Origin: Gemmatimonas sp.
GTDB lineage: Bacteria > Gemmatimonadota > Gemmatimonadetes > Gemmatimonadales > Gemmatimonadaceae
Assembly (NCBI GenBank): GCA_021154325.1
Contig: JAJKIR010000151.1
Location: 1 to 64,000 of the forward strand
Direction: 5' to 3'
DNA length: 64,000 bases
The translations under genes and the position numbers were made by a program. The notes beneath the pieces were generated by a model. It worked only from the letters and a program-made list of their open reading frames with translations. It was not told the DNA's origin and did not search any database. This document shows positions 1 to 64,000 of this stretch, in pieces (the stretch's first letter is position 1; every line of letters begins with the position of its first letter).

Positions 1-63
1 GGCACGCGGCTCACCTCCAGCCGCGCCCACAGCGCCGGACTGCGCGCGCTGCTCGAGCGCTGA
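1..63 (+). CDS. 3' end of an unidentified gene (partial)
   Basis: An open frame runs from the window edge to a TGA at 61-63 and ends in the residues HSAGLRALLER. Only about 20 codons are visible, so no function can be assigned. The frame is supported by its GC-rich third positions and by the following inverted-repeat spacer, which separates it from the next plus-strand gene. It could be a chance frame. Confidence 0.45.
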   Translation, partial: GTRLTSSRAHSAGLRALLER

Positions 64-104
64 GGCAGCTCCGTCCCGCCGGGCGGCGAGATCGTCACAC
101 GCTG

Positions 105-199
105 CTGGTGACTAGTGATTGGTGGTTCGTGATTGGTGAATCTCGGAGAACGAATTCTCGGCTGTTCACCAACCACCAGTCACCAACCACCAACCACCC
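105..199. repeat. Intergenic inverted repeat built of 7-nt units
   Basis: The left arm contains GATTGGT, GGTTCGT, GATTGGT in succession and the right arm contains CCAACCA units, so the arms can fold on each other with a centre near 150. It fills the gap in front of the secreted NTF2-like gene at 203 and abuts its start codon, so it may form the 5' leader hairpin of that mRNA. It belongs to the same architectural family as the elements near 4.5, 9.0 and 11.8 kb. Confidence 0.75.
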
Positions 200-202
200 C
201 CC

Positions 203-700
203 ATGCCCACATCGATTCGACACGGCGCCCTCACGCTCATGCTGCTCGCCGTCATCCCGTTCACCGTGCGAGCGCAGTCCACGGCCACGCCGCAGGGCGC
301 GTCGGGCGAGCACCTCGCGACTGCCGCGGACAGCAATGGCATTCGCGAGGCAGCGATGGATTACATCCAGGGCTGGTACGAGGGGAGCGCCGAGCGCATG
401 CAGCGCGCGCTGCATCCCGAGCTTGCCAAACGCATCATCCGCAGCGATCCAAAAACTGGCCGGAGCATGATCCAGACGATGGGCGCCCTCACGTTGATCA
501 ACAGCACGAAAATGGGCGGGGGCACCAGCACGCCCGCCGCCCGCCGTCGCACCGACTACCGATTGCTCGACGTCTACGAGAACGCCGCCGTCGCGCGCGT
601 CGACGCCGGCGACTGGGTCGACTATCTGCAGCTCGGAAAATGGTATGGCAAATGGGTGATCGTGAACGTGCTGTGGGAGTTGCGTCCGCAGCAGCCGTGA
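203..700 (+). CDS. Secreted NTF2-like (lumazine-binding type) protein
   Basis: 165 aa. Residues 1-24 form a Sec signal peptide (basic start, hydrophobic LTLMLLAVIPFTV, cleavage near RAQS). The mature part reads like a SnoaL/NTF2-fold lumazine-binding protein: a helix with AAMDYIQGWYEGSAERMQRALHP, then a hydrophobic strand set ending in WVIVNVLWEL. Such proteins are small cone-shaped folds that bind ligands or are catalytically silent; no catalytic residue is evident. The ATG follows an inverted repeat, and no clear Shine-Dalgarno is seen. The gene converges on the THX gene with only 7 bases between stops. Family assignment is by pattern; the substrate is unknown. Confidence 0.75.
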   Translation: MPTSIRHGALTLMLLAVIPFTVRAQSTATPQGASGEHLATAADSNGIREAAMDYIQGWYEGSAERMQRALHPELAKRIIRSDPKTGRSMIQTMGALTLINSTKMGGGTSTPAARRRTDYRLLDVYENAAVARVDAGDWVDYLQLGKWYGKWVIVNVLWELRPQQP

Positions 701-707
701 GGCGTCG

Positions 708-821
708 TCAAGCGCGCTTCGTCGCTTTGCGCACCTTCTTCTTCACCTTGCCAGGACGGCTCTTGCCGTACGTGCCGCGGTAGATCTTTCCCTTTCGTGT
801 ACGCTTGTCGCCTTTGCCCAT
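708..821 (-). CDS. 30S ribosomal protein THX (bS31)
   Basis: A 37-aa highly basic protein starting MGKGDKRTRKGKIYRGTYG and ending in Lys/Arg-rich sequence. The start MGKGDK.T..GKI.RGTYG.SRP is the signature of Thx/bS31, a small peptide that sits in the head of the 30S subunit and stabilises it in Thermus and several other phyla. It is shorter than usual gene-finding cut-offs and is easily missed; a longer frame through it adds an unrelated N-terminus. The C-terminal extension rich in KKKVRKATKRA is about ten residues longer than Thermus Thx. Convergent with the NTF2-like gene. Confidence 0.9.
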   Translation of the reverse strand: MGKGDKRTRKGKIYRGTYGKSRPGKVKKKVRKATKRA

Positions 822-880
822 CTCGTCGGCTCCGGATGTAGGATTCCTCGCGCCTCGGGGCGCGCGCTTCGAGACGAAGG

Positions 881-1480
881 CTAACGGGGCGTGCGATCTT
901 GTCCAGCCGGTGCCGGCGCGGTGAGCGCGAAGAGCAGTCCGCCAGCAACCGCCACGAGCCAGAGCAGCGTGCCGATTGCGTGGAACGTCCGGCCGATTCC
1001 CTGGTCGTGCGCGAGCACACCGAAGTGGCCGAGGAGAAATGCCCAATCGTGTTCGCCGCCGCCGACGAGCGGCAGCTCCTGCGTCCGCGCGTCACGTACG
1101 TAGACGGAGATGTTCCAAAGATTCTGAGCGATCCACCAGAGCGACACCGTGGCCGCGTGCCGGTCGCCGCGTCGGGCGAAGTACACGAGAAACACCGCCG
1201 GCACGATGAGCTGGAAGAGCGTGCCTCCCGCGAACTGAATCACCTCGCCGAATGGCGCGAAGACGAGGTGTCCGGTCTCGTGGATCGCCAGATCGATTCC
1301 GTCCAGGAAGCTGCCCGCTTCGGGATGTCGCATGAGCGGAATCCCGTAGAGCGCGAGGACGAGCGTGAGCACGGCGCGTGGTGCGGCGTCGCGCGTCCTC
1401 GGCGACGCGGTGTCGGCGGTGCTGGACGTCACGCGATGCAGACGTGCGCGCCGTCCGTTCCGCAACCTCGTATCGCACAC
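881..1480 (-). CDS. Integral membrane protein with HExxH zinc-protease motif
   Basis: 199 aa from a GTG start. About four to five hydrophobic segments are visible, with HETGHLVF near residue 67 next to the second segment and LLGHFGVLAHD near residue 150. HExxH inside or beside a membrane helix is typical of M50-type intramembrane metalloproteases, and the second His-containing helix could supply a third ligand, but the NPDG motif of site-2 proteases is not seen, so activity is uncertain. The first 30 residues are Arg-rich and may lie upstream of the true start. It lies upstream of THX on the same strand, separated by 59 bases. Confidence 0.6.
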   Translation of the reverse strand: MCDTRLRNGRRARLHRVTSSTADTASPRTRDAAPRAVLTLVLALYGIPLMRHPEAGSFLDGIDLAIHETGHLVFAPFGEVIQFAGGTLFQLIVPAVFLVYFARRGDRHAATVSLWWIAQNLWNISVYVRDARTQELPLVGGGEHDWAFLLGHFGVLAHDQGIGRTFHAIGTLLWLVAVAGGLLFALTAPAPAGQDRTPR

Positions 1481-1691
1481 GCGTGCGGCCGCCGTTACGC
1501 CCGCTTGGCAACTCCCGTCATCCTCCTGACGGTTTCGCCTTTGTGAATCTCGATGTGAGCCTCATCACGCCGAACGGACTGCGTCTCTCCGACACTCGCC
1601 GCGCCGCTGGCACGCTCTCCGCATTACAGGAGCGATGCAGGTCTCACGAGCGCAGGGTGCGTGGCGGGGACGGCGGTTAGGGGGGGAGGGG

Positions 1692-2123
1692 ATGATGACG
1701 AACATTACCGTGCAATGCGCTCGCCTGCGCGCACAGATCGGCAGGCACCTCGTGGTAGCATCGATCATCGTTGGCGCCGCAACCATGTCGGCGTGCGCGT
1801 CCGGAGGCGTCGGCACGCGTGCCGCGCAGTGGGGCAGCTCGCCATCGGCCGTCGTCATCGAGAACAACAGTTGGGATCGGGTGACGGTCTACATCTCGCG
1901 CGGCGATCAGCTCTGGCGCCTCGGTGATGTCGGCGCGCTCGGGCGAACCGAGTTTCCGGTGCAGCGCCTCGGCTTCCTCGCCGACGGGCGCAGCACCTTT
2001 CTCGTCGCCCATCCGCTCGCGGGCCAGTCGTTCCGCTCCGAGCAGTTCATGTTCCCGACGGGCGGCGTCGCCGTCTGGACGATCGAGAACCAGTCCGGCC
2101 TGTCTCACGTCAGCGTCCGCTGA
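1692..2123 (+). CDS. Small lipoprotein, function unknown
   Basis: 143 aa. The ATG at 1692 is chosen because a strong purine-rich GGGGGGAGGGG lies just upstream. The N-terminus has a charged stretch, a hydrophobic helix (LVVASIIVGAATM) and the lipobox-like MSACAS, so it is probably a lipid-anchored protein with the modified Cys near residue 37. The mature part is short and beta-rich (VVIENNSWDRVTVYISRGD, WTIENQSGLSHVSV). It converges on the next gene with 11 bases between the stops. No family was recognised. Confidence 0.7.
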   Translation: MMTNITVQCARLRAQIGRHLVVASIIVGAATMSACASGGVGTRAAQWGSSPSAVVIENNSWDRVTVYISRGDQLWRLGDVGALGRTEFPVQRLGFLADGRSTFLVAHPLAGQSFRSEQFMFPTGGVAVWTIENQSGLSHVSVR

Positions 2124-2134
2124 TTAGCAGACGC

Positions 2135-2443
2135 TCAACGAGGCTTTGCGCGCTTCGCCTTCGGTTTGGGCTCGGCGCGCATCGCCTCACGACGTACCTG
2201 CTCCATGATGCGCGCCAGGTCCGATTCGGCCTGGGCGCGCGCATCGTTGGTCCAGTTCTCTTCGTTGGCCGCGGCGCGGATCTCCGCGAGCATCTCGTCG
2301 ATCAACCGGCGTAGCGCGACGCGCTTTCGCCGATCCGCCGCCGTGCCCGATGGGGCGCCTGCCATGCTCGCGCTCGCACCCGCGCCCACACCCCTCGCAT
2401 TCACCGCGGACCCTTCCGCCCGCGGTCTCGACTTCTCGGCCAT
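2135..2443 (-). CDS. Small charged helical protein, unknown
   Basis: 102 aa from MAEKSRPRAEG. The middle and C-terminal half is a charged helix (LRRLIDEMLAEIRAAANEEN, then RIMEQVRREAMRAE) ending in a basic Lys/Arg/Pro tail (KPKAKRAKPR), which suggests nucleic-acid or membrane-surface binding. The N-terminal 35 residues are Ala/Gly/Ser-rich and look disordered. No family recognised. It lies just downstream of the debranching enzyme on the same strand, 72 bases apart, and may be co-transcribed with it. Confidence 0.5.
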   Translation of the reverse strand: MAEKSRPRAEGSAVNARGVGAGASASMAGAPSGTAADRRKRVALRRLIDEMLAEIRAAANEENWTNDARAQAESDLARIMEQVRREAMRAEPKPKAKRAKPR

Positions 2444-2515
2444 TAATCGTCTCCGAAGCTCGGGTCTCGGCTCACACACGTTCCGCCGAATGCACACAGG
2501 CTGTGTGTCGAACGC

Positions 2516-4462
2516 TCACTCCGCAAGGAGCCGCAGCATCTCGCCGACCGACCACGCCTGAAACGGGCAGCCCCGAGGCGTCCACGGCTCTTCGGAGTCC
2601 GCGATCTCCGAGACGTGTCCCAGGCCTGCCTCGTCGAGATGTCTCGCCAGCCCGCCGAGAAACCGGCGCCGCGCATCCGCCCGCACGGCCTTGATCGCAA
2701 ATGGTCCGCCGCCAGTCGCCCGTGACCTGACCCACGCGTCCACGAACGGGCCCATCAACCACGGCCAGACAGGGCCGTTGTGATACGCCCGGTCACGAGC
2801 GTCGGCGGTCCCGACGCACGCATCGACGTAGCCTGGCTCTCCACGCGCGAGCGTCCGCAGCCCCATCGGGGTCCACAGCTCCCGCTCCGCCAGCTCCGCG
2901 ACGCTGGAGGCCCGCTGACCGGCGAGGAGCGCGATCCGCAGCCCACCAACGGCCATGATCTGATTTGGCCGAAGCCTATCGTCGGTGCGACCCGCTTCGT
3001 GATCGACGTCGACGACGTCGTAGAGGCAGCCCCGCCGCGCGTTCCAGAAGCGCTCGGCAAAGCTCTCCGACGCCTCGTCGCCGAGATCACCCCACCGCTC
3101 GTTCCACCGCGAGCCGATGACCAGCGCGTTCACCCAGAGCGCCTGAATCTCGACGGGCTTGCCGATGCGTGGCGTTACGGGCTCGGCGTCCACGATCGTG
3201 TCCATCCAGGTGAGCGCCAACCCAGGCTCACCGGCGGCGAGCAGGCCGTCGGTGTCCATCCTGATTCCGTACCGTGTGCCGCGTACGTAGGCGCTGAGAA
3301 TTTCCTCGGCTGCATCAGTGAGCCGCTTGGGGATGGCCGGCGCGAGCCAGCGACCGCGCCGGACGCACGCGTCGAGAAACGCCTGAGCGGCGATGATGAA
3401 CCAGAGCGACGCGTCAACCGAGTTGTAGCGGGGCTCGGTACCGGCCGCCGGGTAGGCGTTCGGCATCATCCCATCGCTGAGCGCGTCGCACCACGACACG
3501 AGAATACGCTCGGCCTCGTCGAGGCGGCCGGCCTCGAGGCACAGCCCGCGAAGGGAAATGAAGGTGTCGCGCCCCCAGTCGGTGAACCAGGGATATCCGG
3601 CGATGATCGTATCGCGGCCGCGGCGCCTAACGAGATAGCCGTCGGCCGAATGCCGGAGGCGCGACTTGAACGCGCCGACGCGGGCGCGCTCGCTGTTCGC
3701 CAGTGCCTGACATTCGGAGAGCAGGCGGCCCGCCGTTTCGTAGCCGCCCCATTCCTCGGGAACGGTGAGCATCAGCACGGCGTCGCGCTTTTCCGAGCCG
3801 CCAAGCGACCAGCTCAGCTCACCTGGCGACGCGAGATCCTCGACGAAGTCGAGTCCGCGCGCTTGCTCCTCGCTATAGGAGAAGTTGCGAAACCAGAGAG
3901 GCTCGTGCCGATACGATCCGTTGGCGTGGAGCAGGATGGGCGGGACATCGCGATACGGCTTCCAGAGCCAGCTCTCCGCGCCGACGTGCTCCGGCTGGAA
4001 TCGGAAGTCGGCGTTCTCGTGATGAAGCGCGTGAAAGTCGCGGGCCGACATCATTGGTCGCGCCCGAAGCTGCATCGGTGGTTCGCTCGTGTGCACGCCG
4101 ATGAGCCGCCACTGCAGCACCATCGCCGCGCGACCCGTGGCGCGGGGGGCGAAGAGCTCCTGCACGACGGTGATCCCGTCGCCGATGTCGAACCGCCACG
4201 TAGGCCACGGCTCCGCCTCGAATCCGATGATTCGCGCCGCTCCGTCGGGGTAGACGACGTTCGGTGCATAACGATGGCTGCTGAGGGAGATGGAGCCGCC
4301 GGGGGCGTCGATCCAGAGCTCGATGTCGTTGACGAGGGCGAACCGCTGCTCATCATGCGGCGCGGCCACGATCAGGTACGCATGATACCGGCGCGTGCGT
4401 ATCCCGTTCGTGGCGCCCATCGCATACCCACCCAGACCGTCAGCGACAAGCCATTCCTTCAT
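2516..4462 (-). CDS. Glycogen debranching enzyme, amylo-alpha-1,6-glucosidase (GH133-like)
   Basis: 648 aa. It probably hydrolyses alpha-1,6 branches of glycogen-type glucans in the cytoplasm; there is no signal peptide. The N-terminal half (about 1-250, starting EWLVADGLGGYAMG) is the beta-sandwich domain of bacterial GDE enzymes. The C-terminal half is an (alpha/alpha)6 barrel carrying WFTDWGRDTFISLRGL near residue 290 and CPFQAWSVGEMLRLL at the end, both characteristic of the family. The length matches. The next gene upstream on the same strand is a GH63-like enzyme, so the pair likely serves intracellular glucan or glucoside turnover. A nested inverted repeat separates the two. Confidence 0.9.
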   Translation of the reverse strand: MKEWLVADGLGGYAMGATNGIRTRRYHAYLIVAAPHDEQRFALVNDIELWIDAPGGSISLSSHRYAPNVVYPDGAARIIGFEAEPWPTWRFDIGDGITVVQELFAPRATGRAAMVLQWRLIGVHTSEPPMQLRARPMMSARDFHALHHENADFRFQPEHVGAESWLWKPYRDVPPILLHANGSYRHEPLWFRNFSYSEEQARGLDFVEDLASPGELSWSLGGSEKRDAVLMLTVPEEWGGYETAGRLLSECQALANSERARVGAFKSRLRHSADGYLVRRRGRDTIIAGYPWFTDWGRDTFISLRGLCLEAGRLDEAERILVSWCDALSDGMMPNAYPAAGTEPRYNSVDASLWFIIAAQAFLDACVRRGRWLAPAIPKRLTDAAEEILSAYVRGTRYGIRMDTDGLLAAGEPGLALTWMDTIVDAEPVTPRIGKPVEIQALWVNALVIGSRWNERWGDLGDEASESFAERFWNARRGCLYDVVDVDHEAGRTDDRLRPNQIMAVGGLRIALLAGQRASSVAELAERELWTPMGLRTLARGEPGYVDACVGTADARDRAYHNGPVWPWLMGPFVDAWVRSRATGGGPFAIKAVRADARRRFLGGLARHLDEAGLGHVSEIADSEEPWTPRGCPFQAWSVGEMLRLLAE

Positions 4463-4474
4463 ATCGAATAACTG

Positions 4475-4677
4475 AAGTCCATAGTTATCAGTCCATAGTT
4501 ATCAGGGAGTTTGGAACGAAGCGCTTGATGGGATGAAAAGCAGATCCCTCGCTAGCGCTCGGGATGACAGGGCGGCTGTCATTCCGAGGAGCGCAGCGAC
4601 GAGGAATCTGCTTTTCATCGTATCAACGCTTCGTTCCTTGTTCCCTGATAACTATGGACCGATAACTGATAACTGAC
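4475..4677. repeat. Nested inverted repeat element (about 200 bp)
   Basis: The outer arms carry CCATAGTTATCAG units and, on the other side, CTGATAACTATGG and GATAACT repeats. The next layer is GGAACGAAGCG facing CGCTTCGTTCC. The inner layer is GATGAAAAGCAGAT facing ATCTGCTTTTCATC, around a core with TGACAG/CTGTCA. Thus several shells of dyad symmetry are stacked, giving one very long hairpin. It fills the whole gap between two minus-strand genes. The outer two shells recur at 11.72-11.87 kb, which shows that this is a dispersed element. Confidence 0.9.
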
Positions 4678-4697
4678 ACGAACCCGTCCCCCGCCCA

Positions 4698-7400
4698 TCA
4701 ATCAATAAGAGCTTCCATCTGCTCGGACGGCCGCGAGATGTTCGCCCGTGCGGCCGTTTTCTCCAGACAGCGCGTGATCAGCGCCGTCCATCCCGTCTGA
4801 TGGCTGGCGCCGAGGCCGCGGCCTGTGTCGCCGTGGAAGTGCTCGTAGAAGAGCAGGAGGTCACGCCAGTGCGGGCTCTGCGCGTAACGGTGATCGCCGC
4901 CGTGCGCTGGCCGATTGCCCCGCGCGTCCGGGAGAAAGATTCTCGTTAGGCGCGACGCCAGCTCGTGCGCGACCTCACCGAGCGTCATCATCTGTTCCGA
5001 GCCGGTCGGGCACTCCACCTTGAGTGAGTCGCCGTAGAAGTGATGGTAGCGCTCGAGCGCCTCGATCACGAGATAGTTGATCGGGAACCAGATCGGCCCG
5101 CGCCAGTTCGAGTTGCCGCCGAAGATATAGGTGTCGGATTCGCCGGGCGAATACCGCACCGTGGCCTCCTCATCGCCGACACGGAGCGTGAACGGGTGAT
5201 CGCGATGGATCTGCGACAGGGAGCGAATCCCGTAAGGCGACAAAAACTCGCGCTCGTCGAGCATGTAGCGCAGGACGCGCATCAGGCGGTGGCGCGCCGG
5301 CATCGCCAGGAGCCGGCGGGAATGGCGCGAGTCCTCGCGCTCGCGCATGTACGAAATGTGCGCCGCGAGATCGCGGCGGTTGTTGAGGAACCACTGCATC
5401 CGCTTCTTGAAGCCGGGCAGTTGATCGATCGTCTCCTGATCGATGCACTCGCACGCGAAGAGCGGCACGAGCCCCACGATCGAGCGAATGCGGAGCGGCG
5501 TCTTCTGTCCCTCGACGCAGAGCTGATCGTAGTAGAAGCCGTCGTGCTCGTCCCAGAGACCGGTGCCGCCGAGCGAGTTCATGGCGTCCGCGATCGAGAC
5601 GAAGTGCTCGAAGAAGGTCGTCGCCATGTCCTCGTACGCGCGGTCGATCGTCGCCAGCTCCAGCGTGATCGAGAGCATCGTCGAGCAGTAGAACGCCATC
5701 CAGGCCGTGCCGTCCGCCTGCTCGAGGTATTGCCCGTTAGGCAGCGGCTTGTTCCGGTCGAAGACGCCGACGTTGTCGAGACCGAGGAAGCCGCCACTGA
5801 AGAGATGGTTGCCGTCCGGATCCTTCCGGTTCACCCACCACGAGAAGTTGATGAGCAACTTGTGAAACACGCGCTCGAGGAACACATGATCGCGCGCCCC
5901 CTTGTGGCCCGTCATCTTGTACACGCGCCACGCCGCCCAGGCGTGCACCGGGGGATTCACGTCCGAGAACGCGAACTCGTACGCGGGCAGCTGCCCGTTG
6001 GCGTGCATGTACCACTCGCGCAGCAGCAGCACGATTTGCTCCTTCGCGAAATGCTGGTCGATACGCGCGAATGGGATCATCTGGAACGCGAGGTCCCAGG
6101 CCGCGTACCACGGATACTCCCACTTGTCGGGCATCGAGATGATGTCCCGATTGTAGACGTGCTGCCAATCGGAGTTCCGCCCCTGCCAGCGAATCGCCGG
6201 TGGCGGCGGCGACGCCGGATCACCCTCGAGCCATTCGCGCACGACGTAGTTGTAGTACTGCTTCGTCCAGAGGAGACCGGCGTACGCCTGCCGCGCCACG
6301 CGCGCCTCCTCGATCGTCGCGCCCGTGATGAGGCCGCGATAGAACTCGTGCGCCTCCTGCTCGCGCAGACTGAAGGTGGCGTCGAACTCCTCGCCGAACG
6401 ATTCTGCCGGCGCCTCCTCGTCGGACGAGAGGCGCAGCTCCACGCGCACACTCTCGCCCGGGTCAACGATCCACTTGTGCAGAAACGCCGCCTTCGTCCC
6501 GACCCGCCGCGGATTCACCGCATCGACGTCGCGGTTCACGACGTAGCGGTGGAACGCGTCCTTCACATACGGCGAGTGGTTGTCGACGTCCCACAGACGC
6601 CGGCGATTGCTCTCATTCTCGGTGAAGATCAGCTCCGGTGGCGCCCGGTGCAGGCCGAACCCATTCCGCGCCATCTGCAGGCGGAAGACACCGAGCCCGG
6701 GATGCTCCGCGACGAGCGTTCGCGCGCCTTCGGCGAAGATACGCGGCGGCGGATCGTCGCTGCGTCCCCAGGACCAGTAGTTCCTGAACCAGAGTGTCGG
6801 CAGGAGCGCGAGCGGCGCCTCTTCCGGGCCGTGGTTCGTGGCGGTGATCCGGATCAGGACATCGTTCGGCGAGCCCTTCGCGTACTCGACGAAAATGTCG
6901 AAGTAGCGATCTTCGTCGAAGACATTCGTGTCGGCGAGCTCGTACTCGGGATCGATTCGCGTTCGACGCCTGTTCTCGACGACGAGGTCGAGGTACGGGT
7001 ACTCGCTCTGCGGATACTTGTACAGCGCCTTCATGTACGAGTGCGTCGGGGTGCTGTCGAGATAGTAGTAGCACTCCTTCACGTCCTCGCTGTGGTTCCC
7101 CTCGTGGCCATTCAGGCCGAAGAGCCGCTCCTTGAGAATCGGATCGCGGCCGTTCCAGAGCGCGAGCGCGAAACAGAGCCGGCACTCCCGATCGGTGATG
7201 CCCAGCAACCCGTCCTCGGCCCACCGGTAGGCTCGGCTCCGCGCCATGTCATGGGTGAAGCTCTCCCACACCTCACCGCTCGCCGAGTAGTCCTCGCGCA
7301 CCGTGCCCCACTGCCGCTCGGACAGATACGGTCCCCACCGCTTCCAATTCAGCTCGCGTCGGGCGTCTTCCTGGAGACGGATCGATTCGGCGGTCGGCAT
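4698..7400 (-). CDS. GH63-like (MGH1-type) glycoside hydrolase
   Basis: 900 aa from the ATG at 7400 (MPTAESIRLQEDARRE). The protein is all-helical in its C-terminal two thirds, with WEYPWYAAWDLAFQ near residue 430 and GGNSNWRGPIWFPINYLV near residue 760. These are hallmarks of the bacterial GH63-type (alpha/alpha)6 barrel proteins that include mannosylglycerate/glucosylglycerate hydrolases, though the bacterial homologues this long are mostly uncharacterised. Asp in the AWDL segment and a C-terminal Glu would be the expected general acid and base. No signal peptide, so cytoplasmic. It is upstream of the debranching enzyme on the same strand. The substrate (glucan, glucosylglycerate or mannosylglycerate) cannot be decided from sequence. 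Confidence 0.8.
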   Translation of the reverse strand: MPTAESIRLQEDARRELNWKRWGPYLSERQWGTVREDYSASGEVWESFTHDMARSRAYRWAEDGLLGITDRECRLCFALALWNGRDPILKERLFGLNGHEGNHSEDVKECYYYLDSTPTHSYMKALYKYPQSEYPYLDLVVENRRRTRIDPEYELADTNVFDEDRYFDIFVEYAKGSPNDVLIRITATNHGPEEAPLALLPTLWFRNYWSWGRSDDPPPRIFAEGARTLVAEHPGLGVFRLQMARNGFGLHRAPPELIFTENESNRRRLWDVDNHSPYVKDAFHRYVVNRDVDAVNPRRVGTKAAFLHKWIVDPGESVRVELRLSSDEEAPAESFGEEFDATFSLREQEAHEFYRGLITGATIEEARVARQAYAGLLWTKQYYNYVVREWLEGDPASPPPPAIRWQGRNSDWQHVYNRDIISMPDKWEYPWYAAWDLAFQMIPFARIDQHFAKEQIVLLLREWYMHANGQLPAYEFAFSDVNPPVHAWAAWRVYKMTGHKGARDHVFLERVFHKLLINFSWWVNRKDPDGNHLFSGGFLGLDNVGVFDRNKPLPNGQYLEQADGTAWMAFYCSTMLSITLELATIDRAYEDMATTFFEHFVSIADAMNSLGGTGLWDEHDGFYYDQLCVEGQKTPLRIRSIVGLVPLFACECIDQETIDQLPGFKKRMQWFLNNRRDLAAHISYMREREDSRHSRRLLAMPARHRLMRVLRYMLDEREFLSPYGIRSLSQIHRDHPFTLRVGDEEATVRYSPGESDTYIFGGNSNWRGPIWFPINYLVIEALERYHHFYGDSLKVECPTGSEQMMTLGEVAHELASRLTRIFLPDARGNRPAHGGDHRYAQSPHWRDLLLFYEHFHGDTGRGLGASHQTGWTALITRCLEKTAARANISRPSEQMEALID

Positions 7401-7574
7401 GGCTCGAATCGATACTTCACGGGCGGTAGTTTGGGTAGCCGTAAAACGCGAGCATGACAGGCCGACATGTGGCGCCGGTGCCACGATCCGTGACCCGGCT
7501 CACGACGGTTGTCCGCTCGCGCCGGTACTCTATCGAGCACGCTTTCGACCAGCGCTCACGACTTCCAACAAGTC

Positions 7575-7988
7575 ATGCTTGGCGAGTTGAGAGTATTTGA
7601 ATGGAAGGGCACTGCCCGGACGGAGCAGATCGTTCCCCGTCCACCGCTCAAGACGGTGATCACCGCCGTGCGCGCGCTCGACGGCCGCGGGCGCAACGAC
7701 GTGTATCTCTACCCGAAGGCTGCCGTCATGCACCCCTACCTCTGCGTCGGCGGCGGTAACGGACGGTACCTGCTCACCGGCGTGCTGCCTGGCGATCGGT
7801 TCCCGACGCTTGTGGACCCGTCGCGTCCCGAGCTCCCGAAGCAGGCGCTCCGCGTCGGCGGTCAGGAGGGACTCTATCCCGCCAACTGGATCCACTCGCT
7901 CGACGTGACGCTGCGGATCGTCGAGGCCTTCTGGAACACCGGCGAGTTCAGCGAGCTCGAGGACGTCCTCGTCTGGGCGGAGCCATAA
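7575..7988 (+). CDS. Imm1-like immunity-family protein
   Basis: 137 aa from ATG 7575 (MLGELRVFEWKG). The pattern of an aromatic N-terminal strand, a central HPYLCVGGGNGRYLL, DRFPTLVDP, then VGGQEGLYPANWIHSL followed by a helix and a final W (EDVLVWAEP) matches the layout of the Imm1 immunity family of contact-dependent and polymorphic toxin systems. There is no adjacent toxin or T6SS/CDI gene in the window, so it may be an orphan immunity protein or a housekeeping relative. Start choice: longer frames add a low-complexity N-terminus that overlaps the divergent promoter region. Confidence 0.55.
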   Translation: MLGELRVFEWKGTARTEQIVPRPPLKTVITAVRALDGRGRNDVYLYPKAAVMHPYLCVGGGNGRYLLTGVLPGDRFPTLVDPSRPELPKQALRVGGQEGLYPANWIHSLDVTLRIVEAFWNTGEFSELEDVLVWAEP

Positions 7989-8024
7989 GCGCAAGTCGCC
8001 TATGGCCCCGCATCAACCCATCGC

Positions 8025-8861
8025 CTAACGAGCAGCGCCGACGACGGTCTCCTTCCCCTGAACCAGTCTGATCGAGCCGTCGACGTCGATGCGGAACTGG
8101 TGGTGCCGGGTGACGACAACCTCCGCCGCGGACGGCCGATTCATGAGCACGTGGAAGACGTCGGAGTCCTCGGGGAGCTCGCGCAGGGCCTTGCCACCCT
8201 TCGCGACGAGTCGAGTGTCGTCGCTGTCGCCGCGACTCGCCTCCATCATTCCCACGTGCATCCGATGCGTCTCGAGGATGCGCCGGCCGTCTTCCGATAC
8301 ACGATAGCGGACGTCGTCGCCGAGCGGCCAGGCGTTCGCTGCGTCCGCGGACGGCGTGAGGTAGACGAGCCACTCGCCCTTCTCGTTAGGTATCGCCGCC
8401 GCCGTGTACGCGCGCGCCGTGACGCCGAGCGCCATCGTGGCGACGTCCATCGCCCGGGCGGCGCGCACCAGGAAGTCCGTATCCGGTCCCGGCGCCGCGA
8501 ACGTCCGGAACTCGAACCTCGAATCGATGCGCTGTCCGTTCACCGCCGCCGGAATGCCGATGTGGCTGACGTAAAACGTGTCGCGCTGGGTGTTGAGCCG
8601 GCCGAACGCGACCACCCAGCCGCTATCGGCGTGATACGCGACGTATCGCTGCACCTGCCAGGGATCGGGATTCGTCGCGAGAAGCTGCATGCTCGCGGTC
8701 CATGCGGCGTGCTGATATCCAGCGAGGGCTCGGCCGCGCGCGCTGATCTCGTCGAGCTGCTGCTGGCCGGCGGCATTCTGCGCGCCGGCGGCTCGCGCAA
8801 AGGCCATGGACATCACCGGAAGAACGACGAGCGCGAACGTACGAATCCGTGGAGACGGCAT
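8025..8861 (-). CDS. Secreted protein of unknown function
   Basis: 278 aa from ATG 8861. Residues 1-26 are a signal peptide (MPSPRIRTFALVVLPVMSM, cleavage near AGAQN). The mature protein has repeated short beta motifs (YVAYHADSGWVVAFGRLN, DTFYVSHIG, WLVYLTPS) and a C-terminal sheet (VVVTRHHQFRIDVDGSIRLV), suggesting an extracytoplasmic beta fold. No catalytic signature or family was recognised. A repeat element lies between it and the upstream PBP4-type gene, so it is probably an independent transcript. Confidence 0.65.
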   Translation of the reverse strand: MPSPRIRTFALVVLPVMSMAFARAAGAQNAAGQQQLDEISARGRALAGYQHAAWTASMQLLATNPDPWQVQRYVAYHADSGWVVAFGRLNTQRDTFYVSHIGIPAAVNGQRIDSRFEFRTFAAPGPDTDFLVRAARAMDVATMALGVTARAYTAAAIPNEKGEWLVYLTPSADAANAWPLGDDVRYRVSEDGRRILETHRMHVGMMEASRGDSDDTRLVAKGGKALRELPEDSDVFHVLMNRPSAAEVVVTRHHQFRIDVDGSIRLVQGKETVVGAAR

Positions 8862-8971
8862 GCAGCACACCGCGGGTGAGAGGAGAACGCCATGATGCGC
8901 AGGACGGCGCGCCATGGCGCGCCGTCGCTCGCAGTGCAATGACGATCTGGTCCGCGGGTGGAAACGGATGA

Positions 8972-9112
8972 GGCACCTGTCATCCTGAGCGAAGCGAAGG
9001 ATCTGCTTTTCGCTAGCGCTCAAAGCAGATCCCATCTATTTGGTGTCGCGAGCGCGTTGCGCTCGCTCCTGCTCCTCGCGCCAGCGCGCTACGCTCCTCG
9101 GGATGACATTCT
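8972..9112. repeat. Intergenic inverted repeat of the GAGCGAAGCGAAGGATC type
   Basis: The element begins GTCATCCTGAGCGAAGCG and ends in CTCCTCGGGATGAC, with an inner GGATCTGCTTT...AAAGCAGATCC hairpin and a second GCGAGCGC...GCGCTCGC palindrome. Inner modules match those of the element at 4.5 kb (GCAGAT/ATCTGC) and of the element at 11.8 kb (CCTGAGCGAAGCG). It occupies the gap between the secreted protein and the PBP4-type gene and could act as a transcription terminator or an mRNA 3'-end hairpin. Confidence 0.85.
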
Positions 9113-10722
9113 TACGGAAGCGTCTGATACGCGATCGTCGCGATCTCGCCTAACGCTTGGCCGGCGATGCGTGTGACATCAGCGGGATCGAGCGACACGT
9201 TGTTCACGTACGCTGCGATGGCATATCGCTTTCCGCTCGGGGTCACCAGATACCCCGCGAGTCCCTTCGCCGAGAGCAGCATCTTGCGATTGAGCGCATC
9301 GTAGCCGCCGAGCGTTCCCGTCTTCGCGAAAACGTGTCCGGCAGCTGGCGACGAGGGTTGCACGTTCCAGAGCGTGCCGTCCTTTCCCATCACCGGCATC
9401 GCGTCGAGAAAGACCTGGAAGTTCGGCTGCTTCGACATGTACTCCAGGTAGTGCACCATGAAGTTCGGTGAGAAGCGTGCATCGCCGCCCGCGCCATCCG
9501 TCTGTTGCGCGCCGCCGAGGTCGAGCCCGGCCCGCTGCAGAAAATCATGCTCGAGATCGAAGCCCGTCTTGGCGCTGTCGCCGCGCGCCAGCACCGATTT
9601 CACGATGAACGGCGTCGCGCTGGCGTGCAGATTCTGACTCACCTTGAGCGTGACCTTCACCTCCTCACTCATCGGCGGCGATACATGCTCGGCCACGACG
9701 TTCTCCGCAGTGTACGCCGCCGGCGTGCCGTGGTATTCGCGCTGCGCCGCGGCCGTCGCGAGGTTCACCGCGACACCTTGCGCGCGCAACGCGTCCGCGA
9801 AGACGACTTCGGCGAACCGGCTCGGCTCGGGCACGGCGTAGCTGAAGAGGATCGGCTGCTTGTCCGACGGGAACGTCCCCGAGATCGTGACGGTGTGTGT
9901 CCCGTCGGGATCGGTGACGTCCGAGGACCAGCGGATGTTCGGCTGCGTTCCCGGCGCGCCGGTCATCGATTTATTCACGAACTTTACATAGGGCGTCGTC
10001 GGCGTCACCTGAACCGTTGTCGGCGCGCCAGCCTGCGGACCCGAGCCGATCGTGAGATCGACGAGGTTGTCGTTCACCATGATCGGCGAGATCACGACGC
10101 CGGTGCCGAGCTCGCGCTCGCCCTCGGCAAAGAGCGATGCGTCGATCCAGACCCGCCCCGTGACGCGCCGGATCCCTTTTGCTGCGACCTGAGTCGCCAA
10201 CTCGCGAATGACAGCCAGCGGATCGCCCGCGACGGCATGCGTCTCGGGGCTCGCGTCGTACGAATGGTCGACGTTCTCGAACGCGAGCTTGTCCCCGGGC
10301 TGGATCCGTCCCGACAGATTGGGATCGCCGCTGCCGACGAGCACGAGGTCGCCCTCGACGGTGCTCCCGTTGAGTCGCCCGGTGCGATAGACCCGGGTGT
10401 GGAATCGGTAGTCGGCGCCGAGGAGCTGGAGCGCGGTTCCTTCGGTGAGGAGCTTGGTCGTCGAAGCGGCCGCAAAGAGCTTGTCCGGATTATGCGCCCA
10501 GACCATGCGCCCCTCGCCTAACGAGTAGAGCGCGATGCCGAAGAACGCGTGCCGGAATTCGGGCCGGTCCATCACCTGCTGCACCCGCGCCGCGAGCGCC
10601 CCTCCCGGATCACCAGCTGTCTGCGTTGCCCCCTGCTGTCCCCAGGCCGCTCCACCAGTCGCGCTGGAAAGCAGGATAGCAACGACGATGTGCCTGCTCT
10701 GAACTCGCATCTCATTCCTCAT
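9112..10722 (-). CDS. dacB: D-alanyl-D-alanine carboxypeptidase/endopeptidase, PBP4 (S13) family
   Basis: 536 aa with an N-terminal signal peptide (hydrophobic IVVAILLSSATGGAA). It acts in the periplasm on peptidoglycan stem peptides. All three serine-acyltransferase boxes are present in order: SxxK in AAASTTKL near residue 87, SxN in KVSQNLHA near 362, and KTG in FAKTGTLGGY near 467. The long insertion between the first two boxes (about residues 120-340) is the domain II/III region typical of PBP4 enzymes. Length matches the family. A second ATG four codons downstream is equally possible. The gene ends next to a repeat element. Confidence 0.92.
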   Translation of the reverse strand: MRNEMRVQSRHIVVAILLSSATGGAAWGQQGATQTAGDPGGALAARVQQVMDRPEFRHAFFGIALYSLGEGRMVWAHNPDKLFAAASTTKLLTEGTALQLLGADYRFHTRVYRTGRLNGSTVEGDLVLVGSGDPNLSGRIQPGDKLAFENVDHSYDASPETHAVAGDPLAVIRELATQVAAKGIRRVTGRVWIDASLFAEGERELGTGVVISPIMVNDNLVDLTIGSGPQAGAPTTVQVTPTTPYVKFVNKSMTGAPGTQPNIRWSSDVTDPDGTHTVTISGTFPSDKQPILFSYAVPEPSRFAEVVFADALRAQGVAVNLATAAAQREYHGTPAAYTAENVVAEHVSPPMSEEVKVTLKVSQNLHASATPFIVKSVLARGDSAKTGFDLEHDFLQRAGLDLGGAQQTDGAGGDARFSPNFMVHYLEYMSKQPNFQVFLDAMPVMGKDGTLWNVQPSSPAAGHVFAKTGTLGGYDALNRKMLLSAKGLAGYLVTPSGKRYAIAAYVNNVSLDPADVTRIAGQALGEIATIAYQTLP

Positions 10723-10740
10723 GGTTGTCCCGCGCCATCC

Positions 10741-11709
10741 CTATGGCACCAGAATCACTTTTCCCGTCGTTTTGCGACTCGCCAGCGCCCGGTGTGCATC
10801 GGCCGCGCGCACCAGTGGAAACTCCGCGCCGATCGTCACCTTCAACAGACCGTCCCGCACCCACCCGAACAGCTCGTTCGATCGCTGCACCAGCTCCTCC
10901 CGCGTCGCGACGTAGTCGTTGAGCGTCGGACGCGTGAGAAAGAGCGATCCTTTTCGGTTGAGTATTTGTGGATCGAGCGGCGGCACCGGTCCACTCGACT
11001 GCCCGAAGAGGGCGAGCATCCCGCGGCGCCGGAGGGCATTGAGCGAACCTTCGAAGGTCGTTCGCCCTACCGAATCGTACACCACCGCGACGCCGACGTC
11101 ATTCGTGATGCGCCGCGCCTCGGCCGCGAAGTCGCGGGTCGTGTAATTGATCGTCTCGTCCGCGCCGGCGCCGCGCGCGAGTTCGAGCTTTTCGGGTGTG
11201 GACGCCGTGCCGATGACGAAGGCGCCGCGCATCTTCGCGATCTGGCACAGCAGGAGGCCGACACCGCCCGCGGCAGCGTGCACAAGGCAGCTCTCGCCTT
11301 GCCGCAGCGGATAGGTCGACGTCGCGAGATAATGCGCCGTCAGTCCCTGAAGAAAGCTTGCGGCGGCTGCTTTCGTGGTCACGCCATCGGGAATCTTCAC
11401 CGCCCGCTCGGCGGGCACGACGGCGCGGGACGCGTACGCTCCGCGCATCGACTGCGACACGACCCGGTCGCCGACCTTGAACTCGGTGACGCCCGTGCCT
11501 AACGCGCGCACGGTTCCGGCAGCCTCGCTCCCAGGCGTGAACGGCCTCGGCACGGTGTACAACCCCTCGCGCTGATAGATCTCGATGAAGTTGACCCCGA
11601 TCGCCTCGATATTGACGAGCAGCTCCCCCGGTCCCGGCGTGGGATCGGGGATCTCCTCGATCCGCAGAACCTCGGGACCGCCGGTTTTGTGAACGCGAAT
11701 GGAATTCAT
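10741..11709 (-). CDS. NADPH:quinone oxidoreductase / zeta-crystallin-like MDR enzyme
   Basis: 322 aa medium-chain dehydrogenase without the structural zinc loop. N-terminal GroES-like fold begins IRVHKTGGPEVLRIEEI, and the Rossmann domain has HAAAGGVGLLLCQIAKM near residue 145, the AAAGGVG dinucleotide-binding signature of quinone reductases of the QorA type. It would reduce quinones or other carbonyl/ene substrates with NADPH in the cytoplasm. The next gene downstream (PBP4) begins 18 bases beyond its stop, so the two may share a transcript. Confidence 0.9.
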   Translation of the reverse strand: MNSIRVHKTGGPEVLRIEEIPDPTPGPGELLVNIEAIGVNFIEIYQREGLYTVPRPFTPGSEAAGTVRALGTGVTEFKVGDRVVSQSMRGAYASRAVVPAERAVKIPDGVTTKAAAASFLQGLTAHYLATSTYPLRQGESCLVHAAAGGVGLLLCQIAKMRGAFVIGTASTPEKLELARGAGADETINYTTRDFAAEARRITNDVGVAVVYDSVGRTTFEGSLNALRRRGMLALFGQSSGPVPPLDPQILNRKGSLFLTRPTLNDYVATREELVQRSNELFGWVRDGLLKVTIGAEFPLVRAADAHRALASRKTTGKVILVP

Positions 11710-11720
11710 GTTCTCAGGAA

Positions 11721-11868
11721 GCTATCAGTCCATAGTCCATAGTTATCAGGTAACTCGGAACGAAGCGTTCTGTTTGTCATTGTCACCCTGAGCGAAGCGA
11801 GGATGACACCAAATCAACGCTTCGTTCAGAACTCCCTGATAACTATGGACTATTGACTGATAACTGGC
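11721..11868. repeat. Nested inverted repeat element (second copy of the 4.5-kb type)
   Basis: The left arm has CCATAGTTATCAGG followed by GGAACGAAGCGTT, and the right arm has AACGCTTCGTTC followed by CCCTGATAACTATGG and a GATAACT unit. These are the same outer shells as in the element at 4.48-4.68 kb, but the core differs: CACCCTGAGCGAAGCGAGGATGACA, a module shared with the element at 9.0 kb. It fills the gap between the acyl-CoA dehydrogenase and quinone oxidoreductase genes. Confidence 0.9.
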
Positions 11869-11869
11869 A

Positions 11870-13039
11870 CTAGCCCCTCAAAAGCCCCTTGGCAATCGTC
11901 TGCAGCTGCATGTTCGACGTGCCTTCGTAGATCGTACCGATCTTGGCGTCGCGATAGAACTTCTCGACCGGATAGTCCTTCGTGTAGCCATAGCCGCCGT
12001 GCAGCTCCAGCGCGAGCGACGTCACTCGCTCCGCCACCTGCGATGAGATCAGCTTCGCCATCGCGCCTTCCATGGCGATGTCGCGCCCCGCGTCCTTGAG
12101 ACGGGCCGCGTTGTAGACCAGCAGCCGCGCGCCTTCCAGCTCCGCTCGCACCTGCGCGAGCTGGAACTGCACCGCCTGGAAATCGGCAATCGTCTTCCCG
12201 AATTGGCGTCGCTCGCCGACATAGTCGAGGGCGGCCCGCAGCGCGCCCTGGGCGACGCCGATCATCTGCGCGCCGATCCCCACGCGCCCCCCGTTGAGCG
12301 TGTCGATCGCGATCTTGTATCCCTGACCGACCGGACCGAGCACGTTCTCGTTAGGCACCTCGACGCCATCGAGGATCAGCTCCGTCGTGCTCGAGGCGCG
12401 GATGCCGAGCTTGTCCTCCTTCTTGCCGACGCTGAACCCTGGAAACCCCCGCTCCACGATGAACGCGGTGATCCCCTTGTAGCCGGCCGCGGGATTTGCG
12501 TTCGCGAAGATGACGTAGATCTCCGCTTCGGCGCCGTTGGTGATCCAGAGCTTCCGCCCCGTGAGAATCCACCGGTCGCCCCGCTGCTCGGCCCGCGTCT
12601 GCAGCCCGAAGGCGTCCGACCCCGACGCGGGCTCCGACAACGCGTACGCGCCGACGCGCTCCTGCGTGAGCTGGGGCAGGTACGTCGACTTGATGTACTC
12701 GCTCCCGTAGCTGCGGATCGGGTAGTTCACGAGCGTGTTCTGCACGTCCATGAGAATCGCCGCGGCCGGATCGATCTTGCTGATCTCCTCCACCGCGACG
12801 GCGACCATCATCAGGGAGCCGTCGGCGCCGCCTAACGAGTCCGTCACCTCCACGCCCATCAGTCCCATCTCGAAGAACTTCCTGATGAGCGCCGGATCGA
12901 TCTTCCCGTCGCGCTCCATCTGCTGCACGCGCGGGCGCACCTCTTCCTCGGCGAAGGCCGCAACCGCGTCTCGGAACATCGCTTCCTCGTCCGAGAGGAC
13001 CGTCAAGGGCGGGCGCGCCGCCGCTGTGTCAATCGTCAT
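11870..13039 (-). CDS. Acyl-CoA dehydrogenase (short/branched-chain type)
   Basis: 389 aa FAD enzyme that introduces the alpha-beta double bond into acyl-CoA during fatty-acid or branched-chain amino-acid catabolism. Visible signatures are YALSEPASGSDAFG near residue 135 (FAD/substrate loop), LWITNGAEAEIYVIFA, RRQFGKTIADFQAVQFQLA, and the catalytic Glu in IYEGTSNMQ near residue 371. That Glu position and the length match short-chain and 2-methyl-branched-chain dehydrogenases. ATG start; monocistronic by its flanks (repeat on one side, a 400-base gap on the other). Confidence 0.93.
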   Translation of the reverse strand: MTIDTAAARPPLTVLSDEEAMFRDAVAAFAEEEVRPRVQQMERDGKIDPALIRKFFEMGLMGVEVTDSLGGADGSLMMVAVAVEEISKIDPAAAILMDVQNTLVNYPIRSYGSEYIKSTYLPQLTQERVGAYALSEPASGSDAFGLQTRAEQRGDRWILTGRKLWITNGAEAEIYVIFANANPAAGYKGITAFIVERGFPGFSVGKKEDKLGIRASSTTELILDGVEVPNENVLGPVGQGYKIAIDTLNGGRVGIGAQMIGVAQGALRAALDYVGERRQFGKTIADFQAVQFQLAQVRAELEGARLLVYNAARLKDAGRDIAMEGAMAKLISSQVAERVTSLALELHGGYGYTKDYPVEKFYRDAKIGTIYEGTSNMQLQTIAKGLLRG

Positions 13040-13443
13040 GGGAGTTGGCTCGTGTCTGTGCGAGGCGCGTCAGCCTCACGACCCGTTGTAACTCTACGCA
13101 GAGGCCAAACGAGGGGCGAGGGGTTGGCGCCGATCGGTAGGGCATCCGGTCCTCCCATGGCACCACCTCGCAGCGTGCGTCACCCACTCGCAAAACGCGG
13201 TGCGCTCGCTCGGATCGCCCGCGCGCCGCGCTCCCGGTAACCCGCTCGGCCGCATGTCGTTAGGCATATGGGCGGGCGCCAAGTCGTCGCCGCCAGCGCG
13301 CGGTCCCGATGTTGCGCTTCTTGACGCCGTGGCGCTCCCGGCGCCGCGCAGCACTCATCGCATTCGTGGCCCGCGTCACCATCCGTCCTCCCTCCCGACG
13401 GATCGCGCGCGGGGAACGACCCGGATGCCGATTGCGGTACGAC
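13040..13443. other. Intergenic region, divergent promoters
   Basis: About 400 bases between the divergent acyl-CoA dehydrogenase and HESIH peptidase genes. Frames crossing it are Arg/Ala/Pro-rich and unconvincing. It contains one CGTTAGG word at 13258. No terminator or clear promoter boxes could be picked out. Confidence 0.5.
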
Positions 13444-14256
13444 ATGAAAATCACGGCGTCCGTCGCCTTCACCGGCGCGCTCGTGCTGCTCCTCGCAGCG
13501 ACGAGCGCATCGGCACAATTGCCGCTCATCCACCCGGTCACGCCGCGCGTCGACGCCATTCCCGGCGATGCCTGGCTCTGCGCACAGGTTGCGACGAACC
13601 TCGAGGAGAGCACCCTTCTCGGTCGCGCCATCCTCACGCGCGTGCAAGGCACCCTCGACGAGCGCACGAGCCGCATCCAGTTCCGCCGCGGCGGCGCCCG
13701 ACTCGGCGAAGCCATCGCCGCGTTCGCGGTGGAGTCCAACGATGGTGTCATCTACGTCAGCGACTCCACTGACGGGAGCACGCTGCTCCACGAGAGCATC
13801 CACGCGGCGATGGCGCGCCTCACGCCGGAGGACGCGATGCGCGAAGTGACTCAGATCCTCGCCGCCGACAGTGCCGGCCAGCTCGAGCCCGACCTCGTCG
13901 ATCTCGCGCGTCGTTCCTTCACGCTCAGCTTCACAGCGAGTGCGAACCCCGAGCTCTGGGGACTGGTCCCCATGGTGCTCACCTCCGCCGCCTTCAGCGA
14001 GAGCTCGACCGCGGGCACCTTCGCGCGGCTCATTCACGCGACCGACAGCGCCGCGGTGACGCTCGAGGGAAACATCTCGAAAGGGTGGGGCAGGGCGACG
14101 ATCGCCGACGCATACGACGAGGCGGCCACGATTCACTGGCGTTACGCGGGGCTCTCTCGCCCCGAATGGTGGAGCTGGCGCGAGGAGCGGACCTTCCGTC
14201 TCGTCGGTGAGGCGCTCGCCTACCAGCGCGCGAGACGCTGCGCCGCGAGCGACTAG
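13444..14256 (+). CDS. Secreted putative zinc metallopeptidase (HESIH)
   Basis: 270 aa from ATG 13444. Residues 1-24 are a signal peptide (MKITASVAFTGALVLLLAA, cleavage near ASAQ). LLHESIHAAMARL near residue 120 is an HExxH zinc motif in a helix, preceded by a strand (GVIYVSD) as in gluzincin-like folds. A later Glu (candidate third ligand) could be in the FSESS or EERTF segments, but this is not certain. The overall family was not recognised. The stop codon shares the palindrome CTAG with the stop of the convergent chelatase gene, so the two genes overlap by four bases. Confidence 0.65.
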   Translation: MKITASVAFTGALVLLLAATSASAQLPLIHPVTPRVDAIPGDAWLCAQVATNLEESTLLGRAILTRVQGTLDERTSRIQFRRGGARLGEAIAAFAVESNDGVIYVSDSTDGSTLLHESIHAAMARLTPEDAMREVTQILAADSAGQLEPDLVDLARRSFTLSFTASANPELWGLVPMVLTSAAFSESSTAGTFARLIHATDSAAVTLEGNISKGWGRATIADAYDEAATIHWRYAGLSRPEWWSWREERTFRLVGEALAYQRARRCAASD

Positions 14257-14738
14257 CTCGCTCCTTCCACGCCGACGCTCTCGCGCGCTGCCCCTCGCGC
14301 GCAGCACGCGTCGCCGCACGTGCCGATCACGCCGTCCGGGTTCCAGCAGCGGGCGCAATCGATCTCGCCGCCGCTGACGTCGACGCCCGCTCGCTCGGCA
14401 ATCACTTCGGCAAGCTTCGCGTGCACGCCGAACGCGGGCGTCACACGGACGCGGAGCTCAGGATAGCGACGCGTCGCCTCGCCGACGATGCGCGGAATGT
14501 CGCGCGTGGAGTGCTTGCCGGGCGACAGCATGTACGGGAAGACGATGAGCTCCGTTGCCCCGGCTTCGACGCAGGCATCCACACCCTCGGGAATGAGTGG
14601 ATCCGCGAGTTCCATGTGGGCCAGCCGCACGAGCACCTCCGGCCCCACCATGGACTGCAGCAGATTGGCGACGCAGTCCAGCATCTGGTTCGCTTCGGAC
14701 CGCACCGACCCGTGGTCGACGAGCAGAATGGCACGCAT
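14253..14738 (-). CDS. CbiX/SirB-like chelatase with Cys-rich tail
   Basis: 161 aa single-domain protein. The start MRAILLVDHGSVRSEAN and the segment LIVFPYMLSPGKHSTRDIPRIV match small CbiX/SirB chelatases, which insert Co2+ or Fe2+ into sirohydrochlorin-type tetrapyrroles; the His in VDHGS and the one in PGKHS are the expected metal-handling residues. The C-terminus carries five Cys in 23 residues (CARCWNPDGVIGTCGDACC), an extension that could bind a metal or Fe-S cluster. It lies downstream of the MetH and MTHFR genes on the same strand (117-base gap); a role in cobalamin supply for MetH is an inference. Confidence 0.8.
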   Translation of the reverse strand: MRAILLVDHGSVRSEANQMLDCVANLLQSMVGPEVLVRLAHMELADPLIPEGVDACVEAGATELIVFPYMLSPGKHSTRDIPRIVGEATRRYPELRVRVTPAFGVHAKLAEVIAERAGVDVSGGEIDCARCWNPDGVIGTCGDACCARGAARESVGVEGAS

Positions 14739-14855
14739 GGGTTCTAATATCGTGCCCGGTCAGACAAACAGCCACCGGGTGCGCAGCGCAGCTTCCCCTA
14801 TCGCACAGCAGTTTCGCGGTCGCCGTTCATGCAGTCGCTCTTTTTGCAGTCGCCC

Positions 14856-16823
14856 TTATTCAGTCGCTCTTCCCGCTGTCGCCGTTCTTCGTTCGTTAGG
14901 TATGTGCATTCCCTCGAACACCTGGAGCGCGAGCTCCACCTTCCCGAACGGCGCGGATACCTGCGCACCCTGGACGACCTCGCGCACCCGCGTCAGCATC
15001 TCGCGGGCGATTGCGATCCCCTCCGCCGTCGCGTGCTCCTTCGACTTCTCGGTCGCTCGGCGCATCCGCGCAATCACTTCGGCGGGAACCGACACGCCCG
15101 GCACCTCGTTCGCCAGGAACTCCGCGTTCCGAAGCGAAACCAGCGGCCAGATGCCGGCAATCACCGGGATGCGCACGTGCGCGATCGACTTGAGGAACTT
15201 CTCGAGCTGCGCCGCGTCGAATACCGGCTGGGTGATCGCGTACTCCGCGCCCGCCTCGACCTTCCACTCGAACCGTCGCAGCTCGTGCGCCGCGTCGATC
15301 GCGGCGGGATTCACGCCTACCCCGATCGCGAACTTCGTCGGCTCGCCGATGGCGTTGCCACCCGGGTCGAGACCGCGGTTCAGGTTCCGCACGAGATTCG
15401 TCAACCCGATCGAGTCGATGTCGAAGACCGCGGTCGCGTCGGGATACGGCCCCATCTTCGGCGGGTCGCCGGTGATGATGAGTAGGTTCCGCAGCCCGAT
15501 CGCCGCCGCGCCTAACAAGTCGCTCAGCATGCCGAGCAGGTTGCGATCGCGGCAGGCGTAATGCGTCACCGTCTCGATCCCGACCTGCTGCTCGATGAGC
15601 ACGCTCGTGAGGAGCGCGCCCATCCGGCTCTGCGCGCGCGGCCCATCCGGGACATTGACGGCGTCCACGCCAGCGTCCTTGAGCTTCCGGACGTCGGCGA
15701 CCATGCGCGAACCGTCCACACCGCGAGGCGGCACGATCTCGACCGACGTCACGAACTCACCCGCTGCGATGCGGGAGGCGAATCGAGATCGCTCCGGGAA
15801 CGGAGTGGCGAGTGGCGAGTGGCGAGTGGCGGGTGAATCGGAGTGCGAAGACCCGAGCGCTCCATGAGCGCTTCGTTCCGATTGACTCGCCACTCGTCCC
15901 TTGTCACTCGCCACCGCGGCCAAACGCGGATTCAACGGCCGGATCCCTTCGCAGATCGCCTTGATGTGCTCGGGGGTCGTTCCGCAGCAGCCACCCAGGA
16001 CCTTCGCGCCGGCGTGAATGAGATGGCGCGCGTACGTGGCCATGTACTCCGGGCTCGCCATGTACATGCTGCGGCCCCCGACGTCGCGCGGCATGCCCGC
16101 GTTAGGCTGCGCGCTCAGCTTTCGTCGCGTTACCGGCGTCATGCGCTCGATGCACTCGAGAATGATCTGCGGACCCACGGAGCAATTGAGGCCGATGACG
16201 TCGGCGCCCCACCCGTCCAGCGCGCGTGCCACGTCTTCCGCGGTGGCGCCGTACGACGTTCGGTGATCCGCGCCGATCGTCATCTGTGCGACGACCGGCA
16301 TCGACGGGTCGACCTCGCGCGCCGCGCGGATCGCTTCCTTGATCTCGTGCAGATCGCCGAACGTCTCGAGGATGAAGAGGTCGGCGCCGCCGTCCTTGAG
16401 CGCGGCCATCTGCTCGCGGAAGACCGCGCGCGCGTCCGCTTCACTCGTCGGGCCGTATGGCTCGAGCCGCACGCCTAACGGGCCGATCGCGCCGGCGACG
16501 AGCACCGGGTGTTCGGCCTCGTCCGCGACCGCGCGCGCAAGCTGCGCCGCCGAGCGATTGATCGCCTCCACCTGCCCCTCGAGCCCGTACTGCGTCAGCT
16601 TCAGCCGGTTCGCGCCGAAGCTGTTCGTTTCCAGCACTTCGGCTCCGGCTTTGACATACTGCCGATGAATTTCGCGAATGAGATCCGGCGAGCGGACGTT
16701 CAGCTCGTCGTAGCACTGATTGATGAACACGCCGCGCTGATAGAGCATCGTCCCCATCGCGCCATCGAAGAGGACGATCCGCTCGGGATCGACGAGCCGG
16801 TCGAGCAGCGCTCGCTTCGTCAT
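14856..16823 (-). CDS. Bifunctional homocysteine S-methyltransferase / methylenetetrahydrofolate reductase
   Basis: 655 aa. Residues 1-300 form a homocysteine-binding barrel with VLFDGAMGTML near the start, a Cys ligand in GLNCSVGP and GGCCGT near 282, the three zinc Cys of the family. Residues about 345-655 form an FAD-dependent MetF-type barrel (TSVEIVPPRG, LLIITGDPP, EYAITQPVFDA). Such fusions (as in Bacillus YitJ) reduce methylene-THF and methylate homocysteine. Residues about 302-340 are a low-complexity linker encoded by a 7-nt tandem/inverted repeat (SERSAHGALG, HSPLATPF). Its ATG overlaps the MetH stop by four bases, so the two are translationally coupled and share the upstream riboswitch. 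Confidence 0.93.
   Translation of the reverse strand: MTKRALLDRLVDPERIVLFDGAMGTMLYQRGVFINQCYDELNVRSPDLIREIHRQYVKAGAEVLETNSFGANRLKLTQYGLEGQVEAINRSAAQLARAVADEAEHPVLVAGAIGPLGVRLEPYGPTSEADARAVFREQMAALKDGGADLFILETFGDLHEIKEAIRAAREVDPSMPVVAQMTIGADHRTSYGATAEDVARALDGWGADVIGLNCSVGPQIILECIERMTPVTRRKLSAQPNAGMPRDVGGRSMYMASPEYMATYARHLIHAGAKVLGGCCGTTPEHIKAICEGIRPLNPRLAAVASDKGRVASQSERSAHGALGSSHSDSPATRHSPLATPFPERSRFASRIAAGEFVTSVEIVPPRGVDGSRMVADVRKLKDAGVDAVNVPDGPRAQSRMGALLTSVLIEQQVGIETVTHYACRDRNLLGMLSDLLGAAAIGLRNLLIITGDPPKMGPYPDATAVFDIDSIGLTNLVRNLNRGLDPGGNAIGEPTKFAIGVGVNPAAIDAAHELRRFEWKVEAGAEYAITQPVFDAAQLEKFLKSIAHVRIPVIAGIWPLVSLRNAEFLANEVPGVSVPAEVIARMRRATEKSKEHATAEGIAIAREMLTRVREVVQGAQVSAPFGKVELALQVFEGMHIPNERRTATAGRATE
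15803..15916. repeat. In-frame 7-nt tandem/inverted repeat inside the linker of the fused enzyme
   Basis: Left arm: successive GAGTGGC units starting near 15803. Right arm: ACTCGCC units near 15885-15912. The middle holds GTGCGAAG/CTTCGTTCC. The arms face each other as in the intergenic elements, but the whole element lies inside the coding region exactly between the homocysteine-methyltransferase and MTHFR domains and keeps the reading frame open. Confidence 0.85.
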
Positions 16824-19800
16824 CGCGTCGTCACCGTCGACAGCTCGCGGCGCTCCGCCGCGTCACCAGCCTGGCCGCGAACGGCGTAATACTTCGCCTC
16901 CGGATGGTGGACGATGATCGCCGCCGTGCTCTGTTCGGGCACTAGCTGGAACGCTGACGTCAGCTCCATTCCGAGCTCCTTCTCGGCCGGGAGGAGCTTG
17001 AAGACCGTCGCGTGATCGTCGAGGTCCGGACAGGCGCCGTAGCCCCACGAGTAGCGCTTGCCGCGGCCGCCCGGTATCCCCAGCTCACGTCGCAACCGGC
17101 GATGCAGCCACTCGGCGAGCGCCTCCGCAGTTTCCACAGCGAGGCCGTGCACGTAAAACGCCTCGGTGTACTCGCCGGCAGTTTGCAACTCTTGAAACTT
17201 CGTTGCCGCGTCGTCGCCGACCGTCACCACCTGCAGACCAACGAGATCGATGTCCGTCGAATCCGTGGGACGGAAATAGTCAGCGATGCAGAGACGCTCG
17301 CGCCCTTCCTGGCGCGGGAAGTGGAAGCGGGCGATCTCACGCGTCGTGCCGTCGCGGGCGTAGGCTTCGGGATCGTAGATGAGCAGATCGTTACCACGCG
17401 ACTGCGTCGGGAAGATTCCGTAGACGGCCTGTGGCTTCAGCCATCCATCGCGCTTCGCCTCCGCCTCGAGCCGAGCCCGCACGGGCTCGAACTCGTTCTT
17501 CACAGTCGCCTCGTACTGCGGTCCCGAACCTCGCGCTCCCCACTGCAGTCGGTACAGCTCGTCGAGATCGAGAAGCGCGAAGACTTCGTCGAGAGGGATG
17601 TCGCCGGTGTGCAACGTCCGAACGCCGTAAAACGGCGCCGCGGGAATCGCGTGGTCCTGGGACACGTTGCTTCGCGCCCCGCCCTGATCGCCGACGGCGA
17701 TGTCCTTGCCGACGGTGGTGCGGAGAAAGACGTCGTTTCGCGCGTCCTCGAGCAGCTTCTTCACGAACGCTTCACGTCGCGACGCGTCGTCGTTCTGCAG
17801 CAGGTCCATCGTCTCGAGACCCTCGAACGCGTCCTTGCAGTAGAAGACACCCGACTCGTAGGCGCGCTCGCCCTCGACGAACATCGCGCGTCGCCCGAAA
17901 CGCCTGTTGATCGCCGCGCCGCCAATCAGGACAGGAATTTCCAACCCGCGCTTGTCGAGCTCCTGCACACAGAGTGGCATCTGCTTCGACGTCGACACGA
18001 GCAGCGCCGAGAGACCGATGGCGTCCGCGTCGACCTCGAGAGCCTTTTCAATGATCGTGTTGACGGGCACCTGCTTGCCGAGATCGTATACCGTGTAGCC
18101 GTTGTTCGAGAGGATCGTGTTCACCAGCGACTTGCCGATGTCGTGCACGTCGCCATACACCGTCGCGAGCACGACTTTCCCCTTGGTGTATCCCTCGGCC
18201 TTCTCGAGAAACTGCTCGAGATGCTTGACCGCGCGCTTCATCACTTCCGCCGACTGCAGCACGAAGGGAAGAATCAGCTCGCCGGCGCCGAACTTGTCGC
18301 CGACTTCCTTCATTGCCGGGAGCAGCACCTGGTTCAGCACACGCACCGGCTCCGCGCGTACGCCGGCGGCATCGAGAGCGTCCTCGATGCCGTCCTTCTT
18401 CCGGTGCACAACCATGTAGTGCACACGCTGGTCGGCGGACATATCCGCAGTAGGATCTTCGACCGCTGCTGCCGTCCCGCGTCCCGCGTCCCGCGTCCCG
18501 AGTCCCTCGATGACCCGCTGAAGGGCGTCGGGGCGCCGGTTGAAGATCAGATCGTCGGCCAGCGCACGATCGGCAGCATCGATCTCCGCGTACGGTTTCA
18601 CGTGCGCCGGGTTCACGATCGCCATGTCGAGCCCCGCCTCGACGCAGTGATGCAGGAAGACGGAGTTGACGACGGCGCGCGCCTCCGGCGCCAGCCCGAA
18701 GCTCACGTTCGAGACGCCTAACGAGGTAAAGACCCCCGGCAGCTCGCGCTTGATCAGGCGAATCCCCTCGATCGTCTCGACGGCAGAATCGGCCATCTCC
18801 GGATCGCCGGTCGCGAGCGTGAAGGTGAGATCGTCATAGATGAGATCCCCGGCCTGCATCCCGTACTCGCCGACGACGATGTCGTAGATCTTCTTCGCGA
18901 TCTCGAGCTTCCGATCGCGCGTCTTTGCCATCCCGATCTCGTCGATCGTGAGCGCGACGAGCGCCGCGCCGTGCTTCTTCGCCAGCGGCACGACGGTGTC
19001 GATGCGCTTGCGGCCATTCTCCATGTTGATGGAGTTGATGATCGCGCGCCCCGGGATGTGCTCCAGCGCCGCCTCGATGACGTTCGCTTCCGTCGAGTCC
19101 ACCATGATCGGCGTCTCGACGCTCATCGACAGCAGCTTCACGACCTTCGACATCTGCTCGGCTTCGTCCGCGCGCTCGGTGAGCGCGACGCAAACATCGA
19201 GCACGTGCGCGCCCGAGTCGACCTGCTCCCGCGCCACGTCGACGATGCCTTCGTAATCATCGGCAAGGAGCAGCCGCTTCACTTTCCGCGACCCCTGCGA
19301 GTTCACCCGCTCGCCGATGAGCAGCGGCGGGGGATCCTGCTTGAGCTCCGTCGCGCGCATCGCGCTGCTCACGCGGGGCACCGTCCCGCGTCCCGCGTCC
19401 CTCATCCCGCGCCCCTCGTCCCGCGTGCCCCGTCCGGCGTCCAAGCGAACTCGCTCGACAATCGCCTGCAAATGCTCCGGACGCGTTCCGCAGCACCCAC
19501 CGACGATGCGCACTCCAAAATCCGAAACGAACTCGCCCAGCATCTTCGCCATCGGCTCGGGCTCGAGCGGATACACCGCGTCACCGGTCCCCGTATTCAG
19601 CGGAAGGCCCGCGTTCGGGATGCACGAGATCGGCCGCGCGGCGTGACTCGTTAGGTAGCGGATCGGCTCACGCATGTGCTCCGGGCCCGTCGAGCAATTC
19701 AGGCCGATGACGTCGACGGGCAGCGCCTCGAGCGTCGTCAATGCGCTCGCGATGTCGGTGCCGAGGAGCATCCGGCCGCTCGTGTCCAGCGTGACCTGCG

Positions 19801-20395
19801 CCTGAATCGGAACCCGCCGACCCAGCTCGGCGAAGAGTCGCTCGAAGCCGGTGACCGCCGCTTTCACCTCCAGGATGTCCTGCGCCGTCTCCACGAGCAG
19901 CACGTCCACGCCGCCCTCGACGAGGTACTTCGCCTGCACGTAGTAGTTCTCGGCCAGATCCGCGAACGAGATGTTGGAGAGCACCGGGTCGCTGCTCGAC
20001 GGCAGCATCCCCGTCGGCCCGATCGAGCCAGCCACGAACCGCGGCCGCTCCGGAGTTGAGAACTTGTCACAGGCCGCGCGCGCTATTCGCGCCGCCGAGA
20101 CGTTGAGGTCTCGTGTCTTCTCTTCGATCCCCCATTCGCGCAGCCGGTGCGGCGTCGACTGGAAGGTGCACGTCTCGACGACGTCGCAGCCTACCGCGAG
20201 AAACGATTCGTGGATCCCCTGGATGATGTCGGGGCGAGTGAGCACGAGGTGATCATTGCACCCCTCGAGCGCCTTCCCGCCGAAATCTTCGGGCGTTGGG
20301 TGTCGGAGCTGAATGTTGGTCCCCATCGCCCCGTCGAAGACCAGCACGTGGTCCGCGAGAGCGTCGAGGTATGACGGGCGTTCGGTATTTGACAT
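16820..20395 (-). CDS. metH: Cobalamin-dependent methionine synthase
   Basis: 1191 aa from ATG 20395 (MSNTERPSYL). Domains in order: homocysteine-binding barrel 1-315 (VFDGAMGTNI; zinc Cys in GLNCSTGP and GGCCGT near 302), pterin-binding barrel about 350-610 (LIGERVNSQGSRKVK), cobalamin-binding region 650-880 with the cobalt-ligand motif DVHDIGKSLV near 745, and the AdoMet-reactivation domain to the end (RYSWGYGACPDLDDH). It transfers methyl from methyl-THF to homocysteine via B12 in the cytoplasm. Two linkers, near 318-339 and 630-641, are encoded by GTCCCGC tandem repeats and read DAGRGTRDEGRG-like. First gene of a metH-MTHFR fusion operon under a SAM-type riboswitch. Confidence 0.95.
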   Translation of the reverse strand: MSNTERPSYLDALADHVLVFDGAMGTNIQLRHPTPEDFGGKALEGCNDHLVLTRPDIIQGIHESFLAVGCDVVETCTFQSTPHRLREWGIEEKTRDLNVSAARIARAACDKFSTPERPRFVAGSIGPTGMLPSSSDPVLSNISFADLAENYYVQAKYLVEGGVDVLLVETAQDILEVKAAVTGFERLFAELGRRVPIQAQVTLDTSGRMLLGTDIASALTTLEALPVDVIGLNCSTGPEHMREPIRYLTSHAARPISCIPNAGLPLNTGTGDAVYPLEPEPMAKMLGEFVSDFGVRIVGGCCGTRPEHLQAIVERVRLDAGRGTRDEGRGMRDAGRGTVPRVSSAMRATELKQDPPPLLIGERVNSQGSRKVKRLLLADDYEGIVDVAREQVDSGAHVLDVCVALTERADEAEQMSKVVKLLSMSVETPIMVDSTEANVIEAALEHIPGRAIINSINMENGRKRIDTVVPLAKKHGAALVALTIDEIGMAKTRDRKLEIAKKIYDIVVGEYGMQAGDLIYDDLTFTLATGDPEMADSAVETIEGIRLIKRELPGVFTSLGVSNVSFGLAPEARAVVNSVFLHHCVEAGLDMAIVNPAHVKPYAEIDAADRALADDLIFNRRPDALQRVIEGLGTRDAGRGTAAAVEDPTADMSADQRVHYMVVHRKKDGIEDALDAAGVRAEPVRVLNQVLLPAMKEVGDKFGAGELILPFVLQSAEVMKRAVKHLEQFLEKAEGYTKGKVVLATVYGDVHDIGKSLVNTILSNNGYTVYDLGKQVPVNTIIEKALEVDADAIGLSALLVSTSKQMPLCVQELDKRGLEIPVLIGGAAINRRFGRRAMFVEGERAYESGVFYCKDAFEGLETMDLLQNDDASRREAFVKKLLEDARNDVFLRTTVGKDIAVGDQGGARSNVSQDHAIPAAPFYGVRTLHTGDIPLDEVFALLDLDELYRLQWGARGSGPQYEATVKNEFEPVRARLEAEAKRDGWLKPQAVYGIFPTQSRGNDLLIYDPEAYARDGTTREIARFHFPRQEGRERLCIADYFRPTDSTDIDLVGLQVVTVGDDAATKFQELQTAGEYTEAFYVHGLAVETAEALAEWLHRRLRRELGIPGGRGKRYSWGYGACPDLDDHATVFKLLPAEKELGMELTSAFQLVPEQSTAAIIVHHPEAKYYAVRGQAGDAAERRELSTVTTR
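18473..18506. repeat. 7-nt tandem repeat GTCCCGC in a metH linker
   Basis: About four copies of GTCCCGC in tandem, the last one degenerate (GTCCCGA). They encode the short GTRDAGRGT stretch between the pterin-binding and cobalamin-binding domains. The same unit occurs in the first linker of this gene at 19.4 kb. Confidence 0.8.
19378..19441. repeat. Degenerate 7-nt tandem repeat in another metH linker
   Basis: About nine degenerate heptads of the GTCCCGC type. They encode a DAGRGTRDEGRGMRD-like linker between the homocysteine-binding and pterin-binding domains. Ordinary MetH proteins have a short linker at this place, so the repeat looks like an addition that was tolerated because it is in frame. 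Confidence 0.8.
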
Positions 20396-20403
20396 TGATG
20401 CGA

Positions 20404-20438
20404 CAAAAAGAAAAAGGCCCAAACGCTGTGCGCCGGGC
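20404..20438 (-). terminator. Intrinsic terminator in the metH leader
   Basis: On the minus strand the hairpin GCCC..CGC-ACA-GCG..GGGC is followed by C-TTTTT-C-TTTTT. It ends nine bases before the metH start codon. The upstream GCGCC of the riboswitch's 3' strand can pair with the GGCGC inside this hairpin, which offers an antiterminator alternative. This supports transcription attenuation of the metH operon. Confidence 0.75.
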
Positions 20439-20440
20439 AG

Positions 20441-20491
20441 GCGCTTTAGCGGATGTTTAACGTGGCCGCAAGTTGCCGTTAAATCGCCACG
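20441..20491 (-). promoter_or_regulatory. SAM-II/SAM-V-like pseudoknot riboswitch upstream of metH
   Basis: On the minus strand a 6-bp P1 stem (CGTGGC 20491-20486 with GCCACG 20466-20461) encloses a loop starting GATTTAACGG and ending CTTGCG directly before the 3' strand of P1. Downstream, CGCTAAAG (20451-20444) can pair back with CTTGCG as CTT:AAG plus GCG:CGC with two unpaired bases, giving an H-type pseudoknot. This order of elements (GATTTAA, loop CTTGC, then GCTAAA) is that of SAM-II and SAM-V aptamers, which usually control methionine and SAM genes in proteobacteria and marine bacteria. It lies in front of metH and is followed by a terminator. Assignment was made by eye and needs a covariance-model check. 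Confidence 0.75.
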
Positions 20492-20678
20492 AGATCGATT
20501 GTTCCCTTCTTTATCCTAGCACGAGCGTTCCCGCCCGGCAACGCCGAGACGATCCGCCCCGAAGACGCTATGAAGCTCCAGTCGCCTCGAGCCCCAGAAA
20601 CGGTACCATTGTCAAAGCATGTCGCGAATCCAATAGTATGAGAACCGTCATTCTTCCGATTATCGACCGAGTGCAGCA

Positions 20679-22151
20679 ATGACCGCTCTTCGCCCTGAAT
20701 CGAGTACCGGCATGGGATACATCGACACACAGCTCTTCATCAACGGCAAGTGGCAGCCGCCCGCGGAAGGCAAGACGCTTCCCGTTATGAATCCGGCAAC
20801 CGGGAGGGAGATCGGGCGAGTCGCACATGCCGGCCGACCGGACCTCGAGGTTGCAGTTGAGGCAGCGCAGAAGGGCTTTGAGGTTTGGCGCGAAATGCTC
20901 CCAGCGGCGCGCAGCAAAATCATGCGAAAGGCGGCGGTGCTGGTGCGCGAGCGCGCGGGAGAGATCGCGCCGCTGCTCACGCAGGAGCAGGGCAAGCCGC
21001 TCGCGGAGGCAATGGCCGAGACACTCGCGGCCGCCGATATTATCGAGTGGTTCGCGGAAGAAGGCTTCCGCATTTATGGGCGCATCGTACCGTCGCGCGT
21101 GAGCGTCACGATTCGGCAGATGGTGATGAGGGACCCGGTCGGCCCAGTCGCCGCGTTCACGCCGTGGAACTTCCCGATCAACCAAGTGGTCCGCAAAGTA
21201 GCCGCCGCGCTTGCGGCGGGTTGCTCGATACTTGTCAAAGCAGCGGAAGAAACCCCTGCCGCGCCGGCGGCGCTCATCAAGGCGTTCGCCGACGCCGATC
21301 TGCCACCAGGGGTGCTCGGTCTCGTGTACGGCACGCCGGCCGAGATCTCGAGCTACCTCATCCCGCATCCCGTGATTCGGAAGGTGACCTTCACCGGGTC
21401 CATCGCGGTCGGCAAGCAACTCGCAGCGCTCGCGGGCCAGCACATGAAGCGCGTCACGATGGAGCTCGGTGGCCACGCGCCGGTGATCGTGTGCGAGGAC
21501 GCGGACATCGCGCTCGCCGCCAAAGCATCCGGCGCGGCGAAGTTCCGGAACGCCGGACAGGTGTGCATTTCACCGACGCGCTTCCTCGTGCACCGATCTA
21601 TTGTTGGTGATTTCGCCGCGGCGCTCACAGAGCATGCGAAGGCGTTGAAGGTGGGCAACGGCCTATCCGAAGGGACGCAGATGGGCCCACTCGCCAACCC
21701 GCGCCGCCTCGATGCGATGACGAGCTTCACCGAAGATGCCGTGAGGAAAGGAGCGAAGCTCCTCGCCGGGGGACAGCGTATTGGGGACACCGGCAACTTC
21801 TGGCAGCCGACGATCCTCACCGAAGTGCCGAAGGAAGCCAAGGTCTTCAACGACGAGCCATTCGGACCCGTTGCGGCGATACAGCCGTTCGACAGGATTG
21901 AGGATGCCATCCACGAGTCGAACCGGCTGCCCTTCGGGCTCGCCGGCTACGCCTTCACCAAGTCGCTCAAGTACTCCGATCTTCTCGCGCGCAAGCTGGA
22001 AGTGGGGATGCTCTGGATGAACATGCCCGCGATGCCGTCCGCCGAGATGCCCTTCGGAGGTGTAAAAGAGTCGGGCTATGGCTCCGAGGGTGGTCCGGAG
22101 GCTCTCGAGGCGTTCCTCAACTCGCGCGCAGTGGTGATACAGAACGCGTGA
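20679..22151 (+). CDS. NAD(P)-dependent aldehyde dehydrogenase (succinate-semialdehyde dehydrogenase-like)
   Basis: 490 aa. Catalytic Cys is in [14 protein letters not shown] near residue 295 and the general-base Glu in [13 protein letters not shown] near residue 262. The N-terminus reads [10 protein letters not shown] and the C-terminus ends in the usual oligomerisation strand ([14 protein letters not shown]). The CIxPTRF loop and overall layout are closest to the succinate-semialdehyde or 2-oxoglutarate-semialdehyde dehydrogenase branch, but substrate cannot be fixed by sequence. Divergent from metH across the riboswitch leader; convergent with the PqqD gene. Confidence 0.92.
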
Positions 22152-22264
22152 CGGGAGTCCACTGCTGGCGGTCGCGCGTCAGGCAGGCAACCGACGACGG
22201 CCCTCGCGCGCGCGATTAGCTACCGCGAAAGCTCGGTGCTGGCTGGCGCTAGAGGAGACATCCG

Positions 22265-22309
22265 GTTGCGCCTTTGCGTCAGGTTCGTGGCCTTCGACGC
22301 AAAGGCAAC
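22265..22309. terminator. Strong hairpin between convergent genes
   Basis: GTTGC and CCTTTGCGTC pair with GACGCAAAGG and CAAC across a 15-base loop. The hairpin lies between the aldehyde dehydrogenase and the convergent PqqD gene and probably serves as a transcription barrier on both strands; there is no U-tract of note. A second small palindrome, GGTACC..GGGTACC, follows near 22346-22363. Confidence 0.6.
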
Positions 22310-22365
22310 AGCAGCAGAAGATTCCTAGCGACGGCCTCAAAGCAGGTACCTGAGAGGGTACCCGC

Positions 22366-22824
22366 CTATTGTTGATTCTGCCCCTGATTGTTGTTGTTCT
22401 GTCCCTGGCTGTTCTGTCCACCGCTCGCGGCCATTGCAGGCGTTGGCGCCAGGACAGAGAACACCACAGGGAGGGCAACCGTCGCCGCGCCAGCGAGCGT
22501 GAGGCGACGCACGACGTCACGCCGGCTTACCGAGGACTCCGTGACACCCTCGGCGTCCTCGAGCAGCTTCGCGCGGGAGAGCTCGTCCAGGGCATATTCG
22601 ACTACCGAGTCATCAACTTCGGTCCCGAGCTCGGTTGCTAACAAACCGGTGAGATCCTGCACCGAGTGGGTGCCGTCACTCTGGGCCCAAACGAAGCCAG
22701 CCGCGCGATTGAGGGCGTGCGCCTGCTGACGGTCCTTGTCGTAGACGATCGTCTCATCGCGAACGTGGTCGACCAACACCCCATTTCGCCGCGACTTCGG
22801 ATACTGCGCGTCCCGATGCGCCAT
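22366..22824 (-). CDS. PqqD-family protein with C-terminal Tat-like segment and Q/N-rich tail
   Basis: 152 aa from ATG 22824, which has the Shine-Dalgarno AAGGAG seven bases upstream. Residues about 5-90 form a PqqD-like winged domain (DETIVYDKDRQQAHALNRAAGFVW, LTGLLATELG, VEYALDELSRAKLL), the fold that binds leader peptides in RiPP pathways. From about 98 it carries a twin-arginine pattern (SRRDVVRRL), a hydrophobic stretch (TLAGAATVALPVVFSVLAP), an AMA-AS signal-peptidase-like site, and a final Gly/Gln/Asn-only tail. The order domain-then-export-signal is unusual. It lies 22 bases downstream of the HPr-kinase-like gene, so the two form a pair. Confidence 0.85.
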   Translation of the reverse strand: MAHRDAQYPKSRRNGVLVDHVRDETIVYDKDRQQAHALNRAAGFVWAQSDGTHSVQDLTGLLATELGTEVDDSVVEYALDELSRAKLLEDAEGVTESSVSRRDVVRRLTLAGAATVALPVVFSVLAPTPAMAASGGQNSQGQNNNNQGQNQQ

Positions 22825-22846
22825 CGTTTTCTCCTTCAATAGATGT

Positions 22847-23680
22847 TTAACAGGCGGACAAAATCTGATCGGCGACAGCCTCGGCCTCGCCCCGAGCGCT
22901 TCGGATCCCTAACGCATCGACGGTTGCCGTGCAGAGAAGTCGCAGCGCCTCGACCGGTCGGCTCCGTGCGGCGACCGTGTGCTCGAAAAGCGCGAGCACC
23001 CTCTCGCCTGGCGTCATCGAGAGTGGCGACCACACTGCTCCGGGAACGTATTGCGACAGGACCACCGTGCGCACTGGCAATGGCTCGACGCCTATGCGCG
23101 CGCCGAGTGATGAGGGCGCGAGCTGACGGATAGTTCCGTCTCCTTCGCGGATACCTAACGAGCGCGCGAAGGGATGGACGAGCCCTCCGACATCGAGCAC
23201 GGCGTACTCGTCGGAGTAGTATGTCGCTCCCGCGCGCACCAGCGCCGCGACGAGGGAGCTCTTGCCGGCATAGGAGCGCCCCGGGATCAGAATCGCGCCA
23301 CCGTTCCAGCCCACGGCGCCAGCATGAAGAAACACTCTCGTCCGCGCACCCACGGCGACGCTGAAATGGAGACGGCTCTGCAACGATGCGAATAGGGCGT
23401 TTTCATCGCTGGTGCACGTGACGCACTCCTCGCCCTCATAAAGCCGATGCAGGTACTGGCCATCATCGGCGAGGACGACGGAATATCGAGCGTCAGCATC
23501 GCGTGCGTCGCTCGCGCGAGCGCCGGGCGGAATCACGCGCTGAAGTCCGTTCAGCGCCGACCGGTGCGATGCGCGAAGAGCGACGCGAAAACCGTAGGCG
23601 TCGATAGTGAGGCTCGCAGGCCACTCCAGCCGATCGAGGCGGGGAGGACAGGCGCTGCGGTGCTGCAGGACAAGCGACAC
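22847..23680 (-). CDS. HPr-kinase-like P-loop protein (HprK-related)
   Basis: 277 aa from a GTG start preceded by GGGAG. The C-terminal half has the P-loop GRSYAGKSSL near residue 137 within LHAGAVGWNGGAILIPG, and YYSDEYAVLD downstream, the layout of HprK/P kinase cores (single-domain type, without the N-terminal HprK domain). The N-terminal half (about 1-115) is a beta-rich region without recognisable motif. Proteins of this type occur next to PqqD-family proteins in exopolysaccharide and RiPP loci, where they may phosphorylate the partner peptide or a small protein; the substrate is unknown. It is first in a two-gene unit with the PqqD gene. Confidence 0.85.
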   Translation of the reverse strand: MSLVLQHRSACPPRLDRLEWPASLTIDAYGFRVALRASHRSALNGLQRVIPPGARASDARDADARYSVVLADDGQYLHRLYEGEECVTCTSDENALFASLQSRLHFSVAVGARTRVFLHAGAVGWNGGAILIPGRSYAGKSSLVAALVRAGATYYSDEYAVLDVGGLVHPFARSLGIREGDGTIRQLAPSSLGARIGVEPLPVRTVVLSQYVPGAVWSPLSMTPGERVLALFEHTVAARSRPVEALRLLCTATVDALGIRSARGEAEAVADQILSAC

Positions 23681-23839
23681 CAGATTCTCCCGTTAGGCAG
23701 AACGCGAAGTCTCAGGCATAACGAGGCATCAAGATCGGTGTGGAACCCTCGTTCCCGCAAGTGTTATTTTTGACTGTTGCATGCCTGCAACACGCGATGC
23801 ACGGCAGCTGTCGGTGGACGATTCCGCCCGTCCTCCTTG

Positions 23840-23869
23840 GAGCTCGTGCGTCGTTATGCACTCGAGCTC
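23840..23869. terminator. Hairpin downstream of the first VanZ-type gene
   Basis: GAGCTCGTGC pairs with GCACTCGAGCTC (one bulge) around an 8-base loop. It lies about 45 bases beyond the stop of the minus-strand VanZ-type gene and upstream of the HPr-kinase-like gene, so it may separate the two transcripts. There is no long U-tract. Confidence 0.45.
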
Positions 23870-23911
23870 TCGCTCCCTACATGACGCGCCGGATGGGACT
23901 CGTCTGCACCG

Positions 23912-25243
23912 TCATACCCGTGCTCCGAGCACTGCCGTTGGTGCGGCGCGCTCACTCTCGTCGTGAACTGCTAGAAGGCGCTGAGCGCCCATGCCTAACG
24001 CGCAGCCAATAACGCAAGCGATCCAATCCATCCAGGTGCCGAGGTGTGTGCCCGCGAGGCTTGGCGAAGCGACCAGACCAATAACGAGCGCGAAGGCGAC
24101 GACTGCCAGATCCCGGTAAGCTGACGGCGGCTCTCCGGCGCTCCAGAATCCGAGTGGGAAGACCAAGACCATGATCCACACCGCGGAAATGAGCCGAATT
24201 GTTCCGGCCTTCCAGCGACTCCATGGTGAGAGTGCGAGCCACGCAACACTGGGCGACAGGGCGATGTCCGCCGCTTCGGCGATGGTCTTGCCGCGCACCG
24301 AGAGACTCAGCTGTGCAGCCGTGAGCGCGGCCGTGACGACCATCGTGTCGGTCGGCTGTGGACGATTGCCACTGGCCAGTACGTCTTCGAGAACCACCGT
24401 CGGCACCTCGAGGCCAACGCGCCCTGTCAGCGTACGGACTCGAAATCGTAAATCACTCCTTTCCTGATCGAGCTCAACGATCTCGATCTCATCGGTACTA
24501 TCCCCGATGCCCACGATCGTCGACTCTTCGCTGAGTGCCTTCCCTGGAACGAATCGGGCGAGAAGGGCGATGTCGCGCGAAAGCCACATCGCGCCCCGTC
24601 CTTCAATCGGGTTCGACATCCCGCCGCGCAAGCTCGTCCCGGATACGAATGCCGCGAGCAATTCACCGTGGAACCAGTCGTGTCCAACGCCCTGTGGTGC
24701 CCATTGCACGCGATACTGTCCGGGAGGCAACGAGACGCGCAGACCAAACGCGGAGGCGACGAGAATCGCTAGCAGCGCGCTTGTCGCTGACGCGAACAGG
24801 TGCGAGCGAAGCCTTGCGCCAGGGTGAAGTAGCGTGTGCCAATGCGTCGCCAACGAAACACCGGCAGCGGCGCCGAGAGTATTTGACGTCACGTCCATCA
24901 TGCTGGCGTTCCGGCCCGTGATCAGACCAAGCTGCGCGATCTCCACAATCGCGCTTAGTGCAACTGCGATGAGAATTGCCGATCGACTTCGGAGCCCGCC
25001 CTGTCGCAGACCGAAACCAAAAGGCACGTACAGCAGCACGTTACGTAGGATGTCGGGGATACTCGGGTTACCGAACCAGCTCGGCGGGCCCTGATTCCCC
25101 GGGGCCAGAGGTACCATCGTCGTCGCCGCGATGAAGCCGAGGCCCGCGGCGGTAATAAGGCAACCGAGCACGCGTTGTGTCGTGGACCGTGAACGACAGT
25201 CGTGCACGGCACGGACATGGGTCCGAGCGGGATTCCGATCCAT
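23912..25243 (-). CDS. VanZ-type membrane protein with central beta-rich domain
   Basis: 443 aa from ATG 25243; a GTG at 25372 would add 43 residues with no structure. N-terminal VanZ domain: hydrophobic helices with ILRNVLLYVPFGFGLRQGGL and SAIVEIAQLGLITGRNASMMDVTSNTLGAAAG, the conserved VanZ core. The middle (about 150-330) is extracytoplasmic and beta-rich (YRVQWAPQ, WFHGELLAAFVSG, RFRVRTLTGRVGLEVP), reminiscent of LamG/concanavalin-like domains. The C-terminus has three to four TM helices. A second protein with the same architecture lies at 41.2-42.5 kb; both neighbour NodB-type deacetylases. VanZ proteins give low teicoplanin resistance in enterococci; here a polysaccharide-linked role is inferred. 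Confidence 0.75.
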   Translation of the reverse strand: MDRNPARTHVRAVHDCRSRSTTQRVLGCLITAAGLGFIAATTMVPLAPGNQGPPSWFGNPSIPDILRNVLLYVPFGFGLRQGGLRSRSAILIAVALSAIVEIAQLGLITGRNASMMDVTSNTLGAAAGVSLATHWHTLLHPGARLRSHLFASATSALLAILVASAFGLRVSLPPGQYRVQWAPQGVGHDWFHGELLAAFVSGTSLRGGMSNPIEGRGAMWLSRDIALLARFVPGKALSEESTIVGIGDSTDEIEIVELDQERSDLRFRVRTLTGRVGLEVPTVVLEDVLASGNRPQPTDTMVVTAALTAAQLSLSVRGKTIAEAADIALSPSVAWLALSPWSRWKAGTIRLISAVWIMVLVFPLGFWSAGEPPSAYRDLAVVAFALVIGLVASPSLAGTHLGTWMDWIACVIGCALGMGAQRLLAVHDESERAAPTAVLGARV

Positions 25244-25426
25244 TACAGCGGGATATTGAGCTCGTTCCGATTCGCCTGGGTACAGAATCGCGTCATACGC
25301 GAGTTCACTACGGCGATCGTTCGATGCAAGTTGGTACGCCCGAGAGAACCGTAACTCCGAGCGACGATTCACCTCGTCAGGGTCATCTCGGTTACAGCTT
25401 AGTGCTCTGGATCTCCATGAATCGAG

Positions 25427-26512
25427 TCACGACCATGCGGCAGATACCCTTGATGTCCGAAAGAGCCGGCGCACGTTTACCACCGCCCCCTCCAGACCAT
25501 TGATGATCTTCACGAAGTGTGGCTGATCGTCATAGTGGGGAAAGCGCGGAACTGCAAAACGGTACTCGGCCGCGGACTCCTTGACGTCAAGGTACCGCGG
25601 CTCGCTGCAGACGGCCGCTGCCAAATTCATTCGTGCGAGAATGCTCTGCTCGCGGCTGGAATAGTCGCCGTTGGGATAGGAGAAAATTGGAATTGCGTTT
25701 GGCGTGCTTTCCTTGACTCGGCGCCAGGAAGTTTCCAACTCAAAAGCAGCCTGCTCGTCGCCCGTCATTGGGAGAATGGGATGCGTGACCGTGTGCGGAC
25801 CAAAGGTCACACCGGAAGCACCCAGTCGACGGACGTCGTGCCAGCTCATGGGCGCGTACCGCAGCGGCGGAGCTGCCGCCAAGCTGCTGCCGCATGCGGC
25901 CAGGATCTGTTCGATCACCGACAGACGCACAGCGTTAGGGACGCGCTTGAGCCGCGTGGTTAGATCCAGACTGATTCGCATCCGGTCAGATACACTCCCC
26001 AACTCATACTTCAATGCCGCATCATTGATTTCGATCGCGAGCGCGCGACGATCGGTCGAAAGAATCGCAGCCTCGATCCGATCCCACCACAGCCACTCTG
26101 CTCCGTCAATGAATGCCGTCGGGAGAAAGACCGTCACAGGACAGTCGAATGCCGCAAAAATTCTAGAGCCCACCCGCGCGAAGTCGCCGTACCCATCGTC
26201 GACGGTGAACGCGATAGCGGATCGTTCCCGAAGGCTGCCGTCCCGGAGGCCTTCAATGAGCTCCATGAGGCCGAGAACAAGGCAGCGCTCGCGACGGAGT
26301 AGCTCGAGCTGACTACGCAAGATTTGCTCGGGGTGCCCGGCAATTCCATGCGCCGGATCCTCGAACCTGTGCAGAGTGAAGACGATGCAGCGACCGCGTG
26401 TCAGCCGCCGAAGCACTGACGAGGCGACGCGCGTGGTCAACATCGACAATGCAATCCGCTTCGCGCGATGAACGAGACCGGCGTCTGCGTCGAGGTGAGA
26501 AGGGATTAGCAT
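25427..26512 (-). CDS. NodB-type polysaccharide deacetylase (first copy)
   Basis: 361 aa. FTVDDGYGDF near residue 103 is NodB motif 1 with the catalytic-base and metal Asp pair, and GPHTVTHPIL near 234 is motif 2 with the two metal-binding His; FSYPNGDYS near 280 is the later substrate-groove motif. It would remove N-acetyl groups from a polysaccharide or lipid-linked intermediate. No signal peptide is evident. Its ATG overlaps the stop of the upstream glycosyltransferase by seven bases, placing it in an operon with that gene and the flippase. Confidence 0.9.
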   Translation of the reverse strand: MLIPSHLDADAGLVHRAKRIALSMLTTRVASSVLRRLTRGRCIVFTLHRFEDPAHGIAGHPEQILRSQLELLRRERCLVLGLMELIEGLRDGSLRERSAIAFTVDDGYGDFARVGSRIFAAFDCPVTVFLPTAFIDGAEWLWWDRIEAAILSTDRRALAIEINDAALKYELGSVSDRMRISLDLTTRLKRVPNAVRLSVIEQILAACGSSLAAAPPLRYAPMSWHDVRRLGASGVTFGPHTVTHPILPMTGDEQAAFELETSWRRVKESTPNAIPIFSYPNGDYSSREQSILARMNLAAAVCSEPRYLDVKESAAEYRFAVPRFPHYDDQPHFVKIINGLEGAVVNVRRLFRTSRVSAAWS

Positions 26513-27624
26513 GGGTTCTCGGTGTCGCGTGACGCAGCATGGACCGCACGCGATTTCCGTCGGGCGGAGCGTACGCGCCGTATCGCTGTTCTCATGCCCT
26601 CAGGGGCGAACGTCGAGGCGAGCAGCAGCGCCGCCCGTCGCCGGCGTCGGATCCACAGACTCTGCCAAAGGTGCGCGCGCGCTTTGGCGTCGTTGCCCTC
26701 CTGGAGCTCCGCTTCTCCCACCCAGAGATGAAGATCGGACATCCGCTGCTCCATCCAGCCCGACGGCAATTGCGCGCGCGCACCCCCGTCTGCCATCCAG
26801 CGGTTCACGGTGCGAAGCGCGTTTCTGGCGATCGTTGCCCCATACCGTGGGGCAGTGAGCTGGTCTGCGGCTCCGATCCGGTACAGAACGCTGGGCCAGT
26901 CCAGGAACGCAACCGGGCCATGCCATGTTGTGCGGGTGTGGAACTCATAGTCTTCTCCCGACGGAGAAAACGATTCGTCGAATCCTCCAACTCGCATCAA
27001 CCGTGAACGCCGGAGCAGCACCGTCGACGTGTGTACCAAGCTCCCCATAAGCATGTAGGCGAACAGGTCTCCAGAGTACATCGGAGCCGTTGCGACGGAC
27101 TCGGGAGCATCCGACCATGCGTCCTTCAGCACCCCACCAGGGGTAGCCACCTCTTCGAGATGAACGGTTTGATACGTGGCGTACATCGTTCGGAGGTATC
27201 GTTCCTGGCGTAGCTTGCCCTCCCAATCCAGCGCCGTCATGTCCGTCCACACCATCCCGGCGGTGGGAAATCGCCGCAGAACCGCCAACTGCGCCTCCGC
27301 TTTCCATGGAAGCCAAGCGTCATCCGAGTCGAGCAGCGCGACGAACTCGCCCCGCGTGTGCCGCAGTCCAAGATTTCGCGCCGACGAGACGCCTCTATTC
27401 TCTTGCCGGTAATAGCGGACGCGCGATCCGTAACTCCGGACCAGCCCCTCGGTATCGTCGGTCGACCCGTCGTCAGCAATGATCACCTCTACGCTGGCGT
27501 AGGTCTGCTGAAGCGCGCTCTCGATTGCGCGACCCAAGACGTGCGCGCGATTGTACGTGGGAATCACCACGCTCACCAGCCCCGCCTCTCCGGGGCCATG
27601 CACGATTCCCGGCGGAATTTTCAT
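26506..27624 (-). CDS. Family 2 glycosyltransferase
   Basis: 372 aa from ATG 27624, which overlaps the flippase stop in an ATGA. GT-A fold: SVVIPTYNRAHVLGRAIESA near residue 18, IIADDGSTDDTE, and LLDSDDAWLPW near residue 105 carrying the nucleotide-sugar DxD equivalent. FSPSGEDYEFHTRTTW near 215 supplies the ED acceptor-base motif. Soluble, no TM helices. It transfers a sugar from a nucleotide donor to a growing repeat unit at the inner face of the membrane; the sugar is not predictable. A longer frame upstream of the ATG is antisense-like and was rejected. Confidence 0.9.
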   Translation of the reverse strand: MKIPPGIVHGPGEAGLVSVVIPTYNRAHVLGRAIESALQQTYASVEVIIADDGSTDDTEGLVRSYGSRVRYYRQENRGVSSARNLGLRHTRGEFVALLDSDDAWLPWKAEAQLAVLRRFPTAGMVWTDMTALDWEGKLRQERYLRTMYATYQTVHLEEVATPGGVLKDAWSDAPESVATAPMYSGDLFAYMLMGSLVHTSTVLLRRSRLMRVGGFDESFSPSGEDYEFHTRTTWHGPVAFLDWPSVLYRIGAADQLTAPRYGATIARNALRTVNRWMADGGARAQLPSGWMEQRMSDLHLWVGEAELQEGNDAKARAHLWQSLWIRRRRRAALLLASTFAPEGMRTAIRRVRSARRKSRAVHAASRDTENPC

Positions 27625-29105
27625 GTACGTGCCGCGACTGCTGTTCGATAACCCGAAAAGGGCGTGACTACGATGCCCCGCCGGCTCTTGACCCTCACAG
27701 CCAGCACCACGGCTCGGACCACGCCGGCGATTGCGGTTGCGCAGGCCGTCCCAATGACACCGAACCTGGGTGTCAGCACGAGGCTCAGGGCGAGGTTGAG
27801 GACGGCACTCCCACCGATGACAAAGCTGGCCTCGTGCTGGAGCCCGGTCATGGTCATGATAAACCCCGACAGCGCCCCAACGCTCGCGGCGACGACAACT
27901 CCCACGCTGAGCACGAGCAACACAGGGTAGCCGGCGACGAATCCTGGTCCGAACCAACCCAGCGCTACCTTGCCGAAAATCGCTATCAGAGGAACCACGG
28001 GAAGCGAGATAGCGAGGTTGAGGCGAGTCGCGATAGTGACGAGCCGCTGAAGATCTCCGAGTCGACGCTGCGCATACAGCGACGATATCAAAGGAGTTGT
28101 AATGAACAGCACGCCGGTCACGCCGAACCCGATCAGGGTAGCAAACTGGTTCGCCACGCCATATACCCCTGCCTGGGCTGTCCCGAGATATGTGCCGACG
28201 ATGAGCACATCGCTCTGGGCAGAGAGCACCAGGTTCGCACCCGCAATTATGACCATACTCGCCGCAGTGCGCATCCACTCCGCAGTTGCATAGTACGGGG
28301 TAGCTCGTGCAATCGGCTCGGTCATGGTCCACCGCAGCAGAGCACTGCTAAGCACAAGCGCGGCACTGGTGGCGCCGAACTGGATAGCAAGCGCACCAGC
28401 AGCGTTCAATCGAGTGCCCAATCCGTGCGCCAATACCAGAACCGTCAGCCCGACGAGCAGTGGCCGAACCAACAGATTCGGAGAGAGCGCTCGCCGCACC
28501 TCTTTGAATCCCTGCAGGCATCCTGCCTGTAGCCATAGCAGGGCCGTGACGGGAATCAGTGCGCATCCGAGATAGTAAGCGCCCACCCGCTCTGTGCCGA
28601 TGACGCCCCGTAGGACCCATGTCCCAATGACGGTCGCAACAGCTACGACGAGCGTTGTTCCGCCGACGATCTCGTGGCTCCGGCGAAGGAAGCCTCGCAG
28701 CAGCGCCCACTCCCGTGTACCTGCGTACGCACCAACGTAACGGATGGCACACGGGTCGAACTCCAGCTTCGCAACGAGCACCGCGATGTTTACCGCAGCG
28801 AGAACGTAGAGGTACAAGCCATACTGCTCCTGATGCAGAGTTCGGACGAGAAGGAGCTGAACAAAAAATCCGAGCGCCATGGCGAGCGCATTGATGGCAA
28901 AGGACCAGAGGGCGCCCCTTGCGATAGTCGCGCCCAAGGCGCTGCTCGCACGTAACCACTGCAACGAGGAGGCGAGCCTCCCCGACGTCCGATCGGGTCT
29001 CCGGCCTTCCGTCAAGGCTGAGCTGTGAACCGCCAGTGAGTCGGACGAACTGAACTCCGGCCCGCTCCTTACCATTGCGGCTTCGGCGGATATGAACAGC
29101 CCCAA
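27621..29105 (-). CDS. Wzx-type polysaccharide flippase (MOP superfamily)
   Basis: 494 aa with about 12-14 hydrophobic segments after a 60-residue polar N-terminus. The start of the membrane part, IARGALWSFAINALAMALGFFVQLLLVRTLHQEQYGLYLYV, follows the usual flippase layout (G.G....LR.L...YG.Y). The later SDVLIVGTYLGTAQAGVYGVANQFATL is the mid-protein repeat found in Wzx proteins. It would flip undecaprenyl-linked repeat units to the periplasm. First gene of the flippase-GT2-deacetylase operon. A second ATG 11 codons in is also possible. Confidence 0.9.
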   Translation of the reverse strand: MGLFISAEAAMVRSGPEFSSSDSLAVHSSALTEGRRPDRTSGRLASSLQWLRASSALGATIARGALWSFAINALAMALGFFVQLLLVRTLHQEQYGLYLYVLAAVNIAVLVAKLEFDPCAIRYVGAYAGTREWALLRGFLRRSHEIVGGTTLVVAVATVIGTWVLRGVIGTERVGAYYLGCALIPVTALLWLQAGCLQGFKEVRRALSPNLLVRPLLVGLTVLVLAHGLGTRLNAAGALAIQFGATSAALVLSSALLRWTMTEPIARATPYYATAEWMRTAASMVIIAGANLVLSAQSDVLIVGTYLGTAQAGVYGVANQFATLIGFGVTGVLFITTPLISSLYAQRRLGDLQRLVTIATRLNLAISLPVVPLIAIFGKVALGWFGPGFVAGYPVLLVLSVGVVVAASVGALSGFIMTMTGLQHEASFVIGGSAVLNLALSLVLTPRFGVIGTACATAIAGVVRAVVLAVRVKSRRGIVVTPFSGYRTAVAART

Positions 29106-29499
29106 TGCCAGCGCCGGCGAAGTGTAGCACCAGGCCTTGCGTCGCTCGATTGGATCGCCGTCATGGCGTCAGGATTCATAGGGATCGCTGCGGGATCGCA
29201 GGGGCCGACCGCCCTGCGCCCCTTCGGAAGGGAGTAGCGCGCGTGAACACAGGGGAGCCATCGGGACTTGAGCGAGGCAGACGGAGGGCCAACCGAAGGC
29301 GTTTAGCGCTTCAGGCGGCATCTCCATTTCACACAACGGATTAGGAGGGGGTCTTTCGCCCCCAGTTGCGTTGCTCGTGTCTCGTTGTGTCGCAAGCAAT
29401 CCACACCATTCCACACCGCAGCCGCGACGATCTCGCGCATGGCGGTCCTCGCGCACGTCTGCAAAGTGAGCCGCGTTAGGCGTGAGGGTGTGCCAACGC
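29106..29499. other. Intergenic region with a GGGGG-CGAAAGA-CCCCC hairpin
   Basis: About 390 bases between the flippase start and the stop of the pseudo-receiver gene. A minus-strand hairpin GGGGGCGAAAGACCCCC lies near 29346-29362, and there is one CGTTAGG at 29474. The frame crossing it is Arg/Pro/Cys-rich and not convincing. Presumably it contains the promoter of the flippase operon. Confidence 0.5.
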
Positions 29500-29922
29500 C
29501 TATTGCGCGGCCTGCTCCGGTGGCGTATCTCGAGGCCGTCCCGTTACTCGCACCCGCTGCGCCACGTATTGGACGAGCGCCGCCAGTCGCTGTCGCTCGA
29601 GCGGAAGCATGATGTTCGCGAGCACGACGCGCTGCAGCGACGGCGACAGCACCTCCGCGTCGTGCTCTCCGCCAACGTTATAGAGAATGAGCGCTCCCCC
29701 CGGGGCGAGCGGAATGCTGAGGACTTCCCCTCGCGACGTCACCGCCAGCTCCGCTTCCATCAGCGCTATCAACGGACGACGACGCGCCGCGAGATCGCGT
29801 GCGTCACGAAGCGAGTCCGTGGCAGTCGTTGCGTAGCCGAGCGCGCCGAGCGACTGCGAGAGTCCCTCGAGGAGCGCCGAGTCCGAGCCAATGAGCAATA
29901 GGGAGATCGGATCGTTTGCCAT
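29500..29922 (-). CDS. Degenerate response-regulator receiver-like protein
   Basis: 140 aa. The pattern SLLLIGSDSALLEGLSQSLGALGYATTATDSLRDA followed by RRPLIALMEAELA resembles a CheY-like receiver, but the acidic pair is reduced to a single Asp and the phospho-acceptor position reads Glu (LMEAEL) rather than Asp, so normal phosphorylation is unlikely. Glu at this place often mimics the phosphorylated state. No output domain. Last of a three-gene unit with YggT and YggU proteins (12-base gap to the latter). Assignment as a receiver is tentative. Confidence 0.55.
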   Translation of the reverse strand: MANDPISLLLIGSDSALLEGLSQSLGALGYATTATDSLRDARDLAARRRPLIALMEAELAVTSRGEVLSIPLAPGGALILYNVGGEHDAEVLSPSLQRVVLANIMLPLERQRLAALVQYVAQRVRVTGRPRDTPPEQAAQ

Positions 29923-29934
29923 GCCGCGACGAGT

Positions 29935-30252
29935 TTATCGCGTCGTTGCGCCTCTGACTAGTCGCCAGATGTGTTCAGGCCCGACGCCGACGACCTCAAC
30001 CACTTTGCTCCGTGATTGTTCTCCTGCAACAATGCGCACCGCTGCGCGTGTGACGCAGAGCACTTCGGCGAGGAAATCGACGAGCGCAGCGTTTGCCGCA
30101 CCGTCGACGGGTGGCGCCGTGAGTCGGACTTTGATCGCCTCGCCGTGCAGACCAGCGATCTCAGTTCGAGAAGCCCTGGGTTGCACGTGAACGGGAAATC
30201 GGATGCTGCCGCCGCGGTCGTCAACTCGTGGCAGCGAGTGCAGGGGAGTCAC
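29935..30252 (-). CDS. YggU/DUF167 family protein
   Basis: 105 aa from a GTG start. FPVHVQPRASRTEIAGLHGEAIKVRLTAPPVDGAANAALVDFLAEVL is the DUF167 signature (V.P.as...I.G.....K.ri.apPvdGkAN..li..La). A small alpha/beta protein of unknown function, often found next to YggT. It starts three bases after the YggT stop, so the two are coupled. Confidence 0.92.
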   Translation of the reverse strand: MTPLHSLPRVDDRGGSIRFPVHVQPRASRTEIAGLHGEAIKVRLTAPPVDGAANAALVDFLAEVLCVTRAAVRIVAGEQSRSKVVEVVGVGPEHIWRLVRGATTR

Positions 30253-30255
30253 GCC

Positions 30256-30864
30256 CTACGCGCCGACTGCCGCCCCGACGAGTCGCAACACGGTCGGCTC
30301 GAGTATCCACGCGAGCAGCAAGTACGCGACGATTGGCGTGATGTCGATCATCCCGAGTAGGGGAATGACTCGCCGCAGCGGAACCAGGATCCAGTTGGTA
30401 AGCGGATTGGTCCACCGAATCCAGCGCGAATACGGTGAGATGGGCAGCCATGATGAGAGCACGCGCACGATGAGCGCGAGCTCGACGATCTTGAACGCCC
30501 AGCTGAGGAGGATGATCGGCAGCGCGCGCGGGTTGCTGATCCCGGCCGCGAGTTGAAGAAGCAACCCGCCGACGAAGTCGAGGAGCGAGATCAGAACGAC
30601 GCCGCCGACGATAACGGCGACGAGGGACCACCATGGGGCGGAGGCGGGTTGGCCACCGGCGCGCATGACGGTGCGCTCGACAGGAACCATCAGGGGGTCG
30701 ACCGATCTACGGAAGAAACGGGCGATGCCATTGAAGGGGCTGATGCGGCGAGTGCGGACCAGCCAGTCGACCAGCGCGATAACCGCGACAATGACGGCAG
30801 CCACAAACAGGACTACGCGTAGGCCGTGCACTAGCAGCGCATATCCGACCAGAAATCCATTCAT
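30256..30864 (-). CDS. YggT family integral membrane protein
   Basis: 202 aa with four to five TM helices in two repeats, each containing the YggT pattern: WLVRTRRISPFNGIARFFRRSVDPLMVPV in the first and SSWLPISPYSRWIRWTNPLTNWILVPLRRVIP in the second. YggT proteins have been linked to osmotic adaptation in bacteria and to membrane organisation in plastids (CCB3); the mechanism is unclear. First gene of an operon with YggU and the pseudo-receiver. Confidence 0.92.
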   Translation of the reverse strand: MNGFLVGYALLVHGLRVVLFVAAVIVAVIALVDWLVRTRRISPFNGIARFFRRSVDPLMVPVERTVMRAGGQPASAPWWSLVAVIVGGVVLISLLDFVGGLLLQLAAGISNPRALPIILLSWAFKIVELALIVRVLSSWLPISPYSRWIRWTNPLTNWILVPLRRVIPLLGMIDITPIVAYLLLAWILEPTVLRLVGAAVGA

Positions 30865-31198
30865 CCGACGTGAATAATAGTCCGCGTAGGGTGTCGGGTC
30901 AGTCTCGACACCATTTTTGTACTCTGCCCCTCCTCCGACAATTGACGTTCGGGGCGCGGCTTCCTTTCACAAAGACTGTTGCGACAGTACCGCATCTCTA
31001 CGCTACGACACGGCCCCAGGGACCGCCAAGTTCAAGCCAGTAAACACACTAGGAAATGTCGTCCGCTGGTTTCGCGCTTGCGTGGCACGTTCTCGCCTTC
31101 CCGGGTCGAAGTCGAAGTGAACAGTACGCGCTTGCATTCGGTACGGCACGGAGTGCAGGAGGGGATAGAATGGTTGCGCCTCACTTGGCGATGCGCGA
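30865..31198. other. Intergenic region between divergent genes
   Basis: About 330 bases between the YggT gene and the nucleotidyltransferase gene, which point away from each other, so both promoters should be here. No inverted repeat, CGTTAGG word or convincing small gene was seen. Confidence 0.5.
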
Positions 31199-32371
31199 AT
31201 GAGTTCGGCGGAATCGATTCTTCGTAAGCACCGTGAAGCGCGGCTTGTGTTCGCACTGGCGGGACCGCGAACCTCGTGGCCCGAGCTCGAAACCCAGAGT
31301 CTCGACTGGCCACGACTGCTTGCAATCGCTTCGAAGCATAGAGCGGTCATCGCCACGCGTCGCTACTTCAGTCACAGCGAGGCCGATCGAATACCTCGTG
31401 AGGCCGAGCTCCAACTCGCCGTCCTGGCGCTCGACGCCAAACAGCGAATGCTCCGTCTGGAGCAGCGCCTCCAGGAATCTTTGGCCGCGCTGCACGATGC
31501 AGGGATTTCAGTTACGCTGCTGAAAGGCGCAGCGATCGGCCTCGGAGTCTATTGCGCAATGGCCGAGCGGATGATGAGCGATATCGATCTTCTCGTCGAC
31601 GCCGAACAGGTGCTCGACGCTCGGGATGTTCTGAAGCGCGTCGGCTGGGTCATGGACGCATCCCTTCCCGGCGACGAGTCATATGCTGGGCATCATCACC
31701 TTCCTCCGCTTCTCGACGTGAGTGGTACGGACTGTCGACTGGAGCTGCATACCGCCATCCTGCCGACGGCCCATCCATTCGACTTGCCCCATCGCGCGAT
31801 ACAGGGCGCCTCACGAGAGTTGCGGGTGGGAAACACTCCAGTAAGAGTGCTCGGCGCAACGCACTATGCATTGCATGTCGCCACTCACTGGGCCTGGGCC
31901 AATGAGCTTGTCGATGGAGCGTGGAATGCATTCCGAGACTTGGCTACACTCATCGAGCGCGGGATGCTGAATCTCGAGCACTTTGCCCAAGAGGCGATCG
32001 TGTGGCGCGCCGCGACATGTGCGTATTGGACGCTCCGCTTAGGAAGCCGACTCGCCGGCCTCCCGGCGCCCACGGCGGTGATGCGTCGTTTGAAGCCGCC
32101 GTTGCCTGAGGCAGTGCTCTCCAGACTGGAACGACACTTTCTTCGGCAGCTTCTGGATCGAAGAGACTCTTGCCCGTCGATCACCATGACGCGCGCGCTC
32201 TGGTCGCTGGCCATTTGTCCCACGCAGAGTGGCCACGGCGTAACGCGCCCGTGGCTCGCATTGCCCGAGCTGAGCCTCGCGCGGGCCGCCGTCCACCGGG
32301 TCTCGATCGCTAATCGAGATCGTGCGCGAAGAGCGATGAAGGGTTTTGTATATCTCGCGGATGTGCTCTGA
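31199..32371 (+). CDS. Nucleotidyltransferase family protein (NTP_transf_5-like)
   Basis: 390 aa. LLKGAAIGLGVY near residue 103 followed by MMSDIDLLVD near 122 is the DxD nucleotidyltransferase pattern of the PF14907-type family, which is common in exopolysaccharide and lasso-peptide loci. The mid region (HLPPLLDVSGTDCRLELH, HYALHVATHWAW) provides the His-rich segment also seen there. It presumably transfers a nucleotide to a polymer, lipid or peptide partner; the acceptor is unknown. It stands alone on the plus strand and converges on the FkbM gene. Its family is often found with HPr-kinase-like and PqqD proteins, which are 8 kb away here. Confidence 0.8.
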   Translation: MSSAESILRKHREARLVFALAGPRTSWPELETQSLDWPRLLAIASKHRAVIATRRYFSHSEADRIPREAELQLAVLALDAKQRMLRLEQRLQESLAALHDAGISVTLLKGAAIGLGVYCAMAERMMSDIDLLVDAEQVLDARDVLKRVGWVMDASLPGDESYAGHHHLPPLLDVSGTDCRLELHTAILPTAHPFDLPHRAIQGASRELRVGNTPVRVLGATHYALHVATHWAWANELVDGAWNAFRDLATLIERGMLNLEHFAQEAIVWRAATCAYWTLRLGSRLAGLPAPTAVMRRLKPPLPEAVLSRLERHFLRQLLDRRDSCPSITMTRALWSLAICPTQSGHGVTRPWLALPELSLARAAVHRVSIANRDRARRAMKGFVYLADVL

Positions 32372-32398
32372 ATGGGGCGGGGTGCGAAGTCAGTGCGC

Positions 32399-33172
32399 TC
32401 ACGCGAGCGAGTCCGGCCCACGATGCTTCCAGAATAACCCGTCGATTTCGATCGCGGTGAGCTTGTCGCCTGGGTCCCACGTCACGGGGTACAGTCCACA
32501 GAGACGAAAGCCCAGCTTCCGAAGGGTGGTGATCGCCTCGGACAACTCGTTCGATGCGCCCGTGTATATGGGTTGCGCCGCGAGCTCGAGCTGCAATGCG
32601 TCGATCTGATTCAGGTGAGCCGTTGCCCCGCGCAGCACGATGAGGTCATAGCCCTGCGTATCCAGCTTCAAGAAGACGCGCGGTTCATCAATCCCTTTCA
32701 TGCACTCGGTCCAGAGTGAATCGAGAGCCCGGATTGGCACGGACCGCGTTTCCTGCACGTGCATCTTGCCGGCAAACCGATCCGTTCCGAAGGCATTGGG
32801 GGACAACAACGAGGTGAAGACGGAATCCTGTAGCACGTTGACTGTGGCCGTGCCGTCGCTATCGCCAAGCGCTACTTCGAATCCTCTCCAATCGGGATCG
32901 CGCGCCCGCGCTCGCCGCAGTGTCGAGAAGCTCTCATGGACAGGTTCAAACGAGACCACGCGCCCGCGATATCCAGCGTCGCGCACACGCTGCGCGAATT
33001 CTCCGTAATGCGCGCCGACGTCAAGAATGCAATTGATGCGGAGCTGGGTACAAACCTGCAGCAGATGGTTCTCGAGCGAATACGTTTGGGGATGACGCCC
33101 GAGAAAATACCCCATGCTGGCGAGTACGCGCTTGGTCGACTCCTTCAATCGAGATTTGATGCCGAGTTGCAT
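32399..33172 (-). CDS. FkbM family methyltransferase
   Basis: 257 aa from ATG 33172; a GTG at 33241 would add 23 residues. Motif I of the SAM-binding fold is ILDVGAHYGEFAQRV near residue 48, then VVSFEPVHESF, and LKLDTQGYDLIVLRGA near 175, all characteristic of FkbM-type O-methyltransferases that decorate polysaccharides and natural products. A fragment of a second, closely related gene is found at 37.63 kb, downstream of the glycosyltransferase on the opposite strand. Located between the nucleotidyltransferase and the fused dehydrogenase gene. Confidence 0.9.
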   Translation of the reverse strand: MQLGIKSRLKESTKRVLASMGYFLGRHPQTYSLENHLLQVCTQLRINCILDVGAHYGEFAQRVRDAGYRGRVVSFEPVHESFSTLRRARARDPDWRGFEVALGDSDGTATVNVLQDSVFTSLLSPNAFGTDRFAGKMHVQETRSVPIRALDSLWTECMKGIDEPRVFLKLDTQGYDLIVLRGATAHLNQIDALQLELAAQPIYTGASNELSEAITTLRKLGFRLCGLYPVTWDPGDKLTAIEIDGLFWKHRGPDSLA

Positions 33173-33306
33173 GTCGCAGTTGAATCGCGAAGACGAAGCT
33201 ACGAGCCCATGAAGCGACCGGCGGAGCCCATGAATCGTCACCTGCGAGACTGCGGAAGGACAATAAGATTTCTGAATTCGCCGATGCTATGAGCCAAGTG
33301 CGCTCG

Positions 33307-35469
33307 TCATCGAGCGCGCCAATCGATATCCACCGCCGCTCCGCTTCGCGCAGCGTCGAGAATCCGAAGACAGACAATGGTAGCGCGCGCTCCATCGTCT
33401 ACGGTAGCAGCAGGGGGGCGCCGACCAGCAAGCGCGTCGACGAAGGCATCCATCTGCTCGCGATAGCCCTTATTCGCGAACCACCGTCGCCGCGTGTCAC
33501 CCGTGCGTCCTGATCTCAGGTACTTGAAATCCTGCGAAATCGCGGCCACTCCGGGCGCAAAGGCCTCGAGACGTTCGCCCGCGCACGCGGCAGACCCCAC
33601 GGTGGTGTACGTGAGATTCGCGATCGATCCGTCGCTGTATTCGATGGATGCGACGATGTTGTTCTCTCCGATCGGTTCAGCGACCGTCGTGGGAAGCGAG
33701 TAGGCGCTGACGCGCACTGGCTCCGATTCGAGGAGCCACGTCAAAGTGTCGACAAAGTGACAGGCTTCGCCGAGAATTGCGCCTCCCTCTTCCGGCTGGG
33801 CCATCCAGTAGGCGCCGGAAATTCCAGGCGAGCACACACGGCAATTGATTACCGCGGGTCCCGTGCGCCTAACGAGAAGCTTCTTCTGGTCCAGGTAGTC
33901 CGGGGCGAATCGCCGGTTGAAACCGACCGCGATCATGCGCCCGCTCCTTTCGACGGCCTCCCTCAGCTGCTGGCACTCCCGCTCAGTCAGCGCCATCGGT
34001 TTCTCGACGAAAACGTGCTTACCCGCCTCGAGGGCAGCGAGCGCCTGGGATGCATGTTGCGCATTGCGCGTTGCTATGAGGACGGCATCGATGGAGGGGT
34101 CTGACAGTACCTCCTCCACGCTGGTGCTGATGTATTCAGCTCCGTAGCGCTCTCCGAAACTTCTCGCCCGCACGCCACTCGAGGAGCACACTGCGCGTAG
34201 CCGAACGTCCTTCCGCCGCAAGAGATTTGGCATGTGCGCCCAACGCACGATGTTCCCGGCGCCGAAGAGCGCGAATTGTAGCGTTGCCCGGTTCGTGGTC
34301 GCCGGTGGCCGCAGGGAAACTCTGGTCAGACGCGCCGCGACGGAGGGCTTTTCTTCGCCGCTCCCGGTCGGATAGCGTAGAACGACGGCGAGGCTGTCGA
34401 CGGCGCGCGACATGATCGTCTCGTAAGCCGTTGCGGCGTCTGGCAGCTCGAACCGATGAGAGATTAACGGGGCCACGGAGATGGCGCCGCTCTCGATCAG
34501 CCGGAGAAACTCCTCCATATTGCGGTTCTCCGTCCAGCGAACGTACGAGACCGGATAGTCCCCGTTCTGTTTCTCGTACACAGGATCGTAGCTTCCCGGC
34601 CCATACGCGCGCGACATCAGCACGCGCACTTCCTTACGGTACATCACTTCCCAGTTGAAGCTCATGTCCACCGCACCAACAACGGCGATTCGCCCGCGAT
34701 CACGAACGATCTGCGCGGCTTGCGCACATGGAGCCGAGCTCTTCGAAGCGGCGGCGATGATGACGCAGTCGGCACCGCGGCCATTGGTAAGTGAACTGAC
34801 GGCCTCCCCGACAGAATCAGGCAGACACGCGTGGTGAGTGCCCAGACTCGACGCCGTGTGGAGCCGTGAGCCAATCAGATCCGTGGCGACGACGCGCGCC
34901 CCCTGTAGCCGTGCGAGCTGCGCGATGAGTTGGCCAACGATTCCCAGGCCGATCACGGCAACCACCTCGCCAAGCTCGAGCTGGGAAATGCGCACTGCAT
35001 TCATGGCAATGCTGCCGAGTGTGGTGAATGCCGCGTGCTCCAACGGAACTGTTTCAGGAACTCTGGCGACGAGCTGACGGCCAGCGAGTATGTACTCACC
35101 ATGCCCCGTGCCCTCGCCGCCATAGGAAACGCGGTCACCCGGAGAGAGATCGGTGACTGTCGGATGGACGGCGTCCACGTATCCCGCACCGCAATATCCC
35201 AGCACGCTCAGCTCCTTGAGCTTCGCGCCAACTTCATCGGCGGTGCGTACGATGCCATTGGCTCGCATCGTCCGAAGGATCATTGCCACCCGGCCGGGGT
35301 CGGCGGCGGCTTCGTGAAGCAAGCCTCGCGTATGAATGGAAGCGGTCTCCGTGCCGCTGCTGATCAGCGAGTACGCCGGTCGGACACGGACGTGATGACA
35401 CTGAAGTGCTGCAACGGGGACTTCATCGACGGTGATGTCCCGAATCCCTCGGCGAACGACCTGCTTCAT
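33307..35469 (-). CDS. Fused medium-chain dehydrogenase / Gfo-Idh-MocA oxidoreductase
   Basis: 720 aa from ATG 35469. Residues 1-370 are an MDR dehydrogenase (VIGLGIVGQLIAQLARLQGARVVATD near residue 185, no clear catalytic-zinc loop). Residues about 395-720 are a Gfo/Idh/MocA domain (FALFGAGNIVRWAHMPNLL near 400, HVFVEKPMALTERECQQL near 490 with the EKP signature, and EACHFVDTLTWLL near 585). Such two-domain proteins occur in exopolysaccharide and heparinase-like loci and probably oxidise or epimerise a sugar at two positions; the substrate is unknown. A divergent promoter region of 546 bases lies upstream. Confidence 0.88.
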   Translation of the reverse strand: MKQVVRRGIRDITVDEVPVAALQCHHVRVRPAYSLISSGTETASIHTRGLLHEAAADPGRVAMILRTMRANGIVRTADEVGAKLKELSVLGYCGAGYVDAVHPTVTDLSPGDRVSYGGEGTGHGEYILAGRQLVARVPETVPLEHAAFTTLGSIAMNAVRISQLELGEVVAVIGLGIVGQLIAQLARLQGARVVATDLIGSRLHTASSLGTHHACLPDSVGEAVSSLTNGRGADCVIIAAASKSSAPCAQAAQIVRDRGRIAVVGAVDMSFNWEVMYRKEVRVLMSRAYGPGSYDPVYEKQNGDYPVSYVRWTENRNMEEFLRLIESGAISVAPLISHRFELPDAATAYETIMSRAVDSLAVVLRYPTGSGEEKPSVAARLTRVSLRPPATTNRATLQFALFGAGNIVRWAHMPNLLRRKDVRLRAVCSSSGVRARSFGERYGAEYISTSVEEVLSDPSIDAVLIATRNAQHASQALAALEAGKHVFVEKPMALTERECQQLREAVERSGRMIAVGFNRRFAPDYLDQKKLLVRRTGPAVINCRVCSPGISGAYWMAQPEEGGAILGEACHFVDTLTWLLESEPVRVSAYSLPTTVAEPIGENNIVASIEYSDGSIANLTYTTVGSAACAGERLEAFAPGVAAISQDFKYLRSGRTGDTRRRWFANKGYREQMDAFVDALAGRRPPAATVDDGARATIVCLRILDAARSGAAVDIDWRAR

Positions 35470-36015
35470 TGGATGCCCCGACTGGTTTGCTTTCGCAGTG
35501 AAACGCGAAAATAGCATTTCCTAAAGAGCGTCGCAATAAAAAAGCCAGGGCCGTGCGGTCGTCGTTATGCAGCAAGCCAACAACGGAGCCGCACCGAGTC
35601 TTGCCCTCGGGGCGCGAACTGCGGATCCTGTTGCGGCGGCGCAACAGTCTGTTTCTACACGCCACTGATTTGCGGCTTGCGAACTATGGTGGAGGAATCG
35701 GGGCGTCCCCTTTGCATCCCGCGCGCGTTCTGACCGCAGCCCGCCTGTAACGGCCCGAAGCGGAAGGGTAGGTAGAGAATCAGAACACTGGGTGGCAATT
35801 GCGCACGCTTCGTTGTCGTGCTGCAACAGTCCAACGTCAGAGCACCGCGCCAGTCGGGCGCAACGACGCGCGAAGTTACTGCACAGGGCCAGTTTGGATC
35901 GCGGACAGCGGCGACGCCCGAATCGGCTTCTACTTTGCATCGCGGCGGCGCGTGGGCATTCCCTATCGGCGCTGCGCTCAAATCCGGCTCACTCATTCAC
36001 GACGAAGACAGTCCT
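35470..36015. other. Long divergent intergenic region
   Basis: About 545 bases between the fused dehydrogenase and the next plus-strand glycosyltransferase. Two degenerate segments near 35555-35595 and 35800-35845 share a TGCAGCAAGCCAAC / TGCAACAGTCCAAC pattern. Open frames here are Arg/Cys-rich and not convincing. It probably contains both promoters. Confidence 0.45.
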
Positions 36016-37551
36016 GTGAGTAGAAGAAAAACGACGTATCAAAGCCGCGTTCGTGATCGTGGTGAAACCCGCGATGATCCGAGAATTTCCTTCGTCGTCT
36101 CTTGGAATCCGGATGTTGTGCTTTCCGCGATGCTTCTTCACGATTTGCACTCCGCCTGCGTGCGCTGCGGGCGTGAGTTGGTCATCGTGACTCGCGGACC
36201 CGAAATACTCTCGGGAACCTCGCGCGTGCACATCGTTCCCGCCCCCGCGGATGCTGATTCTGCAGCGATGCGAGCGCACGGCGCGCGCCGGGCGGCTGGC
36301 GACATTCTCCTCATGCTACGCGATGGCACGATCACTGGAGCTGCATTGGAGGCGCTCTGCCTCACGAGTGGTCGCCGTGAATCACACCTCCACCTTCGCT
36401 CGTCCGCCGCGCCGCCCGCACTGTCGGTCATCATTCCGGTCCACCGCAATGAACAAACGCTGGAGTCCGTACTTGCCGCCGTTCGCGGGAGCGACATGTC
36501 GGCCGCACGGACTGAATTGATCGTCGTGAACGATGTCGGCGCGCCCGAGCTCACAACCGTCGCGGCACGGTACGCTGACGTTATCGTTCGCCTCGAGGGA
36601 TCGACGTCCTATGGCCCGGCGTATGCGCGCAACCGCGGGTTCGAGCTCGCAACGGGCGAGCTGGTTGTCTTTCTCGATGCCGATGTTCGTGTCCACCGGG
36701 ATACCCTGCGGCGATTCGCTCGCGTTTTCCTCGAACATCCCGAAGTCAGCGCCTTCGTTGGATCATACGATCACGAGCCAACGGAGCGTAACGTTGTTTC
36801 ACAATACCGAAACCTCTTGCGACATTTCATCCACCAATGCCACGCGGGTGACATCGCCACCTTCTGGGCCGGCTGTGGTGCTATTCGCGCGGATGCATTC
36901 CGGCAAGCTGGGATGTTCGACGAGTGGCGTTTCCTTAGCCGACAGCTCGAGGACGCGGAGTTAGGCCGCCGACTGCACTCGCTTGGGCACCGGATCGTGC
37001 TCTGTCCGGACATCCAGGCCACGCATCTCAAACGCTGGACACTCCGATCGATGATCGTGACGGAGCTTCATGATCGCGGTGTGCCCTGGATCCGGCTGGC
37101 GGGCGCCTCGCATGGGCCGGGGCTCCTCGCGAATGCCCCGCGCCCGCTTGGCAGTATTCGCGCGAGCTTGGCATGGTCGGCACTGATATTCACTTTGGCG
37201 AGCATCATCTTCCGCACATCAGGAGTGCTCGCCTTCGCCGCGCTCTCTCTGATTCCGAGCCTGCTGGCAAACGTTCCGCTGTACATGTTCTTCGTTAGGA
37301 CTCGAGGAGTGTTATTCGCGCTGGCGACGGTACCCCTCGATATCCTCTACGACCTTGTCATTGGTGTGGCGGTCGTGCTTGGCGTTGTGCTGCGTGAGGC
37401 ACTCGGTGACCCACAACCGGATCCGACGACCGAGGCATTTGCCGAGGTGGGTCTCAAGACCTGGCCTCCGATACGCGCCCGAGTCGGCGCGGCCGATCAG
37501 CCTCGTTATGCCAAGGCTGCGCTCTCCGTCACAGCGTCGCCCGTTGCCTAG
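36016..37551 (+). CDS. Family 2 glycosyltransferase with C-terminal membrane segments
   Basis: 511 aa from GTG 36016; an upstream start is possible because the frame remains open. Residues 1-130 look like a worn-out GT-A half (FVVSWNPDVVLSAMLL, RELVIVTRG). The active domain begins at ALSVIIPVHRNEQTLESV near 138, with VVFLDADVRVHRDTL near 222 (DxD) and LSRQLEDAELGRRL near 313 (ED acceptor base). Two to three TM helices follow (about 400-480: LAWSALIFTLASIIF, LFALATVPLDILYDLVIGVAVVLGV). A membrane-anchored sugar transferase of the repeat-unit assembly line. Confidence 0.85.
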   Translation: MSRRKTTYQSRVRDRGETRDDPRISFVVSWNPDVVLSAMLLHDLHSACVRCGRELVIVTRGPEILSGTSRVHIVPAPADADSAAMRAHGARRAAGDILLMLRDGTITGAALEALCLTSGRRESHLHLRSSAAPPALSVIIPVHRNEQTLESVLAAVRGSDMSAARTELIVVNDVGAPELTTVAARYADVIVRLEGSTSYGPAYARNRGFELATGELVVFLDADVRVHRDTLRRFARVFLEHPEVSAFVGSYDHEPTERNVVSQYRNLLRHFIHQCHAGDIATFWAGCGAIRADAFRQAGMFDEWRFLSRQLEDAELGRRLHSLGHRIVLCPDIQATHLKRWTLRSMIVTELHDRGVPWIRLAGASHGPGLLANAPRPLGSIRASLAWSALIFTLASIIFRTSGVLAFAALSLIPSLLANVPLYMFFVRTRGVLFALATVPLDILYDLVIGVAVVLGVVLREALGDPQPDPTTEAFAEVGLKTWPPIRARVGAADQPRYAKAALSVTASPVA

Positions 37552-37631
37552 AACGATGCGTCCCTTGGAAGGCGAAGTCGTAGTGGTCAGCGGGGCGACG
37601 CCGCTGATGCCCACGATCGTGACCGGCTAGC

Positions 37632-37736
37632 GCGCATCTCGACGAGATTGACGCCCTGCAGCTCGAGTTCGCGGTGCAGCCCATCTACGCGGGCGCCTCG
37701 AAGGAGCTGTCGGCCGCAATTGCTACTCCGATAGCT
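37632..37736 (+). pseudogene. Fragment of an FkbM methyltransferase gene
   Basis: Translated on the plus strand in one frame, 37632 onward reads AHLDEIDALQLEFAVQPIYA and GASKELSAAIAT. That matches residues of the intact FkbM protein at 32.4-33.2 kb (AHLNQIDALQLELAAQPIYT, GASNELSEAITT) at about 70 percent. No upstream or downstream part of the gene is visible: a TGA lies 10 bases upstream in frame, and the similarity fades after about 35 codons. A remnant of a second FkbM copy, left by deletion or recombination. Confidence 0.8.
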
Positions 37737-37998
37737 GGCCGACTGCGTCGGACAGTGTGGCCGCGCAACCGTCGAGTGTTGCAGCCTCGCATCACGAGGG
37801 TTCGCTGACGAGCGCCGGGTCAATTCGGCTAAGTGGTTACAGGGTGAACGATTCGCTGGCCCGCTGCGTCGTGTCCACGGCGCCCGCCGCATCGCACGAA
37901 AGTTGAATCTCCAGCATGTGATTTCATGCCGCGTGCACGCAGTCACTTGCGATCTGACTCCCGCGGCTCTTTTCACATCCCGCTCGAAGGACGTCAAC

Positions 37999-38997
37999 AT
38001 GCCCGTGAAGCAGACATGTCTCGTAACGGGAGGCGCTGGGTTCATCGGCTCACACCTCGTCGAGCGGCTCGTCGCGCTCGGGCACCGGGTGAGGGTGGTC
38101 GATGATTTGTCGACTGGTGATCTCGCCAACATCGCGCACCTCGATGGACGCATCGATCTCATCATCGGGAATCTCTGCGATCCAGAGATCTGCGAAGCCG
38201 CCGTCGGGGGCGTCGAGCTCGTGTACCATTTGGCGGCGCTGCCCAGTGTGCCGCGATCACTGGCCGATCCGTGGGGCTCGCATAACGCGAACGTAAACGC
38301 CACGGTGCGACTGCTGCAGGCATGTCATGCGGCGCGGGTTCGGCGCGTCGTGTATTCCAGCTCGAGCTCCGTATATGGCGATACGCCCGTTCTGCCGAAA
38401 GATGAAGCGGTTGAACCGCTCCCGCGGTCGCCATACGCCGCGTCGAAGCTCGCAAGCGAGCAGTATGTGCTCGCGTATGCGCGCGCCGGATTAGTCGAGG
38501 GAATCGCGCTTCGCTATTTCAATGTCTTCGGGCCGCGACAGAGTCCGACGTCCCCCTACGCTGCGGTGATACCGCTGTTCCTCCGTGCCGCATTGGAGGA
38601 AACACCGGCTCAGGTGATGGGCGATGGCGAGCAGACGAGAGACTTCACCTATGTCGAAAATGTCGTCGATGCGAACATCAAGGCCGCGAATGCGGCAGCG
38701 GCTGCCTCTGGTTCACCGGTGAACGTCGGAGCGGGGCGGCGCACGTCCCTCAACGAGCTCTTGGAGCTCATTCGTCAAGTAAGCGGTCGGCGCCTCGAGG
38801 CAGAGTACCACGATTCCCGGCCCGGCGACGTTCGTGACTCGCTCGCCAGCCTGACGCGTGCGAATCGCCTAATTGGGTACGCTCCCGGTGTCGATCTTGG
38901 CGAGGGACTGAGCCGTACGTGGTCCTGGATGTTGACGCGCGCCACCTTCTCCGTTCCCGCCATCGGCGCGCTTGGGACCTCCGCTGTTTCCGTTTGA
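37999..38997 (+). CDS. UDP-sugar C4-epimerase, WbpP-like
   Basis: 332 aa extended short-chain dehydrogenase from ATG 37999 (MPVKQTCLVTGGAGFIGSH; NAD loop GGAGFIG). Catalytic Tyr/Lys are in SPYAASKLASEQY near residue 145, and the upstream SSSSSVYGD supplies the Ser/Thr. The segments HLAALPSVPRSLADP and IALRYFNVFGPRQSP resemble WbpP/TviC-type UDP-GlcNAc(A) 4-epimerases more than galactose epimerases. It would supply a C4-epimerised amino sugar or uronic acid. It lies downstream of the FkbM fragment on the same strand. Confidence 0.85.
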   Translation: MPVKQTCLVTGGAGFIGSHLVERLVALGHRVRVVDDLSTGDLANIAHLDGRIDLIIGNLCDPEICEAAVGGVELVYHLAALPSVPRSLADPWGSHNANVNATVRLLQACHAARVRRVVYSSSSSVYGDTPVLPKDEAVEPLPRSPYAASKLASEQYVLAYARAGLVEGIALRYFNVFGPRQSPTSPYAAVIPLFLRAALEETPAQVMGDGEQTRDFTYVENVVDANIKAANAAAAASGSPVNVGAGRRTSLNELLELIRQVSGRRLEAEYHDSRPGDVRDSLASLTRANRLIGYAPGVDLGEGLSRTWSWMLTRATFSVPAIGALGTSAVSV

Positions 38998-39053
38998 GTG
39001 CGCTTCCCTTCTGCGCCGTTCTCTGTTGTTCTAATGCCTGATGAATTGAGCGT

Positions 39054-40172
39054 GTGCTAAACATATTGACAACGATCGCTGCGGGCATAATGGTCGCGAC
39101 GTGGCTCCTATACCCGGCGGCCATTGGTCTAGGCGCGTGGGTGAGTCGTTTGCGGCGTAGCTGTGGTGATTTCAAGCGCTCAGTGACGCGAGTTCCGGTT
39201 TCGCTTATTCTCGCCACCCGGGATGATGTGGATGCTGTGCGAGCGCGGGTCGCTGACTTGCTTCGCACTGCATATGATCCGTTGATGATCGAAGTCGTGG
39301 TCGGTATCGACGCGGCGGCCGCACGGCCATTTGACGTAGCCAGCCTTGGGAATTTCGAAACCGAGATCATCGTAGTCACGGGCGATGCTCCTGGTGGCAA
39401 GGCGGCAACCCTCAATGCTGCCGTGCGCGCGAGCCACGGCGAGCTCCTCGTGTTCGCAGATACCAGTCAACGGTTCAGCCAGCAAACTATCCCCGAGCTT
39501 CTCGCGGCGCTGACTGATCCATCGGTCGGTGCTGTGTCCGGCTCGTTGGAGCTCCCGAGTGAGGGCGGTGAGCTGACGCGGCGCTATTGGCGTTACGAGC
39601 GCTGGTTGAGAGAGCGTGAAGCTCGCCTGCATTCAAGCGTTGGGGTAACGGGGGCGGTGTACGCGATGCGCCGAGCGCTGTGGCAGCCGCTGCCGGTCGG
39701 ACTCCTGCTCGACGATGTTTTCACTCCGATGCGCCTCGTCCTTGCGGGCCATCGGATCGCTTTCGCGCGGAGTGCTCGAGCCTTCGAGCAACGTGTCATC
39801 AACGACAGTCGGGAATATTCCCGAAAAGTTCGGACGCAAACCGGTGTGATTCAGCTTTGCGCATGGATGCCGGCGCTGCTCCTCCCTTGGCGCAATCCCA
39901 TCTGGGTGCAGTTCGTCTTCCACAAGCTGCTACGATTGCTGACGCCATACTGCGCGCTGCTGTTCGCCGCCAGCGGGCTCACAGCGGCGCTTCGTGTGCT
40001 CGGCACGCTCAACGGGCCATGGATTATCGCGGTGCTTGCTGCCGTCGGCGTCCTCCTGCTACCGATCCGCCGTCGCGGTGGCGCGATGCGCGAAGTGTTT
40101 TTGCTGCAAATGGCCGTTGTCGTCGCGTCTGTCAACGGCTTGCGGGGACGATGGGAGGTCTGGTCAAGATGA
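39054..40172 (+). CDS. Family 2 glycosyltransferase with TM helices (BcsA/HAS-like layout)
   Basis: 372 aa from a GTG start. One N-terminal TM helix (ILTTIAAGIMVATWLLYP), a GT-A domain with SLILATRDDVDAV, LLVFADTSQRFSQQTI near residue 140 (the DxD-like Asp), VGLLLDDVFTPMRLV near 225 (acceptor-base Asp pair), and a QRVINDSREYSRKVRTQTG stretch near 260 where processive enzymes carry QxxRW; the W is not present. Three C-terminal TM helices follow. Probably a processive or membrane-associated hexosyl transferase. Confidence 0.85.
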   Translation: MLNILTTIAAGIMVATWLLYPAAIGLGAWVSRLRRSCGDFKRSVTRVPVSLILATRDDVDAVRARVADLLRTAYDPLMIEVVVGIDAAAARPFDVASLGNFETEIIVVTGDAPGGKAATLNAAVRASHGELLVFADTSQRFSQQTIPELLAALTDPSVGAVSGSLELPSEGGELTRRYWRYERWLREREARLHSSVGVTGAVYAMRRALWQPLPVGLLLDDVFTPMRLVLAGHRIAFARSARAFEQRVINDSREYSRKVRTQTGVIQLCAWMPALLLPWRNPIWVQFVFHKLLRLLTPYCALLFAASGLTAALRVLGTLNGPWIIAVLAAVGVLLLPIRRRGGAMREVFLLQMAVVVASVNGLRGRWEVWSR

Positions 40173-40221
40173 ATCGACAATTGAGTGGCCTTATAATCGG
40201 GAACAGCCTGAGTCCCAGTCT

Positions 40222-41280
40222 ATGTTAGGGATGCTGCGTGCAACTCGCCGCCGGACGCTCGGTATGCTTCGCGACATAGGCGTGTTCCGCCTTTGCAGCG
40301 ACAGCGAATGGCGAAGGTCCCGACTGTCCATCCTGTGTTATCACGGGGTATCAATCGACGACGAGCACGAATGGAATCCAAGCCTCTACATCAGCGTCGA
40401 TACACTCGAGCAACGCCTCGCGCTGTTGAAAGCCGCGCGCTACAACGTTCTCCCGCTCGGCGAGGCGATCACAAGGTTGTACACCAACACCCTTCCGGAA
40501 CGCTGCGTCTGCATCACCTTCGATGATGGCATGCATGACTTTGCCGTCCGAGCAGCGCCTGTTCTCGAGCGTTATGGGTTTCCCGCGACAGTCTATCTCA
40601 CCACGTACTACTGCGAGGTTCGCCGACCGATCTTCGGTCTGGCTCTCGCATACGTGATGTGGAAGAGGCGTCGCGATGTCCTGCATGCACCGGAGCTCAT
40701 CGGCGATGACCGGTGGTGGAATCTCGCTGACGAGTCTGAGAAGACGGACGCGTATTGGAGCGTAATCGCGTATGCAAATGATCAGGACCTCAGTGTGTTC
40801 GATCGCGATGCGCTCGTCCGGGCCGTCGCCGAGCAACTCGGCGTCGATTATGACGAGGTCCTACGTACGCGACATTTGCAGCTCTTAAGCCCAGATGAAG
40901 TCGCGTCGCTCTCGGCGCGCGGATTCGACATCCAACTGCATACGCATCGGCATAGGACCCCCGTTAACGAAGGACTTTTCCGACGGGAGCTGCGGGATAA
41001 TCGACGTCGCATCCGCGAGTATACTGGAAAAGATCCAACTCACTTCTGTTATCCGAGCGGCGTCTATCGACCAGAGTTCTACGATTGGCTCCGCGGGGAA
41101 CAGGTGGCCACCGCCACTACGTGCGATCCGGGAGTCGCCACTCGACACACTCCGGCGCTTCAGCTCCCGCGATTGGTCGACAGCTCACGACTGAGTGCGG
41201 TCGAGTTCGAGGGCTGGCTTACTGGTGTGAGCTCGATGCTTCCACACCGCCCCGCCGCCGCCGCGAAGACTGGCGCCTAA
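40222..41280 (+). CDS. NodB-type polysaccharide deacetylase (second copy)
   Basis: 352 aa from ATG 40222 (MLGMLRATRRR). CITFDDGMHDFAVRAAPVLERYGFPATVYLTTYYCE near residue 95 is NodB motif 1. The His motif is QLHTHRHRTP near 240 (HxHxH instead of HxxxH spacing) and THFCYPSGVYRPEF near 280 follows. A 100-residue insertion separates the first two motifs. It overlaps the convergent VanZ-type gene by 62 bases. Shares the NodB-next-to-VanZ arrangement with the pair at 24-26.5 kb. Confidence 0.88.
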   Translation: MLGMLRATRRRTLGMLRDIGVFRLCSDSEWRRSRLSILCYHGVSIDDEHEWNPSLYISVDTLEQRLALLKAARYNVLPLGEAITRLYTNTLPERCVCITFDDGMHDFAVRAAPVLERYGFPATVYLTTYYCEVRRPIFGLALAYVMWKRRRDVLHAPELIGDDRWWNLADESEKTDAYWSVIAYANDQDLSVFDRDALVRAVAEQLGVDYDEVLRTRHLQLLSPDEVASLSARGFDIQLHTHRHRTPVNEGLFRRELRDNRRRIREYTGKDPTHFCYPSGVYRPEFYDWLRGEQVATATTCDPGVATRHTPALQLPRLVDSSRLSAVEFEGWLTGVSSMLPHRPAAAAKTGA

Positions 41281-42301
41281 CGAATTCCGACGTCCGTCGC
41301 GGATGGCGATACGACGTCGCGAGTAGCGCTCCGACGGCGAGTCCTGCGATCGCGGCAGTCCACTCCGTCCAGCCGCTCAGTGGGATGCCGGCAATCCACG
41401 GCACCAACAGCAACGCACCCGCCGTTGCGAGCGACAGGAGCGCTCGAAATTTACGGACGGTCGCTGGCGCGCCGGTGCGAGTCGCCCAGAAACTGCCAAT
41501 GGTGAGGATCGCAAAGAGCCATAGCGCCGTTCCGGCCGCGATCGCGCTATTGCCGGAAGGCGCGTGACGCAGGAGGAAGAGCCATGCCCAGCTGCTGCTC
41601 AGCGGCAGCTGATTGCTGGTCAGGCCATGCGGCGATTGCACTTCTATCGCGAGCTGGCCGTCGCGAAGCCTTCCAATAATTGTCGTGGCGGTGCCCGGCG
41701 CGGGGAGCGACGAGGCGCGGAAAACGGGATTGGCAAAGCCTGCTGCTTCCGCGCGCATCCTGACACGAAAGACGACTGCGTCCTTGTCCTGACCGAGCAT
41801 CGCCACGACGTGATTATGTTCATCGGCAATCGCCGTGATCGCCGCGACGCCGCGTGTTGGCTCTCCAGTGACGATTCGACTGACCAGCTCACAACCTATC
41901 TCTGGCGATTGACGAACGGCGGCCACCGTGGCGGCATCCACCTGCGAGCCGCCGACGAGACCGGCCTCGGCCAGACGAGCACTGTACAGCGTGCCGTGAA
42001 ATCGGTCGGCGTATAATCGGTGCGGAGGAGCGAATTGCGCCCACCACGGCCCCTCTGGAAACGCGGGCCGAAGCAGCCAACTTGTTAGGCCGTTCAGGGC
42101 GAGCAATCCGGCGGCGATGACGAGAGTGAGTCGCTGAGCAACTCGAGCGCCAGGTGCGAGCAGAGTCTTCGCATGCGCGGAGAGAACGACGCCCAGGAAT
42201 GCTCCGAGCATGTTGGTGATCACGTCCTGAATCGATGCGTACCTGCCGGCGATCCAGCAATACTGCGCTGCCTCGATGATGACGGAGAGCGCAGAGCACA
42301 A
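41219..42301 (-). CDS. VanZ-type membrane protein with central beta-rich domain (second copy, start uncertain)
   Basis: 360 aa from a TTG at 42301, but the same frame continues upstream to a stop at 42524 and that part is clearly VanZ-like: FAFVLICVATLVPSSGAKR and then IDAFQNVLLYVPLGLALHRN, matching the first copy (ILRNVLLYVPFGFGLRQGGL). No ATG, GTG or TTG occurs in the 74 upstream codons, so the real start may be CTG or ATC, or a frameshift is present. The body contains VIIEAAQYCWIAGRYASIQDVITNMLGA (VanZ core), a beta-rich central domain (WWAQFAPPHRLYADRFHGTLYSARL) and three C-terminal TM helices. Convergent with the second deacetylase. Confidence 0.75.
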   Translation of the reverse strand: MCSALSVIIEAAQYCWIAGRYASIQDVITNMLGAFLGVVLSAHAKTLLAPGARVAQRLTLVIAAGLLALNGLTSWLLRPAFPEGPWWAQFAPPHRLYADRFHGTLYSARLAEAGLVGGSQVDAATVAAVRQSPEIGCELVSRIVTGEPTRGVAAITAIADEHNHVVAMLGQDKDAVVFRVRMRAEAAGFANPVFRASSLPAPGTATTIIGRLRDGQLAIEVQSPHGLTSNQLPLSSSWAWLFLLRHAPSGNSAIAAGTALWLFAILTIGSFWATRTGAPATVRKFRALLSLATAGALLLVPWIAGIPLSGWTEWTAAIAGLAVGALLATSYRHPRRTSEFVRRQSSRRRRGGVEASSSHQ

Positions 42302-42523
42302 CGAAACCGCGGTTCGCCCGCGCAGGCCATTCCGGTGTAGCGCTAAACCGAGAGGAACATAGAGCAGAACGTTCTGGAAGGCGTCGATGCCGGCTTGATC
42401 GCCGCACCAGATGCAAAGAACGAGGATTCGCTTCGCGCCACTCGACGGAACGAGTGTGGCGACGCAGATCAGGACAAATGCGAACGCGGCGCTCGTGCGC
42501 CAGAGGTTACGTCGATGGATTGG

Positions 42524-42848
42524 TCAACTCCGCATGAAGCCTTTCATCGAAACAACGCGTCGCAAATGCAAGTTCGGCGCAAGCATTCTCCCGTGGACCG
42601 GAACGTGTTAACACGCGCTCGCACGGTATTGCCTCTGCGCTGCCAGGGCACACTGTTGCGTGCATGCATCTCCTTGCGGACATCGCTCGATTGGAGCGTC
42701 GACAATTGAACGAATGTATAGCTTTAACTGCCGATGTAACAATCAGTTAGCAGTATGCGCCAGGGCGCTCCAACGGGGCATGCTCGTTGCTTTTGCGGCG
42801 TGTCAAAGAGCGTCCATTCCCCGCTGCCCATCATCCGGAGCGCTGCTG
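42524..42848. other. Divergent intergenic region
   Basis: About 325 bases between the second VanZ-type frame and the alkaline-phosphatase-superfamily gene. An AT-richer patch near 42700-42745 (TTGAACGAATGTATAGCT) may hold the plus-strand promoter. No repeat or small gene recognised. Confidence 0.4.
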
Positions 42849-44297
42849 ATGTCGTCACCATGCATTCTTCTCGAATTCAATGAGATCAGTCCGACGCTTC
42901 TCGCGCGATTCATGGATGAAGGGAAGCTGCCCAATTTCCGTCGTCTCCACAACGAGTCCGAAGTGTATGTCACGGATGCCGAGGAGGCGGCGCCGAACCT
43001 GGAGCCCTGGATCCAGTGGATAACGGCGCATTGCGGGCTCTCCTACAACGAGCACGGCATCTTTCATCTTGGAGACGGACACAAGCTCGACAGACCGTCC
43101 GTGTGGGACATCCTCTCGCGCGCAGGGAAGTCGGTCTGGGTCTGCGGGAGCATGAACCTCAATTACGACAAAGGAATCAATGGTGCCGTCCTGCCCGATC
43201 CTTGGGCCATCGGCGTCGATCCTCATCCCGCCGAGTATGAGGCTTATTATAAGTTCGTACAACGCAACGTTCAGGAATACACGAACGATCGTGTCCCGCT
43301 CACTCGAGATGACTACATAGCATTCTTGCGATTCATGGTCTCGCACGGCCTCTCGCTCGCCACGGTGCGTGCGATCGTCGCTCAGTTGATCCGCGAAGCC
43401 GGTGGTCGTCAGCGATGGCGACGCGCGACCATTCTGGACAAGCTGCAGTGGGACGTGTTCCGCTCATACTACAAGAAGCATCGGCCGGACTTCTCCACCT
43501 TCTTCCTGAACAGCACCGCGCATTTTCAACACATGCACTGGCGCAACATGGACCCCAGCCCGTTCAAGGTGAAGCCCACGGAGCAAGAGCAGGCTGAATT
43601 CGAGACAGCGATCCTCTACGGCTATCTCGAGATGGACGGAATCATCGGGCAATGCCTTTCACTGGCCGGCCGGGATGCCACGGTCATTCTCGCCTCGGGC
43701 CTGAGTCAGCAACCTTGCCTCCTCTACGAGGACATTGGGGGCAAGACATTCTATCGCGCCCGGGAGCTCGACCGTGTCCTTTCGTTCCTTGGTCTCACCG
43801 GTGAGTACACGTCCTTCCCGGTCATGTCGGAGGAGTTTCACGTGCGATTCACCGATGAACGGGACGCGATTGCGGCCGAACAGCGCCTGGCCGCGGTTCT
43901 CGTCGATGGCCGGAGTGCGATGAAGGTCGTCCGCGACGGGACGAATGTCTTCAGCGGTGTGCGTATTCACGAGCACCTGGACAAAGACGCCAAGCTGACG
44001 ATCGCTGGTACGTCAGTCGAGGCGCCGTTCTTCCGGCACTTCTACAAGCCGGAAGGAACCAAGAGCGGGATGCACCACCCTGACGGAGTTTTCTGGATTC
44101 GCACTCTCGAACGTCGGCACACGGTTGCCACGGAAAGCGCTTCGTTGCGCTGCGTCGCCCCGACACTCCTCGATCTCTTTGGGATTGACGCGCCGGCCTG
44201 GATGAGCGGGACTTCACTCTTCCGAGGCGTAACAGCGCCGACGTTCGCGTACAGCCCCAGAACCGAGCGTACTCTTGCGACGCCCACGAGTGTCTGA
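42849..44297 (+). CDS. Alkaline-phosphatase-superfamily protein (phosphodiesterase/sulfatase-like), possibly inactive
   Basis: 482 aa from ATG 42849 (MSSPCILLEFNEISPTLL). The layout is that of the type I phosphodiesterase/sulfatase fold: an acidic residue at the end of the first strand (LLEFNE), LPNFRRLHNES, a WIQWITAHCGLSYNEHGIFH segment where the nucleophile Thr/Cys would be expected, and YLEMDGIIGQCLSLAGRDATVILASGLSQQP where the metal site DH.. would normally follow. Here the second metal-site Asp/His pair reads as ASGLSQ, so catalysis is doubtful. Could remove or add phosphate/sulfate substituents on the polymer. First of three overlapping plus-strand genes. Confidence 0.7.
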   Translation: MSSPCILLEFNEISPTLLARFMDEGKLPNFRRLHNESEVYVTDAEEAAPNLEPWIQWITAHCGLSYNEHGIFHLGDGHKLDRPSVWDILSRAGKSVWVCGSMNLNYDKGINGAVLPDPWAIGVDPHPAEYEAYYKFVQRNVQEYTNDRVPLTRDDYIAFLRFMVSHGLSLATVRAIVAQLIREAGGRQRWRRATILDKLQWDVFRSYYKKHRPDFSTFFLNSTAHFQHMHWRNMDPSPFKVKPTEQEQAEFETAILYGYLEMDGIIGQCLSLAGRDATVILASGLSQQPCLLYEDIGGKTFYRARELDRVLSFLGLTGEYTSFPVMSEEFHVRFTDERDAIAAEQRLAAVLVDGRSAMKVVRDGTNVFSGVRIHEHLDKDAKLTIAGTSVEAPFFRHFYKPEGTKSGMHHPDGVFWIRTLERRHTVATESASLRCVAPTLLDLFGIDAPAWMSGTSLFRGVTAPTFAYSPRTERTLATPTSV

Positions 44298-45396
44298 GTT
44301 TGCTCCATGTGAATCGGCGGAGTTGCGAGTCGAGCTGATTGGAGATGATGCGGGCCGGATGCACTGCGAGCGCGAGCTCATTGCGCGCGGCGTCGCGATG
44401 CCGCTGCCGCATCGCGTGGCTTGGTATCGATCGGGGCTGACTGCAACATCGTCCCTCCTCGTCCTGAGGGCCGAGGACGGGACGCCGCTAGCTGCGTGCG
44501 CGATCGGCCGCTTCCCCAGTCGGGCACTTCCCGGGTATTACATCTGGCGCGTGGAACGATTGATGTGGCGCCTTGGCGAGCAGATAACTGCGCGCGCATT
44601 TGATGCAATTGTCGAGATGGCCCGGCGTGATGGTCGCGTGCTGAGGGTCGTCGTCGAGCTCTGCGACCGCAATGCGGAGGCGCGTAATCAGAATTCGCGC
44701 GTGTTAGCCGCGAGCGGCTTCGAGCGCGCTCGGGTGCCGCGCACCTACGCCGAGACCATTGCAATCGATCTCGATGCGCCGCTCGATAGCGTCTTTGCAA
44801 CGCTGCAACGGTCCGCGCGCCGAAATGTACGCTCCACGACCAAGAGCGGCCTCGCCGTCAAGACCATCGAGGATGCACGTCATGCGTCGCGCATGAACCA
44901 GCTCCTCGAGGAAACCATGGCTCGTACCGGGGGCGTCCACACACCAGTCGATTGGCGCTCCGTTATAAGGCTTTCCAAGAGTGAACCCTCCCTGTCACGG
45001 CTCGTGGGACTCTTTCACGGTGACGACGCTGATGAGTGTTCACTGCTCGCTTTCGCCTGGGGATGTAATCATGGCGAATATGTCACCTACGACCTCGCCG
45101 CGAGCACTCGGCAGGTACCGGTGCGGGTGCCTCTCGCGTACGCGCTGGCCTGGGATATCATCTCCTGGGCACACGGCAACAGCGCTCAATGGTTCGATTT
45201 CGGTGGGGTAACGAGAGGCCAGCTCGGCGACGACGATCCGCTCGGTGGAATCTCGGACTTCAAGCGCTTCTTCTCGGATACGGTCGTTTCCGTTGGCGAA
45301 GACTGGATTTTCGAGCCGAGCCGCATGCGCAGTGCGGTCGCAGGCGCGGTCAGCGCCGGCGCGTCACTCGTCCGTCGCGTAAGAAATGTCGGCTAA
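44290..45396 (+). CDS. FemAB/GNAT-like acyltransferase
   Basis: 368 aa from GTG 44290, overlapping the previous stop by eight bases; a TTG at 44275 is the alternative. Two GNAT lobes typical of FemAB-type proteins: the first includes LLVLRAEDGTPLAACAIGRF, the second LQRSARRNVRSTTKSGLAV near residue 178 and LLAFAWGCNHGEYVTYDLAAST near 255, ending with WFDFGGVTRGQLGDDDP and SDFKRFFSD. In exopolysaccharide loci such proteins are predicted to attach an amino acid or acyl group to the sugar chain; the true peptidoglycan FemX function is unlikely. Confidence 0.8.
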   Translation: MSEFAPCESAELRVELIGDDAGRMHCERELIARGVAMPLPHRVAWYRSGLTATSSLLVLRAEDGTPLAACAIGRFPSRALPGYYIWRVERLMWRLGEQITARAFDAIVEMARRDGRVLRVVVELCDRNAEARNQNSRVLAASGFERARVPRTYAETIAIDLDAPLDSVFATLQRSARRNVRSTTKSGLAVKTIEDARHASRMNQLLEETMARTGGVHTPVDWRSVIRLSKSEPSLSRLVGLFHGDDADECSLLAFAWGCNHGEYVTYDLAASTRQVPVRVPLAYALAWDIISWAHGNSAQWFDFGGVTRGQLGDDDPLGGISDFKRFFSDTVVSVGEDWIFEPSRMRSAVAGAVSAGASLVRRVRNVG

Positions 45397-46369
45397 GACT
45401 ACTTTCGCACCGCAGTTGGGCGGAAACGTGTTGCGCAATGATCGAACAGCGGCGCAATCCGTTGCCGCGGCTCTCGACAACTGTGCGGCCGCGCTCCAGA
45501 CTCCGGAAATGCGACACGTCGCGCGACGGGTCGCCGCGAGCGGTTTCCGGGAGAGCGATCTGGCGATGCTGATCGATGCGGCGGCAAGCCGTCCCGCCAG
45601 CGCTCACCGCGTGATCGAGCTCCGCCACTCGCTGGGCGCTGAGCCGCTCCCGGCCGGGATGGTCGAAACGTTCCTTCTTCTCCATACGGCGTGCAGAAAT
45701 CGAGCGGCACTTCTTCGACTCGGCATGGGCGACGGCGTGCTGCGATGCCTTGCCGACGAGCTTCGCTTTCTGGCGGCACCTACGCCCCCCGATCGCGCCC
45801 AGTTGCTCGCCGCTTCCCACGGCTTCATCTCGATGGCGAAGGTCGTGACGATGCGGCGCTTCCCAGCCGGTCAGCTACAGTTCGAGCCCTCCGCGATACC
45901 CATTTCCTGGATCCTGCGGCACGAACCGCGCAAAATGGCACGCCTGGCGATGTTTCTCGGGCGTCATCTTCGCGGTCGGGGTCCTGTCTTCTTTCACCAC
46001 CTTGCCTGGCGGCGAAAGAATCGGTTCATGCTGGTCGAGAAGGAGCAGAACCGTTCTTACCATCGTATTGCCCAGTCGCTTGCGCTGAAACCGAACATCA
46101 AGGCGCTCGTCACAGAATCGTGGCTCCATTCGCCAGAAACGCTGCGCGTCAGTCCCCACCTCGCGTGGTTGAACAAGCCATTCGTCGAGTGCGGTGGCAT
46201 GATCGTAGAGCTTGGGGACGCGAGTGAGGCGAACGGCGTCTTCACGGGAAGCGCCGAACGGCGACGACTCTATGAAGAAGGACGTTTCCGGCCAACGACG
46301 GCGATGGTAATCTGGCCGCGAGCAGCGATGCTCGACTGGGCGGCCAATCACACCGAGTTCGCCGACTGA
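45386..46369 (+). CDS. Unknown protein of the exopolysaccharide locus
   Basis: 327 aa, no family recognised. It is mostly helical, soluble and Arg-rich, with a mid-region RHLRGRGPVFFHHLAWRRKN and SLALKPNIKALVTESWLH, and a late conserved-looking WLNKPFVECGGMIVELGDASE and RRRLYEEGRFRPTTAMVIWPRA. The ATG overlaps the stop of the FemAB-like gene by 11 bases, so it is translated from the same mRNA. The His/Cys/Glu-containing core could be catalytic, but nothing can be stated. The neighbours suggest a role in modifying the polymer. Confidence 0.7.
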   Translation: MSAKTTFAPQLGGNVLRNDRTAAQSVAAALDNCAAALQTPEMRHVARRVAASGFRESDLAMLIDAAASRPASAHRVIELRHSLGAEPLPAGMVETFLLLHTACRNRAALLRLGMGDGVLRCLADELRFLAAPTPPDRAQLLAASHGFISMAKVVTMRRFPAGQLQFEPSAIPISWILRHEPRKMARLAMFLGRHLRGRGPVFFHHLAWRRKNRFMLVEKEQNRSYHRIAQSLALKPNIKALVTESWLHSPETLRVSPHLAWLNKPFVECGGMIVELGDASEANGVFTGSAERRRLYEEGRFRPTTAMVIWPRAAMLDWAANHTEFAD

Positions 46370-46489
46370 TTACTCGGGTTCGGAATATTGCTCGTCGCCG
46401 ACCGGACCGTCGTTAGGCTGGGTTGCGGCAGCTATTTCGTTGATGGCGCTTTGGCGAACCGCCTCGAACTGACGTGCTGTGCGGGGACG

Positions 46490-47287
46490 CTACTCTCCAA
46501 GAAGTCTGCCCCGTAACCGATAGTACATCGGGATTCCCACCACGCGCTTGACGCCGTCGAGCACCGTGTTCTTCGCTCGCCGCCGCCATGCATTTCTTCC
46601 GGTAAGCCAGCGGAATAATTGGTCAGCTGTTGTGTTCCGCATGACGGCGTATCGCGGAAGACAGAAGGGGTCCACATCAGCCGCTGCGGTGAGGTTACTC
46701 GTCGAGACAGAGTGATAGCCGAGCGATTTGGCCGCTGCGGCGACCTCGCTGTTCCACCAGCCGCCTGGGCAGGAGAGGTGGACTACCGGACGTCCGAGCA
46801 TTTGTTGGAGGCGCTCCTTGGATACGGATAACTCGCGCAGAAGATTGTCCTCCGACAAACCGGTCAAGTAGCTGTGGGATGCGGTATGCGAGCCAATCTC
46901 GAAGCCGTGCCCTGCCAAATCCCGAATCTGCGTTTCGTTCAAGTAGCCTGGCCTGCCCACGAAACCACTCACGACATAGAAGGTCGCGCCAAAGCCAGTT
47001 TCCGCGAGCGCCGATGCGGCTGCGATAGCATCGGTCTCGCAACCATCGTCGAAGGTGATGCCTACGAGCGCTGAGGGCGTTTGCCTGACGCTGATTGCCG
47101 GCGGAGGTGTCTGCCTTTCGAGAAGGGTTCCCACGCCCTGGCCCGATGCGCCCTGCTCGCGCAGGAACTTGAGCTGTGAACGGAAGTCCTCTGCATCGAT
47201 CACGTAGCGTGTATAGCCAGGCTTGTCGGAGCAGAGTGAACGGCCCCGCAGGCGTAGTTCATGGTACATCAGGATGGGAGGGGACAT
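46490..47287 (-). CDS. NodB-type polysaccharide deacetylase (third copy)
   Basis: 265 aa from ATG 47287, which overlaps the stop of the PHP gene in TGATG. PPILMYHELRL begins the fold; GITFDDGCETDAIAAASALAETGFGATFYVV near residue 95 is motif 1, GSHTASHSYL near 150 is the HxxxH metal motif, and LSCPGGWWNSEV near 190 follows. Classic NodB layout, closest of the three copies to the canonical pattern. Last gene of an eight-gene minus-strand operon beginning at 57436. Confidence 0.92.
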   Translation of the reverse strand: MSPPILMYHELRLRGRSLCSDKPGYTRYVIDAEDFRSQLKFLREQGASGQGVGTLLERQTPPPAISVRQTPSALVGITFDDGCETDAIAAASALAETGFGATFYVVSGFVGRPGYLNETQIRDLAGHGFEIGSHTASHSYLTGLSEDNLLRELSVSKERLQQMLGRPVVHLSCPGGWWNSEVAAAAKSLGYHSVSTSNLTAAADVDPFCLPRYAVMRNTTADQLFRWLTGRNAWRRRAKNTVLDGVKRVVGIPMYYRLRGRLLGE

Positions 47288-48081
47288 CAGAATAATCGCC
47301 GGAGCTGCGCCTTGAGCGGCTTCGGCGCCTCGAGGCCACAATTCTTCGCAACTCGATACGCCCGCCTGAGCGCTGTGCGAACGAATGAGGACCGCGCGTT
47401 CGCAGCATCGAGTGCCCAGAGAAGGTCCGGCGAGAGTGCGCCGTTTGCTGGGAGCTCGAGGCCATCTTTAATCCCCACGTACTCACCGCGGATCAATCCG
47501 TACAGGATTGCATCTCGACTCACAGCGGTTGCGGCTACACGGGTGAGAAGGGAACGGTACTGCCGCCGCCAGTGGAGATCCAATCCATAGACCGCCTTCA
47601 TCGTTGGCTGCCTCTCCTGCAAGCGCGCGAGCAAACGGAAGGTGCGTGCTCGCGGTGCATACCGGCCGTCATACTTCGTGTTCCAGGTCTCGAGCGCCGC
47701 CGGTAACTGGGCGAAGGTCTCTATCCATCCGAAGGCATCGTCGCGTGGATGGGCAATTGCCGAGAGGCCACCCTCGCTGTTGATATGCGCGATAACATCC
47801 TCGGGCTCATCGCTGTAGACCCGAGTCGTTATGCCAATTCCCAGCACGTGCATGCGCTGACGGCAGCTGAATTCGAGTCCAGGAATCAGCACGAACTCTT
47901 CGCTCGAGAGCTCCGCGCACTCGGCCACATAGCGTGGCAGGCGGTCGCGATCGAGATACTCGGCATGGTCCGTGACGCACGCGAAGGAGCATCCCGCGGT
48001 GACGAAAGCATCGCGTAACTCACGAAGCGTGAGCTCACCGTCAGAGTACGTGCTATGGCAGTGCAGGGCGCCCAGAAGCAT
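47287..48081 (-). CDS. PHP domain metal-dependent phosphoesterase
   Basis: 264 aa from ATG 48081 (MLLGALHCHSTYSDGELT). All four PHP motifs are present: HCHSTYSDG (residues 8-16), CVTDHAEYLD, LIPGLEFSCRQRMHVLGIG, and LSAIAHPRDDAFG near 137. The C-terminus (DAILYGLIRGEYVGIKDG) is also seen in PHP proteins of exopolysaccharide loci. It likely hydrolyses a phosphoester, for instance a sugar phosphate. It overlaps the ATP-grasp gene by 29 bases and lies directly ahead of the deacetylase. Confidence 0.88.
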   Translation of the reverse strand: MLLGALHCHSTYSDGELTLRELRDAFVTAGCSFACVTDHAEYLDRDRLPRYVAECAELSSEEFVLIPGLEFSCRQRMHVLGIGITTRVYSDEPEDVIAHINSEGGLSAIAHPRDDAFGWIETFAQLPAALETWNTKYDGRYAPRARTFRLLARLQERQPTMKAVYGLDLHWRRQYRSLLTRVAATAVSRDAILYGLIRGEYVGIKDGLELPANGALSPDLLWALDAANARSSFVRTALRRAYRVAKNCGLEAPKPLKAQLRRLF

Positions 48082-49309
48082 CGGATACCGAATCGGTGTG
48101 CGTCGCTGATCGCTGACGCTGGAGCGGGAGCTTGCGGATGAGGAAATTGAGCCAGTCTCCAAGTTCTGGCAGCGGATCACTCAGCTCGAAGTTGTCGTGA
48201 TAGGTCCCGGCGACAGGTCGCAGCACATCGACGAGAGTACCAAGACGGGACGGGTATGTACCGGGGAAGCTCGGAGGCGCTCCCCGCCACACTTCGATAA
48301 GATGGCGAACGTCTCCTAACAGCCAGCGACAACGCACGCCACTCCGATAATCAATCGGGGGTGGTCCCTCATCGCTCTGGGCCATGCGACCGAGCAATGC
48401 TGGGAAGTCCACGCCTGCATAAATGGCGAGTGCCAGAGAGTTCCAGAAGCGACCATTCACCTCGAGGAAGACCGGGGTTCCGTCGCTTCGCATACGGAAT
48501 TCAACCATTGCCACGCCGTGCCAATCCAATGCACGCAAGATGGGCAGCGCGGCTGAGCGCACGCGGTCGGAGATCGCGGTACTCTCGCGCACCGCGCTCC
48601 CCGATCCGGTTGGACGCACATCGCGGATGCGGCGGTGTGCGAACTCCGCAATCAGCTCGCCATGTCGGAGCAGAGCGAAATAGCCAGAGCCAGTGCCGGG
48701 TACGAACTCCTGCACGATCAGCGATGAGCATCGGGTCCGCAGCGCCCGCACGGCGGCAACAAACTCGCGAGGATTCCGTGCGTACATTGGTCGCCCGGTG
48801 AAGGCGATCCTGCCAGACGCATTCAACTCTCCTGAGCTTTGCGCCTTGATGACGACGGGATACGTCACTGCGTCCGCAATCTCCGCGGCAGAATCGGCGG
48901 GGCCGACTTCCGTGCTGTGTGGCACGGCCACGCCGAGTGATGCGGCAAGCTGGGTTGTCGCTCGCTTGTTGAACGCTCGCAGCAGGGTCTCATGCGGCGG
49001 TAGAACGAGCCGACTCCCCACGGAGATGAGGCGTTGCCGATGCAACGAGAGTGGCAGCGTCGTGAGCTCGGTCATTGGTAGAACGAGCGTGCCTGGCGCT
49101 TTGGCGCTCTCGCGCATCACGTCGCCGACGAAATCGCCAACGCTCTCCTCAGGAGACACATAGCGGAAGGCGCCACTCGCGAACCGCGACCAACCAGCCT
49201 TCGACCATGAGACTCCGGCGCCGACGAGCACTTCGTGGCCAGCGCGCGCAAGGGAGCGCACACATGCTACGGCCTGATTCTCGTTTCCATCGAGGACGAG
49301 AACTCTCAT
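48053..49309 (-). CDS. ATP-grasp protein (carboxylate-amine ligase-like)
   Basis: 418 aa. Pre-ATP-grasp domain MRVLVLDGNENQAVACVRSL, hinge LPPHETLLRAFNKRATTQLAASLGVAVP, nucleotide-clamp TYPVVIKAQSS near residue 150, and the metal-binding end FLEVNGRFWNSLALAIYAG near 290. These are the features of ATP-grasp enzymes that activate a carboxylate by acyl phosphate and join it to an amine. In this operon a role in amidating or aminoacylating the polymer's uronic acid is a guess. Its ATG overlaps the upstream glycosyltransferase stop by four bases (ATGA). Confidence 0.88.
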   Translation of the reverse strand: MRVLVLDGNENQAVACVRSLARAGHEVLVGAGVSWSKAGWSRFASGAFRYVSPEESVGDFVGDVMRESAKAPGTLVLPMTELTTLPLSLHRQRLISVGSRLVLPPHETLLRAFNKRATTQLAASLGVAVPHSTEVGPADSAAEIADAVTYPVVIKAQSSGELNASGRIAFTGRPMYARNPREFVAAVRALRTRCSSLIVQEFVPGTGSGYFALLRHGELIAEFAHRRIRDVRPTGSGSAVRESTAISDRVRSAALPILRALDWHGVAMVEFRMRSDGTPVFLEVNGRFWNSLALAIYAGVDFPALLGRMAQSDEGPPPIDYRSGVRCRWLLGDVRHLIEVWRGAPPSFPGTYPSRLGTLVDVLRPVAGTYHDNFELSDPLPELGDWLNFLIRKLPLQRQRSATHTDSVSDASGRPALP

Positions 49310-50559
49310 GAAACGGCGGACTCGGCGACGGCCACGCCGTTAGGCACGTGAGACGACTCGGGAGGTGTTACCAATGCGGCGAGCACGGTCTCGAATTGGG
49401 CAACCACGGACGACCAATCGTATTCCGCGGCGAGCGCGCCGGCCCCGATGCTCAAGGCGCGGCGCAATTGCGGCTCGGTAAGGACTCGAATCACCTCGGA
49501 CGCGAAGCTGGCTGGATCGTCCGCGAGAAGGATATCGCGGCCATGTGTTACATCGAGGCCTTCCGCGCCGAGCGAGGTGGACACGATGCTGCGTCCAGCA
49601 GCCATCGCCTCGAAAATCTTCAACCGTGTGCCACCACCAACGTGCAGCGGCACGACGAAGACCGCTGCCTCTGCAAGGTAGGGAAGCACCGACGGTACTG
49701 CTCCGGTGACCTCGACGTTCGCAGAGGCGAGTCGTCGCACTCGGGGATGTGGAGCGCGGCCGACGATTCGGAATCGTGCTGCAGGAACGGCCGCGACCAC
49801 ACGCGGCCATACCTGAGCGCAGAACCACTCGACACCGCCGATGTTCGGCTCCCAGTCCATGGAGCCCAGAAACACCACTGATGGGTTGTTTGCCTCGACC
49901 CCGGCGATGGTCTGAAACTGACGCAGATCCACTCCCGTGGGTACCACGGTCACCCGAGTCGCATCGGTAAATTGCGCCAACGCGGCTCTGTCGTTTTCCG
50001 AGACCGCGATCACATGGTCGAAACGTGCCACGGTTCGGCGCTCGAACAACTGCATCTTGCGCGCTTCGATTTCGTAGGCGAGACGCTTGATCGGATGCTC
50101 CTCAGCACTGGCCTGACGACTCCAGAGTGCGGACTCGACGTTATGCGCGAACAGCACCGTCGGGGTTGCGAGCTTCTGTGGAAAGTTGCGTGAGGCTGAA
50201 AGAAAGTCGCAGACGGCCACGTCGAATTCTCGAGCTGCAATCCAGCGTGAAACGAGACGCCGAACGTGACGGCCCCCGAATTTCGAGACCGCGAACGGCT
50301 CCGGGGACGGGAGACGCAGAAGGTATTGAATGCTGCGCTCCAGTGGCGTGGAATCGGGAATACCGGTGCAGAGAGTGCGAGCTCCGGGTAAGATCTCGGC
50401 GATCTCCCGCTCATACTCTGCATCGCGGCGGCCTCCGTAGTAGGAGAAAACCGTCACCTCGTGTCGAGCGGCGAGCTGTCGGAGGAGATTGAGCGATCGA
50501 ATCTTTCCTCCCGTGTCCACGGGCAGCAGCTTGCCTGCCTTCACCCAGAGAATCTTCAC
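49306..50559 (-). CDS. Family 4 glycosyltransferase (TIGR03087-like)
   Basis: 417 aa GT-B enzyme. N-terminal domain starts ILWVKAGKLLPVDTGGKIRSLNLLRQL with the GG loop of the acceptor side; PSVVFLGSMDWEPNIGGVEWF near residue 225 opens the C-terminal domain, and VPLHVGGGTRLKIFEAMAAGRSIVST near 300 holds the donor-binding E-x7-E motif. The layout matches glycosyltransferases of exosortase-associated exopolysaccharide loci (TIGR03087). Retaining mechanism expected. Eleven bases separate it from the AlgD-like gene upstream. Confidence 0.9.
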   Translation of the reverse strand: MKILWVKAGKLLPVDTGGKIRSLNLLRQLAARHEVTVFSYYGGRRDAEYEREIAEILPGARTLCTGIPDSTPLERSIQYLLRLPSPEPFAVSKFGGRHVRRLVSRWIAAREFDVAVCDFLSASRNFPQKLATPTVLFAHNVESALWSRQASAEEHPIKRLAYEIEARKMQLFERRTVARFDHVIAVSENDRAALAQFTDATRVTVVPTGVDLRQFQTIAGVEANNPSVVFLGSMDWEPNIGGVEWFCAQVWPRVVAAVPAARFRIVGRAPHPRVRRLASANVEVTGAVPSVLPYLAEAAVFVVPLHVGGGTRLKIFEAMAAGRSIVSTSLGAEGLDVTHGRDILLADDPASFASEVIRVLTEPQLRRALSIGAGALAAEYDWSSVVAQFETVLAALVTPPESSHVPNGVAVAESAVS

Positions 50560-50570
50560 GCGGTTCGCCT

Positions 50571-51889
50571 CTACCAGCAGATCCCTTGGTAGCGCTCCCC
50601 GGTGCTGAGCTGCGGCCGGTACGCGCGCACCAGGTCCACGACGACGTGTCGGCCATCGAGCTTCGATTCAATCGCGCGGAATTCCGCCGATCCGTTGCCG
50701 ATGACGACGACGTCACTCGTGTCGAGCACTTCTGCCACGCTGCCGCGCATGAGCGACCAGATGTGTGGGATCTCCCGTTCGATGTACTCCTTGTTCGACC
50801 CGATGAGACGCGCGCTGGCGACTTCGCGATCGTAGACGGAGAGCTGGAGGCCCTTTCCGATGAGCTTTTCGACCAGCGTCACGACAGGGGATTCCCGGAG
50901 ATCGTCGGTGCCGGACTTGAAGGCGAGCCCCAACACACCGACGCGGCGACTCCCCGTTGCGAGCACCATGTCGAAGGCGCGCTCGATGTGCTTGCGGTTG
51001 CTCTCGTACGTCGCCGCCAGCAGTGGCGTCTCCACGTCGAGCTGGCGCGCCCGGTGAGTGATCGCGCGCAAATCCTTCGGCAGACACGATCCGCCGAAGG
51101 CGAATCCTGGTCGGAGATAAGCAGACGAGATGTTGAGTTTGGTGTCGAGACAGAACAGTCGCATCACCTCGTGACTATCCACGCCTAACGCCTTACACAC
51201 GTTTCCGATCTCGTTCGCGAACGCGACCTTCACTCCGTGAAAGCTATTGCACGTGTACTTCATCATTTCGGCGACGCCTGGCTCCGTGACGTGCACTGGA
51301 GCGGCAACTCCCGCGTACAGCGCGCCGAGCGCCTCGGCGGCGCAGGGATCGCTGCTGCCGATGAGCGTGAACGGCGGATTGTAGAAATCGGCGATCGACG
51401 TGCCTTCCCGGAGGAACTCTGGATTCAGACATACACCCAGGTTCACGCCGGCCTGTCGTCCCGATGCGCGCTCGAGCGCCGGAATCACCAACTGCTCGAG
51501 CGTGCCCGGCACGACCGTACTCCGTATGACAACCGTGTGATGCTCGGATTTGGCCCGCAACCCCTCGCCGATCTCGACGCACGCGCGCTCCAGGTAGCGC
51601 AGGTCGATACTCCCGTTCGCGCGGCTTGGCGTGCCGACGCACACCAACGAAATGCTGGAGTTTGCCAGTGCTTCCCGCGCATCAGTCGTCGCTCGCAGGC
51701 GGCCCTCGTCTACCATCTCGCGCACCAGCTCCGCGATCCCGTTTTCGACGATCGTGGCACGGCCCGCGTTGATCATATCGACCTTTGTCTCGCTGACGTC
51801 GACACCGATGACGTCATGACCTTCCTTTGCGAGACACGCGGCCGATACGCAGCCAACGTAGCCGAGACCGAAGACACTGACACTCATAC

Positions 51890-51893
<4 letters not shown>
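50571..51893 (-). CDS. algD: GDP-mannose 6-dehydrogenase, AlgD-like
   Basis: 440 aa from ATG 51893, overlapping the amidotransferase stop in an ATGA. NAD loop FGLGYVG at residues 7-13; VCVGTPSRANGSIDL; NPEFLREGTS near 180; catalytic Cys in FAFGGSCLPKD near residue 268, the same position as in Pseudomonas AlgD; FKSGTDDLRESP near 322; and the C-terminal QGICW that matches AlgD's EGICW. UDP-glucose dehydrogenases share the fold but lack that ending. It would oxidise GDP-mannose to GDP-mannuronic acid in two NAD-dependent steps, so the locus likely makes a uronic-acid polymer. UDP-glucose specificity is not excluded. Confidence 0.88.
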
Positions 51894-53853
<1,960 letters not shown>

Positions 53854-53875
<22 letters not shown>

Positions 53876-56280
53876 GACGGAGCTCCCGAGTACAGGGTGG
53901 TCCTGATCTGCCCATTGATACCATCTGCCTCTACCAGCCACCCAGCCGCGACCCGGCGAGCGGAGAACCATCTCGCCCGAACGCCAAGCTCGCAGAGCAT
54001 CTCGCCGCCTAACCGTACGCGCTGCCCATCAATCAGGATGAGCTCTCGAACGTCGCCAGTGACGATATCTCTGCGAACCCATGTCCATCGCGCATCACTC
54101 TCGAGGTCGCACGCGGTGCTGCCAACGTTCTCGCCAACGAGCCACAGGTCCTCAGTCGCGTCGACGCGAATGCGCAACGCCAGCGCGCCCGACGATGATA
54201 CGGAGCTCACGCACACGGGGGCGCTGTCGGCGGAGAAAGGAACGAGCGCGGTCAGTATTTCGGCGTTCGTTGCCTGTCCAATCCGGAACGCGCAACGAGG
54301 CGCCGGAAGCTTGACGCCGTAAGCCGGAGAGACCCAGCCCTGTTCGACCCCCAGCTGGCCGGCGACGGAGGCGTGGGCACTGAGTAGCATCCGCGGCGAT
54401 CCATCCTCGCCCTCGCCGAGAGTGGCATCAGCCGGCCCCTTAAGCGACACGTCGACGCCAGCGGCGCACTGATACCGCGCGACGACGTCGTGTGGATCGT
54501 TGCTCTCGATCCGATCCCGAACGATCCAGTAATCCCCGCGCAGGAAGAACACCGAGCGCGCATGCGACGCTCCATGGTGCCGGAATCCGTCGTGCGCGCC
54601 ATCGAAGAAATCGAAACGGGATGTGCTGTACCACGTACGCGCGCTAGCGAGGGCTACGTGTGACCAATGAAAAGGACCGGCCATCGTCGACGACGAGTCG
54701 TTGTCGATGGTGATGGTGTTGTGTGCTTCAGTCGCGCGGAAGCGATCGCGCTCGGCGAGATCGGTCGTGTACGTGAATGTGCCGGGATCCACGAGCATGG
54801 TCCGTCCCCGCGCGGCGAGCTCGATCGCGAGGGCATCCGCATGCGCATGGCCGCAGTTGTCGCTTCCCAGGGGTCCGCAATCGATGACACTGTAGTTCGC
54901 GTCCGCGGTCCATCTATCGCGGGAAATGAAATAACCACCCTCGGGAAACGCGCGAGATGGCGCGGGCAGGTCCGCTCCACGCATGTTCTCGAAGCGGCGG
55001 AGGCCCGCCGGTCCGAGAAGCCACACCAGTTCCCGAGTTGCCGCTCCGGCGACCTCGCGAAAATCCGCGCGATCGAGCACGACCGCCGCGCTCGCGAGCG
55101 TACTCCGAAAATCGTTAGGCGCCCGGCCGTCCAGCGGAAGGAGACGCCCTCCGTCGTCGTCGCCGATAAAGGGCGTGGTTCCATCCGGACGCTGAAGGTG
55201 CATCAGGTGCTCAACCAACGCCTCCAGGGGGCCGACGATGTCTCGCGTGTCAACGTCGGCTGCGACACCCAGGCGGAGGAGCTGCAGATAAAAATCCGCG
55301 GTATAGCGCTGGTAATAGCTCGCTTGCTCGAAGTACACGCCGTCGGCACGAACGTGTCGCTTGATCTGCTCAGTCAGGATGCGCCAACCGAGACGCCGCC
55401 AGCGGCGCGCGCGCCGCAACTGTGGGAGAAACGTGCCGAGATAGACGAGACCGAGCGCCTCTCCGGTCAGATGCGTGTTGGGGCTGAAATATGTCGAGAG
55501 ATAGCGTTCGATGTGCAGGCCGTGAGCGTGCAGTACGGCAACGGCTCGGGCGCGTACGGCATCCGTGAGGTGGCACGAGTTGCGAAAGAGTGCCAGCGCC
55601 CAGATCCAGGCAATCGCGCGAAACGATACCTCGAGGCTGCTCGCCCAATTCACGCCGCGCGTCGGTGGGTTTTCATCCATCCAGCTGATGAGCTGACGCG
55701 TGAACGCGAGGGCGTACCTGTCGTTTCCCGTTAGGCAATACGCCTGACCCAGCGTGAGAAAGTGCTGATGGCGATTCAGCTCCCAAACGACCTTATGGTC
55801 GCCGACCACCGAGACATCGAGGTAGCGAATTCGGCTCCAATGCTCCCGCGGCGCGCGGTTCCCGGTGGTGGGGTCGAGGTGCCAATCGATCGGGTCGCCG
55901 AAAAAAAGATCAGAGTGCCCAAGTAAATGGAAATGACCAGTGGCAACCGCGTCGGCGCGTGCAATCAGCTCTGGGATGGATAGAGGCCACCGCTGCCGGA
56001 TGGCGTCAGCTGAGGCCGCGAGATCGGCCAGCCCCGGAAAAGCCGTCGAGAGCCGAGGCATGTGAACACCGCGACGGCCCGCGTCCACATTCACGCACGC
56101 CGTGGCGAGTGACGGCTCGCGTCCCGCCCGCGACAGCGCGCTGCGCTCGACAGTCGCGGACACGATCTGTGAGCTGCGCACGAAGAGCTCGGCCATCGAC
56201 TTGCCTTTGAGCTTGCGCGCCATTCCAAGTGAGGACGTGAGCATGGCCGTGCGGTTAGGCAACCGCCTGGTGCTGTTCAT
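53854..56280 (-). CDS. Heparinase II/III-family polysaccharide lyase-like protein
   Basis: 808 aa. N-terminal all-helical toroid (about 90-430) with YLSTYFSPNTHLTGEALGLVYLG (family marker) and YYQRYTADFYLQLLRLG near 335. The C-terminal beta-sheet domain holds the heparinase II/III signature NCGHAHADALAIELAARGRTMLVDPGTFTY near 475, the HxHxD segment used for acidic-polysaccharide cleavage. No clear signal peptide, although a hydrophobic start could be masked. It may trim or degrade the locus's own uronic-acid polymer, as in alginate and GAG-like loci. Overlaps GT4 by 26 and AsnB by 22 bases. Confidence 0.88.
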
Positions 56281-57436
56281 TCCGTGACGAGATGACGCGC
56301 GCGCCCACCTGCTTCATCAGACGGCGGAAGACCTCCTCCCACTGGCCGGCCACAACCGCCCACACGTATTTCGACCGCACCTCGTCATATGCGTTCCGGG
56401 CGATCTCGCTGCATAGCTTTGGTTCGTCGAGGAGTCGTATTGCTTGCGATGCGAGGCCGTCCACGTCGCCGACACGCACGAGAAGCCCCGTGCGCTCGTG
56501 CGCAATGAGATAGGAAATCCCCCCTGCATCCGAGGACACGACGGGCACACCGGAGGCAAATGCCTCGATCACCGAATTGGGAAAGCAATCGATCGACGTG
56601 GCGCACAGGTACACGTCCACGCGGTCGTAGAGCTTGCGGCTCTCGGCCGCCGATAGCTTTCCCAGATACTCGACGTTGCGGAGCCCCAGCTCGGCAACGG
56701 TGTCCAGGATGACGCGTTCCTGAGGGCCGTAGCCTGCAAGAAGCAACGACGCGTCGGGGAAACGGGCCTGAATCCTGGCAAAGGCCCGCAGCAGATCGGG
56801 AATGCGGTAGTAGGGCTCGAACAGTCGATTGCTCAGGAACACCGGACGAAATTGCGACCGCTCTCGATAGGTCAACTGATCCAGCTCGAGAAAGTTCGGG
56901 ATGACGCGAGCCTGGAGACCGTGCTTGGCGAAGACGCCCACGAGGTAGGGAGTGGGGACGACGATGTCATGCGCCAAGCGCATGATGGGCACCGCAAGCC
57001 AGCGCCATCGCTCGAGATGGTCATCCGCTTCGCCGCTGCGGTAGTTGAGGACCACGCGTCGACCATACAATCGACCGATCAGAATCGCCCACATCGGAGC
57101 GAAGACGAACGAGAAATACGCGGCGGAGAAAATGTGCACCACGTCGCAGCGACGAAGGCCGCGCAACAGGCTGGCGATGTACAGGAGCGTCCGCGTTATC
57201 GTCTTGAGGTACTTCACATCGTTGAACCGACCGACGAATCCACCGGGCACCGGATCGTGCGCGATGAAGTAGGGCTCAATCGACGGCAGAGAGGTGAAGT
57301 GCTCGAGCAGCCGCTGGGCTTGAACCGCCTGGCCGCCAACCGTGCGCACCGAAGGCGCGGTTAGGCAAACTCGAATGGTTTCCGAATTTGGTCCTTTCCG
57401 ATGACCCTCCGGTGTGGACCCACCAAACATTGCCAT
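56255..57436 (-). CDS. Family 4 glycosyltransferase
   Basis: 393 aa GT-B enzyme with IRVCLTAPSVRTVGGQAVQAQRLL at the start (GG acceptor loop) and ASLLLAGYGPQERVI, then SVIEAFASGVPVVSSDAGGISYLI near 305 with the E-x7-E donor motif. One amphipathic helix in the N-terminal lobe (YIASLLRGL) suggests membrane contact. First gene of the eight-gene minus operon ending at 46490. Two ATGs six bases apart (57436 and 57430) are possible starts. Confidence 0.88.
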   Translation of the reverse strand: MAMFGGSTPEGHRKGPNSETIRVCLTAPSVRTVGGQAVQAQRLLEHFTSLPSIEPYFIAHDPVPGGFVGRFNDVKYLKTITRTLLYIASLLRGLRRCDVVHIFSAAYFSFVFAPMWAILIGRLYGRRVVLNYRSGEADDHLERWRWLAVPIMRLAHDIVVPTPYLVGVFAKHGLQARVIPNFLELDQLTYRERSQFRPVFLSNRLFEPYYRIPDLLRAFARIQARFPDASLLLAGYGPQERVILDTVAELGLRNVEYLGKLSAAESRKLYDRVDVYLCATSIDCFPNSVIEAFASGVPVVSSDAGGISYLIAHERTGLLVRVGDVDGLASQAIRLLDEPKLCSEIARNAYDEVRSKYVWAVVAGQWEEVFRRLMKQVGARVISSRNEQHQAVA

Positions 57437-57894
57437 GCTGCTTTATGTCTCTGACGTCGACGGCCGGGACGGGATGCATACGAGGTGAGCACGATGTCGG
57501 TTTGCACCTAGGATGCCGGATCGTGACGACCCCCCTACAGGGCGGCTGTGTGCCTCTATCTTCACCAACTACATACCGTTATGTGGCGACGGACGCCCCA
57601 TCGGCTTGGGAAAACAAGCGGCTTGGTGTTGCGCCGGTGCCACGCTTCACAAGCCGATGTCGCACTGTTCGTCCCTTTGCGCACGGCAAGTCTCAAAGTG
57701 CCGGCCGGGCCACCCAGTAGCGACCTCGCTTCATTCCATTGCTGCGCTTCGCGTTGGGTGACGCAATGCATTCGCGAGCTTCTGCGAATTCGCGTGCCGG
57801 CGATTGCGATTCTACCTGCCGAAGATTGGCCGAGCCGTTGCATCATGGTGCGAGCCGACGCACCCGTATCGATCAGCCTTCGGAGCCCCCGACA
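57437..57894. other. Divergent intergenic region
   Basis: About 458 bases between the GT4 gene (minus) and the second amidotransferase (plus). No CGTTAGG word, repeat or convincing small gene was seen; promoters of both large operons should be here. Confidence 0.5.
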
Positions 57895-59826
57895 ATGTGT
57901 GGAATAGCTGGCGTCATCGGTGGTCACCCCACTGAGGATGCACAGGCAGCAGTGGAGACGATGCTCGCGGCCCTCGCGCACCGTGGCCCGAACGGAGCCG
58001 GCGTGGAATGCTGGAGTGAGGCCGTGCTCGGCCACCGCCGCCTGGCGATTTTCGATCTCAGTGATGCTGGTCGGCAGCCCATGTGCACGGAGGATCGTCG
58101 CGTCGCCGTCGTCTTCAATGGTGCCATCTACAATTTCGGTGAGTTGCGCGCCCAGCTCGAGGGCGCTGGCCATCGATTTCGAACTCGCACCGATACGGAA
58201 GTACTCATTCACGGCTTTCGAGAATGGGGTATCGACGAATTGGTAGCCCGACTCCGCGGCATGTACGCCTTTGTGCTGTGGGATGATGTTGCGCATCGGT
58301 GTTACCTGGTTCGCGATCGGTTGGGTAAGAAGCCGCTCTACTTCGCGTTCAGAAACGGTCAGTTGGCCTTTGCGTCGACCGCGCGCGCGCTCCGCCAGGC
58401 CGGCTTCGCGGGCGATATCGACGCCGGCGCCGTAGCCGATTTTTTCGAATTCGGTTACGTGACGGAGCGGCGGTGCATTTACCAGGGAGTCGAGAAGGTT
58501 CCGATTGCCTCTATCATCGAATGGCGCCCAGGCGGAGAGCCCCAGAGGAGGACATACTGGCATCCGCCGTCGAAAGCATCGTCAAAACGAGGCATCTCGT
58601 TTGGGGAGGCGGTCGAGCGAACGGAGCATCTTCTCCTCGCCTCAACCGCGCGCCGACTTCAGGCCGACGTGCCCGTGGGCGCACTTCTGAGTGGCGGCGT
58701 CGACTCCGGTCTGGTGTGCTGGGCAGTGAAGACCCTCGGTGCGGATGTCAAAGCGTTCACGATCGGGACACCGGGACATCCGGCAGACGAGACGTCGGAT
58801 GCTGTCAGCACGGCCCGCGATATCGGTATCGAACACGAGGTACTCGAACTCTCCTCGGACGTGCCGGCGGACCTCTCGGAGCTGATCGCGGCTTATGGTG
58901 AGCCGTTCGCCTGTTCCTCCGCGATTGGGATGTTGCATCTGTCGCGTGCCGTAGCGCGTTCAGCGACAGTGCTGCTCACCGGCGATGGCGGCGATGATTT
59001 CTTTTTGGGTTACCCGCGACATCGATATCTTCGCTTGGCGCAGAGCATCGGACGGCTCACCCCGGAGGTCGCTGGAAGGGGATGGATATCCATGCATCGA
59101 GGCGTCCGTCCGCGCGGTCCGTTGCGAAGGCTCGCTCATTTCATCGACTACGGAGTCGGCGGCCTCGGAGCGTTCGTGAACGCACGGGACGGGCTGCCAG
59201 CATACCGATCAATGGGGATTCTCGGCGAACGGATGCGAGACGCCTCGGTTGCCGAGCGATCCATACCCTGGTCGCACGACTCCGGGCGGCGCGTGCTCGC
59301 TGAGTATCTCGAGCATGACCGACACGGTCAGTTCGTTGCGGAATACCTCACCAAGGTCGATGGTGCGACGATGTATCACGCGCTCGAGGCCAGAGCGCCA
59401 TTCATGGATCAGGAGCTCATCGAATACGCCTGGAGCCTACCAGTCGACATCCTCATGCATGGCTATCGCCTCAAGCCCGTCTTGCGGGCGCTCGCACAGC
59501 GTCGAATAGGTTTGCGGGTGGCGCGAGGTCGGAAGCGCGGATTTACGATTCCTGTAGAGCATTGGATTGCAGGTCCGTGGCGCCGCACGCTGGAAGCCCG
59601 ATTGCATGAATCGCAGCTGGCAAGGGAGGGCTGGATCCAGCCGACGCCATTGCTTCGCGAACTGGCGTCAACCGCTCCCGGTGAAGCTGCCTCCCAGCGT
59701 TTGTGGTATTTCTTCGTACTGGAGGAGTGGCTGAGAGCCGAGCGTGCGACTCAGGGGGTGCGCGAGTTCCGCGAATCGCGGCTGGCAACGACGTTTGTTT
59801 CGGCGGAGCGCTCGAACCAGATGTAG
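57895..59826 (+). CDS. Asparagine-synthetase-type amidotransferase (second copy)
   Basis: 643 aa from ATG 57895 (MCGIAGVIGG; catalytic Cys2). Glutaminase domain with HRGPNGAGVECW and VFNGAIYNFGELR; synthetase domain with LLSGGVDSGLVCWAV near 267 and ARAPFMDQELIEYAWSL near 495. More distant from asparagine synthase B than from exopolysaccharide amidotransferases. The two amidotransferases of the locus are only moderately alike, so they may amidate different residues. It converges on the GT-C gene with a 76-base overlap. Confidence 0.9.
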   Translation: MCGIAGVIGGHPTEDAQAAVETMLAALAHRGPNGAGVECWSEAVLGHRRLAIFDLSDAGRQPMCTEDRRVAVVFNGAIYNFGELRAQLEGAGHRFRTRTDTEVLIHGFREWGIDELVARLRGMYAFVLWDDVAHRCYLVRDRLGKKPLYFAFRNGQLAFASTARALRQAGFAGDIDAGAVADFFEFGYVTERRCIYQGVEKVPIASIIEWRPGGEPQRRTYWHPPSKASSKRGISFGEAVERTEHLLLASTARRLQADVPVGALLSGGVDSGLVCWAVKTLGADVKAFTIGTPGHPADETSDAVSTARDIGIEHEVLELSSDVPADLSELIAAYGEPFACSSAIGMLHLSRAVARSATVLLTGDGGDDFFLGYPRHRYLRLAQSIGRLTPEVAGRGWISMHRGVRPRGPLRRLAHFIDYGVGGLGAFVNARDGLPAYRSMGILGERMRDASVAERSIPWSHDSGRRVLAEYLEHDRHGQFVAEYLTKVDGATMYHALEARAPFMDQELIEYAWSLPVDILMHGYRLKPVLRALAQRRIGLRVARGRKRGFTIPVEHWIAGPWRRTLEARLHESQLAREGWIQPTPLLRELASTAPGEAASQRLWYFFVLEEWLRAERATQGVREFRESRLATTFVSAERSNQM

Positions 59827-61229
59827 CTCTGCGCCCATTCCGCTGGGTACTCGCGTGGATCTTCCGAGAGGCTTCGCTCGGCAGTCGGTGAGAAGCGCCG
59901 CACCGGCTTGTAATCCGAAAGAAGTCCGTGGTCGCGCATCATTGCGACATCGGCCCGGTCCGCATTGACGAGCAGATATCGCGGCTGCACTGCCGCAATG
60001 CGAGCCGCGACGGACGGGTGCCGGAGCGCGTCCGGCGTCACGAGTCCCGCCGCGTCGTAGATTCGGCCGCGCGAATAGTAACCGACCGCGCCGATGTCCT
60101 CGGCGAGGATGATTGCATCGCCCGGCGGATTCTGTTGGAAGAACTCACGCATCTCGGCGTACACGTTGTGCGTTACGCCACTACGACCTTGCCTGACGAG
60201 AATCAGTAGCCAGAGCGCGACCACTCCAGCGAGCGCGGTTCCCGCGATGAGATCGACGCGTGACTTCGCGAGACTTCGCGAGCGCTCGAGAACCGCGGCG
60301 ACGCCGACGCCAGCGAGAACGCAGAGGAGATACTGGACGGGCTCGCTGTACCACGACCAGATGAGTGGGCGGGCCAAGCAATAGGCACCGAGATACAGAC
60401 TTCCCCACACCAGGAGAAGCCGTAACACGCCTGTCGATCGCGCAAGTCGCGAGAATCCGAGCGCACCGACGAGCAACAGAGCAGTGCTGACCATGTTCGG
60501 CAGTACGAGCGCTGTCACCACGTGCGCAAGTGTCGCGTGCGGTGAATTGGCCTTGGCTACCACGGAATGGGGAATGATCGACCCGTAGTAGTGGTGCATA
60601 ACGAGCAGGCCGGGTGCGACCACCAGGAGGGCGAGCGCCGCCATGATCAGCATGTCCCTCCAACGGCGCGAAATGAGAGTCATCAGACAGAGCACTCCCA
60701 CCGCCAGAACCCCCTCTGGCCTCAGGAAGTAAGTCACTGCGGCCAGCGCGACCGCGTAGCGCTGATGGCCACGTGCATAAAGCGAGAAGGCGCAGAGCGT
60801 CGCGAGAAGGAAGAGATCGACCTCCATTCCACCGACGGAGATGCGAACGAGCATCGGGCTGAGCGCAAACGCGCACCCGAACAGTGCGGCGGCCAGTGGT
60901 CCGTGTTGGTCCCGAACGATCCGGTAGGTCAGCACGGCGATCGCCAGGTCGCAAGCCAGATTGAAGAGTGGGACGGCCACGGGGAGCGAGAGCCTGAGAA
61001 CATGCACCGCAGCGGCGAGAAGACCGAACAGCGGTGTCGTGATGCCGAGGATCCACTCGTTAGGCTGATAGGTGAAGCCGCGACCTTCGGCCAGATTCAC
61101 CGCATAGCGATAGGTGATGAAAGCGTCATCATAGACAGGCAAGGTGAGGCCGCCGATGACGCGCGTCACGACAATGGCGATCAGGAGGACCACTAACAGG
61201 CGGTCCTGCTCGCGTAGCCGAAAGCTCAC
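59751..61229 (-). CDS. GT-C membrane glycosyltransferase (AftB-like)
   Basis: 492 aa from GTG 61229, overlapping the SDR stop in GTGA. About ten TM helices. The first loop carries LPVYDDAFITYRYAVNLAEG at residues 31-50 with the DD pair that GT-C enzymes of the arabinofuranosyltransferase/DUF-type use for polyprenyl-phosphate sugars, and GRGFTYQPNEWILGITTPLFG follows. The soluble C-terminus (EFFQQNPPGDAIILAEDIGAVGYYS) is also typical. Third gene of a DprE1-DprE2-GT-C unit, which fits a periplasmic transferase that uses the lipid-linked arabinofuranose these make. Confidence 0.82.
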   Translation of the reverse strand: MSFRLREQDRLLVVLLIAIVVTRVIGGLTLPVYDDAFITYRYAVNLAEGRGFTYQPNEWILGITTPLFGLLAAAVHVLRLSLPVAVPLFNLACDLAIAVLTYRIVRDQHGPLAAALFGCAFALSPMLVRISVGGMEVDLFLLATLCAFSLYARGHQRYAVALAAVTYFLRPEGVLAVGVLCLMTLISRRWRDMLIMAALALLVVAPGLLVMHHYYGSIIPHSVVAKANSPHATLAHVVTALVLPNMVSTALLLVGALGFSRLARSTGVLRLLLVWGSLYLGAYCLARPLIWSWYSEPVQYLLCVLAGVGVAAVLERSRSLAKSRVDLIAGTALAGVVALWLLILVRQGRSGVTHNVYAEMREFFQQNPPGDAIILAEDIGAVGYYSRGRIYDAAGLVTPDALRHPSVAARIAAVQPRYLLVNADRADVAMMRDHGLLSDYKPVRRFSPTAERSLSEDPREYPAEWAQSYIWFERSAETNVVASRDSRNSRTP

Positions 61230-62038
61230 AAGCGTGTCCGGTGGAAGATTCGTTGGGGAAGGAGGCGAATGATCAGCATGACGATTCGCCAGAAAGCCGG
61301 TACGTACAACACGGAGCGTTGCTCCTCGACGGCCCTTGCGATTTGCTCGCCCACAGCCGACGGCGGCGCGACCAGAAAGAGACCAGGATGGCCGAAGGTC
61401 ATCTGCGTGTCCACGAAACCAGGCTTTACCGTCAGCACGGTGATGCCCATGGGGGCGAGGCGATGGCGAAGTCCCTGCATGAACACGGCTAGCCCTGCCT
61501 TTGCCGCGCCATACACGTAGTTGCTCTGCCGGCCGCGATCGCCGGCAACGGACCCCACGGCGACGATAAAACCGCGACCACGGGATTCGAAATGATCGCT
61601 GGCGACGGTCAACACGCGAACTGCCGCAGTGAAATTGACGTCGACGAGATAGCCCGCCAGCTCACTGTCGTGCGCAGCGCGACGCTGATCGCCGAGCAGG
61701 CCGAAGGCAAGCACGACACCCGCGAGATGTTCGGCCCCGCCCGCGAGCCGGACCGCATCCCCGAAAGCCGTGGCCTGACTGGATACGGAAAGCGCGTCGA
61801 AATGCAGCGTCTCCGCGCCCATGTTGTGACGCACACGGACGTCGCTCGCAAGACGAGCAAGATCGTCATCATCACGCCCGGCTAGAATGAGGTCGTAGCC
61901 GCGGCGGGCAAAGGCATGGGCGGTCCATCGTGCGATGCTCGACGATGCACCGAGAATCAGCACCGACTCGCGCGCGGGCGCGTTCACGGCTCCCGTTCGA
62001 TCTGCGCTAGCGGGACTGGAATGAATGGTCGTTCCCAT
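61226..62038 (-). CDS. dprE2: DprE2-like short-chain dehydrogenase
   Basis: 270 aa from ATG 62038, two bases after the DprE1-like stop. NAD(P) loop LGASSSIARW near residue 32, catalytic Tyr/Lys in YVYGAAKAG near 170, and GSVAGDRGRQSNYVYG plus VTVKPGFVDTQMTFG and a C-terminal hydrophobic helix WRIVMLIIRLLPQRIFH. All are typical of DprE2, the NADH-dependent reductase that completes epimerisation of decaprenyl-phosphoryl-ribose to -arabinose in mycobacteria. Close neighbours support the same chemistry here. Confidence 0.85.
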   Translation of the reverse strand: MGTTIHSSPASADRTGAVNAPARESVLILGASSSIARWTAHAFARRGYDLILAGRDDDDLARLASDVRVRHNMGAETLHFDALSVSSQATAFGDAVRLAGGAEHLAGVVLAFGLLGDQRRAAHDSELAGYLVDVNFTAAVRVLTVASDHFESRGRGFIVAVGSVAGDRGRQSNYVYGAAKAGLAVFMQGLRHRLAPMGITVLTVKPGFVDTQMTFGHPGLFLVAPPSAVGEQIARAVEEQRSVLYVPAFWRIVMLIIRLLPQRIFHRTRL

Positions 62039-62040
62039 GA

Positions 62041-63324
62041 TCAGTCCATGAGCCGGAGCCGCACTGCGAGGTCGGAGCTGAAGCGCCAATCGGGGTCCAC
62101 CTCGTTCTTGATCGCCAGCCAAGTGCGAAACTCCGGATACATCGCGCGAAACGTTTCGGGGCGCATCCGGGCGTCCTTGGCGAGGTAGACGCGTCCCCCG
62201 AACCGTACGACCAGCGCATCGAGCCGCTCGAGCAACTCGAACACCTCCGGGCCGCGGTTCGGCAGGTCGAGCGCGAGAGTATAGCCGACGCGCGGAAAGG
62301 ACAGCAGCTGGCCTGGCTCACCTTCTCCGAAGCGCTTCAGCACGGCGAGGAAGGATGCCGAACCGGAGGACGAGATCATCTCCAGAATACGAATGAGCCC
62401 CTCTCTGCCGCCGACAGAGGGAAGCACGCATTGATACTGGAGAAATCCTCGTCGACCGTAGAGCCGATTCCAGTTTCGAATCTTGTCCAGCGGGAAGAAG
62501 AAGGGCTCGTACGACAGGACTTTTGTCCGCGGCGCGCCCGGGTGCGAATGGTAGTAGCCCGCGTTGAACGCGCGCATGAGCGGCGTTGCGAGAACGAACT
62601 GCGGCGCGCTACCGGGAACACTCAAGCGTGGCGTTGGCGATCGACGCGATCCGTCGTGGCGTTGGCGAGCCGTCAGCAATTCGTTAGGCGCGAAGTCACC
62701 ACGCATCAGGACGGCCCGGCCGAGGGAACCGCCGCGCGAAAGGCAGTCGATCCAGGCGACGGAAAAGGCGTAGCGATGGTCGTCGGCGTGGAATAACTCC
62801 AGCGCGTCGTCGATGTTGGATGCGCGCTCGTAGCGAACGGAAACGTACGGGCTCGGGACTGGCGAAAGCGTCAGGCGTACATCGGTGATGATGCCGGTGA
62901 GGCCCATGCCTCCAATGGTCGCCCAGAACAGGTCGGCGTTATTCGCGCGACTACACTCGAGCTCCGCGCCCGACGCGGTGAGCAGCCGGAAAGATCTGAC
63001 ATGTCGCGAGAACGCACCGGCGACGTGGTGATTCTTGCCGTGAACGTCCGCGGCGATCGCACCGCCGAGCGTGACATGCTTCGTGCCTGGCACGACGCTC
63101 GGAAAGAAGCCTAACGGGAGAAAGTGATCGATCAGTGCATTGATCGTCACTCCGGCCTCGCATTCCAGGACGCCCGTGCGCGCATCGAACTGCAGGAATC
63201 GGTCGAGCCGTTCGGTCAGAACCGTGCGCCCGTGCCGAACCACGGCGGCGTCGCCGTAGCTGCGTCCCAGACCGCGCGCAACCAGCTTCTCAGATCCAAT
63301 CACGAGTGAGCGAAGCGCCGACAA
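62041..63324 (-). CDS. dprE1: DprE1-like FAD-dependent oxidase (start uncertain)
   Basis: 427 aa from a TTG at 63324. VARGLGRSYGDAAV near residue 16 is the FAD-binding PP-loop of DprE1, GGAIAADVHGKNHH follows, and the C-terminus (RPETFRAMYPEFRTW, then DPDWRFSSDLAVRLRL) matches DprE1's end. It would oxidise the 2'-hydroxyl of polyprenyl-phosphoryl-ribose. The frame continues upstream of the TTG with LSGWGRYPVVESELHRPERL, the conserved DprE1 N-terminus, yet no ATG, GTG or TTG occurs before the stop at 63532; a CTG at 63444 is available. The true start is therefore probably at or above 63390. Last-position neighbours are DprE2 and a GT-C. Confidence 0.85.
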   Translation of the reverse strand: MSALRSLVIGSEKLVARGLGRSYGDAAVVRHGRTVLTERLDRFLQFDARTGVLECEAGVTINALIDHFLPLGFFPSVVPGTKHVTLGGAIAADVHGKNHHVAGAFSRHVRSFRLLTASGAELECSRANNADLFWATIGGMGLTGIITDVRLTLSPVPSPYVSVRYERASNIDDALELFHADDHRYAFSVAWIDCLSRGGSLGRAVLMRGDFAPNELLTARQRHDGSRRSPTPRLSVPGSAPQFVLATPLMRAFNAGYYHSHPGAPRTKVLSYEPFFFPLDKIRNWNRLYGRRGFLQYQCVLPSVGGREGLIRILEMISSSGSASFLAVLKRFGEGEPGQLLSFPRVGYTLALDLPNRGPEVFELLERLDALVVRFGGRVYLAKDARMRPETFRAMYPEFRTWLAIKNEVDPDWRFSSDLAVRLRLMD

Positions 63325-63444
63325 CCGCTCTGGCCGGTGCAGCTCGGACTCGACTACCGGATAACGGCCCCACCCACTGAGACAACGTATGGCGCCGCGC
63401 GACTGGACAGCTGACGCGGCAGCTCGGCTCGCGGCACCCTCCAG

Positions 63445-63957
63445 CGCAGTACTGTTTGAGATGCGCGGCAGCGAATCCTGCTCGTTTGCGGATCGAATGA
63501 TCGCGGCGCTAATGGAACCCTCGATGCGGCTCTAGTCGTGCACGCGCGCTGCACGGCCGGTGCCGGTCGCTCCCTGGCTCTAGGTCATCGTGCCAAGAGG
63601 TCGCATAGCGCGACCAAACAATAGCTTCGGGTACACGGCGATCGTTTGCCAGGTCGCGGGGTCTCGTACTGAGTGTTGCACACTCGCCACAGATTGTCCT
63701 GCGAGAAACTTTCCGATCAGTATAGCGACAGTGCGCCCTATCACAGGCCTAACGAGCAGCGATGAAGTAAACATTCTCGTTCGGGAAGTCTGACCGGTCA
63801 GACGGTTTATGTTTATGTTAATAAGGCACTTAGAATTAGCCGAATCTGTGACAGAATTCCCGGTTTCAGCGTCTGCCTAGCGGTACCCCCAATGCCGCAT
63901 TAGTGGCGTAGCCCTCCCACTTACTACGAGGGCGCTCCTCTCCTCAGGAGTGCAACG
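63445..63957. other. Intergenic region with palindrome and promoter-like patch
   Basis: About 510 bases between the DprE1-like frame and the next plus-strand gene. It contains a CCTAACG at 63748, a perfect 16-bp palindrome at 63788, an AT-rich stretch (TTTATGTTTATGTTAATAAG) directly after it and a small hairpin CCCTC-GAGGG near 63912-63932. No convincing gene. Confidence 0.5.
63788..63803. promoter_or_regulatory. Perfect 16-bp palindrome, candidate operator
   Basis: GTCTGACCGGTCAGAC is self-complementary over all 16 bases. It sits at the edge of an AT-rich promoter-like stretch about 155 bases upstream of the next gene start. The size and symmetry fit a dimeric repressor such as TetR or GntR type, but the regulator is not in the window. 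Confidence 0.55.
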
Positions 63958-64000
63958 ATGAAGCCGCTCACCATCCCTTCCTACTTCAGACAGCGGCGGA
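63958..64000 (+). CDS. 5' end of the next gene (partial)
   Basis: ATG at 63958 with the strong Shine-Dalgarno AGGAG about nine bases upstream; the 14 visible codons begin MKPLTIPSYFRQRR. Too short to identify. It is cut by the window end. Confidence 0.6.
   Translation, partial: MKPLTIPSYFRQRR

Follow-up and report, generated by a model that had tools for sequence, protein, structure and literature searches.

The locus comprises two adjoining genes on the minus strand of the window, by which we mean the whole 64,000-nucleotide stretch analysed. The downstream gene (positions 22366–22824) encodes a protein of 152 residues, a candidate precursor, and begins with an ATG at 22824 behind a GAAGGAG Shine–Dalgarno sequence. 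A gap of 22 bp separates it from the upstream gene (22847–23680), which encodes its presumed partner, an HprK-like P-loop kinase of 277 residues. The region yielded no sigma-70-like promoter. From its N terminus, the 152-residue protein consists of a PqqD domain, the motif SRRDVVRRL, a hydrophobic stretch, the sequence PTPAMA-AS and an 18-residue tail rich in Gln and Asn (GGQNSQGQNNNNQGQNQQ). Both genes lie at the coordinates given in the initial annotation, and the protein has the motifs described there.

The PqqD (RRE) domain spans approximately residues 24–84 (22573–22755, minus strand). It matches Pfam family PF05402 over residues 24–83 (24.7 bits, against a cut-off of 23.4) and, in an AF2 model with a mean pLDDT of 83, is predicted with a pLDDT above 93 as three strands and three helices. 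This winged-helix RRE fold, together with the Pfam match above the cut-off, places the protein among the PqqD/RRE proteins, and its nearest folds in the PDB are the lasso B1 proteins TbiB1 and TfuB1, and also PqqD (Foldseek). PqqD/RRE domains are known to bind peptides, and an RRE usually stands alone as a protein or forms part of a modifying enzyme.

The domain is followed by a Tat-like signal, SRRDVVRRLTLAGAATVALPVVFSVLAPTPAMA (approximately residues 100–131; 22432–22527, minus strand), in which RR precedes the hydrophobic segment and which scores 14.7 bits with the TAT signal model TIGR01409, slightly under the cut-off of 16.7. Cleavage after AMA would leave AASGGQNSQGQNNNNQGQNQQ (22369–22431, minus strand) as the putative released peptide. 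Signal and tail were modelled with moderate confidence only. In the AF2 model residues 121–125 form a β-strand, which might dock on the protein's own RRE in the manner of a leader; this hint was set aside, as the strand is absent from a second model. The coding stretch of the tail overlaps a two-copy tandem repeat of 21 nucleotides, a plausible origin of the tail.

The kinase carries, in order, the motifs HAG, GRSYAGKS (the P-loop) and SDE. The kinases of the family qualify as HprK-like, with the P-loop pattern present in 40 of 45 sequences, the His in 39 and SDE or SDD in 38; in 34 of these 38, Glu replaces the second catalytic Asp (SDE). A PDB sequence search with an alignment of the kinase returned generic P-loop proteins only. 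The arrangement resembles the HPr-rel-A system, in which an HprK-related kinase adjoins a PqqD-type protein, and both proteins give partial matches to the corresponding models. However, the scores are far under the curated cut-offs, both for the kinase (TIGR04352, HprK_rel_A; E = 2e-12, but 46.7 bits against 200) and for the 152-residue protein (TIGR04353, PqqD of HPr-rel-A; 15.1 bits against 35), and the PqqD protein here bears a signal and a tail; the pair thus falls outside HPr-rel-A.

A candidate third member, an NTP_transf_5 nucleotidyltransferase (31199–32371, plus strand; PF14907, E = 5e-30), lies 7.5 kb from the pair on the opposite strand, and belongs to a family that is a close neighbour in most relatives. 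Over 56 homologue loci, several of them on short contigs, the HprK-like gene is present at 40 and NTP_transf_5 at 37. The initial annotation's description of the peptide system as self-contained is at best partly supported, because a kinase gene, and usually a nucleotidyltransferase gene too, accompanies the precursor. Loci L129, L133 and L154 are among those with neither gene in the fetched stretch.

The pair closes a series of surface-polysaccharide genes (23912–29105, minus strand, upstream of the pair), encoding a VanZ-domain protein, a polysaccharide deacetylase, a GT2 glycosyltransferase and a flippase by Pfam assignment, which we take as context only. Relatives with polysaccharide genes include locus L075, with CpsB/CapC, and 12 of 34 Acidobacteriota loci, with a UDP-GlcNAc 2-epimerase and glycosyltransferases. 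On inspection, no polysaccharide genes were found at the second locus of the source genome (contig C219) or at C10 of the congeneric genome G001. Because these two loci show none, the tie is common without being a defining feature: the proposed link to surface polysaccharide is seen here and in a sizeable share of the relatives but not in others, and a general polysaccharide system was rejected on account of C219. The polysaccharide region of the window contains two VanZ-domain proteins with long C-terminal extensions (23912–25372 and 41219–42301), as well as a FemAB/GNAT-type acyltransferase (44275–45396).

Homologues were sought in 395 Gemmatimonadota and 297 Acidobacteriota genomes, in a further family search and in one collection scan; 64 full-length proteins, distributed over these two phyla, were kept after inspection of the results. 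The collection scan, run over genome contigs with a narrower alignment, gave eight loci (seven Gemmatimonadota and one Acidobacteriota), and tblastn against plasmids gave Gemmatirosa kalamazoonensis only, a species whose kinase–precursor pair is of the Cys-tailed kind. PF05402 is matched by 61 of the 64 members at E ≤ 0.1. The source genome encodes two further such proteins on C219, flanking one HprK gene, and G001, its nearest relative, has an HprK gene with two such proteins in tandem. No published description of the architecture, of HprK–PqqD pairs, of HPr-rel-A or of PF14907 was found in the open-access literature, nor was an NCBIfam or Pfam model covering the fusion; the family, widespread in two phyla of mostly soil bacteria, is apparently undescribed. 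By inspection, the precursor gene adjoins apparent RNA polymerase and ribosomal protein or elongation factor genes at five Gemmatimonadota loci (L071, L072, L076, L077 and L081).

Tat substrates are characterized by an S/T-R-R-x-hydrophobic-hydrophobic-K/R motif, a hydrophobic core and AxA; a long N-terminal domain ahead of the signal is unusual among them. All 64 members have RR followed by a hydrophobic signal-like segment. RR is immediately preceded by Ser or Thr in 47, RR+3 and RR+4 are mostly hydrophobic, and RR+5 is Arg or Lys in 52; beyond the hydrophobic segment comes a Pro and, in most, AxA or a close variant. These motif statistics, the canonical signals of the split relatives described below and the presence of two TatC genes in the source genome conform in sequence to a Tat substrate. 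Because TIGR01409 picks up the signal in 15 of the 64 members (E ≤ 0.1) and the window protein lies just under its cut-off, we regard Tat as likely, and not more than likely, as the export route of the fused form.

The tails, up to about 86 residues long, are for the most part Cys-rich; others are rich in Ser, Thr and Pro, and three near relatives have Q/N tails. Cys content rises from 1.7% before RR to 13.6% after it. The 53 Cys-containing tails have 2, 6, 8, 10 or 12 Cys in all but one case, and the number is even in 52 of the 53 and in all 18 representatives after clustering at 50% identity. Even Cys counts are typical of oxidised, secreted peptides. In one Cys-tailed member (L125), the tail was modelled as a folded mini-domain (pLDDT of about 88) behind a low-confidence linker. 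Many tails recall cystine-knot peptides (knottins) in their Cys spacing, a CC pair and even Cys counts, with weak Pfam knottin matches; they differ in sharing a chain with a preceding RRE and bacterial signal, and the window tail is free of Cys. At L129 (1674–3745), three precursors lie in tandem, each with a different Cys-rich tail, and the fetched stretch contains no kinase; a member at L139 (2652–3053) ends straight after the signal (VEAYD), practically without a tail, its HprK gene still adjoining.

Only three genes were found to encode the Q/N tail, those of the window, C219 and G001. Its copies are pairwise identical at 14–15 of 18 positions, against about 51% identity in the PqqD domain, and dN is 0.10–0.14 in the tail and 0.35–0.41 in the PqqD domain, with synonymous sites near saturation. 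Because this identity persists despite near-saturated synonymous sites, the tail is, by sequence comparison, under selection, in this subgroup more strongly than the PqqD domain; chance low complexity was rejected on the same grounds. The initial annotation had made its reading depend on a conserved tail, and conservation holds in the Q/N subgroup and fails across the family as a whole, where tails vary. N-glycosylation of the Q/N tail was rejected, as it contains no NxS/T.

Some neighbouring genes match the tail class. A PF11397 GlcNAc transferase and an HtrL_YibB protein occur only in the four loci with Ser/Thr/Pro tails, and MauE occurs in five loci with Cys tails, where two of the MauE ORFs also give weak thioredoxin-type matches. 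Three of these nine loci (L165, L166 and L167) were retrieved when the pattern was already apparent; all three fit it. The association of the GlcNAc transferase with Ser/Thr/Pro tails (Fisher p = 3e-4) is not independent because its four loci make up one clade; the MauE loci fall in two places of the PqqD tree, and the tail–enzyme associations as a whole are mostly clade-bound. Lasso clusters have comparable disulfide helpers, SviE of the DoxX family and the thioredoxin SviF (PMC9266682), which MauE and the weak thioredoxin-type matches recall; here, however, the membrane protein is of the MauE family, is confined to a minority of loci and is absent from the window.

Related Gemmatimonadota loci have a split arrangement. 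They encode a stand-alone PqqD protein of about 90–130 residues, often near HprK and NTP_transf_5, and a separate peptide of 70–100 residues with a canonical Tat signal at its start (SRREFLLK, RRSFLK or RRKFIK) and a short variable tail (for example, MSEERDPTRREFLLKLARGAAYTAPAVATF... and MTRDDRRSFLKTLAAGLVYTAPVVASLAAP...). The separate peptide gene was located in about 14 of 23 split loci, in 10 of the 23 at E ≤ 1.1e-3 with a profile built solely from the signal segments of fused proteins and in about four by inspection or weaker scores. In the PqqD tree, a strongly supported branch parts fused from split forms; the exceptions are two rows, long or truncated, and inspection showed one of them (L191) to be a fusion itself. 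Because the peptide of the split relatives has a Tat-signal gene to itself, the window protein is readable as an RRE and a precursor that were joined once or split once. A row of NTP_transf_5, an S24-like peptidase, a stand-alone PqqD, a radical SAM/SPASM enzyme and a 63-residue Cys-containing peptide on contig C102 (L024, 4438–9315) is a second peptide locus of the source genome, of radical-SAM type.

The closest comparison is with the tailoring set of lasso clusters, in which PadeK/PsmK (HprK-like), PsmN (nucleotidyltransferase) and B1 (PqqD) represent the same three families (PMC8498205, PMC9266682). There, the homologous kinase adds a phosphate to the peptide, and placing hexoses on this phosphate requires the nucleotidyltransferase (PMC8498205, PMC9266682). 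The likeness extends to a small exported peptide as presumed substrate, to the lasso B1 structures nearest to the RRE model and to the kinase motif, His-Lys-Asp-Asp in lasso kinases (PMC9266682) and His-Lys-Asp-(Asp/Glu) here, to which HAG, GRSYAGKS and SDE of the window kinase are close. The systems differ in that RRE and peptide here form one chain and a Tat-type signal takes the place of the lasso leader. The substrates of PadeK-type kinases end in Ser, unlike the tails of this family, and C-terminal Ser phosphorylation was rejected, as only one of the 64 proteins ends in Ser. A transglutaminase-like B2 protease was not found beside the pair, and the only PF13471 match in the genome is weak and in an unrelated context; neither B2 nor a cyclase, which next to the precursor would mark lasso biosynthesis, was seen beside the pair, the search by family having covered B2. 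The locus is apparently a variant of an RRE/HprK/nucleotidyltransferase peptide system without lasso machinery.

The sequences present a fused architecture, its conservation, variable tails, gene partners and split relatives; for the export route, cleavage, modification and function of the family, we infer the following. The protein is probably the one-chain precursor of an exported peptide, comprising RRE, Tat-type leader and product. Kinase and nucleotidyltransferase would mature it ahead of export, the mid-chain twin-arginine signal would direct it through Tat, and signal peptidase would cut at AxA, so that the tail is released to the periplasm or the surface. Once outside, Cys-rich tails would form disulfides and Ser/Thr/Pro tails would carry sugars; the Q/N peptide of the source genome is probably a surface or matrix component. 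Comparison lends good support to the core of the initial annotation, an exported peptide on one chain with its RRE, through the RR and signal-like segment of the 64 homologues and the unfused Tat-signal relatives. Even Cys counts, the mini-domain modelled in one Cys-tailed member and the tail-matched enzymes likewise favour a tail that acts as separate, variable cargo, and the lasso precedents PadeK/PsmK and PsmN count as support for the one-chain precursor. Weighing against it are the moderate modelling confidence for signal and tail, the sub-threshold Tat score, the long domain ahead of the signal, the Glu at the second catalytic Asp position of the kinase, tails without a terminal Ser, the clade-bound tail–enzyme associations, the loci with neither partner gene and the distant NTP_transf_5 gene on the other strand.

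The main rival is an uncleaved signal anchor, with which a cytoplasmic PqqD domain would dock HprK and NTP_transf_5 for another substrate, a glycan or a protein, and the tail would be an external tether. A protein of type II topology whose RR supplied the positive-inside charges would have a similar appearance, and PqqD–HprK pairs do occur in polysaccharide loci here and in many relatives. It is nonetheless unlikely in view of the AxA or close variant in most members, the even-Cys, lineage-specific tails, the small Tat-signal genes of split loci, which encode no other domain worth anchoring, and a Q/N tail better conserved than its PqqD domain. We consider it quite improbable that the peptide is exported unmodified, with PqqD serving in cis as a chaperone for the export competence of signal or tail and the kinase regulating it by phosphorylating PqqD or the linker: the tail-matched enzymes (GlcNAc transferase and MauE/thioredoxin) and the lasso precedent point to the tail as substrate, and the PqqD of split loci stands alone, as expected of an RRE. 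In favour of this reading, the kinase accompanies the family more constantly than does any tail-specific enzyme, and the tails have no phospho-acceptor motif in common, unlike lasso precursors with their C-terminal Ser. That a degenerate lasso locus has left a B1-like protein, a kinase and a nucleotidyltransferase beside a chance low-complexity extension would account for the three families shared with phosphoglycosylated lasso clusters, but is highly improbable; the extension is conserved over 64 proteins, contradicting a remnant, and the reading was rejected for want of a B2 protease beside the pair.

At the least, these data describe a conserved family of small, putatively exported proteins. 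More tentatively, the one-chain precursors of Gemmatimonadota and Acidobacteriota may constitute a new class of Tat-exported, RRE-led peptide products, in which recognition domain, leader and product share one polypeptide, the product chemistry (disulfide mini-proteins, glycosylated Ser/Thr/Pro or Q/N peptides) changes while the recognition and export module ahead of it stays constant, and an HprK-like kinase and NTP_transf_5 are the core modifiers. If so, a substrate-borne RRE with a Tat signal would represent a new maturation logic, cytoplasmic modification followed by export, and the family would comprise dozens of unstudied small disulfide-rich or glycosylated peptides from poorly cultured bacteria. 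It would also supply a substrate hypothesis for HprK-like kinases and for the 'uncharacterised' NTP_transf_5 proteins outside lasso clusters.

Elsewhere in the window, heptanucleotide tandem repeats (CGTCCCG and GAGTGGC) are present at 18473–18506, 19382–19442 and 15803–15835. They sit in the genes for methionine synthase (16820–20422) and a homocysteine methyltransferase/MTHFR-like protein (14856–16823), where in frame they encode GTRDAGRGT- and SDSPATRHSPLATPF-like insertions.
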